Shown here: one piece after another, positions 1 through 64,000 of the stretch
How positions within the stretch are numbered: the stretch's first letter is position 1
Layout of the letters: each line of letters begins with the position of its first letter
Assembly (NCBI GenBank): GCA_016784965.1
Contig: JADHTQ010000002.1
Span: 62,001 to 126,000, forward strand
DNA length: 64,000 nucleotides
From: Bacteriovoracaceae bacterium
GTDB lineage: Bacteria; Bdellovibrionota; Bacteriovoracia; Bacteriovoracales; Bacteriovoracaceae
Reading direction: 5' to 3'
Position numbers and translations under genes: made by a program
The notes under the pieces: model-generated
Databases searched by the model: none
The model's input: only the letters and a program-made list of their open reading frames with translations
Told to the model about the DNA's origin: nothing

Positions 1-25
1 TTTTTGTATTTTTCATAGCACACCT

Positions 26-637
26 CTATATTATGTTACATTTTTCTTCATAAAATTTAAGGACTAGCTTATCTATAAAAGAATTTTTAACTGTCCTGTT
101 TGAAACTTTACGTGAATTTTTATTTTTTATATTTGTCCCCATATTTACTCTAAGTAGGTGACTTCCACCGCATCCAGACCACTGGTCTTCACTTTTGCCG
201 TCTATAATATTAAGTTTTAAATCTTTATTATAAAGACCAGTCTCTCGATGCTTAACTTTAACTGATTTATATCCCAAACCAAAAAGCTCACCACTTATAT
301 TCACAATTTCATCTTCTTGTAACTCAAGGTGTACAAAAGCATCTGCCTGTATGATCTTTAGCTTATACCCTGCTTTTACTTGAATAGGAATTGCAATATT
401 GCACGTCTTCCTTACTCTTTTTTTTGCACTCATTGGTTTATTATTTAAATAAATATTTAGCGAATTGCTTGGTTGGATGAATTCAACCTTCTTTTGCTGA
501 TGAAAACAGGATGTTCCTCCTGAGCTTACCTCATTAATAGTAAACAGTGAGTTATCGATAACACTACTGTCAACCCTAAAAGATAAAAGAAGCATCAAAG
601 TAGAAAAAGTAGTTGTATTCAATTTAAGCCTCAACAT
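26..637 (-). CDS. Divergent secreted DUF4360-family protein
   Basis: A 203-residue protein of unknown function. It has a hydrophobic N-terminus (about residues 8-20) that reads as a signal peptide. It keeps DUF4360 landmarks: a GGTSC motif near residue 40, the CNIAIPI strand near residue 80, a DQWSGCG segment near 152, and a terminal Cys. The same landmarks are in the two neighbouring genes at 705-1367 and 1839-3104, so it is a diverged paralog, lacking the usual GTGCP form of the first motif. It starts with ATG; no strong Shine-Dalgarno is visible. It follows the gene at 705-1367 on the same strand with a strong hairpin between them. DUF4360 has no established biochemical role; location outside the cytoplasm is inferred from the signal and paired cysteines. 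Confidence 0.75.
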   Translation of the reverse strand: MLRLKLNTTTFSTLMLLLSFRVDSSVIDNSLFTINEVSSGGTSCFHQQKKVEFIQPSNSLNIYLNNKPMSAKKRVRKTCNIAIPIQVKAGYKLKIIQADAFVHLELQEDEIVNISGELFGLGYKSVKVKHRETGLYNKDLKLNIIDGKSEDQWSGCGGSHLLRVNMGTNIKNKNSRKVSNRTVKNSFIDKLVLKFYEEKCNII

Positions 638-653
638 GTAATTTTTAAGTCAA

Positions 654-686
654 GTTCAACCACATACATATTGTATGTGGTTGAAC
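654..686 (-). terminator. Strong hairpin between the two DUF4360 genes
   Basis: Perfect 15-bp arms (654-668 and 672-686) around a 3-nt loop lie 19 bp after the stop of the upstream minus-strand gene. There is no clear T-run after the stem on either strand, so it may be a processing or attenuation hairpin rather than a classical intrinsic terminator. Confidence 0.55.
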
Positions 687-704
687 AAATCAACGATATA
701 ATTT

Positions 705-1367
705 CTAGAACCAATCATCATCATCTGCGTCGTCACCCCAATCATCTTCTGGTTGAGACTCATAACAACTTTTCCACTGAAATTTATAGATAAGGCCAGC
801 ATTGAAATCTGCACTATCTACAGTGGCCATAGCTTCTTCTCTACGGCTAGTATTTCTAACCATCATACTTGTGTTAACTCTTAGATTCACATCAGCGCCA
901 CACTCAGACCAGACTAGAGCATAACCAACTAGAGTGTTGTCAATGACGTATTCATCATCATGTGGACCTCTCCAGTTTCTTGTGTAACGAGGACCTCTAG
1001 ATCCAGCGAAGAAATACTCAGCAGTAAAACGAGCTCTTGCCTTACGACTTGGAAGGTAAACAAACCCTCTGTAATCAACATCAATAACAGCAACACTGAA
1101 ACCTTGTGGTACATGAACTGGGATAGCAATATTACAAGTTTTACGAGAAACCCTTCTTCCTGCACTTCCGCCAGCTTCTGCTAAAAACTCATCAAAAATC
1201 AAACTTAGTGATTTTTTGTCTGGTGATAAAGTAGCTGATGCTGAACCTGATGGACAACCTGTACCACCGTATCCTGGCTCTCCCAAAGAAATGTCATTCA
1301 TTGAAGCAGCAAGAACAGTAGATGTGGCCCCTAGTACTAGTAAAGCGATAAGTAGTAATTTTTTCAC
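705..1367 (-). CDS. Secreted DUF4360-family protein
   Basis: A 220-residue protein. An N-terminal signal peptide ends in a hydrophobic run followed by an Ala-rich cleavage region near residue 21. The whole mature part matches the DUF4360 pattern: YGGTGCPSGSAS, a conserved KTCNIAIPV strand, PQGFSV, RGFVYLPS, an FFAGSRGP segment and WSECG. Four cysteines are spaced as in the paralog at 1839-3104. The C-terminus is strongly acidic (Asp/Trp rich). It starts with GTG, supported by AAGGAG seven bases upstream. It is divergent from the 1839-3104 paralog across a 471-bp region. Function is unknown; DUF4360 proteins are secreted in bacteria and fungi. Confidence 0.85.
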   Translation of the reverse strand: MKKLLLIALLVLGATSTVLAASMNDISLGEPGYGGTGCPSGSASATLSPDKKSLSLIFDEFLAEAGGSAGRRVSRKTCNIAIPVHVPQGFSVAVIDVDYRGFVYLPSRKARARFTAEYFFAGSRGPRYTRNWRGPHDDEYVIDNTLVGYALVWSECGADVNLRVNTSMMVRNTSRREEAMATVDSADFNAGLIYKFQWKSCYESQPEDDWGDDADDDDWF

Positions 1368-1838
1368 AATTTTCTCCTTTCAAGTTAGTGATAGTTATTG
1401 CCTATCAGTTTTTTAAATACAACATATCAAAATCGGTAAACGCGTATAAAACCGGTTTGCATTAATTCATCATCCTGATGGGTGTACAAAAAACTTGAAA
1501 TGCAAATAAAATGCCAATTAATTCTGAAGAAATTGATCGTTCTCAGAGTCACAATAGCACCAAAAACTTACATCTGGTGGCAAAAGATAGCGTTCAAATG
1601 CCCCTTGCGCCGCACAACAAACAAGTTGCCTTCTCAAAGTGCACCCTGCATAGCACCAATGCACAAAGTGCACCTCCTTACTAATTTGATGTCACCGCAA
1701 GCAAGATGCCGAATCACCCGTATCCATCGGCGCATACGAAATTTAATCACTAGTGTAAAAATTATTTTTACACTTTCTTATTTGTGGAACAACAATTGCA
1801 ATGATAAATTCAAAACAAAATTCTCCAGGAGGAAAATT
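1368..1838. other. Divergent intergenic region between two DUF4360 genes
   Basis: This 471-bp stretch separates two divergent DUF4360 genes and should hold both promoters. An open frame entering from 1482 toward the gene at 1839 has no signal peptide and no homology, so I treat it as noncoding. It contains an 11-bp direct repeat (CAAAGTGCACC at 1635-1645 and 1664-1674), each copy carrying the palindrome GTGCAC, and a near-perfect palindrome at 1752-1774. No promoter boxes are clear enough to name. Confidence 0.5.
1752..1774. promoter_or_regulatory. 23-bp palindrome upstream of the DUF4360-LRR gene
   Basis: Eleven-base arms (AGTGTAAAAAT and its reverse complement) flank one central base, 64 bp before the start codon at 1839. 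It could be an operator or a short hairpin in the leader. No regulator is identified. Confidence 0.35.
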
Positions 1839-3104
1839 ATGAAGACAAAATTTTTTGCACTTATAATGTTTTTAATAATACCAATTATTTCACACGCAAC
1901 AGATATACAACTTGGAGCCCCTTCTTATGGTGGAACTGGATGTCCTGCAGGTACTGCCTCCATAGGCATGTCAGCTGATGGTACTGTTGGCATCTACACT
2001 GATGAGTTCACGGTAGAAGCCGGAGGAGCATCTGGAAGATCAATTGGTAGAAAGTCATGTAATATAGCTTTCCCCATCTCTGTACCCCAAGGCTTTAGTG
2101 TTGCTATGAGCAACCTTGCACTAAACGGCTACGTCTCCCTTCCTAGCAGGGCCACAGCACGTCTTACCGCAGAAATGTTTTTTGCAGGCAGCAGAGGACC
2201 CCGTTTTACGAAAAACTATAGAGGGCCCTACGATGGTGATCTTAATCTGAATACAAGCATAACCCCAAGTGCTCTGCAATGGTCAAGATGTGGGCAGGAC
2301 GCCAATATGAGGGCCAATGTCTCCATGATGGTTAGAAATCAAAATAGAAGTACTGAAGCAATGGCAATCATGGATGGCATGACACCTTCAATTAGTTTCA
2401 ATATTTTATGGAAAAGATGTGGTGGCCCAATCCCCGTTAAAACATTTTTAGATTATTGTACTGACGCTGATGCAAAAGAGGACATAAAACACACAGTTGC
2501 AATGCTACAAGATGTTGCAGGTAGTGAGGATTGCCAAGAGGCATTTGATCTACTTAAAGAGATGGAAAAACTAGACCTTAAAAATAAAGAGATTACAGAT
2601 ATCAAAGCTCTTGTTGGTCTGAATAAACTTAAACAAATCCAACTCGGTGCTAACGCCATTTCAGACCTTGCTCCATTGAAGCATCTACCTGCATTAGAGA
2701 AACTGGCCATCTATGCCAACAAAGTTACAAGCCTTTCACCCCTTGCTAACTCGACCGCTCTAACTTACTTAAATGCAGGCGCCAATGATATAGTAGATCT
2801 CACTCCCTTAAAGGAAATGAAAGCACTAAAAACACTTGCACTAAGTAAAAATGCTATAGTTGACTTAACTCCTCTTGAAGAATTAACTCAACTAACTCAC
2901 CTTTATCTGAGAAAAAACCAAATTACAGATATTGCTCCACTTGCTGGTCTGCTCGACCTAAGTGTTTTATCTGTAAAAGGTAATGAGATTGTAAAAGATC
3001 AAAATAGTTGCCCATCTGGTGAAGGGATCTCAAGTGCTGTTAGTAATTTTTGTGAAAAGTACTTACTTAAAGAAACCTCGTCTTTAAAACTAGGTCAGAA
3101 ATAG
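1839..3104 (+). CDS. Secreted DUF4360 plus leucine-rich-repeat fusion protein
   Basis: A 421-residue protein. The ATG at 1839 is chosen because AGGAGG lies seven bases upstream and a good signal peptide (residues 1-20, ending SHA) starts there; the frame is open for 119 codons further upstream without signal. Residues about 20-200 are a DUF4360 domain (YGGTGCPAG, KSCNIAFPI, PQGFSV, FFAGSRGPRF, WSRCG) close to the protein at 705-1367. Residues about 205-260 are a Cys-containing helical linker. Residues about 255-390 hold roughly six internalin/SDS22-like leucine-rich repeats of about 22 residues (pattern L..L.L..N.I.D..PL..L). LRR domains normally bind protein; fusion to DUF4360 suggests a secreted binding protein. 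The 3' end overlaps the convergent HAD gene by 38 bp. Confidence 0.85.
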   Translation: MKTKFFALIMFLIIPIISHATDIQLGAPSYGGTGCPAGTASIGMSADGTVGIYTDEFTVEAGGASGRSIGRKSCNIAFPISVPQGFSVAMSNLALNGYVSLPSRATARLTAEMFFAGSRGPRFTKNYRGPYDGDLNLNTSITPSALQWSRCGQDANMRANVSMMVRNQNRSTEAMAIMDGMTPSISFNILWKRCGGPIPVKTFLDYCTDADAKEDIKHTVAMLQDVAGSEDCQEAFDLLKEMEKLDLKNKEITDIKALVGLNKLKQIQLGANAISDLAPLKHLPALEKLAIYANKVTSLSPLANSTALTYLNAGANDIVDLTPLKEMKALKTLALSKNAIVDLTPLEELTQLTHLYLRKNQITDIAPLAGLLDLSVLSVKGNEIVKDQNSCPSGEGISSAVSNFCEKYLLKETSSLKLGQK

Positions 3105-3726
3105 AATCAAGTCTGTTAAATGATTGGTGACCATCGGCAACCAGAAGTACAGAAACACCAAGTGTCTGCCCTACTTCCAAGTCGTGATCAGTGTCACCAA
3201 TCATTATCGTTTTTTCAGGATTAATGTTTGAATTTCTAATCAAATCTTTGCCCCGCTGAATCTTGCCTCCTGCAAAGTGATCATCAATACCGTAAATATT
3301 CTCAAAATAGTCAGTTAAGTTATAGCTATCAACTATTTCATGTAAATGTTTCTGGGAAGCTGCAGATAATATTGATTGGGAAATATTGAGTTCACTAATT
3401 TTTTTTAAAATATCCTCAGTACCACCAAACAGCTTAGCGTGCTCAGCATTTTTACTATAGGCAGCGATAAATAAATCAGCCAGATCCACAAAAGGAGTTT
3501 TATTAAAATCAAATCCAAGTTGTTTGTAATAATTTATAACCGGAAAGCTAAATAAGTCGCGATATTCTTTGACCGTGGGAACAGGCAGACCATGCTCTTG
3601 CAGCAATGGTGCAATTGAATCAATACACACTTGCGTATCATCTAGTAATGTCCCATTCCAATCCCATATTACGTGCTCAAATTTTTTGACATAATCAATA
3701 ATTGCAACAGAAGTTTTTGCTATCAA
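3067..3726 (-). CDS. HAD-superfamily phosphatase (phosphoglycolate-phosphatase-like)
   Basis: A 219-residue cytoplasmic hydrolase. HAD motif I is DWNGTLLDD (about residues 22-30, nucleophile Asp and acid/base Asn-Gly-Thr variant), motif II is the ILSAAS segment, and motif IV is MIGDTDHDLEVG. A helical cap lies between motifs I and II, as in the phosphoglycolate phosphatase/beta-phosphoglucomutase subgroup. Position DxN in place of the usual DxD in motif I is seen in a subset of these enzymes. The TTG start is supported by AAGGA eight bases upstream. The C-terminus overlaps the 3' end of the convergent LRR gene. The exact substrate cannot be read from the sequence. Confidence 0.85.
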   Translation of the reverse strand: MIAKTSVAIIDYVKKFEHVIWDWNGTLLDDTQVCIDSIAPLLQEHGLPVPTVKEYRDLFSFPVINYYKQLGFDFNKTPFVDLADLFIAAYSKNAEHAKLFGGTEDILKKISELNISQSILSAASQKHLHEIVDSYNLTDYFENIYGIDDHFAGGKIQRGKDLIRNSNINPEKTIMIGDTDHDLEVGQTLGVSVLLVADGHQSFNRLDSISDLVLKTRFL

Positions 3727-3805
3727 ATTTAGTCCTTATGTTGAAAAAAATACAAGTAACAAGAAAATGCGATATCGTCAATTGATTGAGTAAGTGTGCC
3801 TAAAC

Positions 3806-3835
3806 AAAAAAAGGCCCAGACACTACGTCTGGGCC
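3806..3835 (-). terminator. Rho-independent terminator of the 3873-4520 lipoprotein gene
   Basis: GGCCCAGA (3813-3820) pairs with TCTGGGCC (3828-3835) across a seven-base loop. Read on the minus strand the stem is followed by a run of seven T, 38 bp past the lipoprotein stop codon. Confidence 0.85.
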
Positions 3836-3872
3836 TTCGAAGAATGGAACTTCTTATCGGTTAATAATCGTA

Positions 3873-4520
3873 TTAATATCTTTTTGCTACTTTCTTTAGT
3901 AATTTTTTGGTTCTTCTTCCCATATCTAGTAGTAGTAAAAAACCTCCATTTTCACCATTTTGGTCTTCTCCGACCAAGGTGATATTGCCAGTTCTTCTAC
4001 CATCAGAGTAGTACCTCGATGTCAGCATTGTCCCTTGCATTTTTATGTTCACAGGAACAAATACTCCAAATAAGTCTGGTCCAAGATAAAAAACCATGTT
4101 TTCAAACTTTTCGATGGTAAAAGCTACAGCTGGTAGCCTACCGCCGGAAATACCGGGAAGATCTCTCCCCCCAGGAAGAGTTTGAGGATTCAGTCTATCA
4201 AGATTCCCTCCCAATACATCATCCAACGCAATACTCATAGACATCAAAGTGCCATCAGACTGTAAGTCTGGCTCGAGTGCTATGACTGAGTTGTTGTACT
4301 TTGGAACATTGTAGCGCAATCCTCCAGGAATTTGGATGTTTTCAAAAAGTACGCTAATTACTACGTCGTCCTCATTAAGGGCAACATGTGGTCCATCGAC
4401 TCCGGGGATTTCTAAGTTAAAGCCTCCTTTCCCATCACCGCAGGATGTTGTTAGTAAAAATGTGCTTAATAAAGCGACTGATAAAAAAAGATTCTTTGTT
4501 TTTTGCAAGGCAAGTATCAT
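3873..4520 (-). CDS. Probable lipoprotein, function unknown
   Basis: A 215-residue protein. The ATG at 4520 is preferred over the longer frame (to 4577) because GGAGG sits seven bases before it and a lipoprotein signal begins there: charged start, hydrophobic run (about residues 9-25), then LLTTSC as an imperfect lipobox followed by GDGKGG. The mature part is beta-rich with repeated short strands (residues about 45-190) and a basic C-terminal end. I recognise no family. It is monocistronic, with a terminator at 3806-3835. Membrane anchoring in the cell envelope is inferred from the lipobox only. Confidence 0.7.
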   Translation of the reverse strand: MILALQKTKNLFLSVALLSTFLLTTSCGDGKGGFNLEIPGVDGPHVALNEDDVVISVLFENIQIPGGLRYNVPKYNNSVIALEPDLQSDGTLMSMSIALDDVLGGNLDRLNPQTLPGGRDLPGISGGRLPAVAFTIEKFENMVFYLGPDLFGVFVPVNIKMQGTMLTSRYYSDGRRTGNITLVGEDQNGENGGFLLLLDMGRRTKKLLKKVAKRY

Positions 4521-4894
4521 AATACTTCCTCCAAAACAAAACGTCGTCTTATTTTGAAGTGCATATCCTTGGAGCAAATAACGTACTGACTTAACATACG
4601 TACCATGAAGGATTAAAGTGCGTTAAAACAAAATAATGCGTACTGTCAACACTTTTAATAATAACAGGTGGATTCTGTAAATCAATAGGTCAAGCTAAAA
4701 TATAGCAAAATAAGCAGGTAATAAGGCCTATGAAGCATATAAAGCACTAAAATTAAATATCTTTTGAACAAAAAATAATTTTATTTTTTTCTTCTCGCAC
4801 TACTCCTTATATCCGACCAAATCAATCAGGATGTGTCACATAAAGTTGGCACCTAAATATAAGTACTTAAAAATATATGTGTTCCGCCTACAAC
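4521..4894. other. Intergenic region, no gene recognised
   Basis: This 374-bp AT-rich gap between two minus-strand genes must contain the promoter of the lipoprotein gene. No ORF with a ribosome binding site, no RNA gene and no clear terminator for the upstream gene were seen. Confidence 0.5.
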
Positions 4895-5884
4895 TCAGTC
4901 AGGACAACTTCCCACAATAATTTCAAGTTTTCTAATTGTTTCTGCGGCGACCACATCTAGCTGCCCCTCCACGATAGTGGCTGCAGAATGGTCATGCCCT
5001 CCTCCTCCTAGTGCTTGAGCAATAGCACCTACATCTACGTTACCCGTAGACCTCAAGCTAATTTTAACGTGTTGTCCAACTTCTCTAAACATACAAGCTA
5101 CCCTAATATTATTTAAGATAAGCAGGTGGTTTATAAAAGAATGAGTATCCTCGTATTCAACATTAAATTCTTTCATTAGATCATGAGTGATACTAAGCCA
5201 AGCGACACAGCCATCTTTAGTGGTTTTTACCGAACTTAAGACAGTTCCAAGTAACTGCATATGTGATAGCTGTTTAGTGCCATAAATTAAATTATATGCA
5301 TGAGATGAAGTAATCCCGGCATCCATTAGTTTGCCCAACAATTTGTGAGTTCTCCCACTGACTGTTGGATAGCGAAAACTGCTAGTATCTACTAATATTG
5401 CAGTATATAGCGCTAATGCAATTTGTGTAGAAAACTGGACCCCCAATAACTCAATTATACCTCCAACCACTTCAGCTGTGGCAGCACTGCTAGTATCTAT
5501 ACAGTGGATAGGCAAAAGTTCACTTGGACAAGGGTGGTGATCTATAAAGATTAGGTTTTTTGATTTTTTTACAATTTTGCAGACCTTATCTCCAATCCTA
5601 TCTAGGTTATTTGTGTCAACTACTATAAATAGATCAATTTCTTCTTTTGGTGCAGTTTTTACGTACTTTGCACAGGATATAATGATGCCATTTGGGTCTA
5701 GGTATTTATATCTATCAAGCAAAGGAGCCTGGTTGACACAAGTTACATGATAACCCAACTCAGAAAGGGCCATACCTAGAGCAATCTGGCTTCCAACCCC
5801 GTCGGCATCTGGTATTAAGTGAGTAGTAATAACCACATTCTTAACACCTGTTAATAATGATTTAAAGCGAGTAGCTACTTCCAT
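4895..5884 (-). CDS. nrnA: DHH/DHHA1 phosphoesterase, NrnA-type oligoribonuclease/pAp phosphatase
   Basis: A 329-residue cytoplasmic enzyme of the length usual for NrnA. The DHH domain is shown by THLIPDADGVGSQ (about residues 21-33), the VVDTNN motif (metal Asp) near 88, and FIDHHP near 115. The DHHA1 domain near the C-terminus carries the substrate-binding GGGGHDHSAA motif (about residue 294). Family members degrade short RNA oligomers and dephosphorylate 3'-phosphoadenosine 5'-phosphate using Mn2+. The first motif usually reads H.DPDGD; here it is HLIPDADG, a common variant. The gene stands alone and is divergent from the ABC operon at 6008. Confidence 0.88.
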   Translation of the reverse strand: MEVATRFKSLLTGVKNVVITTHLIPDADGVGSQIALGMALSELGYHVTCVNQAPLLDRYKYLDPNGIIISCAKYVKTAPKEEIDLFIVVDTNNLDRIGDKVCKIVKKSKNLIFIDHHPCPSELLPIHCIDTSSAATAEVVGGIIELLGVQFSTQIALALYTAILVDTSSFRYPTVSGRTHKLLGKLMDAGITSSHAYNLIYGTKQLSHMQLLGTVLSSVKTTKDGCVAWLSITHDLMKEFNVEYEDTHSFINHLLILNNIRVACMFREVGQHVKISLRSTGNVDVGAIAQALGGGGHDHSAATIVEGQLDVVAAETIRKLEIIVGSCPD

Positions 5885-6007
5885 ACTAAACTTGTCGGTT
5901 ATTGCTCACCCATACTTTAATAAAATGTTCGAATTTAGTCTGAAAATATGATATTTTTATTGTTACTTTTAGCTACAGTCATAGATATTGCCCATACCGG
6001 AGTCTTC

Positions 6008-6916
6008 ATGGTTGCTATAAAACTTTCAAATGTCTCAAAAAAGTACCCCGGTGTTTTGGCCGTCGATGATGTCTCGTTTTCAGTGAAAAAAAGTAGCGTT
6101 CATGGATTTTTGGGTCCCAATGGTGCCGGAAAATCTACTGTAATGAAAATGATTACAGGCCTAATTCCCCCAACTTGCGGAACTATTGAAGTAAATGGGA
6201 CCAAGGTTGGTTTTCTTCCAGAAGATCCTCCACTCTACTTAGATATGCAAGTAAGAGAATATATTAAATTTGTCGCAAAACTAAATGGTGTTGAACGCGC
6301 AGACCTCAAAAACAAAATTGATGAAATTTTAGACCAATGTGGATTGGCCCAAGTTTCCAAGAGGTTAATTGGCAACTTGTCCAAGGGCTATAAACAAAGA
6401 GTAGGCATTGCCCAAACACTAGTATACGGCCCCGAAATCATTATTCTAGATGAGCCAACTATTGGGCTTGACCCAAATTCTATAGTTGAAATACGTGATT
6501 TAATAACATCTCTTAAAACGGGGCACACTATTTTATTATCATCTCATCAACTGCACGAGGTGAACCTATTGTGTAGTGATATTACTATTATCAAAAAAGG
6601 CAAGATTGTAGGAAGTGGAACTATAGCAGACATTGGAAAAAAGCTGCAGGCAAAACAGGTAATTAATTTTGAGCTGGTTAACTGGAATCAAGAGGTGGCC
6701 CAAAAGCTTTCAAAATCCTTTCCCTGCGACAAGATAGAACATAACAAGTTAGTAAACTCTCATGCAGTCCGTTTATTTTTTTATGAAGAGGGAGACTTTA
6801 AAGCACGCCTAAGTCGCTTTCTGGTGGAAAATGATTGTGGTCTTCTAGCTTTTAAAGAGAATGAGCTGGGACTTGAAAGTATTTTTAAATTAGTAACAGA
6901 AGGAAAAAAGCAGTGA
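6008..6916 (+). CDS. ABC transporter ATP-binding subunit, GldA-like
   Basis: A 302-residue ATPase. The start at 6008 is preferred over 5948 because CGGAG lies just upstream and the ABC domain begins immediately; the extra 20 residues would be a stray hydrophobic stretch. Walker A is GPNGAGKST, the signature is NLSKGYKQR (the Lys-Gly-Tyr variant typical of GldA/ABC-2 drug-export ATPases), Walker B is IIILDEPTIGLDP, and the H-loop is SSHQ. About 80 C-terminal residues form the usual accessory domain. It overlaps the permease start by four bases. With the next three genes it forms a GldA/GldF/GldG-type export unit; the substrate is unknown. Confidence 0.88.
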   Translation: MVAIKLSNVSKKYPGVLAVDDVSFSVKKSSVHGFLGPNGAGKSTVMKMITGLIPPTCGTIEVNGTKVGFLPEDPPLYLDMQVREYIKFVAKLNGVERADLKNKIDEILDQCGLAQVSKRLIGNLSKGYKQRVGIAQTLVYGPEIIILDEPTIGLDPNSIVEIRDLITSLKTGHTILLSSHQLHEVNLLCSDITIIKKGKIVGSGTIADIGKKLQAKQVINFELVNWNQEVAQKLSKSFPCDKIEHNKLVNSHAVRLFFYEEGDFKARLSRFLVENDCGLLAFKENELGLESIFKLVTEGKKQ

Positions 6917-7659
6917 CAACTTTTTTTAAAGGCGTGGCCATTTTATCTATTAAGGAGTTAAAAGACTTTTTTCTTTCTCCTTTGGTATATATTTTAACAG
7001 GCTGCTTTTCACTTCTTCTGGGCTGGCTATTTTTTAACTATTTAATATTATCAAAAAATCATACTGCCCTTAGCTTGACCAACTCAGTGCTTAGACCAAT
7101 ATTTGGAAATATGAATTTTATATTTTTATTTTTTGCTCCAATTATTACTATGCGTAGTTTTGCAGAAGAAAAAAAGCGACATACCATTGAACTTCTTTTT
7201 CTATCCAACTTATCTCATCTGCAAATCATCTTGGGAAAGTTCATCGGGGTATTTTTTGTGTCTTTATTTATGCTCTCACTTACAGTACTTTTTCCCATTA
7301 TATTGGCATTTTCTGGATTTACTGATTGGGGCATTGTCACCTCCTCCTACTTAGGAATCATTTTTTCCATAATGTGCTATCTGGCAGTAGGTTTGTTTAC
7401 ATCAAGTTTGACTCAGAACCAAATTATCTCAGCAATTTCAGGGTTTGCAATTTTGTTAGGGTTAATGCTTTTAGTGGCCACAGGAAACGCTACAAATAAC
7501 TTCATAGTTACCCAAATTTTTCAGTACATAAGCGTTGCTTTTCACTATGAGGGCTTTACCCGTGGCGCTATACGTAGTTTTGATATAGCTTATTACTTGT
7601 CATTTTTATCCTTTTTCTTTTTTCTAACACATAAATCACTAGACTCAAGGAATTGGTAA
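6913..7659 (+). CDS. ABC-2 type permease, GldF-like
   Basis: A 248-residue integral membrane protein with about six hydrophobic segments and the AEEKKRHTIELL loop characteristic of ABC-2 permeases of the GldF/NosY type (about residues 85-97). It starts with GTG inside the stop codon of the ATPase gene (GTGA overlap), which indicates translational coupling. It should form the membrane channel driven by the ATPase at 6008-6916, working with the GldG-like protein downstream. In Bacteroidetes the Gld system is tied to gliding, but homologous units occur widely in non-gliding bacteria. Confidence 0.85.
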   Translation: MTTFFKGVAILSIKELKDFFLSPLVYILTGCFSLLLGWLFFNYLILSKNHTALSLTNSVLRPIFGNMNFIFLFFAPIITMRSFAEEKKRHTIELLFLSNLSHLQIILGKFIGVFFVSLFMLSLTVLFPIILAFSGFTDWGIVTSSYLGIIFSIMCYLAVGLFTSSLTQNQIISAISGFAILLGLMLLVATGNATNNFIVTQIFQYISVAFHYEGFTRGAIRSFDIAYYLSFLSFFFFLTHKSLDSRNW

Positions 7660-7670
7660 GTAGGAGTATT

Positions 7671-9224
7671 ATGAATAAGTGGTTTAGACCTCTTTTGTAT
7701 TTTATAAATGGGACAATATATTTAACTTTAATTGCTTTATGGGTTGCAATCCCAGATGAGCTAACTTTAAATGTCTCTGTTACCGTTTTCAATCTGGTCT
7801 TTACATCCATGATCATAATTGCAGACAGAAAACACTTTAGCCACTATATTTACAGTTCACGTTTTAAGTACTTTTCACAAAGCTTGCTCAGCGCATTTTT
7901 AATATTTTGTATTCTGGGTCTTATTAATTATCTCTTCTACAAGCACCCAGTAATGCTTGATATATCACAAAACCAATTAAACTCTCTGGCCAAGCAATCT
8001 ATTAAAGCAGTATCCTCTCTAAAAGGTCCCACTACTTGCACTGTTTTTGCACGTAAAAATGAACTCCCTAGCATTGTCGCCTTACTGGATCTTTTTAGGT
8101 ACCACAAAAATGATTTTAAAATAGAGCTTGTAGACATCGAATTGCGTCCAGATCTTGTGAAAAAGCATCAAATAACTCGATCTGGTAGTGTAATCATCGA
8201 ACATAATGGTAAAAAACAAATGTTCTTTGCTCAAGACGAACTCAGTGTTACCAACGCGCTAATTAGAGTTTCAAGAGTTAGTGATCCTGTCATTTATTAC
8301 AGCATTGGACATTCTGAGCTTCAACTCCATAATACAAATAAAGATGGCCTAAGTGATCTTTTAAAAATGATAAAAAACGCATTTTTTAAGATTTCAGAAG
8401 TAAATCTTATAATGCTCGATGAGATTTCAAGCGAAGTTGACATCCTTATAATTTGGGGACCTAAAACGTCATTTTTAGACGTAGAAATTAAAAAGATTAA
8501 AGCATACCTAAAGGATGGGGGCAGCCTACTTGTTGCCATGGATCTCAGTTTAGACGGTGATAAACTCTCAAACCTACGAGCAGAAATTAAAAAATGGGGG
8601 TTGGATATTCCCAACAACTTGGTCGTAGATCAACTGAGCCATGTCAGCGGCTCCAATGGATCAGTTCCACTCATTCAAAAAATTGAAAGCAAACACCCAA
8701 TTCTAAGAGAAATTAAAGGACCAATCTTTTTTCCATTGGTTTCTTCAGTAAAAGGCCTAAATGAAAAAGTAAAAGACTTAGGCATTGCAGAGACTATGAT
8801 TAAAACTACAATTTACCCGGCAAGTTGGGCCGAAAATACTCCTGAAGAAATTATGGGCGGAAAAATTACTTTTAATAGTGAGTTGGACTTTCAAGGACCA
8901 ATTTCATTAATGGGAACCTTCGAAGAATATAAACAAAAAGATGTAAAAAAAAGGAGAACTAAAATTGTTGCTTTTGGTAACTCTTCGTTTGTGATTAACG
9001 GTTATTCAAAGTTTGGTAACAACTCCACGCTCTTTTTAAATTCTTTGGCTTGGCTTGTGGATGAAGACACTCTTATTTCTTTGAACTTACCATCTATAAA
9101 AAATGAACCAGTTTTTATTAGCGCTCCTGCTTTAGGAATTATATTTTATTTTTCTGTAATATTTAGTCCTATTATCCTGTTTGGATTAGCATTTTATCTT
9201 TACAGACGTAAGCAAAAATTATGA
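7671..9224 (+). CDS. GldG-like ABC transporter auxiliary protein
   Basis: A 517-residue protein. The ATG at 7671 has TAGGAG six bases upstream; a TTG at 7653 would overlap the permease gene but lacks a site. Three N-terminal hydrophobic segments (within residues 1-100) are followed by a long periplasmic region matching the ABC-type uncharacterised transport (GldG) family: DISQNQLNSLAKQS near residue 110, VIYYSIGHSE near 215, a VDILIIWGP strand and a LLVAMD segment. One more hydrophobic segment lies at the C-terminus followed by a basic tail (YRRKQK), so both ends are membrane anchored. Function is inferred from the operon: accessory part of the export complex. Confidence 0.82.
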   Translation: MNKWFRPLLYFINGTIYLTLIALWVAIPDELTLNVSVTVFNLVFTSMIIIADRKHFSHYIYSSRFKYFSQSLLSAFLIFCILGLINYLFYKHPVMLDISQNQLNSLAKQSIKAVSSLKGPTTCTVFARKNELPSIVALLDLFRYHKNDFKIELVDIELRPDLVKKHQITRSGSVIIEHNGKKQMFFAQDELSVTNALIRVSRVSDPVIYYSIGHSELQLHNTNKDGLSDLLKMIKNAFFKISEVNLIMLDEISSEVDILIIWGPKTSFLDVEIKKIKAYLKDGGSLLVAMDLSLDGDKLSNLRAEIKKWGLDIPNNLVVDQLSHVSGSNGSVPLIQKIESKHPILREIKGPIFFPLVSSVKGLNEKVKDLGIAETMIKTTIYPASWAENTPEEIMGGKITFNSELDFQGPISLMGTFEEYKQKDVKKRRTKIVAFGNSSFVINGYSKFGNNSTLFLNSLAWLVDEDTLISLNLPSIKNEPVFISAPALGIIFYFSVIFSPIILFGLAFYLYRRKQKL

Positions 9225-9814
9225 AAAAGCACTTTAATCTAATTCTTTTTCTCACACTTATTACTTTACTTTTATTTACCTATCAATTTGAAGAACTGGC
9301 AAACAGGCAAAAGCAATCACAACTTGCTGCATCTACTCAACTTTTTGATCCCGTTAAGTTGGGTGACCTACTGCAAATTAAGGCCCCTAATATGCATTTG
9401 ATTCGAAAAAAAAATGCATACTTCATATCTAAAACCAATGAAGCTGTAGAGAGCAAGCAACTAAACTTGTTTTTTGCAAACCTTTCAAGGATCAAAATAA
9501 GACGTATAATTGACAAAACAGACATCAAAGATAGCAATATTTTCTTCGCCAAAGAGGGCCCATCTCTAATATTTAATTTTAAGTCAGATGTGCTGAAATT
9601 TATATTAGGTAATAAACTTCAATTTGATCAAACTTTCTATATGAAAGTTATATCAAAAAGTGAACCTCGCCTCATTGTCGCTGAAGTAACCGGAGCCAAT
9701 CCATCGATATACAATAAAGAGGATGCTCATAGACATGATGGTAAGTATCAAAAGATTAAAGAACTATTCAATACCGATAATTCATACTTTTTAAAAAAGA
9801 GCAAGGAGCAATAA
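9221..9814 (+). CDS. DUF4340-like membrane-anchored protein
   Basis: A 197-residue protein whose start overlaps the GldG-like stop by four bases. One N-terminal membrane anchor (about residues 5-22) precedes a beta-rich extracytoplasmic domain. DUF4340 proteins usually follow GldG genes and have repeated strands like the IRRIIDKTDIKDSNIFF segment seen here; this one is shorter than typical (about 300-450 residues), so it carries perhaps one copy of the repeat. Family assignment rests on position and general pattern and is moderate. It is translationally coupled on both sides. Confidence 0.6.
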   Translation: MKKHFNLILFLTLITLLLFTYQFEELANRQKQSQLAASTQLFDPVKLGDLLQIKAPNMHLIRKKNAYFISKTNEAVESKQLNLFFANLSRIKIRRIIDKTDIKDSNIFFAKEGPSLIFNFKSDVLKFILGNKLQFDQTFYMKVISKSEPRLIVAEVTGANPSIYNKEDAHRHDGKYQKIKELFNTDNSYFLKKSKEQ

Positions 9815-10476
9815 TGCAACAGATACTATATTCGTATTTCATCTCATTTTTGCACCCCTTTAAAACCCAAAAATATCTAAGTGATTTATCAGACAATGAT
9901 GTTGAGACAACTTGGAGAGGAAAAATACCTTTTTTAACCTTAAATTTCTATGAATTCTTGGGAGTCTCTTGGGTCTTTGTAATTATTAAATCGATTTATG
10001 CGCTCATTTCTCTACTGCTGGAGTATAAAGCATTTGATTTTGCCTCACACTCAAACAGCTTATCATATTTATTAAAGCCAGCTTACTATGACATGGCAAT
10101 CTTTCAAAAGACCTTTTTATTCATTATTTTACTCAAAACTATTTTTTTTCCACTTTCGGCTTGGATCTATGTGAAGTTTTGGGGGGTAATGATCAAATTT
10201 GCGTCCAATTTGTTTACGCCCGAAAGGGATGAACAGCAGCTGCATCGAGCAACTGCTGAAATTACAAATTCTTCATTATGTTCGAATATTTTACTAGTGG
10301 TTCCGGTCTTTGGAGAATTTTTAGAATTTCTTTATTCCCTATTTTTTATTTTCATCGGCTTAAAAGAAAATCTAAAGTTTAGTAATCTTCAAAGTGTTAT
10401 TGTTTTGGCCCTACCAATTTTTTCTGTGTTATTAACTTTACTTGTAATGCTTCTTTACATTTTTCTACTTATATAA
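9814..10476 (+). CDS. Multi-pass membrane protein, possibly Yip1-like
   Basis: A 220-residue protein whose ATG shares one base with the preceding TAA and has AAGGAG upstream. Hydrophobic segments lie at about residues 48-70, 95-118, 150-178 and 190-220. The overall layout (soluble N-terminus, then four to five helices) resembles Yip1-domain proteins, but no motif is decisive. It is the last gene of the ABC export operon and ends only three bases from the convergent V-ATPase operon. Role unknown. Confidence 0.55.
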   Translation: MQQILYSYFISFLHPFKTQKYLSDLSDNDVETTWRGKIPFLTLNFYEFLGVSWVFVIIKSIYALISLLLEYKAFDFASHSNSLSYLLKPAYYDMAIFQKTFLFIILLKTIFFPLSAWIYVKFWGVMIKFASNLFTPERDEQQLHRATAEITNSSLCSNILLVVPVFGEFLEFLYSLFFIFIGLKENLKFSNLQSVIVLALPIFSVLLTLLVMLLYIFLLI

Positions 10477-10479
10477 ATT

Positions 10480-10938
<459 letters not shown>

Positions 10939-12792
10939 TTATCTATGTTCTATTTTTTCTAAATAATATCTTTTAAATGGTGAATATTCCTTGCCGCCAC
11001 CTGCAAATCCTGCATTTTTGTAAAACTCAACAAAGGTCAAACGCAAAGGGTGCACAAATGCCCCAAGAGATGCCAAGGCCAAATTACAGGAATGGCCAAT
11101 CACAATAAATAACAAAAATAGTATATGTGACACTATAGGAATATCAATATTCAGAAGCTGAGTACCAATAGAATTTATAACTGTACCCAAAATGGCCGAA
11201 GAAATTCCCAGAGCAAAGAGCCTAATATAAGAAAGCAAATCTCCAAAAACTCCAGTTATGCCGTAAAGCTCCCACAAACCTTTTCCCAGTCTAATGAAAA
11301 CATTAACTTTCATGTCGTTAAAAAAGAGTATCAGTAGTGTGGCAATTGAAAGTCCCCAGTACTTTACAGTAAGAGGTATGCTCTTAGAAAAATTAATAAG
11401 TGCTATCCCAATTGTAAAATCACCACTGGCTTGCTGATTGCCTAGGTAAGTAAATACAATGAAGATTAACATTATTGCCCACCCCAGTGATGATAGGGCG
11501 GCAAGAAATCCTGCTTGAAAATATCTATTAAAAAACTGTACCATCATTCCAAACAGTATTTGAAATAAGCCTATTAGTAGCGCTAAGTAAAACATGTGTT
11601 CCGGTGGAAACATGGCCAAATCAGAAAGCAGAGGTAAATGGGTTTTAAACAGATCAAGGCCAAAAAATGTTCCACCAATAATACCTGCAAAAACAACACT
11701 TAGACCCAAAATCAATCCTAGAACCATAAAAGATCTAAACTTTGGCAATTTAAATATTCCAACTAGCGAGGCAATCGAAACAACTACTCCATATCCAGCA
11801 TCAGAAAGACATAAACCAAAAAATAGCACAAAAAATGGCGCAAAAAAGGGAGTCAAATCAAACTCTGCATAATTTGGTAGAGCAAAAAGTTTAGTAATCG
11901 GTTCAAACATTTTAGAAAATTTATTGTTTTTCAAAAGAATTGGAACATTTGGCAAATCTTCCTCTTTTATGTCTCGATCAATATCAAAAACAATATTATC
12001 TATTTCGTTTAACTTCTTTTCAATTTCAGCACTCTTTGCTTGTGGTGCAAATCCAACTAGAGAAGAAATATGCTCATAATGGTCATTAATGCCATCTTTT
12101 ACTTCCAAGTAAGATAACTCATCATTAATCTTACTTAGCTCCCTATACATATAGTGGTAGTAAGTAATATAGGAATCAAGCGTCTCTTTTGCCTTATTCA
12201 AATCATCTTCAAGCTTTCTTAGAGTTAAGTGACACTCCGTTGATCCCAAAGCTGGCATATTTTGGGAAGAAAAAGACAAACCCTCTTCGTCTTTAGTCCT
12301 GTGGATTGTAACTAGATATAAAACTCCATGTCTGTTATTAATAATCTGATAATTTATATCGCCCAGATCGAGGCCATCAAAGACCTTTTGAGAAATAACA
12401 TAGAATTTTAAAAACACCCCTGCTTCTTCAAGTTTATCCAACAGCTCAGAACTATAATCCCCCCAATTTTCAATTTTATGTATCATCTTTACATATTTTT
12501 GGGTCTCATTTTCTAGGTTCTCAACTTCTTTTTGCATCGATTCAAAATCGGTTAGAAGCTCCTCTAGTTTTCCATCATAACTGGCTTGATGAATGCTTGG
12601 GTGATGTTTATGTACTACGTACTTAAAAAAATTATCAATTCTTTTTTTCAATTTAATTGAATGAGCAAATTTTGCTACATCTACTGGTTTTTGGGTCACA
12701 TGAAGAACACCCATGTCGTGAATTGAGTTTAAGATCCTGTCTACATGATTATTGTGTAGAACAAGAGTTATTTTGCACATTGACTCTATCAT
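10939..12792 (-). CDS. atpI: V-type ATPase subunit I (a-subunit homolog)
   Basis: A 617-residue protein, typical for bacterial NtpI. The N-terminal half (to about residue 305) is soluble with long coiled coils, forming the peripheral stator arm. The C-terminal half has about seven membrane segments and includes family motifs: FFGLCLSDAGYG (about 328-340), LLSYIRLFALGISSA (near 524-538) and HSCNLALASLGAFVHPLRLTFVEF, cut by the coordinates near residue 575. It provides the ion half-channels facing the K ring. ATGA overlap with subunit D upstream indicates translational coupling. Confidence 0.95.
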   Translation of the reverse strand: MIESMCKITLVLHNNHVDRILNSIHDMGVLHVTQKPVDVAKFAHSIKLKKRIDNFFKYVVHKHHPSIHQASYDGKLEELLTDFESMQKEVENLENETQKYVKMIHKIENWGDYSSELLDKLEEAGVFLKFYVISQKVFDGLDLGDINYQIINNRHGVLYLVTIHRTKDEEGLSFSSQNMPALGSTECHLTLRKLEDDLNKAKETLDSYITYYHYMYRELSKINDELSYLEVKDGINDHYEHISSLVGFAPQAKSAEIEKKLNEIDNIVFDIDRDIKEEDLPNVPILLKNNKFSKMFEPITKLFALPNYAEFDLTPFFAPFFVLFFGLCLSDAGYGVVVSIASLVGIFKLPKFRSFMVLGLILGLSVVFAGIIGGTFFGLDLFKTHLPLLSDLAMFPPEHMFYLALLIGLFQILFGMMVQFFNRYFQAGFLAALSSLGWAIMLIFIVFTYLGNQQASGDFTIGIALINFSKSIPLTVKYWGLSIATLLILFFNDMKVNVFIRLGKGLWELYGITGVFGDLLSYIRLFALGISSAILGTVINSIGTQLLNIDIPIVSHILFLLFIVIGHSCNLALASLGAFVHPLRLTFVEFYKNAGFAGGGKEYSPFKRYYLEKIEHR

Positions 12793-13376
12793 AGAACTGC
12801 CGCCTTCCGTTTTTTGACAATCTTCTGACTTGCTCTATCGAGATTCTCAACATCGCCTAAAAATCTCTTGATTTTAATTATTGCTTCTTCAAATTCAGGT
12901 ATTTGAACTTTCTCATAAAGATTAACTTTTTGAGTTGTCTTTTTTCTAGCATATTCCAAAATCTTGATGCGTTTTTCTTCAATGCTAACCTTAATTTTTA
13001 ACCTGGTGACCTCTTTGATCACATCAACTCCATCAAGAAACCAAGAAGGAGCATCAAAATAACTATATGGTTTGACATTAAATTCTACATCTTGAAAAAC
13101 TGGAATTTTAACTCCGGCAATTTTTTGTAATGTTAAACTTACCTTTTCGATCCCCACTAAGTCTTCTGGAAACTCCGTGAACAAGGCCTTAAGTGAACTC
13201 ATACCATCTAGCGCTTTGGCCAAATCAATTCTAGTATAGCGCAAAATATCTTTATGCCTTTTAATCTCAGCTCTTAAGGCCGACTCTTTGTTCTTCAAGG
13301 TGGGAAGCGCAGAGTATCTGGCCTTTAACTGCTTACTGATTCTTTGGAGTTCTGTTTTATTAAATTGGAACTTCAC
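12789..13376 (-). CDS. atpD: V-type ATPase subunit D (central stalk)
   Basis: A 195-residue, mostly helical protein with long N- and C-terminal coiled coils (LQRISKQLKARYSALPTLKNK at the start, RRVNALE-like end replaced by IKRFLGDVENLDRASQKIVKKRK). It forms the rotor axle inside the A3B3 head. Its place between B and I matches the Chlamydia/Bacteroides V-ATPase order. There is a short gap of 24 bp after subunit B and an ATGA overlap with subunit I. Confidence 0.85.
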   Translation of the reverse strand: MKFQFNKTELQRISKQLKARYSALPTLKNKESALRAEIKRHKDILRYTRIDLAKALDGMSSLKALFTEFPEDLVGIEKVSLTLQKIAGVKIPVFQDVEFNVKPYSYFDAPSWFLDGVDVIKEVTRLKIKVSIEEKRIKILEYARKKTTQKVNLYEKVQIPEFEEAIIKIKRFLGDVENLDRASQKIVKKRKAAVL

Positions 13377-13400
13377 ATCATATCCTTGACTTATAAGTTG

Positions 13401-14720
13401 TTAAGCTTTCCAGTACTTATCTACAAGCTCTTGTTTTAGACCTACTTCGTGCTTACCAAAATATTTAGCAAACAATTCCCAACAACGATCGAGCATCTCA
13501 TCTACTACTATGTTAATATCAATTGCCAAAATGTTAGTTGAGTAGTCTTTTGCAAAATCTAGACTTCGCTTATCATAATCAGTAAGATCAAACCCATTCT
13601 CTAGTTTGGTTTTTGCATTAGCAGCATCTGAAAACAAGCGGATACAAGCATTCATAACTTGGGGGTGATCCTCTCTGGTCTTCTTGCCAATAACTAATTG
13701 TTTAAGACGAGATAAACTTCTAAATGGATCAACAATAACTTTTAGAACATCAGTGTCTGTTCGAAGAAATAATTGTCCCTCGGTAATATAACCTGTGTTA
13801 TCTGGAATAGCGTGAGTAATATCACCACCAGACAAGGTAGTTACCGCAACGATAGTAATTGATCCACCTTCGGGAAACTGAACGGCTTTTTCATAAATTT
13901 TTGCCAAATCACTATAAAGTGAACCTGGCATAAAGTCCTTGGTTGGAATTTGATCCATTCTATTAGACACAATTGATAATGCATCTGCATAAAGAGTCAT
14001 GTCTGTAAGCAAAACTAAAACTTTTTCGTTTTTAACTGTTGCAAAATATTCAGCGGCGGTTAAACACATATCGGGAATTAAAACTCTCTCAATCGCAGAA
14101 TCATCTGTAGTGTTCATAAAACAGATAATTTTATCAAGTGCCCCAGCAGCATCAAATGTCTCTTTATAATATAAAAAATCGTCATAAAGCATTCCCATAC
14201 CACCGAGAATGATCTTGTCTACCTCGGCACGCAGGGCCACGTCGGCCATAACTTGATTATATGGTTGATCGGGATCAGCAAAAAAAGGAATCTTCTGTCC
14301 AGTTACCAGCGTGTTATTTAAATCAATGCCTGCGATTCCCGTGGCAATCAACTCGGAAGGTTGTTTCCTTCTAACAGGATTAACAGCAGGACCTCCAATC
14401 TCGATTTCCTTACCTTCAACGGGCTCTCCTCCATCAATCGGATCACCGTATGCATCGAAGAATCGACCGATAAGCTCATCTCCAACTTTTAAGGTTGGGG
14501 ATTTTCCCAAAAACACAACTTCGGAATTGGTAGAGACGCCACTGGTTCCTTTAAAAATTTGTAAGGTCACCTGGTCACCAACAAGTTTCACCACTTGTGC
14601 TGGTTTGCCGTCAACTAATGCCATTTCCTCGTTGGCCACATTTTCGGCCTGTACTGTACAGGTAGCCTTGGTTATGCTGGTAAGATTTGTAAAAACTTTT
14701 TGAAATGCTTGCTTACTCAT
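13401..14720 (-). CDS. atpB: V-type ATPase subunit B (non-catalytic head)
   Basis: A 439-residue head subunit of normal length. The beta-barrel N-terminus, the IFKGTSGVS segment, the GIAGIDLNNTLVTGQKIPFF region, and VLVLLTDMTLYADALSIVSNRM are characteristic. The P-loop is absent, as expected of V/A-type B subunits (sequence FFADPDQPYNQVMA in its place). It alternates with A in the A3B3 hexamer. The ATG overlaps the stop of subunit A (TAATG), so the two are translationally coupled. Confidence 0.95.
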   Translation of the reverse strand: MSKQAFQKVFTNLTSITKATCTVQAENVANEEMALVDGKPAQVVKLVGDQVTLQIFKGTSGVSTNSEVVFLGKSPTLKVGDELIGRFFDAYGDPIDGGEPVEGKEIEIGGPAVNPVRRKQPSELIATGIAGIDLNNTLVTGQKIPFFADPDQPYNQVMADVALRAEVDKIILGGMGMLYDDFLYYKETFDAAGALDKIICFMNTTDDSAIERVLIPDMCLTAAEYFATVKNEKVLVLLTDMTLYADALSIVSNRMDQIPTKDFMPGSLYSDLAKIYEKAVQFPEGGSITIVAVTTLSGGDITHAIPDNTGYITEGQLFLRTDTDVLKVIVDPFRSLSRLKQLVIGKKTREDHPQVMNACIRLFSDAANAKTKLENGFDLTDYDKRSLDFAKDYSTNILAIDINIVVDEMLDRCWELFAKYFGKHEVGLKQELVDKYWKA

Positions 14721-16504
14721 TATACTGACTCCTGCACTCGTTTTTCATCAATGAGTTCTTGCAATTTATTTTGGTACTCATTGAATTTATCAGATTGAAA
14801 CTCCGAGTAATTCATCTGTTTTATATTGTTAATGATATTTTTAAAGTAATCTTGAACTTCAGAGAAAGCTTTGAAATTAAAATTTGCATCACAAATATCT
14901 AAAATCAGCTTTACCATAAATTTTTGACGATCAATTGGAGAATAGCAATCAATTTTATCAAAGGCATCTTGCTGCAAAAAGGTAAAATCTATAACCTCTG
15001 ATTTCCAAAAGATATCGTGGTAGCTTATTGGTACACTGTCATCACCCAGAATATTGATCTGCTCATATGCTTCCTTGCCACGACGAAGTATATTTTTAAT
15101 TTTTAAAACATTGTCTACCCAAATATCACTAATATTTGCACCCATATATTTGATAACTTCATCGTACTCTAGATATTTTGAGTAACTATCAACAGGGTCA
15201 ACCGCTGGGTATCGTTTGGAATCGGCACGTTTTTGAGAAAGAGCATAAAAACAACGAGCTGACTTTTTGGTAGCTTCCACCACTGGCTCTTTTAAGTTCC
15301 CTCCAGCTGGAGAGACAGTACCTATAAAGGTAATCGATCCCGAATTACCATTGTTTAATTCTACAAAACCTGCTCGTGCATAAAATGACGAGATAATAGC
15401 AGTCAAGTCCATGGGAAAAGCATCGGGACCTGGTAGTTCTTCCATCTTATTGGAGATCTCTCGAAGTGCTTGGGCCCATCTTGAAGTAGAGTCAGCTAGT
15501 AAAATTACTTTCAATCCCATCTGGCGGTAATATTCTGAAATTGTCATAGCAGTGTAGACAGAGGCTTCTCTGGCAGCAACTGGCATATTTGAAGTATTAC
15601 ATATAATGATAGTTCGTTCCATAAGCTTGCGGCCGGTGCGTGGGTCATCTAGTTCAGGAAACTCCACAAAAATTTCAACAACCTCATTGGCACGCTCGCC
15701 ACAAGCAGCAATAATAATCAAATCAGCTGCTGCATACTGTGAAATATTATGTTGTAGAACAGTTTTTCCACAACCAAATGGTCCGGGTATAAAACCTGTC
15801 CCACCTTCCATCATTGGATTTAAAGTATCCATTGTTCGAATACCAGTCTCTAGTGGCTTAAATGGCCTTTTTTTATCGGCAAAATTGGTTATTGGCTTGT
15901 GGACAGGCCACTTTTGGCACATGGTAACCACATGCTCTTCATTATTTTTGACATCAACAATGACCGCAATCATGTCTTTAACTTTATACATGCCTTTGAC
16001 TTTAAGTGTTTTTATTTTATACTTGCCGGCCAAAATAAAGGGCACCATAATCCGATGTTCAAACCAATTTTCCTTTACGTGTCCTAGCCAATCTCCACCT
16101 GTTACTACATCGCCAACACTAGCAGTTGGAGTAAATTCATATTCTTCTTCTAAGTTGATTGGGCTGTTGTAACTTCCTCGGGGTAGAAAAACTCCATCAA
16201 TTTTGTTGAGATCATTTTGTAGACCATCGAGACTTCTTGAGAGAAGACCTGGTCCCAAATCAACTTCTAGCATTGATCCTGTAAACTCAACGATACTTCC
16301 AATTTTCACACCCCTGGTGGATTCAAATACTTGGATGTTAACTAAATTGTCATTAACCTTAATTACTTCCGCCATTAACCTGGTGTTATTTTTCGGTTCG
16401 ACAACATAGCAGATCTCCCTATTCATAATAGGGATGTCAACCTTAACTGAAACAAGGTTTTGCACAATGCCGTAAACCTTACCAATCCTCTTACTTTTTT
16501 CCAT
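14720..16504 (-). CDS. atpA: V-type ATPase catalytic subunit A
   Basis: A 594-residue catalytic subunit. After the N-terminal barrel comes the non-homologous insert typical of V/A ATPases (about residues 110-190), then Walker A GPFGCGKT (about 242-249), the catalytic GERANEV segment near 272, Walker B VILLADSTSRWAQALREIS, and the FPAV-like RYPAVDPVDSYSKY adenine-pocket region. It hydrolyses or makes ATP in the A3B3 head. The gene lies between DUF2764 and B, as in Chlamydia. Confidence 0.97.
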   Translation of the reverse strand: MEKSKRIGKVYGIVQNLVSVKVDIPIMNREICYVVEPKNNTRLMAEVIKVNDNLVNIQVFESTRGVKIGSIVEFTGSMLEVDLGPGLLSRSLDGLQNDLNKIDGVFLPRGSYNSPINLEEEYEFTPTASVGDVVTGGDWLGHVKENWFEHRIMVPFILAGKYKIKTLKVKGMYKVKDMIAVIVDVKNNEEHVVTMCQKWPVHKPITNFADKKRPFKPLETGIRTMDTLNPMMEGGTGFIPGPFGCGKTVLQHNISQYAAADLIIIAACGERANEVVEIFVEFPELDDPRTGRKLMERTIIICNTSNMPVAAREASVYTAMTISEYYRQMGLKVILLADSTSRWAQALREISNKMEELPGPDAFPMDLTAIISSFYARAGFVELNNGNSGSITFIGTVSPAGGNLKEPVVEATKKSARCFYALSQKRADSKRYPAVDPVDSYSKYLEYDEVIKYMGANISDIWVDNVLKIKNILRRGKEAYEQINILGDDSVPISYHDIFWKSEVIDFTFLQQDAFDKIDCYSPIDRQKFMVKLILDICDANFNFKAFSEVQDYFKNIINNIKQMNYSEFQSDKFNEYQNKLQELIDEKRVQESV

Positions 16505-16516
16505 TATACGAACCCC

Positions 16517-17338
16517 TTATTCGCTTATTTCTGCAAATATCTTATTTTCGTCAGATAACTTATTTGTAATATCATTAAATATCTTTGTGCCTTTTTCATG
16601 GTTAAAATTAATCAGCCTATCCAGAAGTATCATTTTCTCAAAATACCCTAAAATGGTATTGATATTAAAATAGTCAAAAAGCAACATTGAATCTATAAAG
16701 TTAACTCGCAAGACAAGAATTTTTTCTTCCCTTCCTAGAACATTCGAATCTTCAAATAAATTGATTACCTCTGGCAGCCAATCGAAGTCAGCAGTCAAAC
16801 CAAAGTCTGAAGAACTGCTCTGAATCAACTCAATAGCTAATTCATGAAGAAGTAAAACATTATTTTCTCGCGACAAATCATATTTTCTTGCATTTAGTGC
16901 AACAAAGACATTTCGAAGATTAAAATTAAATGAACCATATTCTTGAAGAAACTTATTGGGAATGCCCATCAAATACTTGTAGTAGTAAATTGATAGCTCA
17001 TCTTTAAGGGAGTAATTGAGATATACTCTCTCTTCGAACTGAATGCTTTCAAGGAACTTAAGCATGTATTCTGGTAGCAGGCTTGGTTCTTTAATCTCTT
17101 CTTCTAGTTGCTCTAAGGTCCACAAGCCAAACTTATTAAACTCTTTGTCGTTTTTTTCTAGTAAATTTACTAAATTCTCATTATCATACTGCAATAGCAA
17201 TGCATCCAGCAAGCTGCGATCCTTTACAGCTAATACATCTTTGGTTTCTTCCAAGAAGTCACTTATCTCACAAGGCAATTTATCAATACCCAGTGAAATA
17301 TCTTTAAGTGATGTTACAAAATAATAATAGTTTTTCAT
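16517..17338 (-). CDS. DUF2764 protein of V-ATPase operon (probable C-subunit equivalent)
   Basis: A 273-residue, largely helical cytoplasmic protein. It begins MKNYYYFVTSLKDISL, the N-terminal signature of DUF2764, found in the same position (between E and A) in V-ATPase operons of Chlamydia, Bacteroides and spirochaetes. No separate C, F or G subunit gene is present in the operon, so DUF2764 is thought to take the place of C, coupling D to the membrane ring; this is inference from context. Twelve-base gap to subunit A. Confidence 0.8.
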   Translation of the reverse strand: MKNYYYFVTSLKDISLGIDKLPCEISDFLEETKDVLAVKDRSLLDALLLQYDNENLVNLLEKNDKEFNKFGLWTLEQLEEEIKEPSLLPEYMLKFLESIQFEERVYLNYSLKDELSIYYYKYLMGIPNKFLQEYGSFNFNLRNVFVALNARKYDLSRENNVLLLHELAIELIQSSSSDFGLTADFDWLPEVINLFEDSNVLGREEKILVLRVNFIDSMLLFDYFNINTILGYFEKMILLDRLINFNHEKGTKIFNDITNKLSDENKIFAEISE

Positions 17339-17363
17339 TTTATGTAATCACCTTTTTGACAAA

Positions 17364-17975
17364 TTATGAAAAGAGTAAATCTTTGATAGCTGGTCTTAAG
17401 TAATTGGCAAAGTAATCTTTAAAACTCTCATCACTAAACTCAATCGCATAAGATGAATCTTTGGGCGTAACTCTAAAGCCTTCTTTAACATCTTCAGAAA
17501 ATGTTACCTCTAGTCCTTTATTAAGTTTATCAGCGCAACTTTCTTTAATAAAAGATTCAAATTCATTTTTAAAATTATCGGGCAATAAAAGCTTTAGATC
17601 TATTGTGTCACCTCCCTTCGACCCCCAAGACTCTACAACTTTTAGAATTAATTGTTGGAGGAATTGCTTGTCATTGAATGCTTCAACACTGGATTTATCA
17701 ACCATGCCCAGTGAAATCAAAGAAGAGACTCGCTCACGGACTCTTGCGTACATTTGCTTTGAAGCTATGCTGATTTCTGACTCCATTTGATGCCTCTTGT
17801 CTTTTTCCTCTTTTTCAACACTGGCAATTATATTGCTAGCATGTTGCTTGGCATCCTCAACAATTTTTTTTGCCTCTTGCTTAGCTTGCTCCAATAGAAC
17901 ATCTGCTTCTTTTTTGCCTTTTTCGATTCCTTCAGTATAAAGGGTTTCCGTCAATTTCGTCAGTTTATCATTCAT
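17364..17975 (-). CDS. atpE: V-type ATPase subunit E (peripheral stalk)
   Basis: A 203-residue protein. Residues about 1-90 form a charged coiled coil rich in Ala/Glu/Lys (GKKEADVLLEQAKQEAKKIV), and the C-terminal third is the globular part that binds the head. This is the expected E-subunit layout. It is the first gene of the operon; AAGGA nine bases upstream supports the ATG. The 231 bp upstream (to 18207) should carry the operon promoter, though no boxes are clear. Confidence 0.88.
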   Translation of the reverse strand: MNDKLTKLTETLYTEGIEKGKKEADVLLEQAKQEAKKIVEDAKQHASNIIASVEKEEKDKRHQMESEISIASKQMYARVRERVSSLISLGMVDKSSVEAFNDKQFLQQLILKVVESWGSKGGDTIDLKLLLPDNFKNEFESFIKESCADKLNKGLEVTFSEDVKEGFRVTPKDSSYAIEFSDESFKDYFANYLRPAIKDLLFS

Positions 17976-18206
17976 TGTCTTTAATCCTTGATGCTACTTT
18001 TATCAAAAAATTTTATAAAAAATTATCGTTAATTAATCAATATTATATTTAAAACAATTACAACTTTAAGCTTGCCTGTACACTACCCTCAAAGAGTCAA
18101 TGCATTCTTTACGCAGTAGGTATAAAAGTATTAGGCTTACAGCGCATAAGTTATATACTGTCTGATATGTATTGTATATATTTTATACTATAAAAAACCA
18201 CCTTAT

Positions 18207-19487
18207 CTACAGGTTGCTTTCTTTGGCCTCAATATATTCATCTGACGTTAAAACAGTGCCATCTTCGTTAAAAATAAAAAGTGGTAGGAAATATTTTGGT
18301 TGGTTTTCTGGTGGAAAAATCAAACTCTTAACGCCGCTTTTGGAGTTAGGCACAACTAAACTATTATTATAGAATACTTTCGCTGCATTAATATTTCCAA
18401 AGAATGTCCTAATCTCCTCTCCCTTTAATCGTAGGGTTTTTCCTTTATTTAGAAGCATTTTTCTCACTTGGTCATCATCTATTTTATAAGTCATCCAAGT
18501 GTTTCCCAACACTGCATTAACAAAAACATCTTGTATACCTGCAAAATCTAAAGTTTGGTATACAGGCATATACTGTTTTTCACTTGCTGGAATATCGATT
18601 GTAGAGAGTAGCCCTCTTCTTGCTTTATAAAATCTTATTTCTTTTTGCTTTTCTGCTTTTTTATCTTTTACCTCTGTCTTGTCCTCTTTCAGCTTTTTCG
18701 CTTCTGCTAGCTTTTTAGCTTCTGCTAACTTTTTAGCTTCTGCTAACTTTTTAGTTTCTGCCAGCTTTTTAGCTTCTGCTAACTTTTTAGCTTCTTCGAT
18801 TTTTACAGCTTCAGCTAATCGTTTGGCCTCTAAAGTAGCGGCATCTTCTTTTTTCTGCTGTGCATCGACAGGCACTTCTACATTTTTTTCCACATCTACT
18901 ATCTGCTGTTCATTTTCATCTGCGACTGATTGTTGAGCTACACTAGAATCTTGAATTACTTGGTTTATATGTTCTTTTTGCAGGGGTGTTTGGGCCGTAA
19001 TTTTTTGTGACTCTATATTAACTTTTTTTACTATAGATCCTTTGAAGCTTTTTTTGTACACCATAAAAGCAGCAACAGCGATTATGAGGACCAAGGACAA
19101 TTTTATCACATGTTTTAATATGTAATTACTTGGTGAGGTATGAGAACGCAATACTACATCCTGATCTACCTCTTTTTCGTCCTTGTATAGACTCAATAGT
19201 TTGCACGTGTAATCAAAATATTTTAGAGATTCTTGATAATCTACCCCAAGTGCTTTTGAATAGGACTTTATATACCCCAGGACGTAGGTACGATTTGGTA
19301 ACTTATCTAACTTATCTGTTTCTAGTAACGATAGTTGAGTATGATTTATCTTGGTAGAAATTACAATTTGCTCTAATGTCACTTCCTGTTTTTGGCGACA
19401 TTGCTTAAAAAATTGCCCTAAAGTTAAAGCTGGCTTTTCATTCAACGTACTTTCTTCTTTATCAACGTTCTCTTCCAAGTCGCTCAT
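18207..19487 (-). CDS. RodZ-like HTH transmembrane protein
   Basis: A 426-residue protein. The ATG at 19487 has AAGGAGG six bases upstream; the frame is open six codons further. Residues about 20-95 form a Cro/CI-type helix-turn-helix (TLGQFFKQCRQKQEVTLEQI, then KLPNRTYVLGYIKSY) as in RodZ. One membrane helix lies near 135-152 (LSLVLIIAVAAFMVYKK). A Lys/Ala/Glu-rich periplasmic segment (about 215-275) with six near-identical six-residue repeats follows, then a globular C-terminal domain. RodZ links MreB to the cell-wall machine. It follows a PilF-like gene by 30 bp, the same pairing as pilF-rodZ in Pseudomonas. Confidence 0.8.
   Translation of the reverse strand: MSDLEENVDKEESTLNEKPALTLGQFFKQCRQKQEVTLEQIVISTKINHTQLSLLETDKLDKLPNRTYVLGYIKSYSKALGVDYQESLKYFDYTCKLLSLYKDEKEVDQDVVLRSHTSPSNYILKHVIKLSLVLIIAVAAFMVYKKSFKGSIVKKVNIESQKITAQTPLQKEHINQVIQDSSVAQQSVADENEQQIVDVEKNVEVPVDAQQKKEDAATLEAKRLAEAVKIEEAKKLAEAKKLAETKKLAEAKKLAEAKKLAEAKKLKEDKTEVKDKKAEKQKEIRFYKARRGLLSTIDIPASEKQYMPVYQTLDFAGIQDVFVNAVLGNTWMTYKIDDDQVRKMLLNKGKTLRLKGEEIRTFFGNINAAKVFYNNSLVVPNSKSGVKSLIFPPENQPKYFLPLFIFNEDGTVLTSDEYIEAKESNL
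18691..18798 (-). repeat. Six 18-bp tandem repeats encoding a Lys-Ala-Glu helix
   Basis: About six units of 18 bp, each coding for KLAEAK or a close variant, within the RodZ-like gene. The unit is in frame, so gain or loss changes the length of a periplasmic helical spacer without frameshift. Confidence 0.85.
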
Positions 19488-19517
19488 ACCCCTCCTTTGG
19501 CACAATAATATATAGCA

Positions 19518-20396
19518 CTAAAATGAAGGTGAATCATAAATTGTTCTTTCTCCTTTTAACTTATTTGATGTATTAATTAATATACTACCATCTACCTTAT
19601 CTGTGGTCTTTAAGTTTTTTAGTTCTGTCGAAGCTAAATAAGAATACTTTGTAGCCTTAAATTTCTCCTTTATCTCTGTAAACTTAATTTGCGCTTTAAA
19701 ATATTTCTTCATCTTTAAAAGCATCCTAGCTTGTTCATAGTGGGAAACAGGGTTGCCCACACAAGTCCCCTTAGAGGACTCTACATAGCTTTTATAGGCT
19801 TCCTCATAGCGATGATTTCTCTCTGCGATTTTACCTAGCTGAAAATGAGCAGGACAATAATCATATTTTTCTTTTAAAGAAGCTTTGAAGTTCATTTCAG
19901 CATCGGTTAACTCACCCTTTCTAGTGTTAATAAGGCCAAGATTATAAAACGTTCGATACTGATGTTTATAGACTAAATCTTCTTTCACCTCATTATATAA
20001 CTGTTTTGCTTGATCATATTTGCGTAGTTTGTAGTAAATAGCTGCTAAATTAATTCTTGCATCAGAATTTTTTGGATTACTACTTAGAGATTGTTGTAAG
20101 TGTGTCCGTGCCTGTTGCCATCTGTTTTTAAAGTAATAGGCCATAGCAAGGTTATTGTTTAACTTTGAGTCTTCTGGGTTTATGGCATGGGCCTTTAATA
20201 GGAAATCTAACGCGTCGGAATACTTCTTCTCAAAAAGGGCAGATGTTCCATGAGAGTAGTAAAGATCAAATTTTTGTTCCTTCTTTGATTTTTCACCTTT
20301 AGAAAGTAGGGTCGAACACGATACCAGCGTGAAACAGATGCACCCAGTAATTAACCTTTTCAGTACGGTATTAAAAAGTTTAACTTTTTTTTGCAT
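19518..20396 (-). CDS. PilF/PilW-like TPR lipoprotein
   Basis: A 292-residue protein. The lipoprotein signal (residues 1-27) ends LVSC followed by ST. Residues about 45-250 hold roughly five tetratricopeptide repeats (for example ALDFLLKAHAINPEDSKLNNNLAMAYYF and the following unit). PilF/PilW is the outer-membrane lipoprotein needed for PilQ secretin assembly in type IV pili, and often precedes rodZ. The match to PilF is by layout and neighbour, not by specific residues; a general TPR lipoprotein is possible. GGAG six bases upstream supports the start. Confidence 0.72.
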   Translation of the reverse strand: MQKKVKLFNTVLKRLITGCICFTLVSCSTLLSKGEKSKKEQKFDLYYSHGTSALFEKKYSDALDFLLKAHAINPEDSKLNNNLAMAYYFKNRWQQARTHLQQSLSSNPKNSDARINLAAIYYKLRKYDQAKQLYNEVKEDLVYKHQYRTFYNLGLINTRKGELTDAEMNFKASLKEKYDYCPAHFQLGKIAERNHRYEEAYKSYVESSKGTCVGNPVSHYEQARMLLKMKKYFKAQIKFTEIKEKFKATKYSYLASTELKNLKTTDKVDGSILINTSNKLKGERTIYDSPSF

Positions 20397-20503
20397 AGAT
20401 ACTCCAGGTTACTTTAATTATTTTACTGATTTTACAAATAATGTAAAATAAGAAATACTGCTTTGCACGGATTATTAACTTTTTTACGAGTTATTTATAA
20501 AAT

Positions 20504-22246
20504 ATGTACTTATTTACACAACGTCTACCATTCTTATTAGAAATCATATTAAATGGTCACTTCATACTTATCTTTTCATTGAAGTGGATGGGACACTTGC
20601 CAACAGTAGTTAGTACATCATACGTGAACTATGCTCTAGAGGTAGGAGTTTGGACTGCCCCGTTTGTGATCCTTTTATCTCTAGTAGTAAATTATTTAGA
20701 ATGTGGCAGTCTAGAAGAATTTTTACGAAAACACCTATACTCTCTTGTGGTTTTTGTACCATTAATCATTTCCTGGGGTGATGTCCAATTTTGTTATTGG
20801 TTTTCATCTGCTCATTTACTATCTTCATTTTTAACATTTTCTATTTTCAAGTTTAGAAGCACCGAAAAAATTAGTTCCAAAAATACATTTACTGATCGAG
20901 ATTGGATGCAAAAAGGCTTTAGGCTTAGAGCTCCCCAATTTGTTACCCTATCTTTTTTGGGTATGATCGCTTTGGGTACTTCTTTACTCATGATCCCTGG
21001 AGTTTCAACTGAAGGTAAGGTAGTGCCGTTTATTGATGCACTCTTTATGGCAACTTCTGCAACTTGCGTTACTGGTTTGTCCACACTCTCGTTGAGTGAT
21101 AATTTTGGTTTATTTGGTCAGATCGTCATTTTACTTTTAATTCAAATTGGCGGACTAGGGATTATGACACTATCTTCCTCTATGACAATCCTTCTAGGCA
21201 AATCTATGGCCATGAAAGATAGAATAATTATGCAGGATCTATTGGATATTTCCGGGCTAGAAGACCTGATGGCCATGATTATTGATATTGTTAAATACAC
21301 TTTTTTAATTGAGTTGTGGGGAGGTATTCTTTTGACTATCGGTTTCAAAGCCGAAGGTTTTGAATTTGGTCAAGCTATCTACTACGGTTTTTACCATAGT
21401 ATTTCTGCATTCTGCAATGCAGGATTTTCACTCTTTAACTCCTCTTTAGAAAGTTACTCAACTAATCCTTTAATTCATGGAACCATAGCCGTTTTAGTTA
21501 CACTTGGGGGACTAGGTTTTATCGTTTTAAGGGAGTTGAAGGAGGTAATTATTCAGGGAAAAAGTTTTGTTAGAATTACCCTTCATACCCGCATCGTATT
21601 AGTAACTACTTTCATATTAACAGTAGGTGGTGCACTCTTCATCTTCATAGGAGAGTTTTTAGGTGTACTTGATAACTACTCCATTTGGGAAAAAATACAA
21701 ATCTCATTCTTCCAATCAGTTACTTTAAGAACTGCAGGATTTAACACTATTCCTTTAAATAACCTAAGTGCATATACACTGTACACTATGACACTACTAA
21801 TGTTTATTGGAGCGTCACCTGGATCAACAGGAGGAGGCATAAAAACTACTTCTTTGGCGATTTTAATTCAGTCAATTATGTCAACTCTAAAAGGGCAAAA
21901 ACAGGTTGCAATTTTTGACCGACGTATTCCTTCACCTATGGTTGTGCGCACAACTGCCCTAACTTTTATTTCCATCATTATAGTTAGTATATTTATTTTA
22001 CTATTAATAAAATTAGAACCAGAACAATCTTTTTTAACATTATATTTTGAAGTTATTAGTGCTTTTGGCACTGTAGGATTATCATTGGGCATAACACCAT
22101 ATCTCACAGCAATGGGTAAGTTTGCTTTATCAGCTCTAATGTTAATTGGACGAATTGGACCCTTGACATTAATATTGGCCATTGGTCAACAGCACACATC
22201 TACTGGGAAAGTAGATTATCCCGATGGAAGGGTCATGATCGGTTAA
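20504..22246 (+). CDS. KtrB/TrkH-family potassium uptake channel subunit
   Basis: A 580-residue membrane protein. Residues about 135-570 are the TrkH/KtrB core, with four selectivity-filter loops: TCVTG (187-191), CNAGF (304-308), RTAGF (409-413) and FGTVG (521-525), each with the K+-coordinating glycine. Residues 1-115 add three to four hydrophobic helices before the core, more than KtrB (about 450 residues). Together with the RCK protein downstream it makes a K+ uptake system. The initiator ATG has no strong Shine-Dalgarno; a start further in would remove part of the extension. Confidence 0.88.
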   Translation: MYLFTQRLPFLLEIILNGHFILIFSLKWMGHLPTVVSTSYVNYALEVGVWTAPFVILLSLVVNYLECGSLEEFLRKHLYSLVVFVPLIISWGDVQFCYWFSSAHLLSSFLTFSIFKFRSTEKISSKNTFTDRDWMQKGFRLRAPQFVTLSFLGMIALGTSLLMIPGVSTEGKVVPFIDALFMATSATCVTGLSTLSLSDNFGLFGQIVILLLIQIGGLGIMTLSSSMTILLGKSMAMKDRIIMQDLLDISGLEDLMAMIIDIVKYTFLIELWGGILLTIGFKAEGFEFGQAIYYGFYHSISAFCNAGFSLFNSSLESYSTNPLIHGTIAVLVTLGGLGFIVLRELKEVIIQGKSFVRITLHTRIVLVTTFILTVGGALFIFIGEFLGVLDNYSIWEKIQISFFQSVTLRTAGFNTIPLNNLSAYTLYTMTLLMFIGASPGSTGGGIKTTSLAILIQSIMSTLKGQKQVAIFDRRIPSPMVVRTTALTFISIIIVSIFILLLIKLEPEQSFLTLYFEVISAFGTVGLSLGITPYLTAMGKFALSALMLIGRIGPLTLILAIGQQHTSTGKVDYPDGRVMIG

Positions 22247-22277
22247 TATTGTATGTATATCACGCCGGAGGCGCGTA

Positions 22278-22973
22278 ATGATTGTTGCAGTAATTGGTTT
22301 AGGAACTTTTGGAGCAAAAACAGCTGGTAGACTTTTTGAAAAAGGAGTCGAAGTCATCGCTATTGATAAAGATGAGAATTTGGTTGAAAAGATCAAAGAC
22401 AGAGTAACACATGCCGTTACCCTAGATATTACTGACGAGAGATCCCTGCGCTCTGTTAACATCTCTGATGTAGACACTGCTATTGTTGCCATTGGCGACA
22501 ATAAAGAAATGAGCATTATGGCCGTTGCAATGCTTAGAAAGTTGGGAGTTGGTCGAGTTTTAGCTAGGGCCACTAGTATTATGCATGAACATGTTTTAAA
22601 GGAGGTCGGCGCCAGCGAGATTATCAAGGTTGAAGAGGAGATGGGTGAAATTATAGCCTCAAAAATTGTTGCTCCGCATGTTCTACAAAGATACAATTTT
22701 GCAGCAGGCTATTCAATTGTTGAACTCAAGCTTGGGCAAAAATTTGAAGGTAAAACTTTAGCAGAGAGTAAAATTCGCCAAACCTATTCTCTCACTGTAG
22801 TAGCATTACAAAAAAAGGTTCCATACATTACAGAAGATGGAAAATCTGCTTATCGGATAAGTATCAACGACTGCCCCATGCCAATGGATGTTATAGAAGC
22901 CGGGGACATTGTTGTATTAGTTGGTAATGAAAAGAATTTTAATCGGTTATTTATATATATTGAGGAAAACTAA
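22278..22973 (+). CDS. KtrA/TrkA-type RCK regulatory subunit
   Basis: A 231-residue cytoplasmic protein. Residues 1-120 are a Rossmann RCK_N domain with GLGTFGAKTA (7-16), the acidic end of strand two (IDKDE) and the VAIGDN loop; residues about 140-225 are an RCK_C domain. It forms an octameric or tetrameric ring that gates the partner channel with NAD(H) or ATP/ADP. It begins 31 bp after the channel gene with GGAGG upstream, so the two are one operon. Confidence 0.9.
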   Translation: MIVAVIGLGTFGAKTAGRLFEKGVEVIAIDKDENLVEKIKDRVTHAVTLDITDERSLRSVNISDVDTAIVAIGDNKEMSIMAVAMLRKLGVGRVLARATSIMHEHVLKEVGASEIIKVEEEMGEIIASKIVAPHVLQRYNFAAGYSIVELKLGQKFEGKTLAESKIRQTYSLTVVALQKKVPYITEDGKSAYRISINDCPMPMDVIEAGDIVVLVGNEKNFNRLFIYIEEN

Positions 22974-23013
22974 TATATAAGTTTGTTAAGATATCATTAA
23001 TCTGGAGAAAAAA

Positions 23014-24288
23014 TTGAATTTATCACTACGTAACCGTGTGACCATAAGCTTCGGAGTAGCAACAGCTTGTGTGTTAGTCCTATCTTTTGTTCTATTTCAT
23101 TATTTACACTCCCTTAATGAAGACCTTGGAGCAATTACTAGTAAACAGAATAAAGCATCCACTATAATAGAGGAAATTAGAATTTCAGCCGTAAGAATAT
23201 TAAAGAAACAAAGAGATATTATTGCCCAACAGTCTGCACAGGGCCGCGCAGAATTGGCACTAAAGCTCAAGGACGAATGCATTGAGTTTTCTTCACAACT
23301 GCAAAATCTTGACGCCATATATGGTGTTCACGATCCTAAAAACATTATTGCCAAAATGACAGCTCACATCGACAGCTTAAGTATTTTTCTCGGTAAATCA
23401 TCACATTTTTATAGAGATAATAATGAAGCCATCTCAACACTCTCTGCACAAGCAGACCAATTCCTGGATTACTTTATTACATTTCAAGATATTCAATCCG
23501 ATCAAAGCAGTGATCAATATGAAATAATTAAAAAGATAATTCAAGAAATCAAAAAAAGAATGTTAATGACACTCATTATCGGTCTTATGGCTTCAATTAT
23601 TTTGGGATTAATTTATCCCGGAAAAATTGCTCTACCATTTAAGAAGATTAAAGATGCTATCCGAGAGTTACAAGAGTGCAATTTTGACGTTTCAATTTTT
23701 TACAATCAAGATGATGAGATTGGTGAGATAGCCAGAGAAATGAATAAAATGATTCATGGCTTAAAGTCTTTCGAAGCACTAAGAGCAAATAGAATTGCAG
23801 TAGAAAATAGAAAGTTTGACGTACTGGCTAATATGGTAAGAAAACCACTTCTTGTGGCCAATGCTCAAGGTAAGATTACCTATATGAACAATCGAATCTA
23901 CTCTATAATGCAGGTTCAGTCAGAAGATATTATTGGCAAAAACATGGTTGATACTGTTATTTCCAAATCAATCATAGAGTGTTATGAAATGGCTATAAAA
24001 AGAAGGTCTAAAATTGATAATGCCGAAATTACTATCTACACAAAAAGTACTGAGGCCAACGCTTTAGAGATACTAACGGCACAAACTAAATCAACTATTT
24101 TACTAGACGAAGAAGAAGGTAAGGGTAAGCAAGAAGAAGTGGCAAAAGATAAAGACAAAGACAAAGAAAAAGAAAAAGAAAAGCCAGAGATTGCATTTGA
24201 GGGATATGCTAGTGTTATACCGATACGTGCCAAAGAAAGTTCCCTCGATTATTATTTAATGGTACTTTCTACAGAGGTTTTTGCATAA
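23014..24288 (+). CDS. HAMP-PAS membrane protein without output domain
   Basis: A 424-residue protein with two membrane helices (about residues 11-30 and 185-205) enclosing a helical extracytoplasmic sensor, then a HAMP domain (about 205-260; the [18 protein letters not shown] and [13 protein letters not shown] segments), and a PAS domain near 270-340 and beyond. A Lys/Asp/Glu tract ([12 protein letters not shown]) interrupts the end of the PAS region. There is no histidine kinase, GGDEF, EAL or chemotaxis signalling domain, which is unusual for this layout. It starts with TTG, GGAG ten bases upstream. Its 3' end sits just before lepA. Confidence 0.78.
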
Positions 24289-24292
24289 TATT

Positions 24293-26092
24293 ATGGATAC
24301 CAAATTTATTAGAAATTTTTCAATCATTGCCCATATCGACCATGGCAAATCTACGCTGGCCGATAGGCTTTTAGAAGCAACAAATACACTTTCAGACCGT
24401 GAAATGTCAGAGCAATTTCTTGACAATATGGACCTTGAAAAAGAGCGAGGTATTACTATTAAGGCCCAAGCTGTACGTTTGACTTACAATGCCAATGATG
24501 GAAACACATACTACTTGAATTTAATTGATACCCCCGGACATGTAGACTTTTCTTATGAAGTCAGTCGCTCTCTTGCCTCCTGTGATGGAACTATCTTAGT
24601 AGTAGATGCTTCTCAGGGTGTTGAGGCGCAGACTTTGGCCAATGTATACATGGCAATAAATAACGACCTCGAAATTATTCCTGTACTTAACAAAATTGAC
24701 CTACCTCATGCGGATATTAAGAGAGCACAATATGAGATTGAAGAGATTATTGGCATTGATGCCAGTAGTGCCAATCAGGTTTCTGCCAAGACTGGTTTAG
24801 GTATTGACGAACTTTTAGAAACAATTATTGAAAAAGTTCCAGCTCCGACTGGTGATAAATCAAATCCTCTACAAGCTCTAATTTTTGATTCTTGGTTTGA
24901 TTCCTATCAAGGCGTCATTATTTTAGTCAGAGTAGTAGAGGGTAACATTAATATTAAAGATAAAATATATTTTAAACACTCAAACGAAGCTTATGAGGTT
25001 ATTAAGTTAGGTATTAACTCCCCTTTTTACACAGAAGTTAAAGAACTAGGGGCCGGCGAAGTTGGAATGATTATCTGTGGCATTAAAACCATTCGTGACA
25101 TAAAGATTGGTGATACCATTGTACATTCCAATATGAAAGATACACCGGACTTAAAGGGCTTCCTTGAGTGTAAACCCATGGTATTTTGTGGTATTTTTCC
25201 AGTTGAGTCCACTGACTATGAATTACTCAAAGAATCTCTAGAGAAACTAGCACTCAATGACTCATCATTTACTTACGAAGCTGAGACCTCCGAGGCATTA
25301 GGATTTGGCTTTAGGTGTGGCTTTTTAGGTGTTTTGCATATGAATATTGTACAAGAAAGACTTGAAAGAGAATTCGAAATGGATTTAATTTCTACTGCTC
25401 CCTCTTGTCACTATTATATAACTACCACAAAAGGTGAGAATTTTTATATTGATAATCCAGCACTTTTGCCCGATATTAGTTTAGTTGAAGCAATAAGTGA
25501 ACCTATTGTTGAAATCTCCATTCATGTCCCCAATGAATTCGTCGGAAAAGTTATTAAACTTTGTGAAGAGCGAAGAGGGATTCAAAAAGAATTGAGATAT
25601 ATAACAACTGAGCGAGTTCAGGTTATTTATGATTTGCCTCTAAGCGAGATGGTATTTGATTTTTATGACATTTTAAAAGGGATAACTAAAGGCTACGCAA
25701 GTATGGACTATGAGTACTCAGAGTACCAAGAAGCCGATTTAGTCAAGTTAGACATCCTATTAAATGGTGAAAAGGTTGATGCTCTTTCTTTTATATGCCA
25801 TCGCTTTGTCGCTCAACGAAAAGGTAGAGTTTTAGTACAGAAGTTACAAAAGTTGATTGGAAGACAACAATATGATATTGCAGTACAAGCTGCTGTTGGC
25901 TCAAAAATTTTAGCAAGAGAAACGATAAAGGCATTAAGAAAAAATGTTTTGGCCAAATGCTATGGTGGAGATATCTCTAGAAAAAGAAAGCTTTTAGAGA
26001 AACAAAAACGCGGAAAGAAAAGAATGAAAATGGTTGGAAGCGTAGAGGTACCACAATCAGCATTTTTAGCAGTACTTAAAGTGGATGATTAA
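24293..26092 (+). CDS. lepA: Elongation factor 4 (LepA)
   Basis: A 599-residue GTPase, the standard length when the ATG at 24293 is used (a TTG at 24281 would add four residues and overlap the preceding gene). G1 is AHIDHGKS, G3 is DTPGHVDF, G4 is NKID. Domains II, III and V follow, then the LepA-specific C-terminal domain rich in Lys/Arg ([20 protein letters not shown] and KRGKKRMK). It acts on the ribosome, back-translocating tRNAs under stress. Confidence 0.97.
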
Positions 26093-26100
26093 ATAACTGA

Positions 26101-26739
26101 ATGAAGGGTAAGTTTAATTGTATGGAACTTAGAGAACATTTAGAAAAAGCATTAAAAGAATTCAGTACCGGTGCTTATTACCAAGTTTTAATCGAGGCAA
26201 AGCAGGAGTACACAAAGCTTACAGGTCAAATAAATGATGATGACGACAATTACGGTCTCAGAATAAGCACCTTCAGCGACTGGTATCTTCTGCAATACCG
26301 CCCCCAAAATAGTTCTAGTCTTATAATATCTGATTACCTCTTAAGAAATAAAGTTGCTCCAGACCTGTATGAAACCTTTCTAAATGTGAATTATTCTTTA
26401 TTCAGCTACACAGGTACAAATTATAAAAAGCAAGTGACATTGAAGGATATTTTACACAATAAAAAAATTATTTTACCCAAAGATCACCCACAAGTAACTC
26501 TCATTAAGGGTGACCTCTTTACCGGTCGACTGCTTGAATATAATGATAAATTTCATCTTCTTAATGGAATTTATATTTTACCACAAGAGACAAAAGGCAT
26601 TTTGGAAAAACAGTGCAGAAAGATTAGGAAACTAAAAGATCGCTCAGCAGAGTCAGTGTTCTTGTATAAAACAGAATATTTCGCCACAAAAAATAAGCAT
26701 TATGGTCATTTGCAGATTCCTCAGATTTTTATCTATTAG
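26101..26739 (+). CDS. Unknown protein downstream of lepA
   Basis: A 212-residue soluble protein with no recognisable family. It starts eight bases after lepA, and a second ATG at 26122 with GAAGGG upstream is possible. The C-terminal half is rich in Lys and aromatic residues. No signal or membrane segment. It ends three bases from the convergent FlaG-like gene, so the two stops nearly touch. Probably cotranscribed with lepA. Confidence 0.6.
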   Translation: MKGKFNCMELREHLEKALKEFSTGAYYQVLIEAKQEYTKLTGQINDDDDNYGLRISTFSDWYLLQYRPQNSSSLIISDYLLRNKVAPDLYETFLNVNYSLFSYTGTNYKKQVTLKDILHNKKIILPKDHPQVTLIKGDLFTGRLLEYNDKFHLLNGIYILPQETKGILEKQCRKIRKLKDRSAESVFLYKTEYFATKNKHYGHLQIPQIFIY

Positions 26740-26742
26740 TAA

Positions 26743-27174
26743 TTAGTATGAGATATTCAACAATGAACCTTTTTGAGGTGCATCGTCATCGTTTTCAATG
26801 AAGTTAAATAGATTTTTTATATTCTCTACAGACATTTTTTGGATAATGGTACCATCAACTTGTGCAATAACCTTTACTACTATTTTTTCTCCACTCGGAT
26901 CGCATTCAAACCTAATACCTTTTCTCTGATAAACTTTACTATCATTAATTCTTGAAACCATCTCCTCTAGCTCAGACAGCGAAACTTGCTCCATAGGTGT
27001 TAAGGGGAGCCGTTTTTGTTTTTTTTCTTCTTGATCCTCAGTATTTTGTTCCTTATCTCCTTCTCGCTTACTATTTTTCTTCCGATTTTTAGTATACGAG
27101 ACATCGTTGACTGAGTAATGGATTGAATTTATTGCCTTACCTATCATACAAGGCTTATCGGTAAGTATATTCAA
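26743..27174 (-). CDS. FlaG-like flagellar protein
   Basis: A protein of 143 residues if the TTG at 27174 is used, or 134 from ATG at 27147; neither has a good ribosome site. The N-terminal half is charged and disordered (Lys/Arg/Glu runs). Residues about 75-143 resemble FlaG: a GIRFECD strand, IVVKVIA, a turn with DGTIIQKMS, an IKNLFNFIE helix, and a terminal GSLLN. FlaG affects filament length or cap assembly. It is not in the main flagellar operon but lies about 6 kb away on the same strand. Confidence 0.6.
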   Translation of the reverse strand: MNILTDKPCMIGKAINSIHYSVNDVSYTKNRKKNSKREGDKEQNTEDQEEKKQKRLPLTPMEQVSLSELEEMVSRINDSKVYQRKGIRFECDPSGEKIVVKVIAQVDGTIIQKMSVENIKNLFNFIENDDDAPQKGSLLNISY

Positions 27175-27188
27175 AAACTTAACTTATT

Positions 27189-27650
27189 TTATTTACGCCT
27201 CGAATGGAAAAATGAAGTAAGAAGTGTTGCACTTTGATATGCTAAAATGCCTCCAAGAACCCCAAAACGATGGTTTAATCTTTTATCCTGATAAAAATTA
27301 TATCCCAAATGTATTGCCCCACCTTTGGCATCATAAGCTCCAAATACTACCCGAGCTATCCGGGCATGAGTCATGGCATTTAAACACATAGGACAGGGCT
27401 CTAAGGTAGTGTAGAGGGTACACCCACTAAGCCTCCAATTTGACAACTTTTTAGCTGCGCTCTGGAGTGCTAAAATCTCTGCATGTCCACAGGGGTTATG
27501 TAGCGCCTCTTTGCTGTTAAATGCTTTTGAGAGTACTTCATCGCTGCCAGAGACAACGACGGCCCCAATTGGAACTTCTTGCGCTTTATACGCACTTTGG
27601 GCAAGCTCAAGGGCCATTAACATATATTCTTGATCTTTCTTGATATCCAC
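27189..27650 (-). CDS. tadA: tRNA-specific adenosine deaminase TadA
   Basis: A 153-residue zinc deaminase, normal for TadA. The zinc and catalytic motifs are CGHAEILAL (His and Glu) and TLEPCPMCLNA (two Cys), with VPIGAVVV before and the ARVVFGAYDAKGGA segment after, both TadA marks. It converts A34 to inosine in tRNA-Arg(ACG). The frame begins at GTG 27650; an ATG at 27623 would drop part of the conserved first helix, so the GTG is preferred. Confidence 0.95.
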   Translation of the reverse strand: MDIKKDQEYMLMALELAQSAYKAQEVPIGAVVVSGSDEVLSKAFNSKEALHNPCGHAEILALQSAAKKLSNWRLSGCTLYTTLEPCPMCLNAMTHARIARVVFGAYDAKGGAIHLGYNFYQDKRLNHRFGVLGGILAYQSATLLTSFFHSRRK

Positions 27651-27670
27651 AGGGCCAACTCTTTGATTAT

Positions 27671-28474
27671 TTAGCTATCATCTAGAACTTTTTTGCTAAA
27701 TTTCATCTTTTCCCGAAACACACCTTCACTGCGCCAATAATTGCTAAAGGCCTTGAAATCCTTCATTTCTTCATCGCTATCAAAATGAAACTTAACGCCA
27801 TATGTTATTCCCCGTCCTATTGAATATTCACGTTTGCTCATAATTTCGGCTTTAAGAGTCATTTCCTTGTACTCAGCTTGAGCAATAATTCTTAGAATTT
27901 TTCCTGTTTCAAACTCATCAAACAAGACAACACAGCCTGCTTTGCGCCTCAAATCTGTCAATCTGCCATCGATTGTATAATTTTCTTCATCGATATCAGC
28001 ACTACTGTCTTCCCCCTCGCCATCATCATCTTCTGGGTCATTCGTGACAATAACTTTCACCTTCAGGTCATAACGATATCGAAAGTCGTATTCCCACCAG
28101 CGTACCCTTGGAAAATAAATTGGGGCCGATAAAATATATATCTGGATTGCAAATAAGCACAAGGCCATAGTGTAGATTAAAATTAAACTTGCAATTTTAT
28201 AAATGAATACACTCTGAATTAATCCAATTAAAAGATAAGCACAAATGAAAAATGAAAAAGTCCAGAAGGTATAATACAGACCTCTAACAGTTCTATAGTA
28301 CATTCTATAATAAACTGTAAAAATAAATATTCGAACCACTCCCCAAGGACTTAAAAACCCATGACTCATCTCAAATACAACTGCAAGGATCAGACATAAA
28401 AAATGACCATAATGGAGTATTTGGATCCGATCAAAGTCTCTTTTTATTTGAAAATTATACAAATTAAGCTTCAT
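27671..28474 (-). CDS. Membrane protein with PilZ-like C-terminal domain
   Basis: A 267-residue protein. Four hydrophobic segments lie within residues about 20-118. The C-terminal half resembles a PilZ-like barrel: FRYRYDLKVKV at the start, a DLRRKAGCVVL strand (D..R..G pattern), and GITYGVKFHF near 236. An acidic linker (DPEDDDGEGEDSSADIDEE, near 148-166) sits inside the first part of the domain. If real PilZ, it may bind cyclic-di-GMP, though the N-terminal RxxxR is not a perfect match. It is just upstream of tadA on the same strand. Confidence 0.6.
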   Translation of the reverse strand: MKLNLYNFQIKRDFDRIQILHYGHFLCLILAVVFEMSHGFLSPWGVVRIFIFTVYYRMYYRTVRGLYYTFWTFSFFICAYLLIGLIQSVFIYKIASLILIYTMALCLFAIQIYILSAPIYFPRVRWWEYDFRYRYDLKVKVIVTNDPEDDDGEGEDSSADIDEENYTIDGRLTDLRRKAGCVVLFDEFETGKILRIIAQAEYKEMTLKAEIMSKREYSIGRGITYGVKFHFDSDEEMKDFKAFSNYWRSEGVFREKMKFSKKVLDDS

Positions 28475-28572
28475 TCTATATTTATATCACGATTGTTATT
28501 TCTCTAGGAAGAAAATATTCTATCTACGCACTAAATGATATAAAATATTATTGATTATGACGGAGGTATCAT

Positions 28573-28953
28573 ATGCATTTTCAACAATTAGTTTTGATAA
28601 CTACTGTGTTATCGTTATCGTTTAGCTTATCTGTCTTTTCTGATACTGATACTGATACTGGTACTGGTACTGGTACTGGAGCAGAGACTAAGTCTAAGCC
28701 AACTCCGAATCCCAAAACAAAAAAATGTAAGGACGTGAAGTTTACTAAGTTAGAGCAAGAATTATTAAAAAGAGATGAAATAAGAATAAAGCGCATACGT
28801 GACACAGTTGCAAAAACCCCCCACATTACTCCAGAAAACCTTAACCTGTTAATGAAAAGCTTTGAAGATAAATGTCCAGAAGAACGACTAGAACTAATAA
28901 GAAGCGGAATGAAGCCTGAATCCCAGTTTGTTCCCTTTCAAGACATAAAGTAA
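28573..28953 (+). CDS. Small secreted protein with Asp-Thr/Gly-Thr repeat
   Basis: A 126-residue protein. Signal peptide about residues 1-22 (LVLITTVLSLSFSLSVFS), then a low-complexity DTDTDTGTGTGTG tract and a Pro/Lys linker, then a helical, charged C-terminal domain with two cysteines. No family recognised. GGAGG six bases upstream supports the ATG. It is six bases before the alpha/beta hydrolase gene, so they are likely cotranscribed. Confidence 0.65.
   Translation: MHFQQLVLITTVLSLSFSLSVFSDTDTDTGTGTGTGAETKSKPTPNPKTKKCKDVKFTKLEQELLKRDEIRIKRIRDTVAKTPHITPENLNLLMKSFEDKCPEERLELIRSGMKPESQFVPFQDIK
28642..28680 (+). repeat. Six-bp microsatellite coding for Asp-Thr and Gly-Thr
   Basis: Three GATACT units followed by three GGTACT units in frame. 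Slippage here would add or remove two residues without frameshift. Confidence 0.85.
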
Positions 28954-28958
28954 ACATC

Positions 28959-29768
28959 ATGAAAGTAATAATTAACCTGCTGGGTTTTACACTCTTAATA
29001 TATTTTTCATTGGTAATGCTGCTGTTTTTCTTCCAAGAAAAATTAATTTTTTTTCCCGAAAAATTGCCTCCGTCATATAAGTTTTCTTTTGCAACTCCGT
29101 TTGAAGAGCTCTTCATTACAACTGCTCCAGACGTCACAATAAATGTACTTCATTTTAAGGCCCTCGAACCAAAAGGAGTAATCCTATACTTCCATGGAAA
29201 TGCCGGTAGTTTAAGTAATTGGGGTGATGTCGCCCAAACTTTTGTGGATCATGGATACAATGTCTTCATGCCTGACTACCGAGGATATGGTAAAAGTACA
29301 GGTAGTGGAAAACTTTCTCAAGAGAGTTTGCTACAAGATGCCAAATTTTTATATGAATATCTATTAAATCATCTAAGCTATAAAGAAAGTCAAATCACGG
29401 TATATGGGAGATCTTTAGGCTCAGGGATAGCGGCTTACTTAGCAGCAAACTTTAAACCACTTCGTCTAATTTTAGAAACGCCATATTACAGTTTAAAAGC
29501 TGTTGCAAAATATCACTATCCTTGGATTCCATCATTTTTACTTCGATACCCTATGGCAAGCAATATTTATATTAAGCAGGTCGAGTGTCCAATCTATATC
29601 TTTCATGGCACAAATGACGAAATAATCCATTATAAAATAGGAAGCAAACTCAAGCCTCTGCTCAAGCCAACAGATCAATTTATAACAGTAAATGGCGGTC
29701 ACCATAATGATTTAGAGGGATTTTGGGAATATACTGAAAATCTCAAAGTCATATTAACCAGTATGTGA
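28959..29768 (+). CDS. Membrane-anchored alpha/beta hydrolase (Bem46/ABHD13-like)
   Basis: A 269-residue protein with an N-terminal membrane helix (about residues 4-24), followed by an alpha/beta hydrolase fold. The oxyanion-type segment is LYFHGNAGS, the nucleophile is Ser in YGRSLGSG (G.S.G, near residue 152), the acid is Asp in FHGTNDEII, and the His is in GGHHND. This is the Bem46/ABHD12-13/17 type. It lacks a good ribosome site and is probably translated by coupling to the small secreted protein before it. The substrate is unknown. Confidence 0.88.
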   Translation: MKVIINLLGFTLLIYFSLVMLLFFFQEKLIFFPEKLPPSYKFSFATPFEELFITTAPDVTINVLHFKALEPKGVILYFHGNAGSLSNWGDVAQTFVDHGYNVFMPDYRGYGKSTGSGKLSQESLLQDAKFLYEYLLNHLSYKESQITVYGRSLGSGIAAYLAANFKPLRLILETPYYSLKAVAKYHYPWIPSFLLRYPMASNIYIKQVECPIYIFHGTNDEIIHYKIGSKLKPLLKPTDQFITVNGGHHNDLEGFWEYTENLKVILTSM

Positions 29769-29783
29769 AATTGGCATAATATA

Positions 29784-32171
29784 CTAAGGTTGTATCATGG
29801 CAGGCCTCATAGATGCATTTACTACGCCGTTTTCTAGTCCATGGAAATTTTTTCTATTATCTGAGATAATTACATTTACTTTGTTGATCTTATCATGTGC
29901 TTCATGCAGCTTATCGTACAACTCTTTTAAATTGCTTATCATTGTCTCATCCTTACTCACACCGCTATCTTTCATCTCGTTCATTGCAGTTCGATCAGAT
30001 TCTACTAACTCTGAATATTTATCAAAATTTTCGTGGAGTGATGACAAGTTTCTCACTTCATCTTTATTCATTAAAAGCTCAATTTTTGATAATCCGACAT
30101 CAAGACTAACAATCACTTTTCCTAACTGGTGTAAAAGTTGATCTGATCCTTTAATCTCTAGTTTAATCTTTTTTAAGCTGCGATCTAACCCCTCATTGGC
30201 ATCAGTATTCCTTTGAAATATCAGTGCTTGATTTAAAGATTCAATAATCCGGCTTTTAAAATCTTCTATCTGTGCCTTTAAATTTTTAATGGTATCTCGT
30301 ACATCAGTTACTTTTTCAAATGCCATCTTATTGTCTGAAACAGAGTTGGTTAGGTTGGTGGTGTAGTCGATTAATTCATTATAATTTTTCAAGACATGCC
30401 CAGATGTTGTTATACTATTGTCAGTTAAGTGTTCAACATCTCCTCTTAATTCTAAAATGGCAATAATACCCTCTTTGGCCTCAACAAGTTGCCTTAGGGC
30501 CCCTGCATGTAAGTTTGCTTGATCATTTATAAGGTTTTGAAGATCATCCATGGTTTTTAGTTGGTCAAAGAGACTATTTTCAAGACGCTCTACCTCATTT
30601 AAAAGGCCCACTTTCTGCTGTTCGACATAGTAATTATAATCAAGGAATTTACCATATAATTGTGGGATCCCTGCATTTTCAAAGTCTACTTTAATTTTCT
30701 CTCGAAATTTTTCAGTAAATCCGTTAGAGCTTAAGGCCTCGAGGGTTTTATTAAGTGGCGTAACCATCGATTTGGTCTGGTTTGTAATTGTTTCTTCAAG
30801 AGAGCGCAAGGGATAGAAGAAAATCATGATTTTCTTTTGTTCGGCATACTCAATTGGCGCTACATACATCTCATATGGCACCGATGTCTGGTTTAGTCTC
30901 GTTCTAATTTGAATCTGGTATATACCTGCAATTCCCTCATTTAATGCCGATAGCACAGGATCATACTCTCCTAGATTGGTAAATTTTTGCAAATAATCCC
31001 AACTAATGGATGCGTCACTATTATCAAGGTTCTCTAAATCCCAGTTTTCATAAAAAAGTTGATTGGCCCAAACAATATTGAGATTGTAATCCAGCAGTAG
31101 ATAAGAAAAAGGAATCGCCTCCTGAAAAATTGACCCAAAACTCATTCGTTTTTGCACATACTCATGGTATTTTTCTAACTCTAATTTAAAAGATTTAGAA
31201 AGTAACTTGTCATCTAAGTTGCTTTCAAGTGGGATAATTCCTTCTTTTAAGGTATCTATCACAAATTGTTCACCTCTTCTTAAGTTAGTCTTTGCCTCCA
31301 TCTTGGTTAAATATAACCCAAATGCAAATGATGCTATTAACAAACAAGTCAAACTAATTAGGATGTAAAGAAACCACTTGGACTCTTTTTCCATCTGTAT
31401 TTTTTTGTAGGCTACCTGTGGAGTAACTTTATTCAACCAAGCTTTAAAGTTTGTTTGACATTTTGTAAATACAGCGTTGAACTCCTTTAGTCCTGATAAA
31501 TATTTATTGATCATTTGTTGCTCAGTTTTTAGTGTTTTAAGCTTTAAAATAATTGAGTTTTTATCCTTCCTAGACAGAACTGAAGCCTCTGTAACATTTC
31601 TCATTATCCGGATATCTTGTGTTATGCCTCTATCTAGCGCTTTTAATCGCTTATAGCTAAATCTATTTACATTAAGCTTCTTTCTTTTATTAATTTTTGA
31701 TTTTGCCCTTTTTGCTATCCTTGTTAGAGTTCTCCATCCATTTGAAACAACGAGGTTTTCAAAGCTAGTTACTTTACTTAACAAAACACTCATAATGGAA
31801 GATAGTTCTGGAAACGAAAGCAAAACATTTAACTTCTTTTTCAACTCTTTAAATGAAGTCTGAAATTCCTTATATTCTGCCTCATGGTCATAAATTTTAT
31901 TTATAGCACTTGTATTTTTCTCAATATTGCCAAGTATTTTAACAGCTCTTCTGATTTGGGAATTATTGGCAAGCTTACCTAGTTCTTCAATACTATTTCC
32001 CTTGGAAAAAGCATCAATTTTTAAAGAGGTCTCATATACTAAACCAACATTTGAAAAGTTTAGTTTTCCTGCAAAAACATACAGGTATATCCCATGCACC
32101 ACCATTGCAAGAAGTACAAGAATGATAAATGAATAGTAGTAATTGGCCCTCTTTGCCAGTTTCAATGACAT
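29784..32171 (-). CDS. Large membrane sensor-like protein with PAS-like and coiled-coil parts
   Basis: A 795-residue protein. Membrane helices at about residues 12-34 and 268-290 enclose a 230-residue helical extracytoplasmic domain. A PAS-like domain (about 350-460, with IVWANQLFYENW) follows, then long coiled coils (about 465-790) that end at the C-terminus. The layout resembles a methyl-accepting chemotaxis protein, but I do not see the conserved hairpin-tip sequence (E.I..I...I..IA.QTNLLALNAAIEAARAGE) of chemotaxis receptors. AAGGAG supports the start. It is the last gene before the flagellar cluster on the same strand, so a role in motility is possible but unproven. Confidence 0.65.
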   Translation of the reverse strand: MSLKLAKRANYYYSFIILVLLAMVVHGIYLYVFAGKLNFSNVGLVYETSLKIDAFSKGNSIEELGKLANNSQIRRAVKILGNIEKNTSAINKIYDHEAEYKEFQTSFKELKKKLNVLLSFPELSSIMSVLLSKVTSFENLVVSNGWRTLTRIAKRAKSKINKRKKLNVNRFSYKRLKALDRGITQDIRIMRNVTEASVLSRKDKNSIILKLKTLKTEQQMINKYLSGLKEFNAVFTKCQTNFKAWLNKVTPQVAYKKIQMEKESKWFLYILISLTCLLIASFAFGLYLTKMEAKTNLRRGEQFVIDTLKEGIIPLESNLDDKLLSKSFKLELEKYHEYVQKRMSFGSIFQEAIPFSYLLLDYNLNIVWANQLFYENWDLENLDNSDASISWDYLQKFTNLGEYDPVLSALNEGIAGIYQIQIRTRLNQTSVPYEMYVAPIEYAEQKKIMIFFYPLRSLEETITNQTKSMVTPLNKTLEALSSNGFTEKFREKIKVDFENAGIPQLYGKFLDYNYYVEQQKVGLLNEVERLENSLFDQLKTMDDLQNLINDQANLHAGALRQLVEAKEGIIAILELRGDVEHLTDNSITTSGHVLKNYNELIDYTTNLTNSVSDNKMAFEKVTDVRDTIKNLKAQIEDFKSRIIESLNQALIFQRNTDANEGLDRSLKKIKLEIKGSDQLLHQLGKVIVSLDVGLSKIELLMNKDEVRNLSSLHENFDKYSELVESDRTAMNEMKDSGVSKDETMISNLKELYDKLHEAHDKINKVNVIISDNRKNFHGLENGVVNASMRPAMIQP

Positions 32172-32219
32172 AGCTACTCCTTAAAAAAATGAGATACAAG
32201 CAATGTTTTTAGGTTCAAA

Positions 32220-33170
32220 TCAGGAGATAAGATCAAAGAAGTCAATATACTTGACTTGTTCACCATGTGATGAAGCATCATCTTTTTGATAATTAGAGCT
32301 CTCACTTCCTGTGTCTCCAAAATCGCGTAAAACATCTGCAGGGAATATCTTTCCCTTCTTAGATATTATCAACGAAACTGGTCGAAATAGAAAGTTAAAA
32401 TAAAAAATATCCTTGTCTAAAGTTGCCCTACAATACCTTTTTGGAAAAAAATCGTATTTTGAAATCGTGGCGTTTTCATTTATTTCAATACATAAATGCT
32501 TAACTAACAATCTCTGATCATTTAAATCAGATAAACTGTAATTGCTGAAAGTATTTGAAAATGCTAAATAGAGTCCCAGCTCCTCCTTCATATCCACTAT
32601 GTAATGTAAGTTCTCATCATGTGTAATATCAATAAATAAGGACATTTCATAAAAAGAGGTAGATTCTGTCTCATCTAACTTATAGGTTACAGGTATATTG
32701 TTTTTAAATAGTACTACTAATAGGTCTGATATTTTATGCCGCAAGCTCTGTAGATTAAAATTAATACCTATATCACCTTTTATTTCAATCCATTTTTCAG
32801 AGAGAACCAAACTGATTCTACTCTCATATTTAATTAGGTTTATAATAGAAAAAACTGTAGGTAATACATTTAATAGTACATTCCACTTTTTAAAAGAAAT
32901 TGTACCATTTTGCTTATGGAAAATTTTCTTGCTCCCATAATTTTTCATTAGAAACGATGATATCATTTTCGAGACTGAGCTCTCCAAAAAATTAGCAATA
33001 TGTTCATATTTTTGCTCAAAAATAAATTCATTTTCTGACTTATCTTTGATTTCACCTAAATAGAAAAATGCCCTATTTATAATAGGAATCACACTGGAAT
33101 CTGCTAGCTGATAGAGATCTTCTAGCGAGTCCATTGCTTTGTGATAATCATCTTTTACAACACTTTTCAT
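32220..33170 (-). CDS. Unknown protein following fliA
   Basis: A 316-residue soluble protein without recognised domains. N-terminal 90 residues are helical, the middle is mixed, and the last 30 residues are polar. It starts three bases after the fliA stop, with no clear Shine-Dalgarno, so translation is probably coupled to fliA. It is the 3' end of the flagellar operon. Its conserved place suggests a motility or regulatory job, which is inference. Confidence 0.6.
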   Translation of the reverse strand: MKSVVKDDYHKAMDSLEDLYQLADSSVIPIINRAFFYLGEIKDKSENEFIFEQKYEHIANFLESSVSKMISSFLMKNYGSKKIFHKQNGTISFKKWNVLLNVLPTVFSIINLIKYESRISLVLSEKWIEIKGDIGINFNLQSLRHKISDLLVVLFKNNIPVTYKLDETESTSFYEMSLFIDITHDENLHYIVDMKEELGLYLAFSNTFSNYSLSDLNDQRLLVKHLCIEINENATISKYDFFPKRYCRATLDKDIFYFNFLFRPVSLIISKKGKIFPADVLRDFGDTGSESSNYQKDDASSHGEQVKYIDFFDLIS

Positions 33171-33173
33171 TTT

Positions 33174-33959
33174 TTAAACAACCATATCTTCCGGCGAATT
33201 AAATACATTTTTCAGTTTATTTCTAAGTCTCGATATTGCTTGAGTATGGAGTTGTGAAACTCTGGATTCTGTAACATCGAGCACTTGTCCAATCTCTTTT
33301 AAATTTAAGTCTTCATAGTAATAAAGTGAAAGCACTAGTCGCTGTTTTTCTGGAAGTCCAATAATCCCTTCTTTGATTTTTTCTTTGGCATCCTTGTGGC
33401 TAACAGCTGCAAATGGATTATTAACTCTATTACCTTCCATTACGCCGGCCATAAGCTTTTTATCACCTCTATTAAAAGTTGCCGACTCATCAATATTAAG
33501 AAGAGAAATCGATTTTGCCTTATTTAAAAGGTCATAGAATTCATCTTTTGAAATCTTTAATTCATTACACATTTCATCATCAGTTGCAGGTCGCCCAAAA
33601 TCTGACTCAAGTTTCACATAGGTTCGCTCAACAAGTTTTGCCTTTTCTCGAATAGATCTAGGCACCCAGTCTTGCGCACGCAGCTCATCGAGTATTGCTC
33701 CTCTAATCCTAAACTCAGCATAAGTTTTAAACTTATTATCTCTACTGGGATCAAATTTGGTTATGGCATCCATAAGCCCAATCACACCACAAGAAATTAA
33801 ATCATCTACTTCTATGTTTGCAGGCAACCTAGCCGCAATTTTTTGAGCGATGTATTTAATTAACGGTGCATACTCAATGATAATCTTATCCTTAATCTCA
33901 GGATCGAGAGTACAACGATAATCAGTAAGCTGTTTTAGTCTTTTCGAGAGAGACGACAT
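33174..33959 (-). CDS. fliA: RNA polymerase sigma factor FliA (sigma-28)
   Basis: A 261-residue sigma factor of the FliA/WhiG group. Region 2 has LIKYIAQKIAARLPANIEVDD and the FKTYAEFRIRGAILDELRAQDWVPRS segment (a FliA hallmark), region 3 the GRPATDDE stretch, and region 4 LPEKQRLVLSLYYYEDLNLKEIG with the helix-turn-helix LDVTESRVSQLHTQA. It directs late flagellar and motility genes. It follows flhG, as in many delta-proteobacteria and epsilon-relatives. Confidence 0.95.
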   Translation of the reverse strand: MSSLSKRLKQLTDYRCTLDPEIKDKIIIEYAPLIKYIAQKIAARLPANIEVDDLISCGVIGLMDAITKFDPSRDNKFKTYAEFRIRGAILDELRAQDWVPRSIREKAKLVERTYVKLESDFGRPATDDEMCNELKISKDEFYDLLNKAKSISLLNIDESATFNRGDKKLMAGVMEGNRVNNPFAAVSHKDAKEKIKEGIIGLPEKQRLVLSLYYYEDLNLKEIGQVLDVTESRVSQLHTQAISRLRNKLKNVFNSPEDMVV

Positions 33960-33973
33960 TTAGCACTCCTTCG

Positions 33974-34855
33974 CTAATGATTTTTGTGAACTTCCTGTTC
34001 CAAGTCATTTACAGGAATGTATTGCCCTTTAAGGTTTTCTAATGCAAAACCAGAAGGTACAACTATCTCCTCGGTCATCTTATTTATAACTTTATTAAAA
34101 TTTTGATGAATCATCGTATTTTCATCATTAAGTAATATCCTATCAAATCGATCAACTGCTGCTTCGCTTTTTGCAATTCCTCCCAAGATGTGTAATCTAC
34201 TCTGTAAATATGTTTCAACTGTTTCACTTAATACCTTTACGATCTTTGTATACTGCCTCTTTGAGGATACCTTGTTGACAATCAAACTGTTTTCATTGGT
34301 ACCATACTTATTTCGTAGTATTTTCATCAGAGCATACGAGTCGGTTATTGATGCTTTATCAGGCGCCACGATTATGTATCTGTGGTCACTGTAAGCATTT
34401 AAAGTCAGTGTACTTTTTGTGATCCCTGCAGGGCAATCTAGCAAAATATAATCATATTCGTGTTCATGTTCCTGAATGATGTCTATTACAAGCTTATCTA
34501 GCTCAACTCCATTTTCAAACAACTCAACATTTCCGTTACAACCAGATAAAAGGTGGAATAGTCCATCTTTATATACACATTCATCAAAAGATTTTTGAGC
34601 TGTTACTAACGAGTAAAAACTATTACTAGGAGGTAAATCAAGCTTTACATGCGTATTAGACATGTTGTAGTCACAGTCTAGTAGCAAGGTCTTTTTGCCT
34701 TGTTTTGCCAACATAATAGATAATTTAATTGCAACTGAGGTCTTCCCTACACCGCCTTTTCCACTCGTAATGGAAATAGTAGTTGCTTTTTTAGATGTAC
34801 TTGATGAGTAGCTGTTTTGCGATAATAACCAATCCCTGGCACTTGTGTTCGACAT
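33974..34855 (-). CDS. flhG: FlhG (FleN/MinD-like flagellar number ATPase)
   Basis: A 293-residue ParA/MinD ATPase. The deviant Walker A is SGKGGVGKTS (28-37), and the DCDYNMSNTHVKL and LLDCPAG segments follow. FlhG partners with FlhF to set pole and number of flagella. FlhG normally has an N-terminal activator helix DQA..LR that stimulates FlhF; here the N-terminus is MSNTSARDWLLSQNSY and does not match that motif. It lies immediately after flhF. Confidence 0.9.
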   Translation of the reverse strand: MSNTSARDWLLSQNSYSSSTSKKATTISITSGKGGVGKTSVAIKLSIMLAKQGKKTLLLDCDYNMSNTHVKLDLPPSNSFYSLVTAQKSFDECVYKDGLFHLLSGCNGNVELFENGVELDKLVIDIIQEHEHEYDYILLDCPAGITKSTLTLNAYSDHRYIIVAPDKASITDSYALMKILRNKYGTNENSLIVNKVSSKRQYTKIVKVLSETVETYLQSRLHILGGIAKSEAAVDRFDRILLNDENTMIHQNFNKVINKMTEEIVVPSGFALENLKGQYIPVNDLEQEVHKNH

Positions 34856-34878
34856 CCTGTCTCCGTAATTTATTAAAT

Positions 34879-36285
34879 TTAATTTAACTGAAACATCCCA
34901 GATAATATCCTTTCTGCCGTAGCAGCTTCAATATCATCAGGAACTACCTCCCCATTTCCAAAAAACTTGTATGGTAGCCCCTCCATTTCCTGAGCGATAT
35001 TAAATAACGCTCCAAAATTGAGGCATAAATCTAGTTTGGAAACAACAATTCCATCTGCAATCGACTTATATTTCAATGCTACCTTTTTATTATACAATTC
35101 AGAGTGTATTGCACAAAGGGTAACAAATACTTCCACATTTTCAAAAGATCTTCTTAGACCCTCAATGAATTTTTTTGTATTTTCATTTTCACCATCGTGG
35201 CTGCGATAATCAATAAAAACCGATTTATTTTTTTCTTCGGCAGATCTACATTTTGCAACTATTTCTCCAATAGACGTAGCTGGAATAATCTCAATATCAA
35301 ACATTCGCTTTGCAAACATCGATGTTTCAGAAGCTGCTATATCATTTGTAATAAGTACTGAGTTTGCTTTAAGAGCTCCAAGCTTTAGCATCATACTAGT
35401 CTGCCCACATGAAGTTTCACTAAGCAGTACTGTAATAAAGGAATTCTTATTTGCATCAATTTTTGAAAACATTGGCATTTGGGTTTCAACCTCTTCCATC
35501 ATCCTATGCAATGCATACTCAAACACTGTCTCCAAGTTTTCTAATTGATCTTCACTCAATTCATACATAGAGTCTTTAATAATTTTTTGAATATATGACT
35601 CATTTATGTCTAAGCTCTTAAGAGTCGTACGCAATTGATAAATACCCATGGGTCCTTTCTTTGTCACATTTTCCAGGGCCTTTTTCATCTCAAATATTTG
35701 GGCCTCTAAATGGTCAATTTTATCTCTTTGCTCTAAATATCGCTCATCATAAACTAAGGAATTGTTTTGTGTCTCACTATATTGTGGTTTTGGATTATTA
35801 ATTGGAGCTTGAATGTGTCTATCTACACGTGGTTCAACTGGATCCTCTGCAACTGTGGCAAGGCCTGCACCACTAGCTCCCTGACTTAAAAAATCATCCA
35901 GAGCCATGCCAGTTTCTGTCTTTTGGGCCTTTATCGTCTGTACAGGCCTATTAAGTCCTAGGGCCCCATAACTAGTTTTAACAGCAGAACTTGCATTATC
36001 ACCACTGTGTTGGTCATGCTCATTAATCATACTTGAAATGTAGGATGATCTACCTGAATAAAAATCACTTTTTTGTGAATCATCTAAGACATGATCAACT
36101 TTAATTTTTTTAGTATAGTTTTTTTCAGAGATTGCAGCAGTGATCTCAATCTTCTTTTTCTTAAAAGCACCTTTTAGACCCTTATTGGTAATTGTCTTAA
36201 GGATAATTGCATCGGGACCTAAGTCTTGCTTAATTTCCTTCAATGCTTGATCAATAGTGTCTGCTTCGAATTTTCTTACATACAT
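34879..36285 (-). CDS. flhF: FlhF-like flagellar SRP-type protein with degenerate GTPase motifs
   Basis: A 468-residue protein in the FlhF position between flhA and flhG. The N-terminal B-domain start (MYVRKFEADTIDQALKEIKQ, then LGPDAIILKT) is FlhF-like. The GTPase half has the right order but altered motifs: Walker A should read G.TG.GKTT but is SETSCGQTSM (289-298) with Gln295 for the nucleotide-binding Lys; the G3 DTAG is replaced by DYRSHDG (359-365); the G4-type SKLD (416-419) remains. I checked the codons around 35395-35424: CAG for Gln. The frame is intact, so this is a conserved non-pseudogene change. It probably cannot bind GTP in the usual way. Confidence 0.85.
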   Translation of the reverse strand: MYVRKFEADTIDQALKEIKQDLGPDAIILKTITNKGLKGAFKKKKIEITAAISEKNYTKKIKVDHVLDDSQKSDFYSGRSSYISSMINEHDQHSGDNASSAVKTSYGALGLNRPVQTIKAQKTETGMALDDFLSQGASGAGLATVAEDPVEPRVDRHIQAPINNPKPQYSETQNNSLVYDERYLEQRDKIDHLEAQIFEMKKALENVTKKGPMGIYQLRTTLKSLDINESYIQKIIKDSMYELSEDQLENLETVFEYALHRMMEEVETQMPMFSKIDANKNSFITVLLSETSCGQTSMMLKLGALKANSVLITNDIAASETSMFAKRMFDIEIIPATSIGEIVAKCRSAEEKNKSVFIDYRSHDGENENTKKFIEGLRRSFENVEVFVTLCAIHSELYNKKVALKYKSIADGIVVSKLDLCLNFGALFNIAQEMEGLPYKFFGNGEVVPDDIEAATAERILSGMFQLN

Positions 36286-38385
36286 TTACAACCTCACCGT
36301 TCCAAGGGATCTGATGTTAGCATCAGGCCCTAGTTCGTTATGACTGATTACGACTAAATTAGGTATAAATTTCTCCGTTAGTCGTTTAAAGTGCCCCCTC
36401 ACTACAGGTGAACACAACACAACCATTTTTTCACCAATGTTTGTTGCCTCTTCAATTTTTTCATTGAGACTGGCCAAAATAGTTTGTGTCACAGTAGGAT
36501 CTAAAGATAATTGCTGACCCGTATCTGTCGGAATTAAATTATTTGCTATAGCTTCTTCAATTTTTCGATCTAAAGTGAAAAGAGGGATATCACCGGTGTT
36601 ACTTTTAATTCCTTCAGTAATTGTTCGATATAATGATTTTCTGGCCATTTCAGTTAGCCCCTCAGCATCCTTAATGGCCATTCCGTATTCTGCTAGTGTT
36701 TCAAAAATGGTTCTAAGGTCTCGAATTGAAACACTTTCTCTTAATAAATTTTGAAGTACCTTTAAGATAATACCCAAATGTAAAATATCTGGAATCAGAT
36801 CGCTTACAATTTTTGGATAAGTCTCTTTAAAGCTATCTAGAATTCTCACAAGCTCCTGTCTGCCAAACAACTCGTGAAGATTAGTTTTTAAGACTTCGGT
36901 GAGGTGAGTTGCCACAACTGTAGATAGGTCAACCACAGTATAGCCATTATACTGGGCATCGTCTTTTTGATCTTCTACAATCCAGACTGCTGGAAGACCA
37001 AATACTGGCTCAACGGTGTCGACTCCATCAATTTTTTCTATAATGCTACCTGGGTCCATCGCCAAAAAGTGATCACTCATCAACTCTCCACTGGCCACTT
37101 CAATTCCCTTTATCTTTATTGAGTATCCAGCTGGTCGCAACTCTAAGTTATCTTTGATCTGTACAGAAGGGATTATAACCCCCCAGTCTAAGGCAAACTG
37201 CTTTCTTATATGTCTGATTCTTTCTAAAAGGTCACCATTTTGTTCAACGTCTACCAAGCTAACGAGTCCATAACCAACTTCTAACTCTACAAGCTCCATA
37301 GAAAGAAGCTCTTCAAGTGATTCTACGGGACCTTTTTTCTCTTCAACAATTATCTCCTGTGCCCTTTTTTCTTCTTCTCTTGTACGTTTTTCAATTCTAT
37401 AGGCCGTAAATGCTAAAACACTCCCTATTGTTATAAATGGATATTTTGGCAGTCCAGGGATAATACTAAATACAAACAAAATTGAAGATGCCATATATAT
37501 GGCCTTGGGATGAATTTTAAATTGCTTACTAACTTCTTCACCTAGGGCCTTGTCACCAGAATTTCTAGTAATTATTATGGCCGCTGATGTAGATATGATT
37601 AGAGCAGGGATCTGTCCTACTAGTCCATCACCAACGGTTAGAAGGGTGAAAATTTCTGTGGCATCACTTAACTGCATGCCGTTTTGGACCATACCAACAA
37701 TAATTCCACCGATGATGTTAATCGCTGTTATCATAATACCGGCAATTGCATCACCTCTTACAAACTTTGAGGCACCATCCATTGAACCGTAGAAATCTGC
37801 TTCTTCGGCAATTTCTTTTCTTCGTCTTTTTGCCTCCTGGTTGTCAATTAAACCCGCATTTAAATCGGCATCAATGGCCATTTGTTTGCCAGGCATGGCA
37901 TCCAAGGTAAATCTTGCAGCTACTTCAGCTACTCTTCCTGCACCTTTGGTTACCACCATAAAGTTAATGATAACTAAAATTATAAAAATGATAATTCCTA
38001 CAACGTAGTTACCTTCAACAACAAATTCGCCAAATGCTCTAATTATCTCTCCTGCAGCTGATGTCCCATCACTACCACCTCTAAGTAAAATATTTCTGGT
38101 TGAGGCAACATTTAAAGATAGTCTAAACAAAGTAGTGGCAAGTAGCACCGAGGGAAATGTAGAAAAATCAAGCGGCCTTTTTGAATAGACTGATACCAAA
38201 AGGACAATTATTGAAAATGAAAGTGTCATTGATAATAAAAGATCTAAAACAAATGGAGGAATTGGAATAATCATTACCGCCAAGACGAGAACTAAACCCA
38301 ACGTAATTGCTGTCTCTGAGTTGAGTTTAAAAATTCCTATTCGTTTAAAAAATCCCTCATCCATTAACTTACTTTCGCTCCTCAA
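36286..38385 (-). CDS. flhA: Flagellar export protein FlhA
   Basis: A 699-residue integral protein. About eight membrane helices fill residues 20-325, with the FHIPEP signature region GRVAEVAARFTLDAMPGKQMAID. The C-terminal cytoplasmic half forms the cargo docking ring. The start is unclear: TTG at 38385 overlaps the flhB stop (TTGA), while ATG at 38364, with AGGAG about 12 bases upstream, would drop seven residues. Part of the export gate with FlhB, FliP, FliQ and FliR. Confidence 0.96.
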   Translation of the reverse strand: MRSESKLMDEGFFKRIGIFKLNSETAITLGLVLVLAVMIIPIPPFVLDLLLSMTLSFSIIVLLVSVYSKRPLDFSTFPSVLLATTLFRLSLNVASTRNILLRGGSDGTSAAGEIIRAFGEFVVEGNYVVGIIIFIILVIINFMVVTKGAGRVAEVAARFTLDAMPGKQMAIDADLNAGLIDNQEAKRRRKEIAEEADFYGSMDGASKFVRGDAIAGIMITAINIIGGIIVGMVQNGMQLSDATEIFTLLTVGDGLVGQIPALIISTSAAIIITRNSGDKALGEEVSKQFKIHPKAIYMASSILFVFSIIPGLPKYPFITIGSVLAFTAYRIEKRTREEEKRAQEIIVEEKKGPVESLEELLSMELVELEVGYGLVSLVDVEQNGDLLERIRHIRKQFALDWGVIIPSVQIKDNLELRPAGYSIKIKGIEVASGELMSDHFLAMDPGSIIEKIDGVDTVEPVFGLPAVWIVEDQKDDAQYNGYTVVDLSTVVATHLTEVLKTNLHELFGRQELVRILDSFKETYPKIVSDLIPDILHLGIILKVLQNLLRESVSIRDLRTIFETLAEYGMAIKDAEGLTEMARKSLYRTITEGIKSNTGDIPLFTLDRKIEEAIANNLIPTDTGQQLSLDPTVTQTILASLNEKIEEATNIGEKMVVLCSPVVRGHFKRLTEKFIPNLVVISHNELGPDANIRSLGTVRL

Positions 38386-39467
38386 TCAGTACTTATCGCA
38401 TTATTTTTTCTTCTCATGCGATAAATAAATGCTAATATCTCTGCAATTGCTTTATATAGTGTTCTAGGTACCGCTTCACCGACACTTACTGTTTTATAAA
38501 GAGTTCTAGCAAGTGGTACATTTTCTACTAACGGTACATTATTGGCCTTCGCCACTTCTCTAATTCTCATGGCCAATTTGTCTGCACCTTTTGCCACAAT
38601 CTGAGGGGAAACCATTGTTTGCGCATCATATTTTATGGCAATACTTATGTGTGTTGGGTTTGTTACTATGACATCTGCTTCTGGTACGTCGGCCATCATC
38701 CTTCTTGTTGCTATTTCCCGCTGGATCATTTTAATCTTCTGCTTAACCTCTGGAGAACCTTCTTGTTCCTTTAACTCGCGCTTTACTTCTTCTTTTGTCT
38801 GCATTATCTTCTTTTGGTAACTAAACTTTTGATAAGCAAAATCGCCAATTGCAACAACTGCAAGCCCCAATAAAATGGACATGCCTAGCTTCACTATAAA
38901 GAACTTGGTAAACAAAAATGAATTTATGAAATCTAAATGCAGCAACCCCTTAAATGTGTGCAAGTTATCTTTCACCATAAAGTAAACTATTGATATAACA
39001 ATAACAAATTTGAAAATACCCTTAATTGCTTCAACAATTGATCTCATAGTAAATAATTTTTTAAGTCCACTAATTGGGTTGATCCTTTCTGGCTTAAACT
39101 GTAGCACCTCAGGAGAAAAAAGAAGCCCTACTTGCATAATTGTGCTAATTATACCCACGCAATAGGCTACAACAAAAATCGGTGCCAAAGATTGCAGTCC
39201 AACTGTTGCAATTTTATAAACAATAGTCTTGAGTGATTTTTCAGTATATGCTATCGATGCATCAAGTGTGTAAATCCATTGTACAAACTCGTTTAAAGTT
39301 TCATACATATAAATTAAAGAAAGTCCAAGGGTTAGCACACATGCAGACAAAACTAAAACATTAGTCAGCTCTTTTGAAGAGGCAACCTCACCTCTTTTTC
39401 TAAACTGCTCTATCCGATAACTAGACGGCTGTTCTGTTTTTTCTCCATTTTCGCTATCTTCTTCCAC
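38382..39467 (-). CDS. flhB: Flagellar export switch protein FlhB
   Basis: A 361-residue protein with four membrane helices (to about residue 215) and a cytoplasmic C-terminal domain containing the self-cleavage site VTNPTH. FlhB switches export from rod/hook to filament subunits. Its stop is shared with the possible flhA start. Gap of 25 bp after fliR. Confidence 0.96.
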   Translation of the reverse strand: MEEDSENGEKTEQPSSYRIEQFRKRGEVASSKELTNVLVLSACVLTLGLSLIYMYETLNEFVQWIYTLDASIAYTEKSLKTIVYKIATVGLQSLAPIFVVAYCVGIISTIMQVGLLFSPEVLQFKPERINPISGLKKLFTMRSIVEAIKGIFKFVIVISIVYFMVKDNLHTFKGLLHLDFINSFLFTKFFIVKLGMSILLGLAVVAIGDFAYQKFSYQKKIMQTKEEVKRELKEQEGSPEVKQKIKMIQREIATRRMMADVPEADVIVTNPTHISIAIKYDAQTMVSPQIVAKGADKLAMRIREVAKANNVPLVENVPLARTLYKTVSVGEAVPRTLYKAIAEILAFIYRMRRKNNAISTD

Positions 39468-39492
39468 CTACTTAGTTCTCCTAAAAGTTAAA

Positions 39493-40272
39493 TCACATTA
39501 TAAACTGAAACCAATCCCCCAATTTTTCGGTATACATCCTATATGCAACTTGAAAAAACTCATCTGAAATAGCTGTAAACACCAATAAACCAAGGCCAAT
39601 ATTAATCACGAAACTAACCATTAAAACGTTCATTTGAGGTATAGTTCGTGCGATTATTCCCAAAACTGACATTATTAAAACATTGATAAAAATTAAAGGT
39701 GAAGCCAACATTAATGCAGACATAATTATTGACTTTCCAAATTGCACAAAAAACTCTGTGCTATGACTAAACTTTGTAAAGTTGTATACATGAATACTTT
39801 CAAAGGAATTAAATATACCCCTAAACATTGGATATAAAGCGCCTGTCGACAATATTAGGATTAAAACCGTCCATTCAATCAGTTTTTCAAATGGACCTTT
39901 TCTATGTCCTGCTGAGGGATCAAAGTACTGTAGGGCACCAAAACCCATCTGTTGAGAAATAACTGTACCAGAGGAAGTGAAAATGAACATAATGATTTTA
40001 ACAAAGTATCCTATAATTAACCCTACAATTGCATTAAATAGAGTCAAGGCCCAGAAATTATCAACTCCTAAAAATTGAATATCCTTTAAAATATGTGGAG
40101 AAATGTAATCAAAAAAAGCATAGGTTATCACCACCACTGTCAGAACCTTGGCAACTTGGGGAACAGAGACATTGCTAAAAAGTGGTAACTGAATAATAAT
40201 GGCCGATAACCTCGTAAAGGCCAACCAGAAGGCAATTAATACGGGATAATCAACTATTTGTATGTTTATCAT
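39493..40272 (-). CDS. fliR: Flagellar export gate protein FliR
   Basis: A 259-residue membrane protein with about six hydrophobic segments; the QQMGFGALQYFDPS stretch (about residues 105-118) matches FliR. It builds the core export gate with FliP and FliQ. ATGA overlap with fliQ shows translational coupling. Confidence 0.94.
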   Translation of the reverse strand: MINIQIVDYPVLIAFWLAFTRLSAIIIQLPLFSNVSVPQVAKVLTVVVITYAFFDYISPHILKDIQFLGVDNFWALTLFNAIVGLIIGYFVKIIMFIFTSSGTVISQQMGFGALQYFDPSAGHRKGPFEKLIEWTVLILILSTGALYPMFRGIFNSFESIHVYNFTKFSHSTEFFVQFGKSIIMSALMLASPLIFINVLIMSVLGIIARTIPQMNVLMVSFVINIGLGLLVFTAISDEFFQVAYRMYTEKLGDWFQFIM

Positions 40273-40541
40273 CTGCCTGACACCACCCTTGGTATATCAA
40301 TATATAATTCTCTGGTAAACGTCGTTATAGTGTCAGACATCCATGGCGCAAAAATAACTAAGGCACCAACTATTACTAAAATTTTAGGAATAAATGATAA
40401 TGTCTGCTCGTTAATTTGAGTTACGGCCTGGAAAATGGAAATTAAAATACCAGTAAATAGCGCTCCAAGTAACATTGGTGATGCCACCATAAGTGCAGTT
40501 TTAATCGCCTGGCCAGCTATTTCTGTTGCAAATCCATCCAT
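40269..40541 (-). CDS. fliQ: Flagellar export gate protein FliQ
   Basis: A 90-residue protein of standard length with two membrane helices (about residues 15-38 and 48-70) and the FQAVTQINEQTLSFIPK loop between them, the FliQ signature. It overlaps fliR by four bases. Confidence 0.95.
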   Translation of the reverse strand: MDGFATEIAGQAIKTALMVASPMLLGALFTGILISIFQAVTQINEQTLSFIPKILVIVGALVIFAPWMSDTITTFTRELYIDIPRVVSGR

Positions 40542-40566
40542 GACATCTCCTCACTTAAATTTATAG

Positions 40567-41238
40567 TTAATTAAAAGATCGAAGTATCGATCCAGTTACT
40601 AGTTGCCATCCATCTACTAAGACAAATAGTAACAGCTTAAATGGCAACGATATGACTACAGGGGGTAACATCATCATTCCCATTGCCATCAAAACTGAAG
40701 CCACAATCATATCTAAAATTAAAAAAGGCACATAAAGTAAAAATCCAATTTGAAATGCTGTCTTTAATTCCGAAATAATAAACGCAGGAATCAAAAAGTG
40801 AATTGGAACATCGTGAATAGTGTTTGGTGCTTTTTTACCGGTAACATCATAAAATAGTGCAATATCTTGTTTCCTTACTTGCTTATTCATAAACCCTCTA
40901 AGACTGAGCTGAATCACATCTATTGCCTGCGTGGTGGTAATTGTCTTTTTAAGATATGGAGCTATGCCTTTGTGATAAATTTTCATGCCAGTGGGTTGCA
41001 TTACAAAAATGGATAAAAACATTGCAAAACCGATTAACAGCTGGTTGGGCGGCAGGTTTTGTGTTCCAATTGCTTGCCTCATAAATCCCAGCACAACTAC
41101 AATTCTTGTAAAACTAGTACATAAAATGATGATTGCAGGTGCGAGGGTTATAATTGTAAAAAGTATAAGAACTTCAAGCGTATCTACTAAGTTAACTCCT
41201 TGTCCAAAATTTACGGCTACGCCGGGTAAATTTACCAT
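40567..41238 (-). CDS. fliP: Flagellar export gate protein FliP (no signal peptide)
   Basis: A 223-residue protein with the FliP motifs: APAIIILCTSFTRIVVVLGF, LPPNQLLIGFAMFL, and a C-terminal LLLFVLVDGWQLV. It begins at the LPGVAVNFG segment that in most FliP proteins follows a cleaved signal peptide, so the N-terminal signal is missing. AAGGA seven bases before the ATG and an eight-base gap to the preceding gene argue against a mis-called start. Confidence 0.94.
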   Translation of the reverse strand: MVNLPGVAVNFGQGVNLVDTLEVLILFTIITLAPAIIILCTSFTRIVVVLGFMRQAIGTQNLPPNQLLIGFAMFLSIFVMQPTGMKIYHKGIAPYLKKTITTTQAIDVIQLSLRGFMNKQVRKQDIALFYDVTGKKAPNTIHDVPIHFLIPAFIISELKTAFQIGFLLYVPFLILDMIVASVLMAMGMMMLPPVVISLPFKLLLFVLVDGWQLVTGSILRSFN

Positions 41239-41246
41239 ATATATCC

Positions 41247-42317
41247 TTACTGCAGAGGTTTTAAGTTTTTCATTTTATTTTTAATCTTCTCTGATAACTT
41301 CTCTGCTTTTGACTCTTGAGGTAACTCCACCTCGTGCTCTTTTAATTTAAAATCTTTTGGTTGCTTTTGTGCACTTCCTAGGGATTGCTCAAAGTTTGTT
41401 CCACTGATTGACTGCTCGCCGTCTTTAAGTAGCCCTGCTACACTACTAATCTCAGATAAAAAATGCATCCCTTTATCATCTGCGCCGACTAAGAATACTT
41501 GTTTGTGTGCCTTGATTAACATTAAGCTCTTTTTAGGTCCGATATAGGTTGTATTTAAAACAGATATTGCTTCCATATTGTCAAATAGAGCAAGCTTCCC
41601 TCTTTTCATAACCCCTTTTTTAAGTAAATTTACCACTCCATAAAAAAGCAGAAGAACCACCGCCAAAAAACCCGCAAATTTCATCACATAATTTACAATA
41701 GAAAATTTTCCACCATCTTGGTTGCTGCCAAATTGGTCTTTCTCATTGGCAGATAAAATCCTTTTAACCTCATCTTCTTCTACAACCTTGGTCTGTTTTT
41801 TGTCTTTGATTAATTCGTTTAGATAACTCTCATCATATTGAGGAAGTTTTTCCTTACTTGCTTTTGGGCGATTAACACCATCATTCTGCGCCCAACTTTT
41901 TGATCCCCTTGGTATATAAATTTCTATTTTTCCATTATCATAATTAAGAGCTACCTTATCTTCTTTTCCCTTGAGCGAAAATGGCACTAGGGCACGAACT
42001 CTTACAACTTGCTTATCATACTGATATGCCATAATAGTGGTATCAAACCTGCTGCCTCCGGTAGTTATTTTCTTTTCTATTTTGGGCCACACCACCGATT
42101 GAGGTATTGACACTTGAACAATACTGCTTCCTGCTTTATTTAATGAATTTTTAATCAAAAGCTTTGGCTTACCTTCAATGGCCCCTTGATATAAAACAGA
42201 TATCTTTGCCGTTGCATTTGAAATCAAACCATGCTTTATATCAGTGATTTTCACTTTTGCAAAAGCAGAGAGGGTTAAAAGCATTGAACAAATGTAAACT
42301 AATAATCTCATAACCAT
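41247..42317 (-). CDS. fliO: Extended FliO-like export protein
   Basis: A 356-residue protein, much longer than typical FliO (about 100-150). A signal peptide (residues 1-20, ending AFA) leads a beta-rich periplasmic domain of about 120 residues resembling an AMIN domain (pattern with VVRVRALVPF and KIEIYIP), then a charged linker, one membrane helix (about 212-232, MKFAGFLAVVLLLFYGVVNLL), and the small cytoplasmic FliO domain (ISVLNTTYIGPKKSLMLIKA, QVFLVGAD). The AMIN assignment is tentative. Two ATGs six bases apart (42317 and 42311) are possible; the second has better spacing to AAGGAAGG. Place between fliN and fliP confirms the identity. Confidence 0.85.
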   Translation of the reverse strand: MVMRLLVYICSMLLTLSAFAKVKITDIKHGLISNATAKISVLYQGAIEGKPKLLIKNSLNKAGSSIVQVSIPQSVVWPKIEKKITTGGSRFDTTIMAYQYDKQVVRVRALVPFSLKGKEDKVALNYDNGKIEIYIPRGSKSWAQNDGVNRPKASKEKLPQYDESYLNELIKDKKQTKVVEEDEVKRILSANEKDQFGSNQDGGKFSIVNYVMKFAGFLAVVLLLFYGVVNLLKKGVMKRGKLALFDNMEAISVLNTTYIGPKKSLMLIKAHKQVFLVGADDKGMHFLSEISSVAGLLKDGEQSISGTNFEQSLGSAQKQPKDFKLKEHEVELPQESKAEKLSEKIKNKMKNLKPLQ

Positions 42318-42345
42318 CCTTCCTTCAAGCCTAAAATTTAAATTT

Positions 42346-42759
42346 TTAAGCTTTTAGAGTCTCAATCCTTTCTATCGGACTAACAATTTCAGTTAGGCGA
42401 ACTCCAAACTTTTCATTAACAACAACAACTTCTCCTCGGGCAACAAGTTTGCTATTAACCATTATTTCAAGTGGTTCACCTGCTAGTTTATCTAGTTCTA
42501 GGACAGATCCCTGTCCTAACTGGAGAAGTTCTTTTATGATTGAAGTCGTTCGACCTAGCTCAACAGTAACCTTTAGCGGTATATCTAAAATAAAATCTAG
42601 GTTTTGCACCTTCAGCTTGTTGAGGGCATCATCACCGCTTTGAACTTGGTCAGCAAGTTCTTTGATTTTTATTTCATGAATCTCAGCAAGCTTTTCTACC
42701 TTTTGATCTTCTTCATTTTCTTTTGTAGCATCTTCTACATCACTCATAAGTTCATCCAT
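42346..42759 (-). CDS. fliN: Flagellar switch protein FliN
   Basis: A 137-residue protein. The N-terminal 45 residues are acidic; the C-terminal 80 form the SpoA domain ([56 protein letters not shown]), as in FliN. It forms the C-ring with FliM and FliG. Gap of six bases after fliM. Confidence 0.95.
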
Positions 42760-42765
42760 TTTTTG

Positions 42766-43770
42766 TTATTTATCGGCCCCAAGAACCTTTGTTACTTGAA
42801 CCGCTCTATTTCCTTTAAAAACACCAATTAAACATTTCATTTTATCAACCCCTTCGATTGAAAGGGTTACCTCACCAGATGCTTCCTGGTTTAGTGGAAT
42901 AATATCTCCTACTTCCAACGTAATTAAATCTCCAATGGTCATTTCTGCCTCGCCAAGCTTTACGACCATGGTTGCCTTTGATTCATTGATGTGGCCATTT
43001 ATCGCATTTGTCCAAATACTATCGGCCATATCGTTATCGGTTTGGAAGCTGGAACTTAGTTTTTGTTTGATTGGCTCTATGGTGGAGTAAGGTATTACCA
43101 CCATAATGGTTCCAGACGCCGCTTCAAATTCGACCTCTAGGGTCGTAGCAATAATAACATCCGAAGGTGGAACCACTCCTACAAATTGTGGATTAATTTC
43201 AGTACGCAAGTATTGGGCATCAATTCTATGAACAGGTGTCCATGCCTCTTCTAAATCACCAATTGCCATATCCATAACTTTCTTCAAAAAAGAAAGCTCA
43301 ATTTGGGTAAATTCCTTTCCCTCAATTTTTGTAAATGGTCTGTCGGTACCACCAAAATAGGAGTCAATTATGGCGTACGCCAATTTTGATTCAAAAACCA
43401 AAAGAGCAGGGCCTCTTAGCTCGTTAAAGCGCATAATACACATACAAGATGGGATCGGTAGAGTGTTGACAAATTCACCAAACTTCAATAGGTCCGTAGA
43501 GATCATTGAAATTGTTGATATTTTTCGAAGCGAATTTGATAAAGAGACTCGAAACGATCTGATAAAGCGCTCATAGATGATTTCCAAAATAGGCATTCTG
43601 CCACGAATTACTCTGTCTTGGTTGGTTAAATCATAGGGCTGTATATTATCATCACTCTCTTCATCATTATCAAATTCCGCACTATCAGAAAAATCATCGT
43701 CGTCACTGCCACCATCATTTACAGCACTAAGTAGTGCATCAACTTCATCCTGACTTAAGACTTGGGCCAT
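42766..43770 (-). CDS. fliM: Flagellar switch protein FliM
   Basis: A 334-residue protein. The N-terminal CheY-P binding motif LSQDEVDALLSAV is present at residues 5-17. A linker with many acidic residues (about 18-45) precedes the FliM core with the GGTDRPF motif near residue 137, and the C-terminal SpoA domain. The acidic linker is longer than usual. Intact CheY motif implies a chemotaxis system elsewhere in the genome. Confidence 0.95.
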   Translation of the reverse strand: MAQVLSQDEVDALLSAVNDGGSDDDDFSDSAEFDNDEESDDNIQPYDLTNQDRVIRGRMPILEIIYERFIRSFRVSLSNSLRKISTISMISTDLLKFGEFVNTLPIPSCMCIMRFNELRGPALLVFESKLAYAIIDSYFGGTDRPFTKIEGKEFTQIELSFLKKVMDMAIGDLEEAWTPVHRIDAQYLRTEINPQFVGVVPPSDVIIATTLEVEFEAASGTIMVVIPYSTIEPIKQKLSSSFQTDNDMADSIWTNAINGHINESKATMVVKLGEAEMTIGDLITLEVGDIIPLNQEASGEVTLSIEGVDKMKCLIGVFKGNRAVQVTKVLGADK

Positions 43771-43805
43771 AAATCCCCTCCTGGGATAAATGTTAATTCA
43801 AATTA

Positions 43806-44357
43806 TTATTTAATTTGAAAACCTACATAAAAAATATCGATCACACTCCCTCCAATCAAGAAAGTATTAATCGCTGACTTTATCTCTTCCTTGAGATAAC
43901 TTTTTCCTTCTCTTTTTAAAAGATCCTCAGCTCGCTTTGAGTTTAAAATACTAATAATTGTATCCCGTATTTGAGGTTTACGGGCCTTAAACTCCTCTTC
44001 ATCAGAGTCCTTGCTAAATTTCAAGACTGCATGCAGCCTTACAAAGCGTCTGGGGCCATCACCTTGAGCTAGGTTGGCGGTAAACCCCTCCAGGGCAAAA
44101 AGGATTCCATCCTCTTCCTTGGCTTCACCGGTCTGTTCAACCTCTTTATCTGTCATAGTAGCATTTATTTCGCTTTGAATGAGTTCTCGAAGAGGCGGTC
44201 TATTTGCCTCTTTCCGATAAGACATGAATTGTACGTAACCGATTCCTGCTAATAAAACAGAATTCACAATTAAAAAAATTGTAAACAAGGGGTTAGACAC
44301 AAGTTTTGCATCCTTTACCCGACTAAATTCTTCTTCATTTAATTCTTCACCGGCCAT
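43806..44357 (-). CDS. fliL: Flagellar basal-body protein FliL
   Basis: A 183-residue protein with a short cytoplasmic N-terminus, one membrane helix (about residues 25-43), and a periplasmic FliL domain (LEGFTANLAQGDGPRRFVRL; LLKREGKSYLKEEIKSAINTFL). FliL supports stator function. It is the first gene of the flagellar operon. GGTGGA just upstream of the ATG at 44357 acts as ribosome site. Confidence 0.92.
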   Translation of the reverse strand: MAGEELNEEEFSRVKDAKLVSNPLFTIFLIVNSVLLAGIGYVQFMSYRKEANRPPLRELIQSEINATMTDKEVEQTGEAKEEDGILFALEGFTANLAQGDGPRRFVRLHAVLKFSKDSDEEEFKARKPQIRDTIISILNSKRAEDLLKREGKSYLKEEIKSAINTFLIGGSVIDIFYVGFQIK

Positions 44358-44493
44358 TTTCCACCCATGGTAATTTTTTCCTGTAAGCGGTTGACGTTTT
44401 GCTATAAAACATCAGCTCCTGTCAAAAATTATACATGTGGGCCCAAAAAGTCGCAAGTAGGGGGTAAAATAGGGGTAAATTCTACCCACCAGC

Positions 44494-44509
44494 TGTCATA
44501 ATTATGACA
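44494..44509. promoter_or_regulatory. 16-bp palindrome upstream of the flagellar operon
   Basis: A perfect inverted repeat, TGTCATAATTATGACA, 137 bp upstream of fliL and 26 bp beyond the end of the DsbA-like gene. Position fits an activator site for the flagellar operon. No sigma-54 or sigma-28 promoter was found next to it. Confidence 0.35.
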
Positions 44510-44534
44510 ACTTAGTGAGTAGAACTTGAAGATA

Positions 44535-45350
44535 TTACAGTTTTAAAATGCCGCGTTTTTTAAGCTCTTCTATAATTTCGTTAAAATAACTAAGTGGATA
44601 AGCTCCTCTAATTGGTATGCCGTTTAGCAAAAATCCTGGAGTACCCTGCATACCAAACTTTGCTGCCTCTTTTTGATCTTCAGCAATTCTGTTTTTTACA
44701 ACATCAGAGTTAACATCTTTGGCAAGCTTGTCCATATCAGCACCCATTTTTTTGGCCACTTTTTTAAAGTACTTTTCACCAAGCTTTAGCTTACTTTGAT
44801 TTTCATAGAGCTCATCATGAAATTTAAAGGCAAAGTCGTTTTTTTGCAGTCTAAGTGCTTCATAATATTGTGATGCAAGCATTGCATTTTGGTGAAAGCT
44901 AAGGGGTAAGTGTTTGTAAATAAACTTGACCTTAGTGCCATACTTTTTAAGAAAATCCATAACCGTCTTATATGCTCTAGCACAAAAAGGGCATTCATAA
45001 TCAGAGTACTCTACTAAGGTAATCGGTGCATCCATCCCACCATTTCGAAGGGCCTCATCTTTTCTAATTTCTGGCTTGAGTGGATTTTTATATCTTTCTT
45101 CTAGCTTCTTTTTTTCCTCTTGTTCTCGCTGCTTGGCCATAACTGCCTGAGATGCTTTTGCTGCTTTTTGGAGTGCTCCCATAAACTCAGCAGGATGAGC
45201 ATTAATGGCCTGAACCAAAATATCGGGGTTATCCTTTAGAGCTTTTTTAAGTTTTGTATTAAACTGCTTATCAGACGTGCATCCAAATGTCAGAAGTAGC
45301 AGTCCAGCAATTATGCCAGACAATACCTTATTACTGCCTATACTATTCAT
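44535..45350 (-). CDS. DsbA-family thioredoxin-fold lipoprotein
   Basis: A 271-residue protein. The ATG at 45350 begins a lipoprotein signal ending LTFGC followed by TSD; a start at 45383 adds 11 residues. A helical linker (about residues 30-90, QREQEEKKKLEERYK) precedes a DsbA/Thioredoxin_4 domain with the redox motif CPFC in EYSDYECPFCARAY and the cis-Pro in GTPGFLLNG. It forms or reshuffles disulfides outside the inner membrane; the many Cys of the giant proteins at 49.6-63 kb are possible clients, which is speculation. Confidence 0.88.
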   Translation of the reverse strand: MNSIGSNKVLSGIIAGLLLLTFGCTSDKQFNTKLKKALKDNPDILVQAINAHPAEFMGALQKAAKASQAVMAKQREQEEKKKLEERYKNPLKPEIRKDEALRNGGMDAPITLVEYSDYECPFCARAYKTVMDFLKKYGTKVKFIYKHLPLSFHQNAMLASQYYEALRLQKNDFAFKFHDELYENQSKLKLGEKYFKKVAKKMGADMDKLAKDVNSDVVKNRIAEDQKEAAKFGMQGTPGFLLNGIPIRGAYPLSYFNEIIEELKKRGILKL

Positions 45351-45431
45351 CACATTATCCCTTTGTTGGTGGTAGATTAACATATTAATATCTTAAAACA
45401 TTCTAAGTAAATAAGAACTTTAGTTCAACTG

Positions 45432-46442
45432 TTATTTTTTTAAGTTAGATTCTTTGTCAACTTGTTCCTGTAAAAAATCTAGGTATTTATTGAATTGATG
45501 ACAATAAGGCCTAATGTTGCTAAAGCCTATTAGATGTACCCTTGATTCGTGGGTTCCTTTTAAAAATCCTCTCATTGTGGCAAAAATTGCAAAAGCTGGT
45601 ACAGACACTTTGGAATATAAGTGAAAGCTTAGTAGAAAAGATAGAAGTACATGAAATATAATTACTCCCCACAAAATAAAATCTAAGATTATCTTCTGCT
45701 CTTTAAAAAAATGGTTAAATGTTGCTGATTGCTTTAGTGCCTCAATAGACAGCTGAATAATGTTGCCATAAGTATCCACAGTAATGATGTATATTCCAAT
45801 TATCGCACAAATTGATGTCATCAAGATAAACACCGAAAATTGCAAAAAATACCCTCTCTCAAACACTGGTTTATGAATCTTTGTGAATTTTTCGGGTATC
45901 TTGGTCTGTAACAGTTGCTTATGAGCTATAGCATTATCTGCAATATTAAAAAAGTATTCACTAAATACAGTTAAAAGCCTCAATTCACTAAAAAAATCCG
46001 GATCATACTCGCAAATGTCCCCTTTTGCATTTCTCCTATTTTCACAATAATTTCCAATCAATTTAAAAGGTCTCACCAGCAATTCCGAAATATAAGCTCC
46101 AATTACCCCGTTTATAACAATGAATATAATTAGGTAAGGGGTTATATCTACTAGTGAGGAGAGAATATAGTCAAAATAGGCCACCCGAAGCTCATCTATG
46201 CGAATAAACCCATTTACCTCAAAAAAAGCCAAGTTAATTCTTAGAAACATCCAAATAAGTCCAGATAAAATGGTCAGAGATAGTACCGGAATGGTCATCA
46301 TTTTAAGCACAGTGACCATACGGAATAGAGAATTATCACCAAATAAGTTTTTCAACTTTTTGATGTTCCAAATCTTCTGCCACTCAATATCCTTAAATTT
46401 ACTCACTAGTACCACACATGAAAGCGTAAATAATTTTAACAC
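45432..46442 (-). CDS. Multi-pass membrane protein, function unknown
   Basis: A protein of 336 residues from GTG 46442, or 324 from a GTG at 46406; neither has a good ribosome site. Four to five hydrophobic segments: about residues 45-70, 100-125, 197-220 and 252-272. A polar loop with an SELLVRPFKLIGNYCENRRN stretch follows the second helix, resembling a HAMP-like connector. No output domain. Function unknown. Confidence 0.6.
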   Translation of the reverse strand: MLKLFTLSCVVLVSKFKDIEWQKIWNIKKLKNLFGDNSLFRMVTVLKMMTIPVLSLTILSGLIWMFLRINLAFFEVNGFIRIDELRVAYFDYILSSLVDITPYLIIFIVINGVIGAYISELLVRPFKLIGNYCENRRNAKGDICEYDPDFFSELRLLTVFSEYFFNIADNAIAHKQLLQTKIPEKFTKIHKPVFERGYFLQFSVFILMTSICAIIGIYIITVDTYGNIIQLSIEALKQSATFNHFFKEQKIILDFILWGVIIFHVLLSFLLSFHLYSKVSVPAFAIFATMRGFLKGTHESRVHLIGFSNIRPYCHQFNKYLDFLQEQVDKESNLKK

Positions 46443-46525
46443 CTGCTCAATCTTTTTAATAGATATTATAAGCTAAAAGAACCCTTCTGACATCTATCTA
46501 ATTAATTTTACGGATTTTTGTATTT

Positions 46526-46541
46526 TGGCACGCGCTATGCA
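46526..46541 (+). promoter_or_regulatory. Sigma-54-type promoter of the first lipoprotein gene
   Basis: TGGCACGCGCTATGCA, matching TGGCAC-N5-TTGCA with the required ten bases between GG (46527-46528) and GC (46539-46540). It lies 39 bp before the gene start at 46581. A similar element is at 47343-47358 before the paralog. Confidence 0.8.
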
Positions 46542-46580
46542 TTAAATTAATGCATAAATTATTTTAAGCTGGAGGAAGAG

Positions 46581-47153
46581 ATGAAAAAACTAACAAACTT
46601 ACTACTAATTGTGCTTTTACTATCAGTTGTAGCATGTGGTGGAGAAAGTAGTGATAACAAAATTATCAATCGAGAGGCCTATAGTGGTTCTGCTGCCCAA
46701 GAAGGTGGAGTTGGTAATGTACTATCTTCAGTGTCATGTACGCAGGGTGGATCTCGCTTTGAGCTTCGTTTTTCTGCCCCTGCAAGTAGTGATAACACCA
46801 CAGTACGTGGTCCATTTACTAGAAACCACATAGCCGGTAGTGTTACCGATGTTTATGTTGGTGTAAGTAAGCAATGGGGAGATATCATGACTGTTAGAAA
46901 GCTAGCTAACAATGGTGGCTTTAACATTACCCTATCAATGTGTACATTTGGCACCTTATTACAGCCAAATTTTAACTACAGAGATATGAGGACTAACAAT
47001 AATGGAATTATACTATATGACCATGCCAATAATACACTTGGAAGCGTAGACTCCTCTTGGGTCTACCTAACTCGTGAGACATATACTCAAAACAACACAA
47101 CTTACAGAGAAGCTGTAGTTGAAACCATCTTCACAAGAAGCGACGTTAGATAA
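46581..47153 (+). CDS. Lipoprotein, first of a tandem pair
   Basis: A 190-residue protein. The lipoprotein signal ends SVVAC followed by GGESSDNK. The mature part has two Cys (SSVSCTQGGSRFELRF and MCTFGTLL). It is about 80 percent identical by eye to the next gene, with conserved blocks RFELRFSAPAS, NTTVRGPF, NHIAGSVTDVYVG and TFGTLLQPNFNYR. No known family. GGAGGAAGAG upstream is an excellent ribosome site. Sigma-54-type promoter at 46526. Confidence 0.8.
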   Translation: MKKLTNLLLIVLLLSVVACGGESSDNKIINREAYSGSAAQEGGVGNVLSSVSCTQGGSRFELRFSAPASSDNTTVRGPFTRNHIAGSVTDVYVGVSKQWGDIMTVRKLANNGGFNITLSMCTFGTLLQPNFNYRDMRTNNNGIILYDHANNTLGSVDSSWVYLTRETYTQNNTTYREAVVETIFTRSDVR

Positions 47154-47179
47154 TCAAAATTGTAAACCATTAGTAAATT

Positions 47180-47220
47180 GACCACTCTATATATAACTGA
47201 CAAGTTAGAGTGGTCTCTTT
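47180..47220 (+). terminator. Intrinsic terminator after the first lipoprotein gene
   Basis: GACCACTCTA (47180-47189) pairs with TAGAGTGGTC (47206-47215), with a T-rich tail (TCTTT) after it, 27 bp past the stop codon. Confidence 0.7.
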
Positions 47221-47342
47221 ACAAAAAACTCAACTAAAAGGCCGTAAACAGTTTTTACATATGCTCAGGTTATTAGCACCACACCTTTTACAAATCACTC
47301 AATATCTCATCTATCTTATTGAATTTTAACACAACCAGCCTT

Positions 47343-47358
47343 TGGCACGCTGCATGCA
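47343..47358 (+). promoter_or_regulatory. Sigma-54-type promoter of the second lipoprotein gene
   Basis: TGGCACGCTGCATGCA, with GG (47344-47345) and GC (47356-47357) ten bases apart, 37 bp before the gene at 47396. Its -24/-12 layout and distance match the first copy, so promoter and gene were duplicated together. Confidence 0.8.
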
Positions 47359-47395
47359 TTAAAATAAAGTATATAAGTTCAAGCTGGAGGCAAAA

Positions 47396-47962
47396 ATGAA
47401 AAGACTACTTAATGTTTTCGCAGTGCTAGTTTTACTATCGACATTAGCTTCATGTGGTGGAGACAGCTCAGACAACAAGATTGTCGACAGAGGCACCCAT
47501 AGTGGATCATTGGCCCAAGAAGATGGCGTGGGAAGTGTTTTATCTTCGGTATCATGCTCGCAGGGTGGATCAAGGTTCGAGCTTCGATTTTCGGCCCCTG
47601 CAAGTGGCGATAACACCACAGTACGTGGCCCATTTGCTAAAAACCATATCGCAGGTAGCGTTACTGATGTTTATGTTGGAGCGAGTAAGTCTTGGGGAGA
47701 TGTCATGGTGGTTAGAAAGCTTGCCAATAATGCCGGATTTAATATTACCCTGGCAATGTGTACATTTGGCACACTTTTACAACCAAACTTCAACTACCGG
47801 GAGATGAGAACAAACGGTAATGGAATCATACTATACGATCACGCAACTAATGCTGTTGGAAGTGTTGATTCTTCATATGTTTATCTAACTAGAGAGGCAT
47901 ATACGCAAAATAACACCAGCTATAGAGAAGCTGTTGTTGAGACTATCTTTGCTAGATTATAG
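47396..47962 (+). CDS. Lipoprotein, second of a tandem pair
   Basis: A 188-residue paralog of the 46581 protein. The lipobox is TLASC (L-A-S-C, consensus) followed by GGDSSDNK. The same conserved blocks and the same two Cys are present. GGAGG seven bases upstream of the start. The strongest differences are in the N-terminal 45 residues. No family recognised; export to the cell envelope and sigma-54 control are the only inferences. Confidence 0.8.
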   Translation: MKRLLNVFAVLVLLSTLASCGGDSSDNKIVDRGTHSGSLAQEDGVGSVLSSVSCSQGGSRFELRFSAPASGDNTTVRGPFAKNHIAGSVTDVYVGASKSWGDVMVVRKLANNAGFNITLAMCTFGTLLQPNFNYREMRTNGNGIILYDHATNAVGSVDSSYVYLTREAYTQNNTSYREAVVETIFARL

Positions 47963-47996
47963 ACTTCCCGGTTAATAAAACTTCAAAGAAAATGAA

Positions 47997-48041
47997 AAAA
48001 TCCTCCTATCGCCACAAAATTTTAGTCGATAGGAGGATTTT
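47997..48041 (+). terminator. 15-bp stem hairpin after the second lipoprotein gene
   Basis: AAAATCCTCCTATCG (47997-48011) pairs perfectly with 48027-48041 across a 15-nt loop; the end is T-rich (ATTTTCG). It reads as an intrinsic terminator of the lipoprotein gene and, by sharing repeats with the next hairpin, may also control the ATPase gene. Confidence 0.65.
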
Positions 48042-48050
48042 CGTTGATTT

Positions 48051-48089
48051 TTCTCCTATCGCCCATTATTATTAAGCTATAGGAGGATT
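48051..48089 (+). promoter_or_regulatory. Hairpin that can cover the ribosome site of the ATPase gene
   Basis: CTCCTAT (48053-48059) pairs with ATAGGAG (48079-48085), which is the Shine-Dalgarno of the gene starting at 48095. The same left arm can alternatively pair with the right arm of the preceding hairpin (48027-48035), leaving the ribosome site free. Confidence 0.45.
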
Positions 48090-48094
48090 ATTTC

Positions 48095-49504
48095 ATGACA
48101 TTTATCGGCAGAAGCACAGAAATCAAAAAACTTAGGTCCTTGGTCAAACTACCTCACTCAACGATTGGTGTCATATATGGTCGAAGACGCGTCGGCAAAA
48201 CTACTTTGGTCAAAGAGGCATTCAAAGATCACAATGTACTATCATTTGAAGGACTAGAGGGGCAGAGTAAACAGAAACAAATCAGAAACTTTCTATCACA
48301 ACTAAAAATTCAAAGGCCAGATTGTAAACAATGCAAGGCCTCGAACTGGTCAGAAGCATTATTGTCTCTACTTCCACACATAGACTCTAGCAGTTCAACA
48401 ATAATATTTATTGATGAATTTCAATGGTTAGCAAATTATCGCAATGATCTTATTTCCGATTTAAAAATGGTTTGGGATCAATATCTCTCTAAAAGAAATA
48501 ATATAACTTTAATCCTTTGTGGCTCTATTGCATCATTTATGAAGGACAAGGTCGTTCACTCAAAAGCATTATATGGAAGAACTCACCTAACAATCAATCT
48601 ACGACCATTTAAACTTAAAGAGATTAAACTGATGCTCAAAGGTAGATCATCTCAGGAAATTATCGAGGCAAGCTTATGTCTTGGAGGAATTCCTAAATAC
48701 CTTGATCTTTTTCAATCCTATTCATCGCTACATCTTGGACTTGAAGAATTAGCATTTTCCCGGAATGGTCAACTTGTAGAAGAATTTGACAAGATATTCT
48801 TATCTCATTTTGGCAAGAATGAACATTACCAACAAATTATGCAAGTTCTTGCAAAGCACCCATATGGACTGAGCAGAAAAGAGCTTGCTAAAAAGGCAAA
48901 AATACCTGAGGGCGGACAGTTGAGCAAAGAACTCTCTGACCTTCAATCTGCTGATTTTATTATGGGACAAACACCATTTCACCATACGGTTAACTCTAGA
49001 GACATCAGGTATATTCTTAAGGACGCATACTGCCGCTTCTACTTTTCTTTCATTAAACCTAATTTAAAAGAGATAGATTACGGGCTAGAGAATATATTTT
49101 TGGATATAGTCAATACACCGGCGTACTATAGCTGGCTGGGCCGCTCTTTTGAGTATTTATGTATGGATCATGGTAAGGAACTTGCCGAATTATTGGGATT
49201 TTCTGCAGTTAAATATAGAGTCGGTCCATATTTCAAATCAAAATCACAAAGTGCAAAAGGAGTACAAATTGATCTTCTGTTTGATCGTGCAGATAATGTT
49301 ATAACGATCTGTGAAATGAAATATAGAAGTTCTCATATCGGAGTTCAAATAATTGAGGAGATTAAGAAAAAACAAGAAGTCCTTGAAAAAACCTTTAAAA
49401 AAACAATTCACAAAGTCTTGATAACCAAATCAAATCCTACACGTGAGCTCATTGATCAACACTATTTTCATCAAATTATTCAAGTTGAGCAGCTGCTAAT
49501 TTAA
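48095..49504 (+). CDS. AAA-type ATPase with DUF234-like nuclease-fold C-terminus
   Basis: A 469-residue protein. Residues about 1-230 are an ATPase_2-type P-loop domain common in archaea (FIGRSTEI at the start, Walker A GRRRVGKTT at 29-37, Walker B IIFIDEFQWL near 107-116, and a CGSIASFM sensor strand). A winged-helix part (about 245-310) follows. The C-terminus is DUF234-like with a PD-(D/E)xK pattern: QIDLLFDR (Asp393) and ICEMKYR (Glu407, Lys409). Such proteins are scattered in bacteria and often move horizontally. Biological role unknown. AGGAGG nine bases upstream of the ATG. Confidence 0.82.
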   Translation: MTFIGRSTEIKKLRSLVKLPHSTIGVIYGRRRVGKTTLVKEAFKDHNVLSFEGLEGQSKQKQIRNFLSQLKIQRPDCKQCKASNWSEALLSLLPHIDSSSSTIIFIDEFQWLANYRNDLISDLKMVWDQYLSKRNNITLILCGSIASFMKDKVVHSKALYGRTHLTINLRPFKLKEIKLMLKGRSSQEIIEASLCLGGIPKYLDLFQSYSSLHLGLEELAFSRNGQLVEEFDKIFLSHFGKNEHYQQIMQVLAKHPYGLSRKELAKKAKIPEGGQLSKELSDLQSADFIMGQTPFHHTVNSRDIRYILKDAYCRFYFSFIKPNLKEIDYGLENIFLDIVNTPAYYSWLGRSFEYLCMDHGKELAELLGFSAVKYRVGPYFKSKSQSAKGVQIDLLFDRADNVITICEMKYRSSHIGVQIIEEIKKKQEVLEKTFKKTIHKVLITKSNPTRELIDQHYFHQIIQVEQLLI

Positions 49505-49548
49505 TTAAAAGCAATAAGTTAACGCAATTTCGATTCATGTCAACCTGA

Positions 49549-49598
49549 AAACACTCATGAGTAAAGTAAGGTGCACCTTATTTTACTCATGAGTGTTT
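49549..49598. terminator. 50-bp near-perfect inverted repeat between convergent genes
   Basis: Arms of 25 bp (left from AAACACTCATGAGT, right ending ACTCATGAGTGTTT) meet at GTGCAC with no loop-out and only one G-T mismatch. It lies between the convergent stops of the ATPase gene and the giant-protein operon. It should act as a bidirectional transcription barrier, though no T-tract follows directly. Confidence 0.65.
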
Positions 49599-49624
49599 CC
49601 TGGGTATGTGATTAAATGATATTC

Positions 49625-52600
49625 CTATTTTTTCTTATAAAAGATCGGGTAAGCGGTCTTTTTATAACGTTTTGTCAATAAACGAAATAGAGACGTTTCT
49701 GAGTCCGGATTAATCTCACTACCAACTGCGCCCCTTTTAACGTTTCGGTTTCTAAGGCTATTTTTATACCTATCCTCAGCAGATTGAAATTCAGCATTAC
49801 CCATGCCATCCAAACCAGAATCATCGCCATCTCCTACGACACTTCCACTACCAAATCCACCGGCGCCAAAACCATCACTCAAGTCGCCATAATCGTCTTC
49901 ATCGTCAAATTCACCGCCTCCAAACTCGGAGCCATCTACCCCTTGAGCCGTCTCCATGCTCTGCAGGGCCTTAGGATCGCCTTTTATATTTGCTGCATCT
50001 TTAAGTATGGAGCTACTAGATAGTGAACCAAAGCTTTTGACGTTCCCTTTGGGTCTATATTTATTGCTTTTAGAAGCTGTACTCATATTGAGGAATTTAT
50101 CGAAGTCTCCCCCCTTCTTTAGGTCGTTGATTGTTGCTAGCCTCATTGCTGCGACCATTTTTCTGCCACGGTTCCTAGCTTCTCTGCCGGACGAGATACC
50201 CCCATCGGTACCAGTTTTTGCCTTTATATCACTCATAGTCTTGCGAATTAGATGTTTCATCGCCTCAATTTGCTGTCCCACTGGAGAGTGAGGATTTACA
50301 GTTCCAAACCTTGATAGACTAAGGGAAGACTTTCTTGCTGAGGCTGCAGAGGATGATCCCATGCCCTTTTTCCCAAATCTACCACCACGGCCACCGCCCA
50401 TAGCAGTACTTCCACCAGCACCTAAGTTCACATTGCTGCGGCCCAAAGCACTGCCACCAGGACCACCTGCTCCTGCTCCACCTGCTCCGATACCACCTGC
50501 ACCTGATCCAGCACCGCCTGCTCCAGCACCACCTAGAGCTACTGAAGAACTCCCAGATCCAGAAGCACCGCCAGTGCCTGCACCACCACCAAGTCCGCCA
50601 ATTCCTCCCAGTCCATCAGAACCGGCACCACCTGCTCCGGCACCTCCTGCTCCAGCACCTCCTGCTCCAGCACCTCCTGCCCCAGCACCTCCTGCACCAG
50701 ATCCTCCTGCACCACTGCCACCACCGGCACCACCACCTAAGGTGTCTGAGCCTACACCACCTAATCCATTAATGCCGGCCATACCCGGTCCACCGCCTGC
50801 ACCGTCTAAACCAGACCCTCCTAAGCCTCCTGCGCCTAAACCACTTCCCGAGGTGTCACCTAGAGCATCTAATCCTCCGTCGGTTATATCAGTGTTACCA
50901 AAGTCAAATGTAGTTCCATCATTTGTATCAAACTGAGCTATGACTTCACCGAAACCATCGTCATAAGAGTCTGCATCATCAAGGGCATCCATCATATCTG
51001 TCATTGAGTCTTGCCCTTGAGCTTCTACCATTCCTAAAAACTCTGCTCGAACTTCAGGTACCTCAAACGATAATCTCGACTGTGTCATAGCAGTTATTCT
51101 ATGTTGTCGATAATATTGAAATGCTTTAGAACCTTTCATAACTCCAAGGCTGGCTTCGAGTTTCTCTACAGTGTCCATTTTTTTCACATCATTGCCGTCG
51201 GCAGGGGCATCACCCGCAGCATACGCACTAGTGACCATAAAATCTGTGATACGCCCTGAGATAAATTTTGCTTTTTTAGAGAGGTTGCCCATAAGATCAT
51301 ATGTATATGGCAGTGAAGATCTTGCTCCATTTAGGATTCTAGATAAATCTAAAACTTTTATATACGCATTTAATCCCTCTTCACGATTGTTATGACTTGA
51401 TAGAGTCATTACACTCATCATGAAAATATCTTCTCCCCACTTATCTTCAAATTCAGCAAGTTGTTGCTCATACAGCAACTCCGCTTTTTGTAAAGAATCG
51501 ATCTGGGCGCGATACTGTGCTTTATTTAAAAACTCTGGTCGTAAAGTTACATCATTGCCCTCACTATCACTTTCAGGTGGGGGATCTTCTTTTTTATATC
51601 CAGGCCCAGGACCAGATGCTGGGAGTGTTTTCATCAAATTATCTGTCCCCTTTAGTACTGATAGCGGACAGTTAAGTCCAGCACCAGGACTTGTAGCGCC
51701 ACACCTCATGTGCCCATGGATGTTGGCTGCTACCTTTTCCTTACTGGCCTGATCTTTCCCTTTCATTGCTTTAAACATCTCCATCAACATAAACCCCATC
51801 ATTACAATTGACATTACGGATGTTACATCTTTGAGGAAACTTTTTGCTTTTGCTGCCCTATGTGCAGATATGTTTGCATTACATTTAGCTGCTGCTGCTG
51901 CTGGACACGTACCTGCGTAAGCCTTATCAACCAAGGTACCTGTTACTGCATCAATTGCATTATCTTTAAGCTGATTAATAAAGGTAGTTTTTTGTTTATC
52001 ATTATCAATTGGAGTAAGTAGTAAAGATGACTCCTCCGGCAGGGTTGGCAATATAAAGGATAAATCTGGATTCCATTGTTTTTTAGTATTTGGGTCTTTG
52101 CGTCTGGGATTTCTTGTTATTGGCTTACCTCTATTAGTTTCATAATACTGACCATAACGACTACCATCAGCACCAACTGTTACATTTTTGGTTGGTCGGA
52201 TCGGATAAGCTTCCCCCGCACCCTTGTCAAATTCCCACAACTCTGGGGGATCTCCTACCCATTTTCTTTTTACAGCGTCTCCGGTAGAGCCATCCATATA
52301 AGATTGAGCTTCTGCTCTTGAAAAAGAAGTATCAGGCGTCATTCCATCCCCTGATGGAGAAGGTTTTTTCATCGGTGGTGGATCTGGTAAATTATCACGG
52401 GCCTTTTGTGCCTGATCTGCAATTTTTTGCTCTTGCTGCTTGAGATGCTCCTTATACTTTTCAACATGTGCCTCTTGTTTTGCTTGAGTCTTTTCAATTT
52501 TTTCCTCTACAGCTTCTTTCTTGGTTTCAGCTCTTTGCTCTTTTTTAGAACAAGCAGAAACCGATCCTCCACCCTCTGCAGGGATACCACATGCCTTACA

Positions 52601-54205
52601 AGAAAAATTTTTCATCTCTTGTGTCTTGTCACAAACCTTTGCAGTTGCCTTTTCTTCCCCAATATTTAGGTTAGAAATCATATTGGCCATTTGCAGGGCC
52701 ATCATCGCCATCTGCATGATCTGCATAGTGTTGTCTTCTGCTTCTTCTGCGTTCTCTTGTCTGGCTTCAGCTGTCTCAATCTCCTGTTCGGCAACCATTC
52801 TGACATAAGTCATCATTTGCGCCATTGAGTCTTTGCCCTGTTGCAAAGTCTCGGAAGACTTTACCATTTCCTCGCGAAGCATCTTGGCTCGTTGCAAATT
52901 TTCTACTTGATTATTCATTGTTTGATTGGGGTCAATATCAGTTTCCATAATCCTATCGGCAGCATCACTGTAATCAGTGGCATCGATCATTTGACTGGCA
53001 ACATATATCGATGCCGCTGCGGTGTAGAGATGGTATGAAACACAGCGAACATCACTAATATCTTGGCAACAAAGATCAAATGCGGCTGAGGCCATAACTC
53101 CTGTTTGCTCAGCATTTTTTACACCTGAAATTCTCATGTCACCCATCATGGAATTGGTTAACATATAGTCACTATTTAACGCACCAATTGACTCCATCGC
53201 TTTTTGCCTTGCCTGCCTGGCCAGTGCAATGGCAACATTTGATCTCTCATTTATTTCGCTAAGTAGACCTGCCACTGCCTGAAAGGTTTTTTCGCGGGTT
53301 TCATTGGCCGAGTTTTGTATTTCCGTTGTACCTGAAACAGAATCCTCTGCAGTACTTTGAGCATCATGAGTTCCAGCATTTAAGTCATCTGCCCTTTGCG
53401 CCATATCATCTATTCGAGCACTGGGATCTCTGGCCTTTTTTAGGTCATTACAAATTTGCCCACAACTAGCACCCTCTTGCCCTTCTCCACTTGAGCGTCC
53501 AGCACAGGCCCGACAACTGCAGTTACTCTCCTCACATGCTTGATGTAATTGTGCAATTTTAGTACTTCTTCCCATCATATTGTCTCTGGCTTTAGCATAA
53601 GTTTCATCTGCCGCTGATTTTAAGCCATCACCATCATCTTTTAACCCACTAGCTGCATCACTTACCGCACTAGTTGCATCAGCTAAATTGGTTGTGAGTG
53701 ATCTCAAAGCAGCGATATTTTCTGCTTGCTTGGTCATAAGCTGCGCCTTACAGGCTTCATAAAATAGCTTCAGGGCTTCGGCCTTTAATATTTGAGACTC
53801 CATCCTTTGTTCATCTGTGGCGAGTAACTTCGAACCCTTGTCATTAAAGAGGTTGAGTTTGCCAATATTATTAAGAGCACCTTCATTTTTGTCACTAAGC
53901 CCGGGAACACCAACTGTTTCAAATCTCGGAGCATCTTCATTATTATCTGATCCTCTATCTCGTGCACTTTCTGCAGCCTCCCTGTTTCGAGAAGCATCAG
54001 AGTCTGACTGACCTCTTGGAGTACGTTCGCTGGTGTCTGACCCTCTATTTCGGGCTCTTTGCGCAGCTTGTCTATTCCTAGATGCAGCATTGTCTGGTCT
54101 GATACCCCTTAAGGCATACGCGACTGAGGGTTGCAGTTGCCAAAAAAACAGACAATAGCACAGTACAATGGTTGTAGTACTTTTCATAAATGATTGGAAA
54201 TTCAT
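49625..54205 (-). CDS. Giant secreted repeat protein A (1526 aa), last gene of paralog operon
   Basis: Signal peptide residues 1-31 (CYCLFFWQLQPSVAYA). Residues 40-94 hold two copies of a 24-residue motif (ASRNR.AA..AR.RGSD..E..PR) absent from the paralogs. Conserved blocks follow: LFYEACKAQLMTKQ (147-160), a Cys cluster (224-252), FDLCCQDISDVRC (376-388), MTYVRMVAEQEIETAEA (465-481), a Met-rich helix (495-512), WNPDLSF (711-717), a hydrophobic helix (793-812), HGHMRC (830-835), SLPYTYDL, a Gly/Ala array (about 1105-1262), and a C-terminal RY..AYPIFY motif (1513-1523). No known family. AAGGA upstream supports the start. Surface or periplasmic structure is inferred. Confidence 0.85.
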   Translation of the reverse strand: MNFQSFMKSTTTIVLCYCLFFWQLQPSVAYALRGIRPDNAASRNRQAAQRARNRGSDTSERTPRGQSDSDASRNREAAESARDRGSDNNEDAPRFETVGVPGLSDKNEGALNNIGKLNLFNDKGSKLLATDEQRMESQILKAEALKLFYEACKAQLMTKQAENIAALRSLTTNLADATSAVSDAASGLKDDGDGLKSAADETYAKARDNMMGRSTKIAQLHQACEESNCSCRACAGRSSGEGQEGASCGQICNDLKKARDPSARIDDMAQRADDLNAGTHDAQSTAEDSVSGTTEIQNSANETREKTFQAVAGLLSEINERSNVAIALARQARQKAMESIGALNSDYMLTNSMMGDMRISGVKNAEQTGVMASAAFDLCCQDISDVRCVSYHLYTAAASIYVASQMIDATDYSDAADRIMETDIDPNQTMNNQVENLQRAKMLREEMVKSSETLQQGKDSMAQMMTYVRMVAEQEIETAEARQENAEEAEDNTMQIMQMAMMALQMANMISNLNIGEEKATAKVCDKTQEMKNFSCKACGIPAEGGGSVSACSKKEQRAETKKEAVEEKIEKTQAKQEAHVEKYKEHLKQQEQKIADQAQKARDNLPDPPPMKKPSPSGDGMTPDTSFSRAEAQSYMDGSTGDAVKRKWVGDPPELWEFDKGAGEAYPIRPTKNVTVGADGSRYGQYYETNRGKPITRNPRRKDPNTKKQWNPDLSFILPTLPEESSLLLTPIDNDKQKTTFINQLKDNAIDAVTGTLVDKAYAGTCPAAAAAKCNANISAHRAAKAKSFLKDVTSVMSIVMMGFMLMEMFKAMKGKDQASKEKVAANIHGHMRCGATSPGAGLNCPLSVLKGTDNLMKTLPASGPGPGYKKEDPPPESDSEGNDVTLRPEFLNKAQYRAQIDSLQKAELLYEQQLAEFEDKWGEDIFMMSVMTLSSHNNREEGLNAYIKVLDLSRILNGARSSLPYTYDLMGNLSKKAKFISGRITDFMVTSAYAAGDAPADGNDVKKMDTVEKLEASLGVMKGSKAFQYYRQHRITAMTQSRLSFEVPEVRAEFLGMVEAQGQDSMTDMMDALDDADSYDDGFGEVIAQFDTNDGTTFDFGNTDITDGGLDALGDTSGSGLGAGGLGGSGLDGAGGGPGMAGINGLGGVGSDTLGGGAGGGSGAGGSGAGGAGAGGAGAGGAGAGGAGAGGAGSDGLGGIGGLGGGAGTGGASGSGSSSVALGGAGAGGAGSGAGGIGAGGAGAGGPGGSALGRSNVNLGAGGSTAMGGGRGGRFGKKGMGSSSAASARKSSLSLSRFGTVNPHSPVGQQIEAMKHLIRKTMSDIKAKTGTDGGISSGREARNRGRKMVAAMRLATINDLKKGGDFDKFLNMSTASKSNKYRPKGNVKSFGSLSSSSILKDAANIKGDPKALQSMETAQGVDGSEFGGGEFDDEDDYGDLSDGFGAGGFGSGSVVGDGDDSGLDGMGNAEFQSAEDRYKNSLRNRNVKRGAVGSEINPDSETSLFRLLTKRYKKTAYPIFYKKK
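50621..50719 (-). repeat. 15-bp tandem repeats coding Gly-Ala units in giant protein A
   Basis: Six or so units of 15 bp coding for GAGGA/S in tandem (residues 1163-1195). Unit length is a multiple of three, so recombination alters length but not frame. Confidence 0.9.
53924..54088 (-). repeat. Duplicated 24-residue segment after the signal peptide
   Basis: Two copies encode ASRNR(Q/E)AA(Q/E)(R/S)AR(N/D)RGSD at residues 40-63 and 71-94 of giant protein A only. Confidence 0.85.
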
Positions 54206-54238
54206 CTCATTATCCTTAATTAAAAGTTTTTCACCTAA

Positions 54239-57200
54239 CTATTTAGCGCTTTTGACATCTTTAGTTTTTTTCTCACTTTTAATGTCTAAACGAGTATATG
54301 CGCTTTTATTATATCTTTTTGTCACTATAACAAATATTGACACATCCTTGTTTTTGCTTATCTGTGCGTCTTTGAGACTAGAAATTTTGTCACCACTTAA
54401 TCCCTGTAAACTCTTTCTATTTCTAAATTTTAGGCTTTCTAGATTTGCCAAATCCTTTAGGCTATCTAAACTGTCAAAATCAAAGTCCATATCCACAGAT
54501 ACGTTACCATCTCTAAGTGAGTTAAAACCGTTTATATCGACAAGATCCAGTCCTTCATCCCCGAAGTCGAATTCAAGCTCCTGTTCTTCCACAACACTAA
54601 CTTCTTGACCACCTGCTGAACCTGAACCTTTAGCTCCTTTTGTTGAGCCACTTCCATCACTGCCTGATCCGCTACCGGAGCCAATTCCAGAACCACTACC
54701 GGACCCTGAACCAATACCGCTGCCCGATCCACTACCAGAACCACTTCCTGAACCGGTACTACTAATTAGTGATCCCAAGCCTACATCATTTTTATCTGCA
54801 TCTTTGGCAAGCTTACCATTCATGAAATCTTCAAACGTCCCTTTTTGCTTCATGATACCAACTGTCGCCTCTCGCATCGCCGCTAAAATTTTCTCTCCCC
54901 TACCCCTTACATCTGAATCACTTGATATTTTACCCATACTTCCATCGACGCTCCATAATCCTTTTTTGGTATTTTCAATAAGCTTTTTCATAGCTTCAAT
55001 CTGTGCGCCGACTGGTGAGTTTGGATATAGGGTACCCCTGCTTGACATTCTTCGAGCCGAATTTCTCGCCGTTGCAGAGGTTGATGATCCTATTCCCTGT
55101 CGCCCATATCTTCCACCGGTTTGTGTGCTACCCCCTGCACCTAAAGTTACATTGGACCTACCTGCGCCGCCGCCACCTATACCATGAACGCCTTTACCGT
55201 TGATATCAGCCATACCGCCGATACTTCCTGCACCGCCTGCTGATCCTCCAGCACCTCCGCCTCCAGCACCTCCGCCTCCAGCACCTCCGCCTCCAGCGCC
55301 TCCAACACCAGCACCTCCAGCACCTCCGCCTCCAGCGCCTCCAACACCAGCACCTCCCGCCCCACCGGTTCCACTACCACCACTAGCTCCACCTGCACCT
55401 TGACCACCTATACCGGCCATACCTCCAATACCACCTGCTCCTCCAGAACCCCCAGTGCCGGCTCCGTTGATACTATCTGCGCCTACGCCAGTCAATGCAA
55501 GGCCCTCTCCACTTCCAGCACCAGAGCCTGATCCAAGTGAGTCGTCTCCAACAGTACCCAAGTTACCAGCTGAACCAGAACCCCCTCCCAGAAGACTCCC
55601 TAAACCATTATCACCAAAACCTCCTGTATCCAGTGCGCTCGTACCTGTTAGTCCCCCTGTAGGAATGCCTGCTGTTGTATCTACCCCTAATGCATTTAAA
55701 CCACCCGTATCTACATCGAAGTCGTCAACTGATCCCATCGCTAAGTCATTGCCAAGCTCCATATTTACTGCATTTACTTCAAACTGATCCAGTATATTAC
55801 CAAAATGATCGTCGTATAAAGACGCATCATCTATGGCATCCATCATATCTGTCATTGAAAACTGCCCTTGTGTCTCAACCATACTTAAAAAATCTGCCCT
55901 CGATTGTGGTACCTCAAATGAGATTTTCGATAGAGTTGTAGCAGTTTTTCTATGTTCTTCATAATATGTGAAGGCCTTGGTTCCTTCCATCACACCAAGA
56001 CTTTTTTCCAGCTCAGCTATCTTTTTTAAAGCTTCATTTTTGCTACTGGCAGGAGTTGAAGAACTTGCAGCATATGCATGTGAAGCCATTAAGCTGGTTA
56101 AGCGATTTGTTAGAAATTTTGCCTTGTCTGTAAGAGCACCTAACAAATTATAAGTATATGGCAGTGAAGAGTTGGCACCATTTATGGTTCTTGAAAGATT
56201 GAGTACCTTGATATAGTGATCGATACCACTATCGTTGCGCTCTCGTACACTGGAGCGAACCAATAGTTCCATCATAAAAATATCGCTGCCCCAAAGCTGC
56301 TCAAATTTCGCTAATTTTTCATGGTAATCGCGCAACACCTCCTCCCTAACATCATCACTCACCGAAGTAGTTGTTGGTGCCTCTTCTTCTGAGCCATTTA
56401 ATGGTTGCCCATATTGCTTTTGTTCTGTAGGTGGAATAGTTTCCATGAGATGTTCAGCACTGTTTAACGTTGCCAGAGGGCAGGTTAGTCCCGCACCAGC
56501 TTCAGTTTTATCACACCTCATATGTCCGTGAATGCTTGCTGCTGTAACTTCTTGTGCGGCTTGCTTTGCTCCTATAAGTCCTTTAAGCATCTGCCCTAAC
56601 TGAAATGCCATCATTGCAATCGAAGCTAAAGATAATATATCCTGTGCTTTTGTAAAACCACTTGCTTTTAGAGCATTTGCATTTAATCCTGCACATATCC
56701 CCGGAGTAACACATGCACAAGGAGCACAATAAGCATACACATTTGAACCAAAGATAAGATTAGTTATTGCATCGGCTGTCTTATTGCACATGTTGTATAC
56801 ATATGACTGATCCTCGGGGGCAGGAGCTAAAAATGATAGATCAGGATTCCATTGTCTCTTTACTGGGCCTCTATAGTTTGAAGAATCAAAACTGTTGGGA
56901 TTATAGGATTCCTCATTTAACGCCGCATTCATCAACTCTTCATTCTTTGGGCATTTGTCACCACAATAAAAATTAGCACTAGCTTTTGTCAACGCATCCT
57001 GTCGTAGTTTTTGTTGCATTTGCTGTGATGCTTGAGCTGCTTGTGAAATGTTGGCACTTCCCGAGTCACCAGATAAAAATCCCGCAGCCCCTGCTACTCC
57101 TGCAACTACCGTCCCTGTTGTCATAGCTCCTTCAATTGCACCAATTGCTCCCGGCGCTGAAAGAAACTGGCCAGGGGATGAAAGAAACTGGCCTGCAGAT

Positions 57201-58897
57201 GACAAGCCTGATGATATACTGGTGCCTACACCTTTGACTCCATTTGATATCAGTTCAGGAGCATTGGCAACTGTATCGACTGCTTTGCTCCCAAATGCTT
57301 TTACACCGTCCACAAAATTGGTAACTTTCTCTTTAACGGCTTCAATCGCACTTTCTATCCCTTTTTTAATCGAGGTTGTAATGCCCTGCTTTGCTCCAGA
57401 TTCTGCTGTCGTCTGCTGAGTTTTTGCATTGTCAGCTTCACATACAGGTGAAGGATTTGGACAGGGGGCACAGCACGTACTACAGACTGATATCGCACTT
57501 TTGCATTCGGCAGATTCTGAAATATTATATAGGTTCTCTTTAACTACATCTAAATTGTTAACCATCTGAGCTACCTGTAATGCCATTCCAAGCATTTGCA
57601 TCATCTGTCCAGCATTCTCATCAGCTGCCTCAGCATTATCCGCTCTTGCTTCTGCAGTCTCAATCTCCTGCTCTGCAACCATTCTTACATAAGTCATCAT
57701 CTGGACTAATGAATCCTTGCCCTGCTGGACAATTTCTGCTGACTTCACAATTTCTTCGCGAAGCAGCTGTGCTCTTTTTATATTTGCCCTTTGGTTATCC
57801 ATATCATCGCCAAGTTTTTTTTCCATTATGGCCTTTGCGGCACTACTGTAATCACTAGCATCTAGTATTTGGCTAGCAACATAAATAGACGCTGCGGCAG
57901 TGTACAAATGATAAGAAACACATCGAACATCACTTATATCGTGACAACATAGATCAAATGCTGCTGATGACATAACTCCCGTTTGCTCGGCATTACCGAT
58001 GCCCGAGATTCTTAAATCTGCCATCATTGCATCTGTTACTTTGTAGTCACTATTTATCGCACCAATGGCATCCATTGCCTTCGCTCTGGCCTGTTTTGCC
58101 TTTTTTATGGCCACACTCGCTCTCTCATTTATTCCTTGAATCATTGCATGAACTGCCTGCAAGGTGCCTTCTCGTGTTTCACTGGTTGAATCCATAACAT
58201 CACTACTACCCACAACTGCACCTTGAGCTGTACTTTGGGCCTGGTGAGATCCAGATGAAAAATCCTTGGTCTTTTGCTGAAGCGCTGCTATCTGTGCTTT
58301 TTCACTCTTCTCATATGCAAATTTTTTGCAGATTGTATTTCTACAGACGTCTCTATCTGGATTGGTATTAATATTAAATGGATTATTTTCTCGACATACT
58401 GATCTATCCCCTAAACGCTCACATGCATTACAGCAACAATTTTTTTCTCTACATTGCGTTCTCAAATCTGCAAGAAGCTTCTGACGATCCTTGGAAGTTT
58501 GCCTTACAGTACCCATGGCGGATCCCGCAGCACTTTGCATTTGTGTATTGGAAGAGTTTAGCCCCTCTGAGGTCTCATTTACTTCATCGGTTGCGTCTGC
58601 CAAATCGGTTGTAAGAGATTTAAGAGCGGAAAGGTTTTCTTTCTGCTTTGTCATAAGTTGCGCCTTACACGCCTCATAAAATAACTTTATGGCTTCTGCT
58701 TTTAGTTTTTGAGACTTTTGTCTTTGAGCATCTGTAGTAAATAACTTACTACCCTTTTTAGAAAACAAATTAAGCTTACCAATGTTATCCAGAGCGGCTT
58801 GATCTGCATAAACTACAGATGGTTGCAGTTGCCACATAAATAAGCAATAACAAATAAGGAGGCTCAAAGCTCTCCGACCAAATGAAAAATTATTCAT
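54239..58897 (-). CDS. Giant secreted repeat protein B (1552 aa)
   Basis: Signal peptide residues 1-31 (CYCLFMWQLQPSVVYA). Shares with A and C: LFYEACKAQLMTKQ (73-86), a Cys-rich region (149-190; eight Cys), FDLCCHDISDVRC (314-326), MTYVRMVAEQEIETAEA (401-417), a Met-rich helix (431-446), a second Cys cluster (465-486), WNPDLSF (683-689), CVTPGIC, a hydrophobic helix (753-773), HGHMRC (790-795), SLPYTYNL, a Gly/Ala array (1090-1258), a Ser-Gly run (1381-1420), and the C-terminal motif IVTKRYNKSAY (1524-1534). Unlike A and C, a basic 18-residue tail follows. AGGA is eight bases upstream; ten-base gap after C. Confidence 0.85.
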   Translation of the reverse strand: MNNFSFGRRALSLLICYCLFMWQLQPSVVYADQAALDNIGKLNLFSKKGSKLFTTDAQRQKSQKLKAEAIKLFYEACKAQLMTKQKENLSALKSLTTDLADATDEVNETSEGLNSSNTQMQSAAGSAMGTVRQTSKDRQKLLADLRTQCREKNCCCNACERLGDRSVCRENNPFNINTNPDRDVCRNTICKKFAYEKSEKAQIAALQQKTKDFSSGSHQAQSTAQGAVVGSSDVMDSTSETREGTLQAVHAMIQGINERASVAIKKAKQARAKAMDAIGAINSDYKVTDAMMADLRISGIGNAEQTGVMSSAAFDLCCHDISDVRCVSYHLYTAAASIYVASQILDASDYSSAAKAIMEKKLGDDMDNQRANIKRAQLLREEIVKSAEIVQQGKDSLVQMMTYVRMVAEQEIETAEARADNAEAADENAGQMMQMLGMALQVAQMVNNLDVVKENLYNISESAECKSAISVCSTCCAPCPNPSPVCEADNAKTQQTTAESGAKQGITTSIKKGIESAIEAVKEKVTNFVDGVKAFGSKAVDTVANAPELISNGVKGVGTSISSGLSSAGQFLSSPGQFLSAPGAIGAIEGAMTTGTVVAGVAGAAGFLSGDSGSANISQAAQASQQMQQKLRQDALTKASANFYCGDKCPKNEELMNAALNEESYNPNSFDSSNYRGPVKRQWNPDLSFLAPAPEDQSYVYNMCNKTADAITNLIFGSNVYAYCAPCACVTPGICAGLNANALKASGFTKAQDILSLASIAMMAFQLGQMLKGLIGAKQAAQEVTAASIHGHMRCDKTEAGAGLTCPLATLNSAEHLMETIPPTEQKQYGQPLNGSEEEAPTTTSVSDDVREEVLRDYHEKLAKFEQLWGSDIFMMELLVRSSVRERNDSGIDHYIKVLNLSRTINGANSSLPYTYNLLGALTDKAKFLTNRLTSLMASHAYAASSSTPASSKNEALKKIAELEKSLGVMEGTKAFTYYEEHRKTATTLSKISFEVPQSRADFLSMVETQGQFSMTDMMDAIDDASLYDDHFGNILDQFEVNAVNMELGNDLAMGSVDDFDVDTGGLNALGVDTTAGIPTGGLTGTSALDTGGFGDNGLGSLLGGGSGSAGNLGTVGDDSLGSGSGAGSGEGLALTGVGADSINGAGTGGSGGAGGIGGMAGIGGQGAGGASGGSGTGGAGGAGVGGAGGGGAGGAGVGGAGGGGAGGGGAGGGGAGGSAGGAGSIGGMADINGKGVHGIGGGGAGRSNVTLGAGGSTQTGGRYGRQGIGSSTSATARNSARRMSSRGTLYPNSPVGAQIEAMKKLIENTKKGLWSVDGSMGKISSDSDVRGRGEKILAAMREATVGIMKQKGTFEDFMNGKLAKDADKNDVGLGSLISSTGSGSGSGSGSGSGIGSGSGSGSGIGSGSGSGSDGSGSTKGAKGSGSAGGQEVSVVEEQELEFDFGDEGLDLVDINGFNSLRDGNVSVDMDFDFDSLDSLKDLANLESLKFRNRKSLQGLSGDKISSLKDAQISKNKDVSIFVIVTKRYNKSAYTRLDIKSEKKTKDVKSAK
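54638..54757 (-). repeat. Ser-Gly tandem repeat in giant protein B
   Basis: A Ser-Gly run with GIGSG interruptions (residues about 1381-1420), near the C-terminus. Low complexity; in frame. Confidence 0.85.
55241..55372 (-). repeat. Gly-rich tandem repeats in giant protein B
   Basis: Units of 15 bp (AGCACCTCCGCCTCC on the plus strand) and longer copies with an inserted GAGVGG, coding for residues about 1176-1219. Confidence 0.88.
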
Positions 58898-58907
58898 CCC
58901 ACCTATC

Positions 58908-61900
58908 CTATTCTTCCTCGTACACTAGAGGGTACGCTGTATCCCGGTAACGTTTACTTACTATTTTAAAAAGAGATCTTTGCCTATCTAGGTTTATCTC
59001 TTGTGGCTTTTTCTTTTTGCCGCCTTTACCGAGTTTTTCTTGTAAACTTCTTCTATATCTTTGCTGAGGAGTTTCTAATTTTTTTAAATTTTTCAGACTA
59101 TCTAAAGTTTCATCAAAGCCTATGCCACCTCGCCCTCTACTATCCTTTGAAAGAGCAAATCCTCCGCCATCATCACCAAAATCGCCAAATCCTCCGCCAT
59201 CATCTTCGAAGTCAAATCCTCCATCGTCATCATAACCTTGCTTACCATCACCAGAGCCTGAACCAGATCCTCTTGCTCTACGACTTGAACTTGCACTGGC
59301 ACTAGAGTCTTTGCCACTTCCTGCACCTATCCCAGAAGAAATCCCAGATCCGCTGCCAAATCCGCTGCCAGAGCCGCTTTTACCGGACCTGCCTCTTCTT
59401 CCCCTTCTACCTTTTTTACCCCTAGAAGCTAATTTGTCGTCATCGGAGTCTTTGTATTTTCCGGCCTTTTTCAAAGCATCGATTGTCGCTTGGTTCATGT
59501 GGTCCAAGATTTTTTTACCACGCTTGGTGACATCATTATGGGATGAAATTCGCCCCATATTGCCATCAACGCCCAGTAGACCCTTTCTGGTATTTGCAAT
59601 CAGGTTTTTTATTGCATCTATTTGTTTACCTACTGGTGAGTTGGGATTTATGGTTCCCATTTTAGACATATTTTGTGCTGACCTTCTTGCTGAAGCTGAA
59701 GTGGAGTGACCCCGCCCTTTACCGCCGCGTCCTCTGCCACCTACACGAGAGCTTCCTCCAGCACCTAAGTGCACATTAGTTCTGCTGCCGCCTGCAACAA
59801 CACCTCTACTGCTGCCTGACATGCCTCCAATTCCACCCATGCCTCCTCTTTGGCCCGCGCCCCCTGCGCCACCTATACCAGCTCCACCCTGCCCAGATCC
59901 TGCACCTTGTGAGCCATTCATGCCACCAATTCTACCCGTACCATTTACTCCAGATCCACCTCGAGAATCAACCCCCACACCTGTTCCATCTATGCCGCCA
60001 ATACCACCCATACTGCTACCTGGAGTCCCGCCAACTAAGTTATCTCCTCCAACACCATTTTGTGTACCTCCAGGTCCAATAGAATCATCTGCTAATCCTC
60101 CCAGTTCCCCTTCTGTTATCGATGATACACTCCCCAAACCACCACCTGAAGTGTCATCTACAACTGATTCGAGACCACCCGCTGCTACATCAAAGTCCGA
60201 ATCAGTATCTGTAATATCAATATTACTGTCTCCAAGATCCATGCTTGTACCATTTGGGTCAAAATTATCTATGAGTTCCTCAAAATGATCATCGTATAGG
60301 CTAGAATCATTTAAGGCGTCTAACATGTCGTCCATAGCAGATTGCCCTTGACTCTCAACCATTCCTAAATATTCGGCCCTGGACTCTGGTACCTCAAATG
60401 AGCTGCGAGACAGGGTTGTCGCAGTACTTCTATGTTGCTGATAAAACTCAAATGCTTTTGAGCCTTCCATCACACCTAGACTTTTTTCAAGTTCTGCAAC
60501 TGTTTTTAAGGCCTCACTTTCGCTACTAGTTCTAGCGGCATAACTCTTTGATGCCAGCAAGTCAGTTACACGACCTGCTAGAAAACTGGCCTTGTTTTTA
60601 ACTGATTCCAATACGTTGTAGTTGTGTGGCAGAGAAGACACTGCACCGTTAATCAATCTCGAAAGATCTAGCACTTTGAGGTATTCACCAAATCCTTTAT
60701 TTTTTTCACGCAGACCAACCTGAACCAGAAGGTCCATCATAAAAAGATCATCCCCCCATTTTTTCTCAAAAGCTGTAATCTGTTTTTGAAACTCTGACTC
60801 TATATCCTCGATACTTTTTCTATCAACTGGATCAAAAAAAGTAGTCGTATTTCCATCTGGTGCACTTCCATACTTAGAGGTCTGCTCCGTCGGCTCTATT
60901 GTATCCAAAAGATTGTCGGTACTATTTAGCACCGATAAGGGACAAGTTAGACCCGCACCGGCCTTTGTTTCACCACACTTCATATGTCCATGAATATTTG
61001 CTGCCAATTGTTCTTCGTGGGCCTGCTCTTTTCCCTTCATTCCCTTTAACATTTGCAGCAGTTGAAAGGCCATCATTGCAATGGATAGTACAGACAATGC
61101 GTCTTGTATGTTTGTTTGCGCACTAGCCGCTGAGGCAGCTGAGTTAGCAGCGGCACAAGGTGCCACGCAGGTACAAGAACATCCACAAGCTTTTGCAGTT
61201 GGACCAATTATAAAATCACTCAAGACATCCACTGTATCATTACAAACTCCAGACAAAAAAGATGGCTTTTTATAATCAAACATTGGAGTCATCGGTGCTT
61301 TTGGACTTGGTAGATATGATAAATCTGGATTCCATCGCTTCTTAACTGGAGCCTTATAAGGCAGCTCATCACTGAGAAGCACCTCATTTTTTGTGGTATT
61401 ATCCAACGCTTCCACTGCATCATCTGCCGCTGCCCCGCCTCCACTGTCATCACTAGCCTCACCTCCACCTCCACCTTGAAGCATCTGCATTCCTTGCATG
61501 GCCATCCCCCCTAATTGAGCGGCTTGTGAGGCTGTAGAAACAAATGATTGACCGGCAAGTTCTCCCACCTTACCAGCTGCAGTGCTGGCCGCTTTTCCTA
61601 TGGCATCAGTGGCCTTACCGGTTAGCTCTGCCGTCTTGCTCATTAGAGTGCTAGAAGTTGCGGACGTTGAAGCTTTCTTGGCTGCCTGTTTTGCTTTTGT
61701 CGCATTACTCTTAGCATTGTCTGCTTCACATGTGGGAACCATGACGGGTGGACAACCGCATATACAAGAAGCTTGCACTACTCCTTTTTTTGCCTGTTCC
61801 GTGGTATTTAACATCATCTCTTTAACTACATCGAGCTTACTAATCATCTGTGCCATCGATAGGGCCATCTGTAACATTTGCATCATCTGATTTGCGTTTT

Positions 61901-63209
61901 GACTGGCAGCTTCTGCATTATCCTGCCTTGCTTCTGCCGTCTCAATTTCTTGCTCGGCCACCATTCTTACATAGGTCATCATCTGCGTAATTGAGTCTTT
62001 TCCTTGCTGAAGAGTCTCAGCCGATTTCACGATTTCTTGCCTTAAAAGTTGAGCTTTTTTTAAGTTTTCAACTTGGTCATTCATTTCCTGATTGGGATCA
62101 ATATCTGTTGCCATGATTTCCTTGGAAGCACTACCATAGTCACTTGCATCCAAGATTTGGCTGGCAACATAAATTGAAGCCGCAGCTGTATACAGATGGT
62201 AAGAAACGCAGCGAACATCGCTAATGTCCTGACAACAAAGATCAAATGCTGCTGAGGCCATAACTCCCGTCTGCTCAGCATTTCCTCTACCAGCAATCCT
62301 GATATCTTCCATCATTGCATGAGTTAATTTATAGTCACTATGTACCGCACCTATTGCCTCCATGGCCTTTACTCTTGCCTGCTTTGCCAGACTAATTGCT
62401 GTCTCAGCTCTTTCATTAGTTTCAACAATCATAGCTTGAACGGCCTGAAAGGTTGCTTCTCTTGTGAGGTTGGTAGAATTCATAACATCTGTAGTACCTA
62501 CCACTGCATCCTGAGCTGAGTTTTGAGCACTGCTTGTTCCAGCTTGAAAATCCTTTGCCTTTTGTTCCATGGTTCTAATACGCGCCTGTTCGCTTTTTTC
62601 ATAGGCATAGTCTTTACAGACAGTGTTGTTGCAATATGCTCTGTTGGGATTTATATTATTTCCAAATGGGTCTCTACAAACTGATTCATCACCTCTGCCT
62701 TCACAAGTAGAGCAGCAACAGTTTTTAGTCCTACACTCCTCTCTTAATCCAGCAATTCGCGCTTTACGTGCATCTGAAGTTGCCCTGACAGTCGAAGTAG
62801 CCTCCGATGCCGCTGGATCTAATCCACTGGCAGTAGTGTCAAGGCCACTAGTTGTCGCATTAACAGTTGCAGTGGCATCAACGAGGTTGCTAGTTAACGA
62901 TTTTAAGGCGCCAATATTTTCTTTTTGTTTAGTCATCAGCTGGGCCTTGCAAGCTTCATAAAACAACTTCATCGCCTCAGCTTTTAACTGTTGTGACTTC
63001 TTTCTTTGAGCATCAGTTGCCAGAAGCTTCCCACCTTTTTCAGAAAACAGATTGAGTGTACCAATGTTTTCTAGTGCTGCATTTGAATCTGACGTTTCTG
63101 ATACTGACTCACCAGCAGCGTATACTATAGAGGGTTGTAACTGCCATAAAATCAAGCAGTAACAGAGAACCAAACTAGTTATTCGATGAATGATAGATCG
63201 ATTTTTCAT
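58908..63209 (-). CDS. Giant secreted repeat protein C (1433 aa)
   Basis: Signal peptide residues 1-32 (CYCLILWQLQPSIVYA). Same plan as A and B: LFYEACKAQLMTKQ (83-96), Cys-rich region (159-198), FDLCCQDISDVRC (322-334), MTYVRMVAEQEIETAEA (411-427), Met-rich helix (441-455), CICGCPP, WNPDLSY (626-632), a CGCSCTC cluster (675-681), hydrophobic helix (703-721), HGHMKC (740-745), LSRLINGAVSSLPHNY, a shorter Gly array (about 1020-1160), a basic and Ser-Gly region (1255-1325), and the terminal motif IVSKRYRDTAYPLVYEEE. GGAG seven bases upstream supports the ATG. Confidence 0.85.
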   Translation of the reverse strand: MKNRSIIHRITSLVLCYCLILWQLQPSIVYAAGESVSETSDSNAALENIGTLNLFSEKGGKLLATDAQRKKSQQLKAEAMKLFYEACKAQLMTKQKENIGALKSLTSNLVDATATVNATTSGLDTTASGLDPAASEATSTVRATSDARKARIAGLREECRTKNCCCSTCEGRGDESVCRDPFGNNINPNRAYCNNTVCKDYAYEKSEQARIRTMEQKAKDFQAGTSSAQNSAQDAVVGTTDVMNSTNLTREATFQAVQAMIVETNERAETAISLAKQARVKAMEAIGAVHSDYKLTHAMMEDIRIAGRGNAEQTGVMASAAFDLCCQDISDVRCVSYHLYTAAASIYVASQILDASDYGSASKEIMATDIDPNQEMNDQVENLKKAQLLRQEIVKSAETLQQGKDSITQMMTYVRMVAEQEIETAEARQDNAEAASQNANQMMQMLQMALSMAQMISKLDVVKEMMLNTTEQAKKGVVQASCICGCPPVMVPTCEADNAKSNATKAKQAAKKASTSATSSTLMSKTAELTGKATDAIGKAASTAAGKVGELAGQSFVSTASQAAQLGGMAMQGMQMLQGGGGGEASDDSGGGAAADDAVEALDNTTKNEVLLSDELPYKAPVKKRWNPDLSYLPSPKAPMTPMFDYKKPSFLSGVCNDTVDVLSDFIIGPTAKACGCSCTCVAPCAAANSAASAASAQTNIQDALSVLSIAMMAFQLLQMLKGMKGKEQAHEEQLAANIHGHMKCGETKAGAGLTCPLSVLNSTDNLLDTIEPTEQTSKYGSAPDGNTTTFFDPVDRKSIEDIESEFQKQITAFEKKWGDDLFMMDLLVQVGLREKNKGFGEYLKVLDLSRLINGAVSSLPHNYNVLESVKNKASFLAGRVTDLLASKSYAARTSSESEALKTVAELEKSLGVMEGSKAFEFYQQHRSTATTLSRSSFEVPESRAEYLGMVESQGQSAMDDMLDALNDSSLYDDHFEELIDNFDPNGTSMDLGDSNIDITDTDSDFDVAAGGLESVVDDTSGGGLGSVSSITEGELGGLADDSIGPGGTQNGVGGDNLVGGTPGSSMGGIGGIDGTGVGVDSRGGSGVNGTGRIGGMNGSQGAGSGQGGAGIGGAGGAGQRGGMGGIGGMSGSSRGVVAGGSRTNVHLGAGGSSRVGGRGRGGKGRGHSTSASARRSAQNMSKMGTINPNSPVGKQIDAIKNLIANTRKGLLGVDGNMGRISSHNDVTKRGKKILDHMNQATIDALKKAGKYKDSDDDKLASRGKKGRRGRRGRSGKSGSGSGFGSGSGISSGIGAGSGKDSSASASSSRRARGSGSGSGDGKQGYDDDGGFDFEDDGGGFGDFGDDGGGFALSKDSRGRGGIGFDETLDSLKNLKKLETPQQRYRRSLQEKLGKGGKKKKPQEINLDRQRSLFKIVSKRYRDTAYPLVYEEE

Positions 63210-63230
63210 CCTACATCTCCAAATTAAATT

Positions 63231-64000
63231 CTATTCCATGACATCATAGAAGATGGGGTACGCACTTTGTTTGTATCGTTGTGTTACTATTTTAAATATA
63301 GATGTTTCAGCGTTTTGATTAATTTCTGCCGTATCAAACTTCCCATCTTTTTTATTTCGTGCAAGCAAATTTCGTCTATATCTTTCTTCCGCACTAAGTC
63401 CGCCGCCTTCATTATCACCAAATCCCTCGGCGTTTATTCCTCCACGGCCATAGTCATCTTTTGAGTTACTAAAAGAGTCGCCACTGTCCATATCTCCAAA
63501 TGCGTCGCCATCACCATCGCCATAATCGTCTGAATAATCCCCATCATCGAAAGCATCTTCAGCTTTCTCTGCTTCATATGGGCCTGCAGCTGTCTTTCCA
63601 CCGCTACCGGACGAATAGTCAGATGAAGAGCCACCTGTAAGTGACCCCAAACTACCAACATTCCCCTTGGGTCCACGATACTTTCTTTTGCCCTTTGCCA
63701 ATTGCCGCATTTTCATCAACTCATCAAATTTACCATCTCTTTTTAATTTCTCTATTGAAGCCTGTCTCATCACTGCTAAAATCTTGGATCCCTTCTTTCT
63801 AACGTCCTCATCAGAAGTGAGTCCACCAAGTCTCCCATCCTGCTCCATCAGACCTTTTTTAGTCTTGTCAATTAGAGCTTTCATCGCCTCAATTTGTCTA
63901 CCCATCGGTGTGTTAGGATTCAAGGTCCCCATTTTTGATATATTTTTCATTGAGTTTCTGGCCGATGCCGATGTTGAGCCCATACCTTTTCTACCAGACT
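63231..64000 (-). CDS. C-terminal part of a fourth giant paralog (cut by window edge)
   Basis: At least 255 residues, open to the window edge. The first complete codons read SGRKGMGSTSASARNS, matching the AFTER-array segment of A (GKKGMGSSSAASAR), so the Met at 63983 is internal. Conserved GTLNPNTPMGRQIEAMK, a basic region, an acidic Gly/Asp-rich stretch, ERYRRNLLARN and the terminal IVTQRYKQSAYPIFY motif are present. It is the upstream neighbour of C with a 21-base gap. The full gene and the operon promoter lie beyond position 64000. Confidence 0.85.
   Translation of the reverse strand, partial: SGRKGMGSTSASARNSMKNISKMGTLNPNTPMGRQIEAMKALIDKTKKGLMEQDGRLGGLTSDEDVRKKGSKILAVMRQASIEKLKRDGKFDELMKMRQLAKGKRKYRGPKGNVGSLGSLTGGSSSDYSSGSGGKTAAGPYEAEKAEDAFDDGDYSDDYGDGDGDAFGDMDSGDSFSNSKDDYGRGGINAEGFGDNEGGGLSAEERYRRNLLARNKKDGKFDTAEINQNAETSIFKIVTQRYKQSAYPIFYDVME

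Follow-up and report, generated by a model that had tools for sequence, protein, structure and literature searches.

The window, a 64,000-nucleotide stretch of a Bacteriovoracaceae genome, carries a flagellar gene cluster on its minus strand. The flhF gene (34879-36285, minus strand) is located between flhA and flhG and encodes, from an ATG start, a 468-residue protein that consists of a B-core (residues 1-68), a linker, an N domain and an SRP-type G domain (residues 284-467). The earlier note had described this frame as intact, and it is indeed open. Upstream of flhF lie the flagellar genes flhA, flhB, fliR, a fliQ-sized ORF, fliP, fliO, fliN, fliM and fliL (36286-44357, minus strand). Downstream and on the same strand, flhG (33974-34855) encodes a 293-residue MinD-like ATPase with an intact KGGVGKT Walker A motif and is followed by a gene for a FliA/WhiG-type sigma factor (33174-33959), an ORF of 316 residues without an assigned function (32220-33170) and a gene for a 795-residue protein (29784-32171), also functionally unassigned, that has an N-terminal hydrophobic stretch and no significant match in Pfam. 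Gene order was compared across 58 of the 80 named family loci, namely those with at least 6.5 kb of downstream DNA and an FlhF match. In this set, flhG lies downstream of flhF at 57/58 loci, homologues of the 316- and 795-residue proteins occur at 30/58 and 57/58 loci, respectively, and the order flhF-flhG-sigma-(316)-795 is held at 56/58. A search of the outgroup loci for the same two proteins returned a single 795-type match, at L039, which is itself a family member, and most of these loci end too soon downstream. Elsewhere in the window, three very large and similar proteins of 1526, 1552 and 1433 residues are encoded in tandem (49625-63983, minus strand); they share Gly-rich stretches and, close to the beginning, a CYCLxxWQLQPSxxYA sequence. 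The tandem also includes a fourth piece of 250 residues that is C-terminal-like. Two adjacent, very similar small genes (46581-47962, plus strand) encode lipoprotein-like products of 190 and 188 residues. No RNA family was found in the window at the gathering threshold.

Does this gene encode a genuine FlhF? The window protein matches the NCBIfam FlhF model TIGR03499 over residues 1-304 with an E-value of 5.6e-17 and 62.6 bits, which is below the cut-off of 174, and the Pfam SRP54 model over residues 349-465 only (33.6 bits). A phmmer comparison with Bacillus subtilis FlhF (2px0) yields an E-value of 0.00023. The relationship is much clearer at the profile level, given that hhalign aligns the window protein with a phylum FlhF profile, built from 13 outgroup and three family rows, over 444 columns with a probability of 100 and an E-value of 4.8e-90. 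Homology to FlhF covers the B-core, N and G domains, and the gene context is also that of flhF. The window gene is a true descendant of flhF. It is the only one in its genome, since an FlhF query finds no gene other than itself; the SRP54-type matches over the cut-off comprise the window protein and two strong others (237 and 228 bits), which we read as Ffh and FtsY, so the second intact FlhF that could have undermined the earlier note's proposal is not found.

The AlphaFold model of the window FlhF has a mean pLDDT of 78.9, with values of mostly about 90 in the NG part. It superimposes on Shewanella putrefaciens FlhF (8r9r; Z 23.9, 240 residues, 2.8 Å) and B. subtilis FlhF (2px3; Z 23.9, 241 residues, 2.5 Å). 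The best PDB matches of the model are SRP-type GTPases, among which the FlhF entries rank level with the FtsY entries. The predicted fold of an SRP-type GTPase is therefore kept, although a fold shows no function. The window FlhF shares the N and G fold (Z about 24 over 240 residues), the N-terminal B-core and the flhA and flhG neighbors with the B. subtilis and S. putrefaciens proteins (2px0/2px3 and 8r9r), which represent the third SRP-type GTPase.

However, the family differs from these two proteins in the GTP-binding motifs themselves. The former Walker A or G1 motif reads SETSCGQTSM (residues 289-298; 35392-35421, minus strand), with the lysine replaced by glutamine at residue 295. The earlier note had recognized this sequence but placed it one codon off, at 35395-35424, a range that reads LSETSCGQTS. 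The former G3 motif (DTAGR) reads DYRSHDG (residues 359-365; 35191-35211, minus strand), exactly as that note had proposed. A profile alignment to other FlhF proteins of the phylum places the window glutamine on the Walker A lysine. To extend the comparison, 135 family loci with at least 180 bits to the family model were reduced to 99 distinct sequences by leaving out identical proteins. The Walker A lysine position is occupied by glutamine and the first Walker A glycine by serine in 99/99 of these sequences; relatives with a canonical GKT, which would have spoken against the change being real, do not occur among them. The G2 motif of canonical FlhF, DTYR or DTFK, has no counterpart in any of the 99 sequences, and in G3 the threonine is absent from all 99 and the glycine is present in only one. 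The G4 lysine is kept in 2/99. The window protein is one of the two, and its SKLD, which the earlier note had taken to be a conserved element, is a minority state because most relatives carry SHLD. The family does not carry the motif set of a GTPase-type FlhF, that is, Walker A GxxxxGK[ST], G2 DTYR, G3 DTxG and G4 [TS]KxD. From these sequences, FlhF of this family is very likely devoid of GTPase activity and likely devoid of a GTP-driven dimer, and we infer that it does not bind GTP.

The family consists mostly of predatory bacteria, and its named loci (80 kept out of 134) are mainly labeled Bacteriovoracaceae, Bacteriovorax, Halobacteriovorax or Halobacteriovoraceae, with Bdellovibrionales, Bdellovibrio sp., Oligoflexia, Proteobacteria and similar labels making up the rest. 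A model built from the family finds FlhF in 119/129 family genomes and in 71/73 of the good assemblies. The reading frames are nearly all open, and the two matches with in-frame stops lie on draft contigs. TIGR03499 finds no FlhF over its cut-off in any of the 129 genomes, and the control passed this cut-off in 2/14 named genomes. For the rest of the phylum, 88 outgroup loci were reduced to 77 by leaving out hits below 125 bits and identical proteins, and 75 of these were readable, as L039 belongs to the family and L208 does not contain the site. The Walker A lysine is present in 75/75. The replacement of lysine by glutamine is a single change on an FlhF tree of 87 rows (70 outgroup and 17 family), in which the family branch has a length of 2.03 and a support of 100; the point at which the family joins the tree has a support of 69 and involves long branches. 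A loss of the lysine ancestral to the phylum was considered and rejected because all 75 other proteins keep it. An ancestral loss is partly true for G3, G4 and the FlhG activator motif described below, and G3 and G4 are incomplete in other families as well. Those families (f6, f11 and f15-f22) resemble the window family in their altered G3, G4 or both and, in most cases, in an FlhG without the activator motif, but differ from it in the retained lysine. A separate group of outgroup proteins from families f3 and f22 (L045, L046, L052, L207 and L209-L212) keeps GK[TS] but has a G3 of the DSPA, DCPA or DTPS type and a G5 region unlike that of FlhF; judged by these motifs, the GTPase of this group appears to have eroded along a different path within the phylum.

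Is the altered site simply decaying? Chance or a sequencing error is excluded because glutamine occupies the site in 99/99 distinct sequences, and together with the low dN/dS the same count rules out a pseudogene, in agreement with the earlier note, for which a glutamine conserved across the clade would support a real change. Among the 25 closest of 221 family pairs, dN/dS ranges from 0.010 to 0.064 for the G domain and from 0.017 to 0.097 for the whole gene. The B-core is the best conserved domain of FlhF in the family, with a mean identity of 0.70, compared with 0.46 in the G domain. In the latter, the residues of the old site have not drifted: Q295, S289 and K301 are invariant in 99/99, G294 is kept in 98/99, S/T296 in 96/99, D359 in at least 96/99, and D419 and G445 in 98/98 each. 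We take S/T296 to correspond to the Mg ligand of canonical sites, and D419 presumably to the residue for base recognition. The G1, G3, G4 and G5 loops together average 3.06 bits, compared with 2.40 in the remaining G domain, and 0/183 circular shifts reach as high a value. This signal depends on the loop set chosen, since 12/183 shifts are as high for G1, G3 and G4, 26/183 for G1 alone and 51/183 for G1 to G5 with G2 included; all of these figures exclude the 390-401 loop, which was picked after it had been seen to be conserved. The linker is otherwise poorly conserved but contains two motifs that look like protein-binding motifs, a YGxxGLN[KR]-like motif at residues 106-112 of the window protein (91/99) and an LDDFL-like motif at residues 129-133 (97/99, by a loose pattern).

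The partner protein FlhG has changed as well. Its Walker A residues K33, G34, G35 and K38 are invariant in 29 sequences, and outside the N-terminal helix its AlphaFold model folds like FlhG/FleN (4rz3 and 5j1j), with which it thus shares both the fold and the Walker A motif of a MinD-like ATPase. In other bacteria, the N-terminal DQAxxLR motif of FlhG is reported to stimulate FlhF through its glutamine (PMC12826062). In contrast to FlhG/FleN, the window FlhG has a W-L-x-S helix in place of this FlhF-activating element: the sequence at the site is TSARDWLLSQN (34814-34846, minus strand), predicted with low confidence as a helix at residues 4-12. An adjacent FlhG could be read for 94 of the 99 family rows, the other five having none that was readable. 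DQAxxLR occurs in 0/94, and the motif with the invariant tryptophan in 93/94, with leucine next to it in 89 and serine three residues on in 79. This tryptophan motif was not seen in those FlhG N-terminal stretches of other phylum families that were examined. Outside the family, 8/57 adjacent FlhG proteins have DQAxxLR, and 8/8 of these lie beside an FlhF with canonical-type G3 and G4; 46 of the 49 FlhG proteins without DQAxxLR adjoin an FlhF with a changed G3, G4 or both. Such co-occurrence counts, which ignore kinship (the tree needs three changes for DQAxxLR), indicate that, across the phylum, a weakened FlhF GTPase is accompanied by an FlhG that has lost the activator motif, with the window's family as the extreme case. 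An altered helix next to an inactive GTPase would be expected if FlhG still docks on FlhF but no longer activates it.

FlhF has outlived the flagellum in one genus of the family, labeled g33. Three g33 genomes (G032, G105 and G107; 99, 98 and 94% complete) keep FlhF, including the Walker A glutamine, while none of the four genomes of this genus yielded a match to FlhA, FliM or FliG_C. A search for an FlhG orthologue in the same three genomes gave only generic MinD/ParA-type matches of at most 69 bits, compared with 431 in a control genome. In the fourth genome (G106, 88% complete), neither FlhF nor FlhA, FliM or FliG_C was found. In the g33 FlhF, the motif reads GQ[TS]SM and the linker is much shorter, and the gene is under purifying selection (dN/dS 0.053 for G032 versus G107). 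At the g33 loci (L236, L237 and L238), flhF lies between the gene for a small protein X and a sigma factor gene whose product is 64-65% identical to that of the window, and a 795-type homologue follows. FlhF, the sigma factor and the 795-residue protein therefore remain together once the flagellum is gone. Protein X has 169-173 residues, and its gene abuts the start of flhF at all three loci. Given that three genomes without FlhA, FliM and FliG keep FlhF, flagellar placement cannot be the only role of FlhF. FlhF is otherwise tightly tied to the flagellum, because 9/10 family genomes without FlhF also have no FlhA.

FlhF has been described as a GTP-driven switch in which GTP binding and dimerization set the site of flagellum growth. 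The earlier note held that polar targeting in other bacteria needs GTP binding. This is borne out in several species; in Vibrio alginolyticus, flagellation and polar localization are reported to be lost or reduced in most FlhF mutants of the GTP site, whereas R334A, a mutant in hydrolysis, is functional; of twelve mutants in Walker A, G3 and G4, eleven precipitated on purification (PMC6092412). It does not extend to the contact between the NG domain and the pole protein HubP in S. putrefaciens, which is reported to be GTP-independent (PMC12713375). In that organism, the structured N-terminal domain of FlhF is described as binding FliG and the NG domain as binding HubP (PMC11236974). For named Bacteriovorax species, one flagellum at the pole has been described (PMC7175336 and PMC12642874), so flagellar placement still works in the family. 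No match to FipA (DUF2802) was found in the window's genome, and the control was likewise without a match anywhere. The literature that we searched, mostly outside subscription papers, yielded no report of a pseudoGTPase or GTPase-dead FlhF family. PseudoGTPase domains are known from p190RhoGAP, which likewise has the GTPase fold without the catalytic motifs but belongs to an unrelated eukaryotic family and carries the domain inside a larger protein.

We propose that FlhF of this family is probably a pseudoGTPase, fixed and conserved throughout the clade, that acts, as the earlier note had suggested, as a GTP-independent scaffold. Such a loss of motifs could also be expected if FlhF had become unimportant in the clade and its GTPase motifs had been worn away, as the loss of G3 and G4 residues in other phylum families might suggest, but this is highly improbable for a protein that is found in 119/129 genomes, has a dN/dS far below 1 and shows invariant Q295, S289 and K301. 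A more serious alternative is that the site now binds a guanine nucleotide, or an alarmone or dinucleotide, and holds it unhydrolyzed, either as a permanently bound structural ligand or for sensing. Nucleotides may still be bound weakly or in an altered way because G294, S/T296, D359, D419 and G445 are still conserved, and the invariance of Q295 and S289 together with the conservation of the G1, G3, G4 and G5 loops relative to the remaining G domain could mean a retained ligand. We nevertheless regard this alternative as unlikely, given that the Walker A lysine, the first glycine, DTYR and the threonine and glycine of G3 are all gone and that most of the Walker A, G3 and G4 mutants in V. alginolyticus are reported to lose or reduce function (PMC6092412).

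The g33 genomes raise a different question, namely whether FlhF belongs chiefly to a module for signaling or polarity that also comprises the sigma factor and the 795-residue membrane protein, with flagellar placement being one output among others. The retention of a selected FlhF with its glutamine beside these two genes in 3/4 g33 genomes, in the apparent absence of the flagellum and FlhG, and the nearly constant gene order in the family argue for such a module. However, co-retention in a single genus may be a slowly decaying remnant, and the shared absence of FlhF and FlhA ties FlhF to the flagellum, so that we hold this explanation to be possible but somewhat doubtful.

How would a pseudoGTPase scaffold place the flagellum? 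At the stem of Bacteriovoracaceae in the wide sense, FlhF would have lost the first Walker A glycine and the lysine, the latter in exchange for glutamine, together with the G2 DTYR/DTFK motif, the threonine and glycine of G3 and, with few exceptions, the lysine of G4. The overall fold would have stayed, and what used to be the nucleotide face may now be a protein surface under constraint or a pocket that has closed. The B-core, which corresponds to the domain of Shewanella FlhF that interacts with FliG, would bind cargo, which would be FliG in the flagellated members, and the NG domain would hold the polar landmark and FlhG without a GTP cycle. FlhG would then be the regulator, as it has an intact ATPase motif and an N-terminal helix that appears to have been remade with WLLSQN for DQAxxLR. 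In the simplest reading, the clade has retained both ends of the tether and dropped the GTP cycle, leaving the FlhG ATPase as the only switch. The scaffold role and these binding partners are what we infer for the family, and the 795-residue membrane protein is a candidate for the polar partner of FlhF. As a tentative model, somewhat short of an even chance, we suggest that polar placement is achieved by a switchless FlhF and the docking helix of FlhG through the ATP cycle of FlhG alone, and that in the flagellum-less genus FlhF lives on in a module of sigma factor and membrane protein, with FlhG, FliG and the flagellum all gone. The earlier note was sound in its FlhF assignment and in its account of the motif loss, but it was incomplete, as it contained neither the change in FlhG, nor the partial loss of G3 and G4 in other families, nor the survival of FlhF beyond the flagellum in one genus.

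The GTP switch that is thought to be central to FlhF can apparently be dispensed with. A clade that has no GTP site and is nonetheless under strong selection separates the job of the switch from the job of the scaffold, and its members Bacteriovorax and Halobacteriovorax are culturable. The paired change in FlhG predicts which contact has taken over from the former GTPase-activating one, and genus g33, which has no flagellum, offers a route to the non-flagellar partner of FlhF.

Follow-up and report, generated by a model that had tools for sequence, protein, structure and literature searches.

A fourfold array of giant Cys-rich paralogs and a C-terminal tag widespread in the Bacteriovoracaceae

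The four-gene array and its borders

The window analysed here, a stretch of 64,000 nucleotides (contig C76:62001-126000), ends in exactly four tandem paralogous genes on the minus strand, transcribed in the order P1, P2, P3, P4. Open reading frames and alignment define P2 (1433 aa; 58908..63209), P3 (1552 aa; 54239..58897) and the array's last gene, P4 (1526 aa; 49625..54205). P1 (1423 aa) enters the window only with the 3′ part of its frame (63231..64000) and is completed just beyond the edge, running to C76:129502 (L005:232-4503). In transcription order, the intergenic gaps measure 21 bp (P1/P2), 10 bp (P2/P3) and 33 bp (P3/P4). The preliminary description of three complete tandem frames, a partial fourth and these gaps is thus borne out, with the fourth frame completed in the assembly. 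Its count of ‘at least four’ narrows to four, as the next upstream gene is unrelated. A purine-rich, Shine-Dalgarno-like stretch before an ATG closes each of the three gaps, and P1 to P4 are likely to share one transcript. The array cannot be a product of chance, given long uninterrupted frames and the conservation of protein sequence across four copies, and the plus-strand Pro-rich frames that overlap it are shadows of the Gly/Ala array.

On the 5′ side of P1 lie a small unrelated ORF, then genes on the other strand, one of them Fic-like by its HPFxxGNGRTGR motif, and then the cluster for cell division and cell wall (dcw) with ftsW, murD, mraY, murF, murE and ftsI, as judged from their sequences. 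On the opposite side, a near-perfect palindromic hairpin of ∼24 bp (49544..49598, found by folding) separates the P4 stop codon from a convergent plus-strand ATPase gene. The intergenic stretch 49505-49625 folds at -39.9 kcal/mol, and the hairpin is a probable terminator shared by the two genes. The palindrome exceeds an ordinary terminator stem in length and was unreported by a terminator scan. The convergent gene (48095-49504) encodes an ATPase_2/DUF234 ATPase, a family described mainly from Archaea. Also beside the array, on the plus strand, are two tandem, closely similar, small lipoprotein-like genes (46581-47153 and 47396-47962; 190 and 188 aa); a Pfam search with the 190-aa protein returned no match.

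Anatomy and relatives of the paralogs

All four paralogs follow the same plan. A signal sequence at the N-terminus leads into a long stretch of helices, then a core that is nearly invariant, then variable Cys segments. Met-rich helices, IHGHM(R/K)C and a FEVPxxRA region come next, followed by a Gly-rich stretch and, at the C-terminal end, a helical block and the tail. Overall identity between paralogs is 44-54%, rising to as much as 86% in the core, where GNAEQTGVMASAAFDLCCxDISDVRCVSYHLY and residues 300-365 are 80-86% identical. In P2, the conserved helical core (residues 300-440; 61890..62312, minus strand), which begins GNAEQTGVMASAAFDLCCQDISDVRCVSYHLY, is common to distant homologs in other genera, and the IHGHMKC motif (60975..60995, minus strand) is kept as IHTHMxC in a distant single-copy family. 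The Gly-rich region spans residues 1005-1377 of P2 (59079..60197) and has counterparts in P4 (50294..50971) and, as a Gly/Ser-rich region, in P3 (54527..55753), all on the minus strand. Several motifs had been proposed as common to the paralogs. HGHM(R/K)C is indeed shared, but the signal-sequence core [CS]YCL..WQLQPS..YA reads CYCL in three copies and SYCL in P1, WNPDLS occurs in P2, P3 and P4 and is missing from P1, and the C-terminal AYP is replaced by AYT in P3. In the first Cys segment, P1 pairs with P4 (54%) and P2 with P3 (56%), against 24-37% for the other pairings, a pattern that implies more than one duplication in the growth of the array.

The signal peptides and the abundance of Cys agree with the earlier assignment of these proteins as secreted or envelope-associated. 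AlphaFold models of P2 residues 32-1060 and 1140-1433, built from an alignment of the paralogs only, are all helical, and the tail is drawn as a helix at ∼45 pLDDT. Their mean pLDDT of 32 and 48 gives no confident fold and limits their weight to secondary structure.

The paralogs belong to no recognised family, as first described. In Pfam, no match reached the cut-off. The sole NCBIfam match, FEA1_rel_lipo to P3, scored 27.9 bits against a cut-off of 250 and was set aside as low-complexity Gly/Ser similarity. A PDB sequence search gave one hit only (E 0.64) and hence no relative with a solved structure, and the tail's own matches there, to hydroxylases and phage baseplate proteins at E 0.34 or higher, were attributed to chance. 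A conjugation or VirB6-like reading, prompted by the giant tandem membrane-type proteins, was dropped, with no Pfam support and no conjugation neighbours by eye.

A first scan of genome contigs and a scan of viral contigs with the window paralogs found no relative, and phage and plasmid collections gave no match. Among 130 Bacteriovoracaceae genomes, a paralog profile (E 1e-10) matched at full length only in the window's own genome and in the core alone in three others; a weaker search recovered core homologs in several genera. The carriers named in a genome-contig search are Halobacteriovorax marinus and Bacteriovoracaceae UBA3083, supporting the view that the paralog family is confined to one lineage that includes known predators. 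The expectation of always-tandem copies fails, because homologs in the relatives are distant, scattered and mostly single, and these single copies have no Gly array. The giant fourfold array is found in this genome only and is absent from the other 129.

Type A, a single-copy family of about 900-1300 aa (e.g. L138, Halobacteriovorax marinus), matches the window paralogs over 281 aa (hhalign 98.7%, E 3.4e-16), a relationship that BLAST also detects. The two share a homologous helical core, the IHTHMxC motif and the C-terminal tag described below. Type A has retained both a hydrophobic hairpin with Cys and a CxC Cys module, whereas the window paralogs have no such module before the linker, carry their last Cys no later than residue 846, and are set apart by Met-rich helices, the Gly array and fourfold tandem duplication. 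In several genera, the neighbours of type A are a small Cys-containing exported protein, a cyclic-nucleotide-binding-like protein, a Clp-type ATPase and an MscS channel. Against the type B, OG2 and giant groups of tagged proteins, the window group reaches an hhalign probability of at most 6.1%.

A C-terminal tag and the proteins that carry it

Among the proteins recovered by the paralog search were some whose match was confined to the last ∼40 residues. The RY..AYP motif, at first noted as shared by the paralogs, is part of a C-terminal tag in the last ∼30 residues that runs through the Bacteriovoracaceae and also marks unrelated proteins predicted to be exported. Its core is [SN]-[IL]-[FW]-K-I-[IVL]-[ST]-x-R-Y-x-K-[ST]-[AG]. 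On the minus strand of the array, the tag occupies 63234..63326 in P1 (EINQNAETSIFKIVTQRYKQSAYPIFYDVME), 58911..59000 in P2 (EINLDRQRSLFKIVSKRYRDTAYPLVYEEE), 54242..54364 in P3, where it ends in AYT and a Lys-rich extension, and 49628..49717 in P4 (EINPDSETSLFRLLTKRYKKTAYPIFYKKK). The tag search was run in six frames and was blind to stop positions; all 67 distinct tails in the fetched loci end 0-18 residues from a stop codon. Near-invariant positions are Arg (63/65 tails), Tyr (64/65) and Phe or Trp (65/65), frequencies that are somewhat inflated because both ends of the motif belonged to the pattern that collected the 65; profile hits are unaffected. The ∼100 residues before the tag contain no Cys and no Trp, are rich in Gly, Ser, Lys and Asp, and probably form a disordered linker. 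The tag itself has an amphipathic-helix pattern (helical hydrophobic moment z = +4.3; beta-type moments z about -4.5), which suggests that it is helical, and a search of the tails for hydrophobic or transmembrane segments found none. No other part of the tagged proteins is as conserved or as strictly placed.

A profile of 21 tails found 294 tag copies in 56 of 59 sampled genomes of the family, with a median of 5 per genome, and a broader profile found the tag in 124 of 130; the few genomes of the family in which the tag is absent or degenerate are G003, G032, G062, G204, G205 and G233. The genome studied here has 20 copies. Outside the family, the broader profile matched 35 of 240 genomes of the phylum, mostly singly and marginally, with clear single copies in one genus of family f12. 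Closer inspection of the weak matches identified several from outside the family, and some from family genomes that had seemed tail-less, as variants of the tail at or near the C-terminus. Short tandem runs also occur among other tagged genes (three in L172, two in L044). A literature search, with most subscription papers outside its coverage, returned no description of such a tag in the Bacteriovoracaceae.

Tagged groups were compared by hhalign after removal of the tail. Type A, type B, OG2 and the proteins of ∼2000 aa form a mosaic superfamily linked largely by a Cys module, C...G..D..C.C.....C. Because most large tagged proteins share this module, much of the tag's spread could reflect shared descent rather than independent acquisition. 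Three groups share the tail only: small proteins of 222-281 aa, an L,D-transpeptidase protein and f12 proteins of ∼300 aa. None of these exceeds a probability of 3.5% against any other group, which favours a transferable tag. The tagged L,D-transpeptidase protein (genome G002) matches YkuD_2 at E 9.9e-47, a domain whose enzyme class implies a periplasmic location. Examples of the small, exported-looking proteins, which match no Pfam family, are L109:9688-10533, L111:3320-4033, L113:9102-9770 and, in the window's own genome, L033:9025-9711. The tagged ∼2000-aa proteins come from three genera and have no recognised domain (L153:155-6298, L154:167-6172, L155:123-6236).

Hydropathy points to export of the tagged proteins and to their topology. 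For example, the signal sequence is the sole hydrophobic segment of the tagged type OG1 (534-616 aa), whose C-terminus and tag should therefore lie on the exported side. Gene neighbours are also conserved. A VanY D,D-carboxypeptidase gene lies directly downstream of a tagged gene on the same strand in at least 34 genomes (median tag-to-domain distance 107 bp), and a DCC1-like thiol-disulfide oxidoreductase does so in at least 21 (median 65 bp), both counts being minima among the matches listed. These neighbours place the tag in the context of the cell wall and of Cys-rich envelope proteins.

Particular gene sets recur at these loci. A tagged Cys-rich membrane-type protein followed by VanY is seen at L107:4633-7192, L118:8387-11007 and in at least 32 further genomes across the family. 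A conserved trio (L034:8609-11412, L119:8408-11449, L123:8371-11178) comprises a tagged protein without further hydrophobic segments, the DCC1-like oxidoreductase and a glycosyltransferase-like gene. Beside type B tagged proteins lies a conserved gene pair (L043:10950-12998, L044:12453-14548, L045:7712-9802), one member of which has an RFT.QYTEFELP.GW motif, a hydrophobic segment and a poly-Lys C-terminus.

Possible roles of the tag

The best reading of these observations is that a tag at the C-terminus, for docking or sorting, recruits exported, Cys-rich envelope proteins. The four genes would then be a lineage-specific tandem expansion within a Bacteriovoracaceae family of large, Sec-exported, Cys-rich and mostly helical envelope proteins, each ending in a long Cys- and Trp-free linker and an amphipathic tag of ∼30 residues. 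The tag would be a transferable signal carried by exported proteins of several unrelated kinds, some of them linked to peptidoglycan. After export, the flexible tail would search for and dock on one common periplasmic or outer-membrane receptor, and this putative receptor would bring the tagged proteins together at a single envelope site or machine. No receptor for the tag was found, and we put the chances about evenly for and against a docking tag of this kind, in which a linker and an amphipathic helix with an Arg-Tyr signature are bound by a common envelope receptor. Docking peptides on disordered linkers are familiar from the C-terminal peptide of FtsZ, the tip of SSB and encapsulation peptides, all of which combine a flexible linker with a short, conserved, hub-binding motif as proposed for the tag. 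These peptides act in the cytoplasm or inside compartments, whereas the tag sits on exported proteins of many families.

In the main rival reading, a cleavable tail would direct proteins to the outer membrane or across it: after Sec export, a sorting enzyme or translocon would recognise the C-terminus, as it does type IX secretion (T9SS) CTDs or PEP-, GlyGly- and MYXO-CTERM tags. These CTERM tags, too, are short C-terminal signals on many differing Sec-exported proteins of one lineage, with several to dozens per genome, and the Bacteriovoracaceae tag likewise sits at the C-terminus of several exported proteins per genome (67 of 67 tails; median 5). The T9SS CTD is similar in pairing a Sec signal peptide with a conserved export signal at the C-terminus. 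Exported proteins of diverse kinds that combine an N-terminal signal peptide with an obligatory signal at the C-terminus, several per genome and throughout the family, make up the same many-to-one pattern that revealed the CTERM systems (PMC1569441, PMC3237569). However, a tripartite CTERM consists of a signature motif, a transmembrane helix and a basic cluster (PMC11980579), whereas the tag is an amphipathic segment with neither the hydrophobic helix nor the basic cluster. The T9SS CTD folds as a beta-sandwich domain and is confined to Bacteroidetes (PMC4804311, PMC5445135); the tag is far shorter, at ∼30 aa, and its hydrophobic moments are those of a helix. An NCBIfam scan of ten tagged proteins (maximum E 1) matched no CTERM model, and no sortase partner is known for the tag. 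The known tags pair with dedicated enzymes, PEP-CTERM with exosortase, GlyGly-CTERM with rhombosortase and MYXO-CTERM with myxosortase. Overall, we consider a cleaved signal possible, if somewhat doubtful.

A further proposal concerns the paralogs themselves and is compatible with every interpretation of the tail. A secreted structure of four subunits, adhesive or fibrous and close to the adhesive or co-assembled parts suggested in the preliminary description, would account for the tandem array, the Gly-rich arrays and the signal peptides. It gained no supporting evidence: the array is present in one genome only, relatives are single, distant and devoid of the Gly array, and Pfam, NCBIfam and PDB searches found no adhesin, fibre or secretion-partner domain. 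We therefore judge it unlikely. Alternatively, the tail may be a plain tether, an amphipathic helix lying on the periplasmic face of a membrane with no receptor. Its helix pattern and Lys/Arg-rich flanks would suit this role, but the near-invariant Arg-Tyr and the constrained positions exceed the specificity that a membrane-binding helix usually requires, which makes a tether quite improbable. Least probable is that the tail has no tag function and is a remnant of common descent within one large mosaic superfamily; the shared Cys module does link most large tagged proteins, but at least three tagged groups, including the L,D-transpeptidase, share nothing else with the rest, and the tail is the most conserved and most strictly placed part.

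On the docking reading, the Bacteriovoracaceae would possess an undescribed form of envelope targeting, in which a non-tripartite tag of ∼30 residues steers from a handful up to about twenty clients, exported, rich in Cys and in part linked to peptidoglycan, to a common receptor, and in which one client has here expanded fourfold; we hold this to be an even call. PEP-CTERM and related sorting systems were themselves found through such many-to-one C-terminal tags (PMC1569441, PMC3237569). The tag occurs in nearly every Bacteriovoracaceae genome, is rare or marginal elsewhere in the phylum, and marks a mostly unannotated set of proteins predicted to be exported. It makes that set searchable in a family that includes predators, and the putative receptor would be testable in cultivable Halobacteriovorax.
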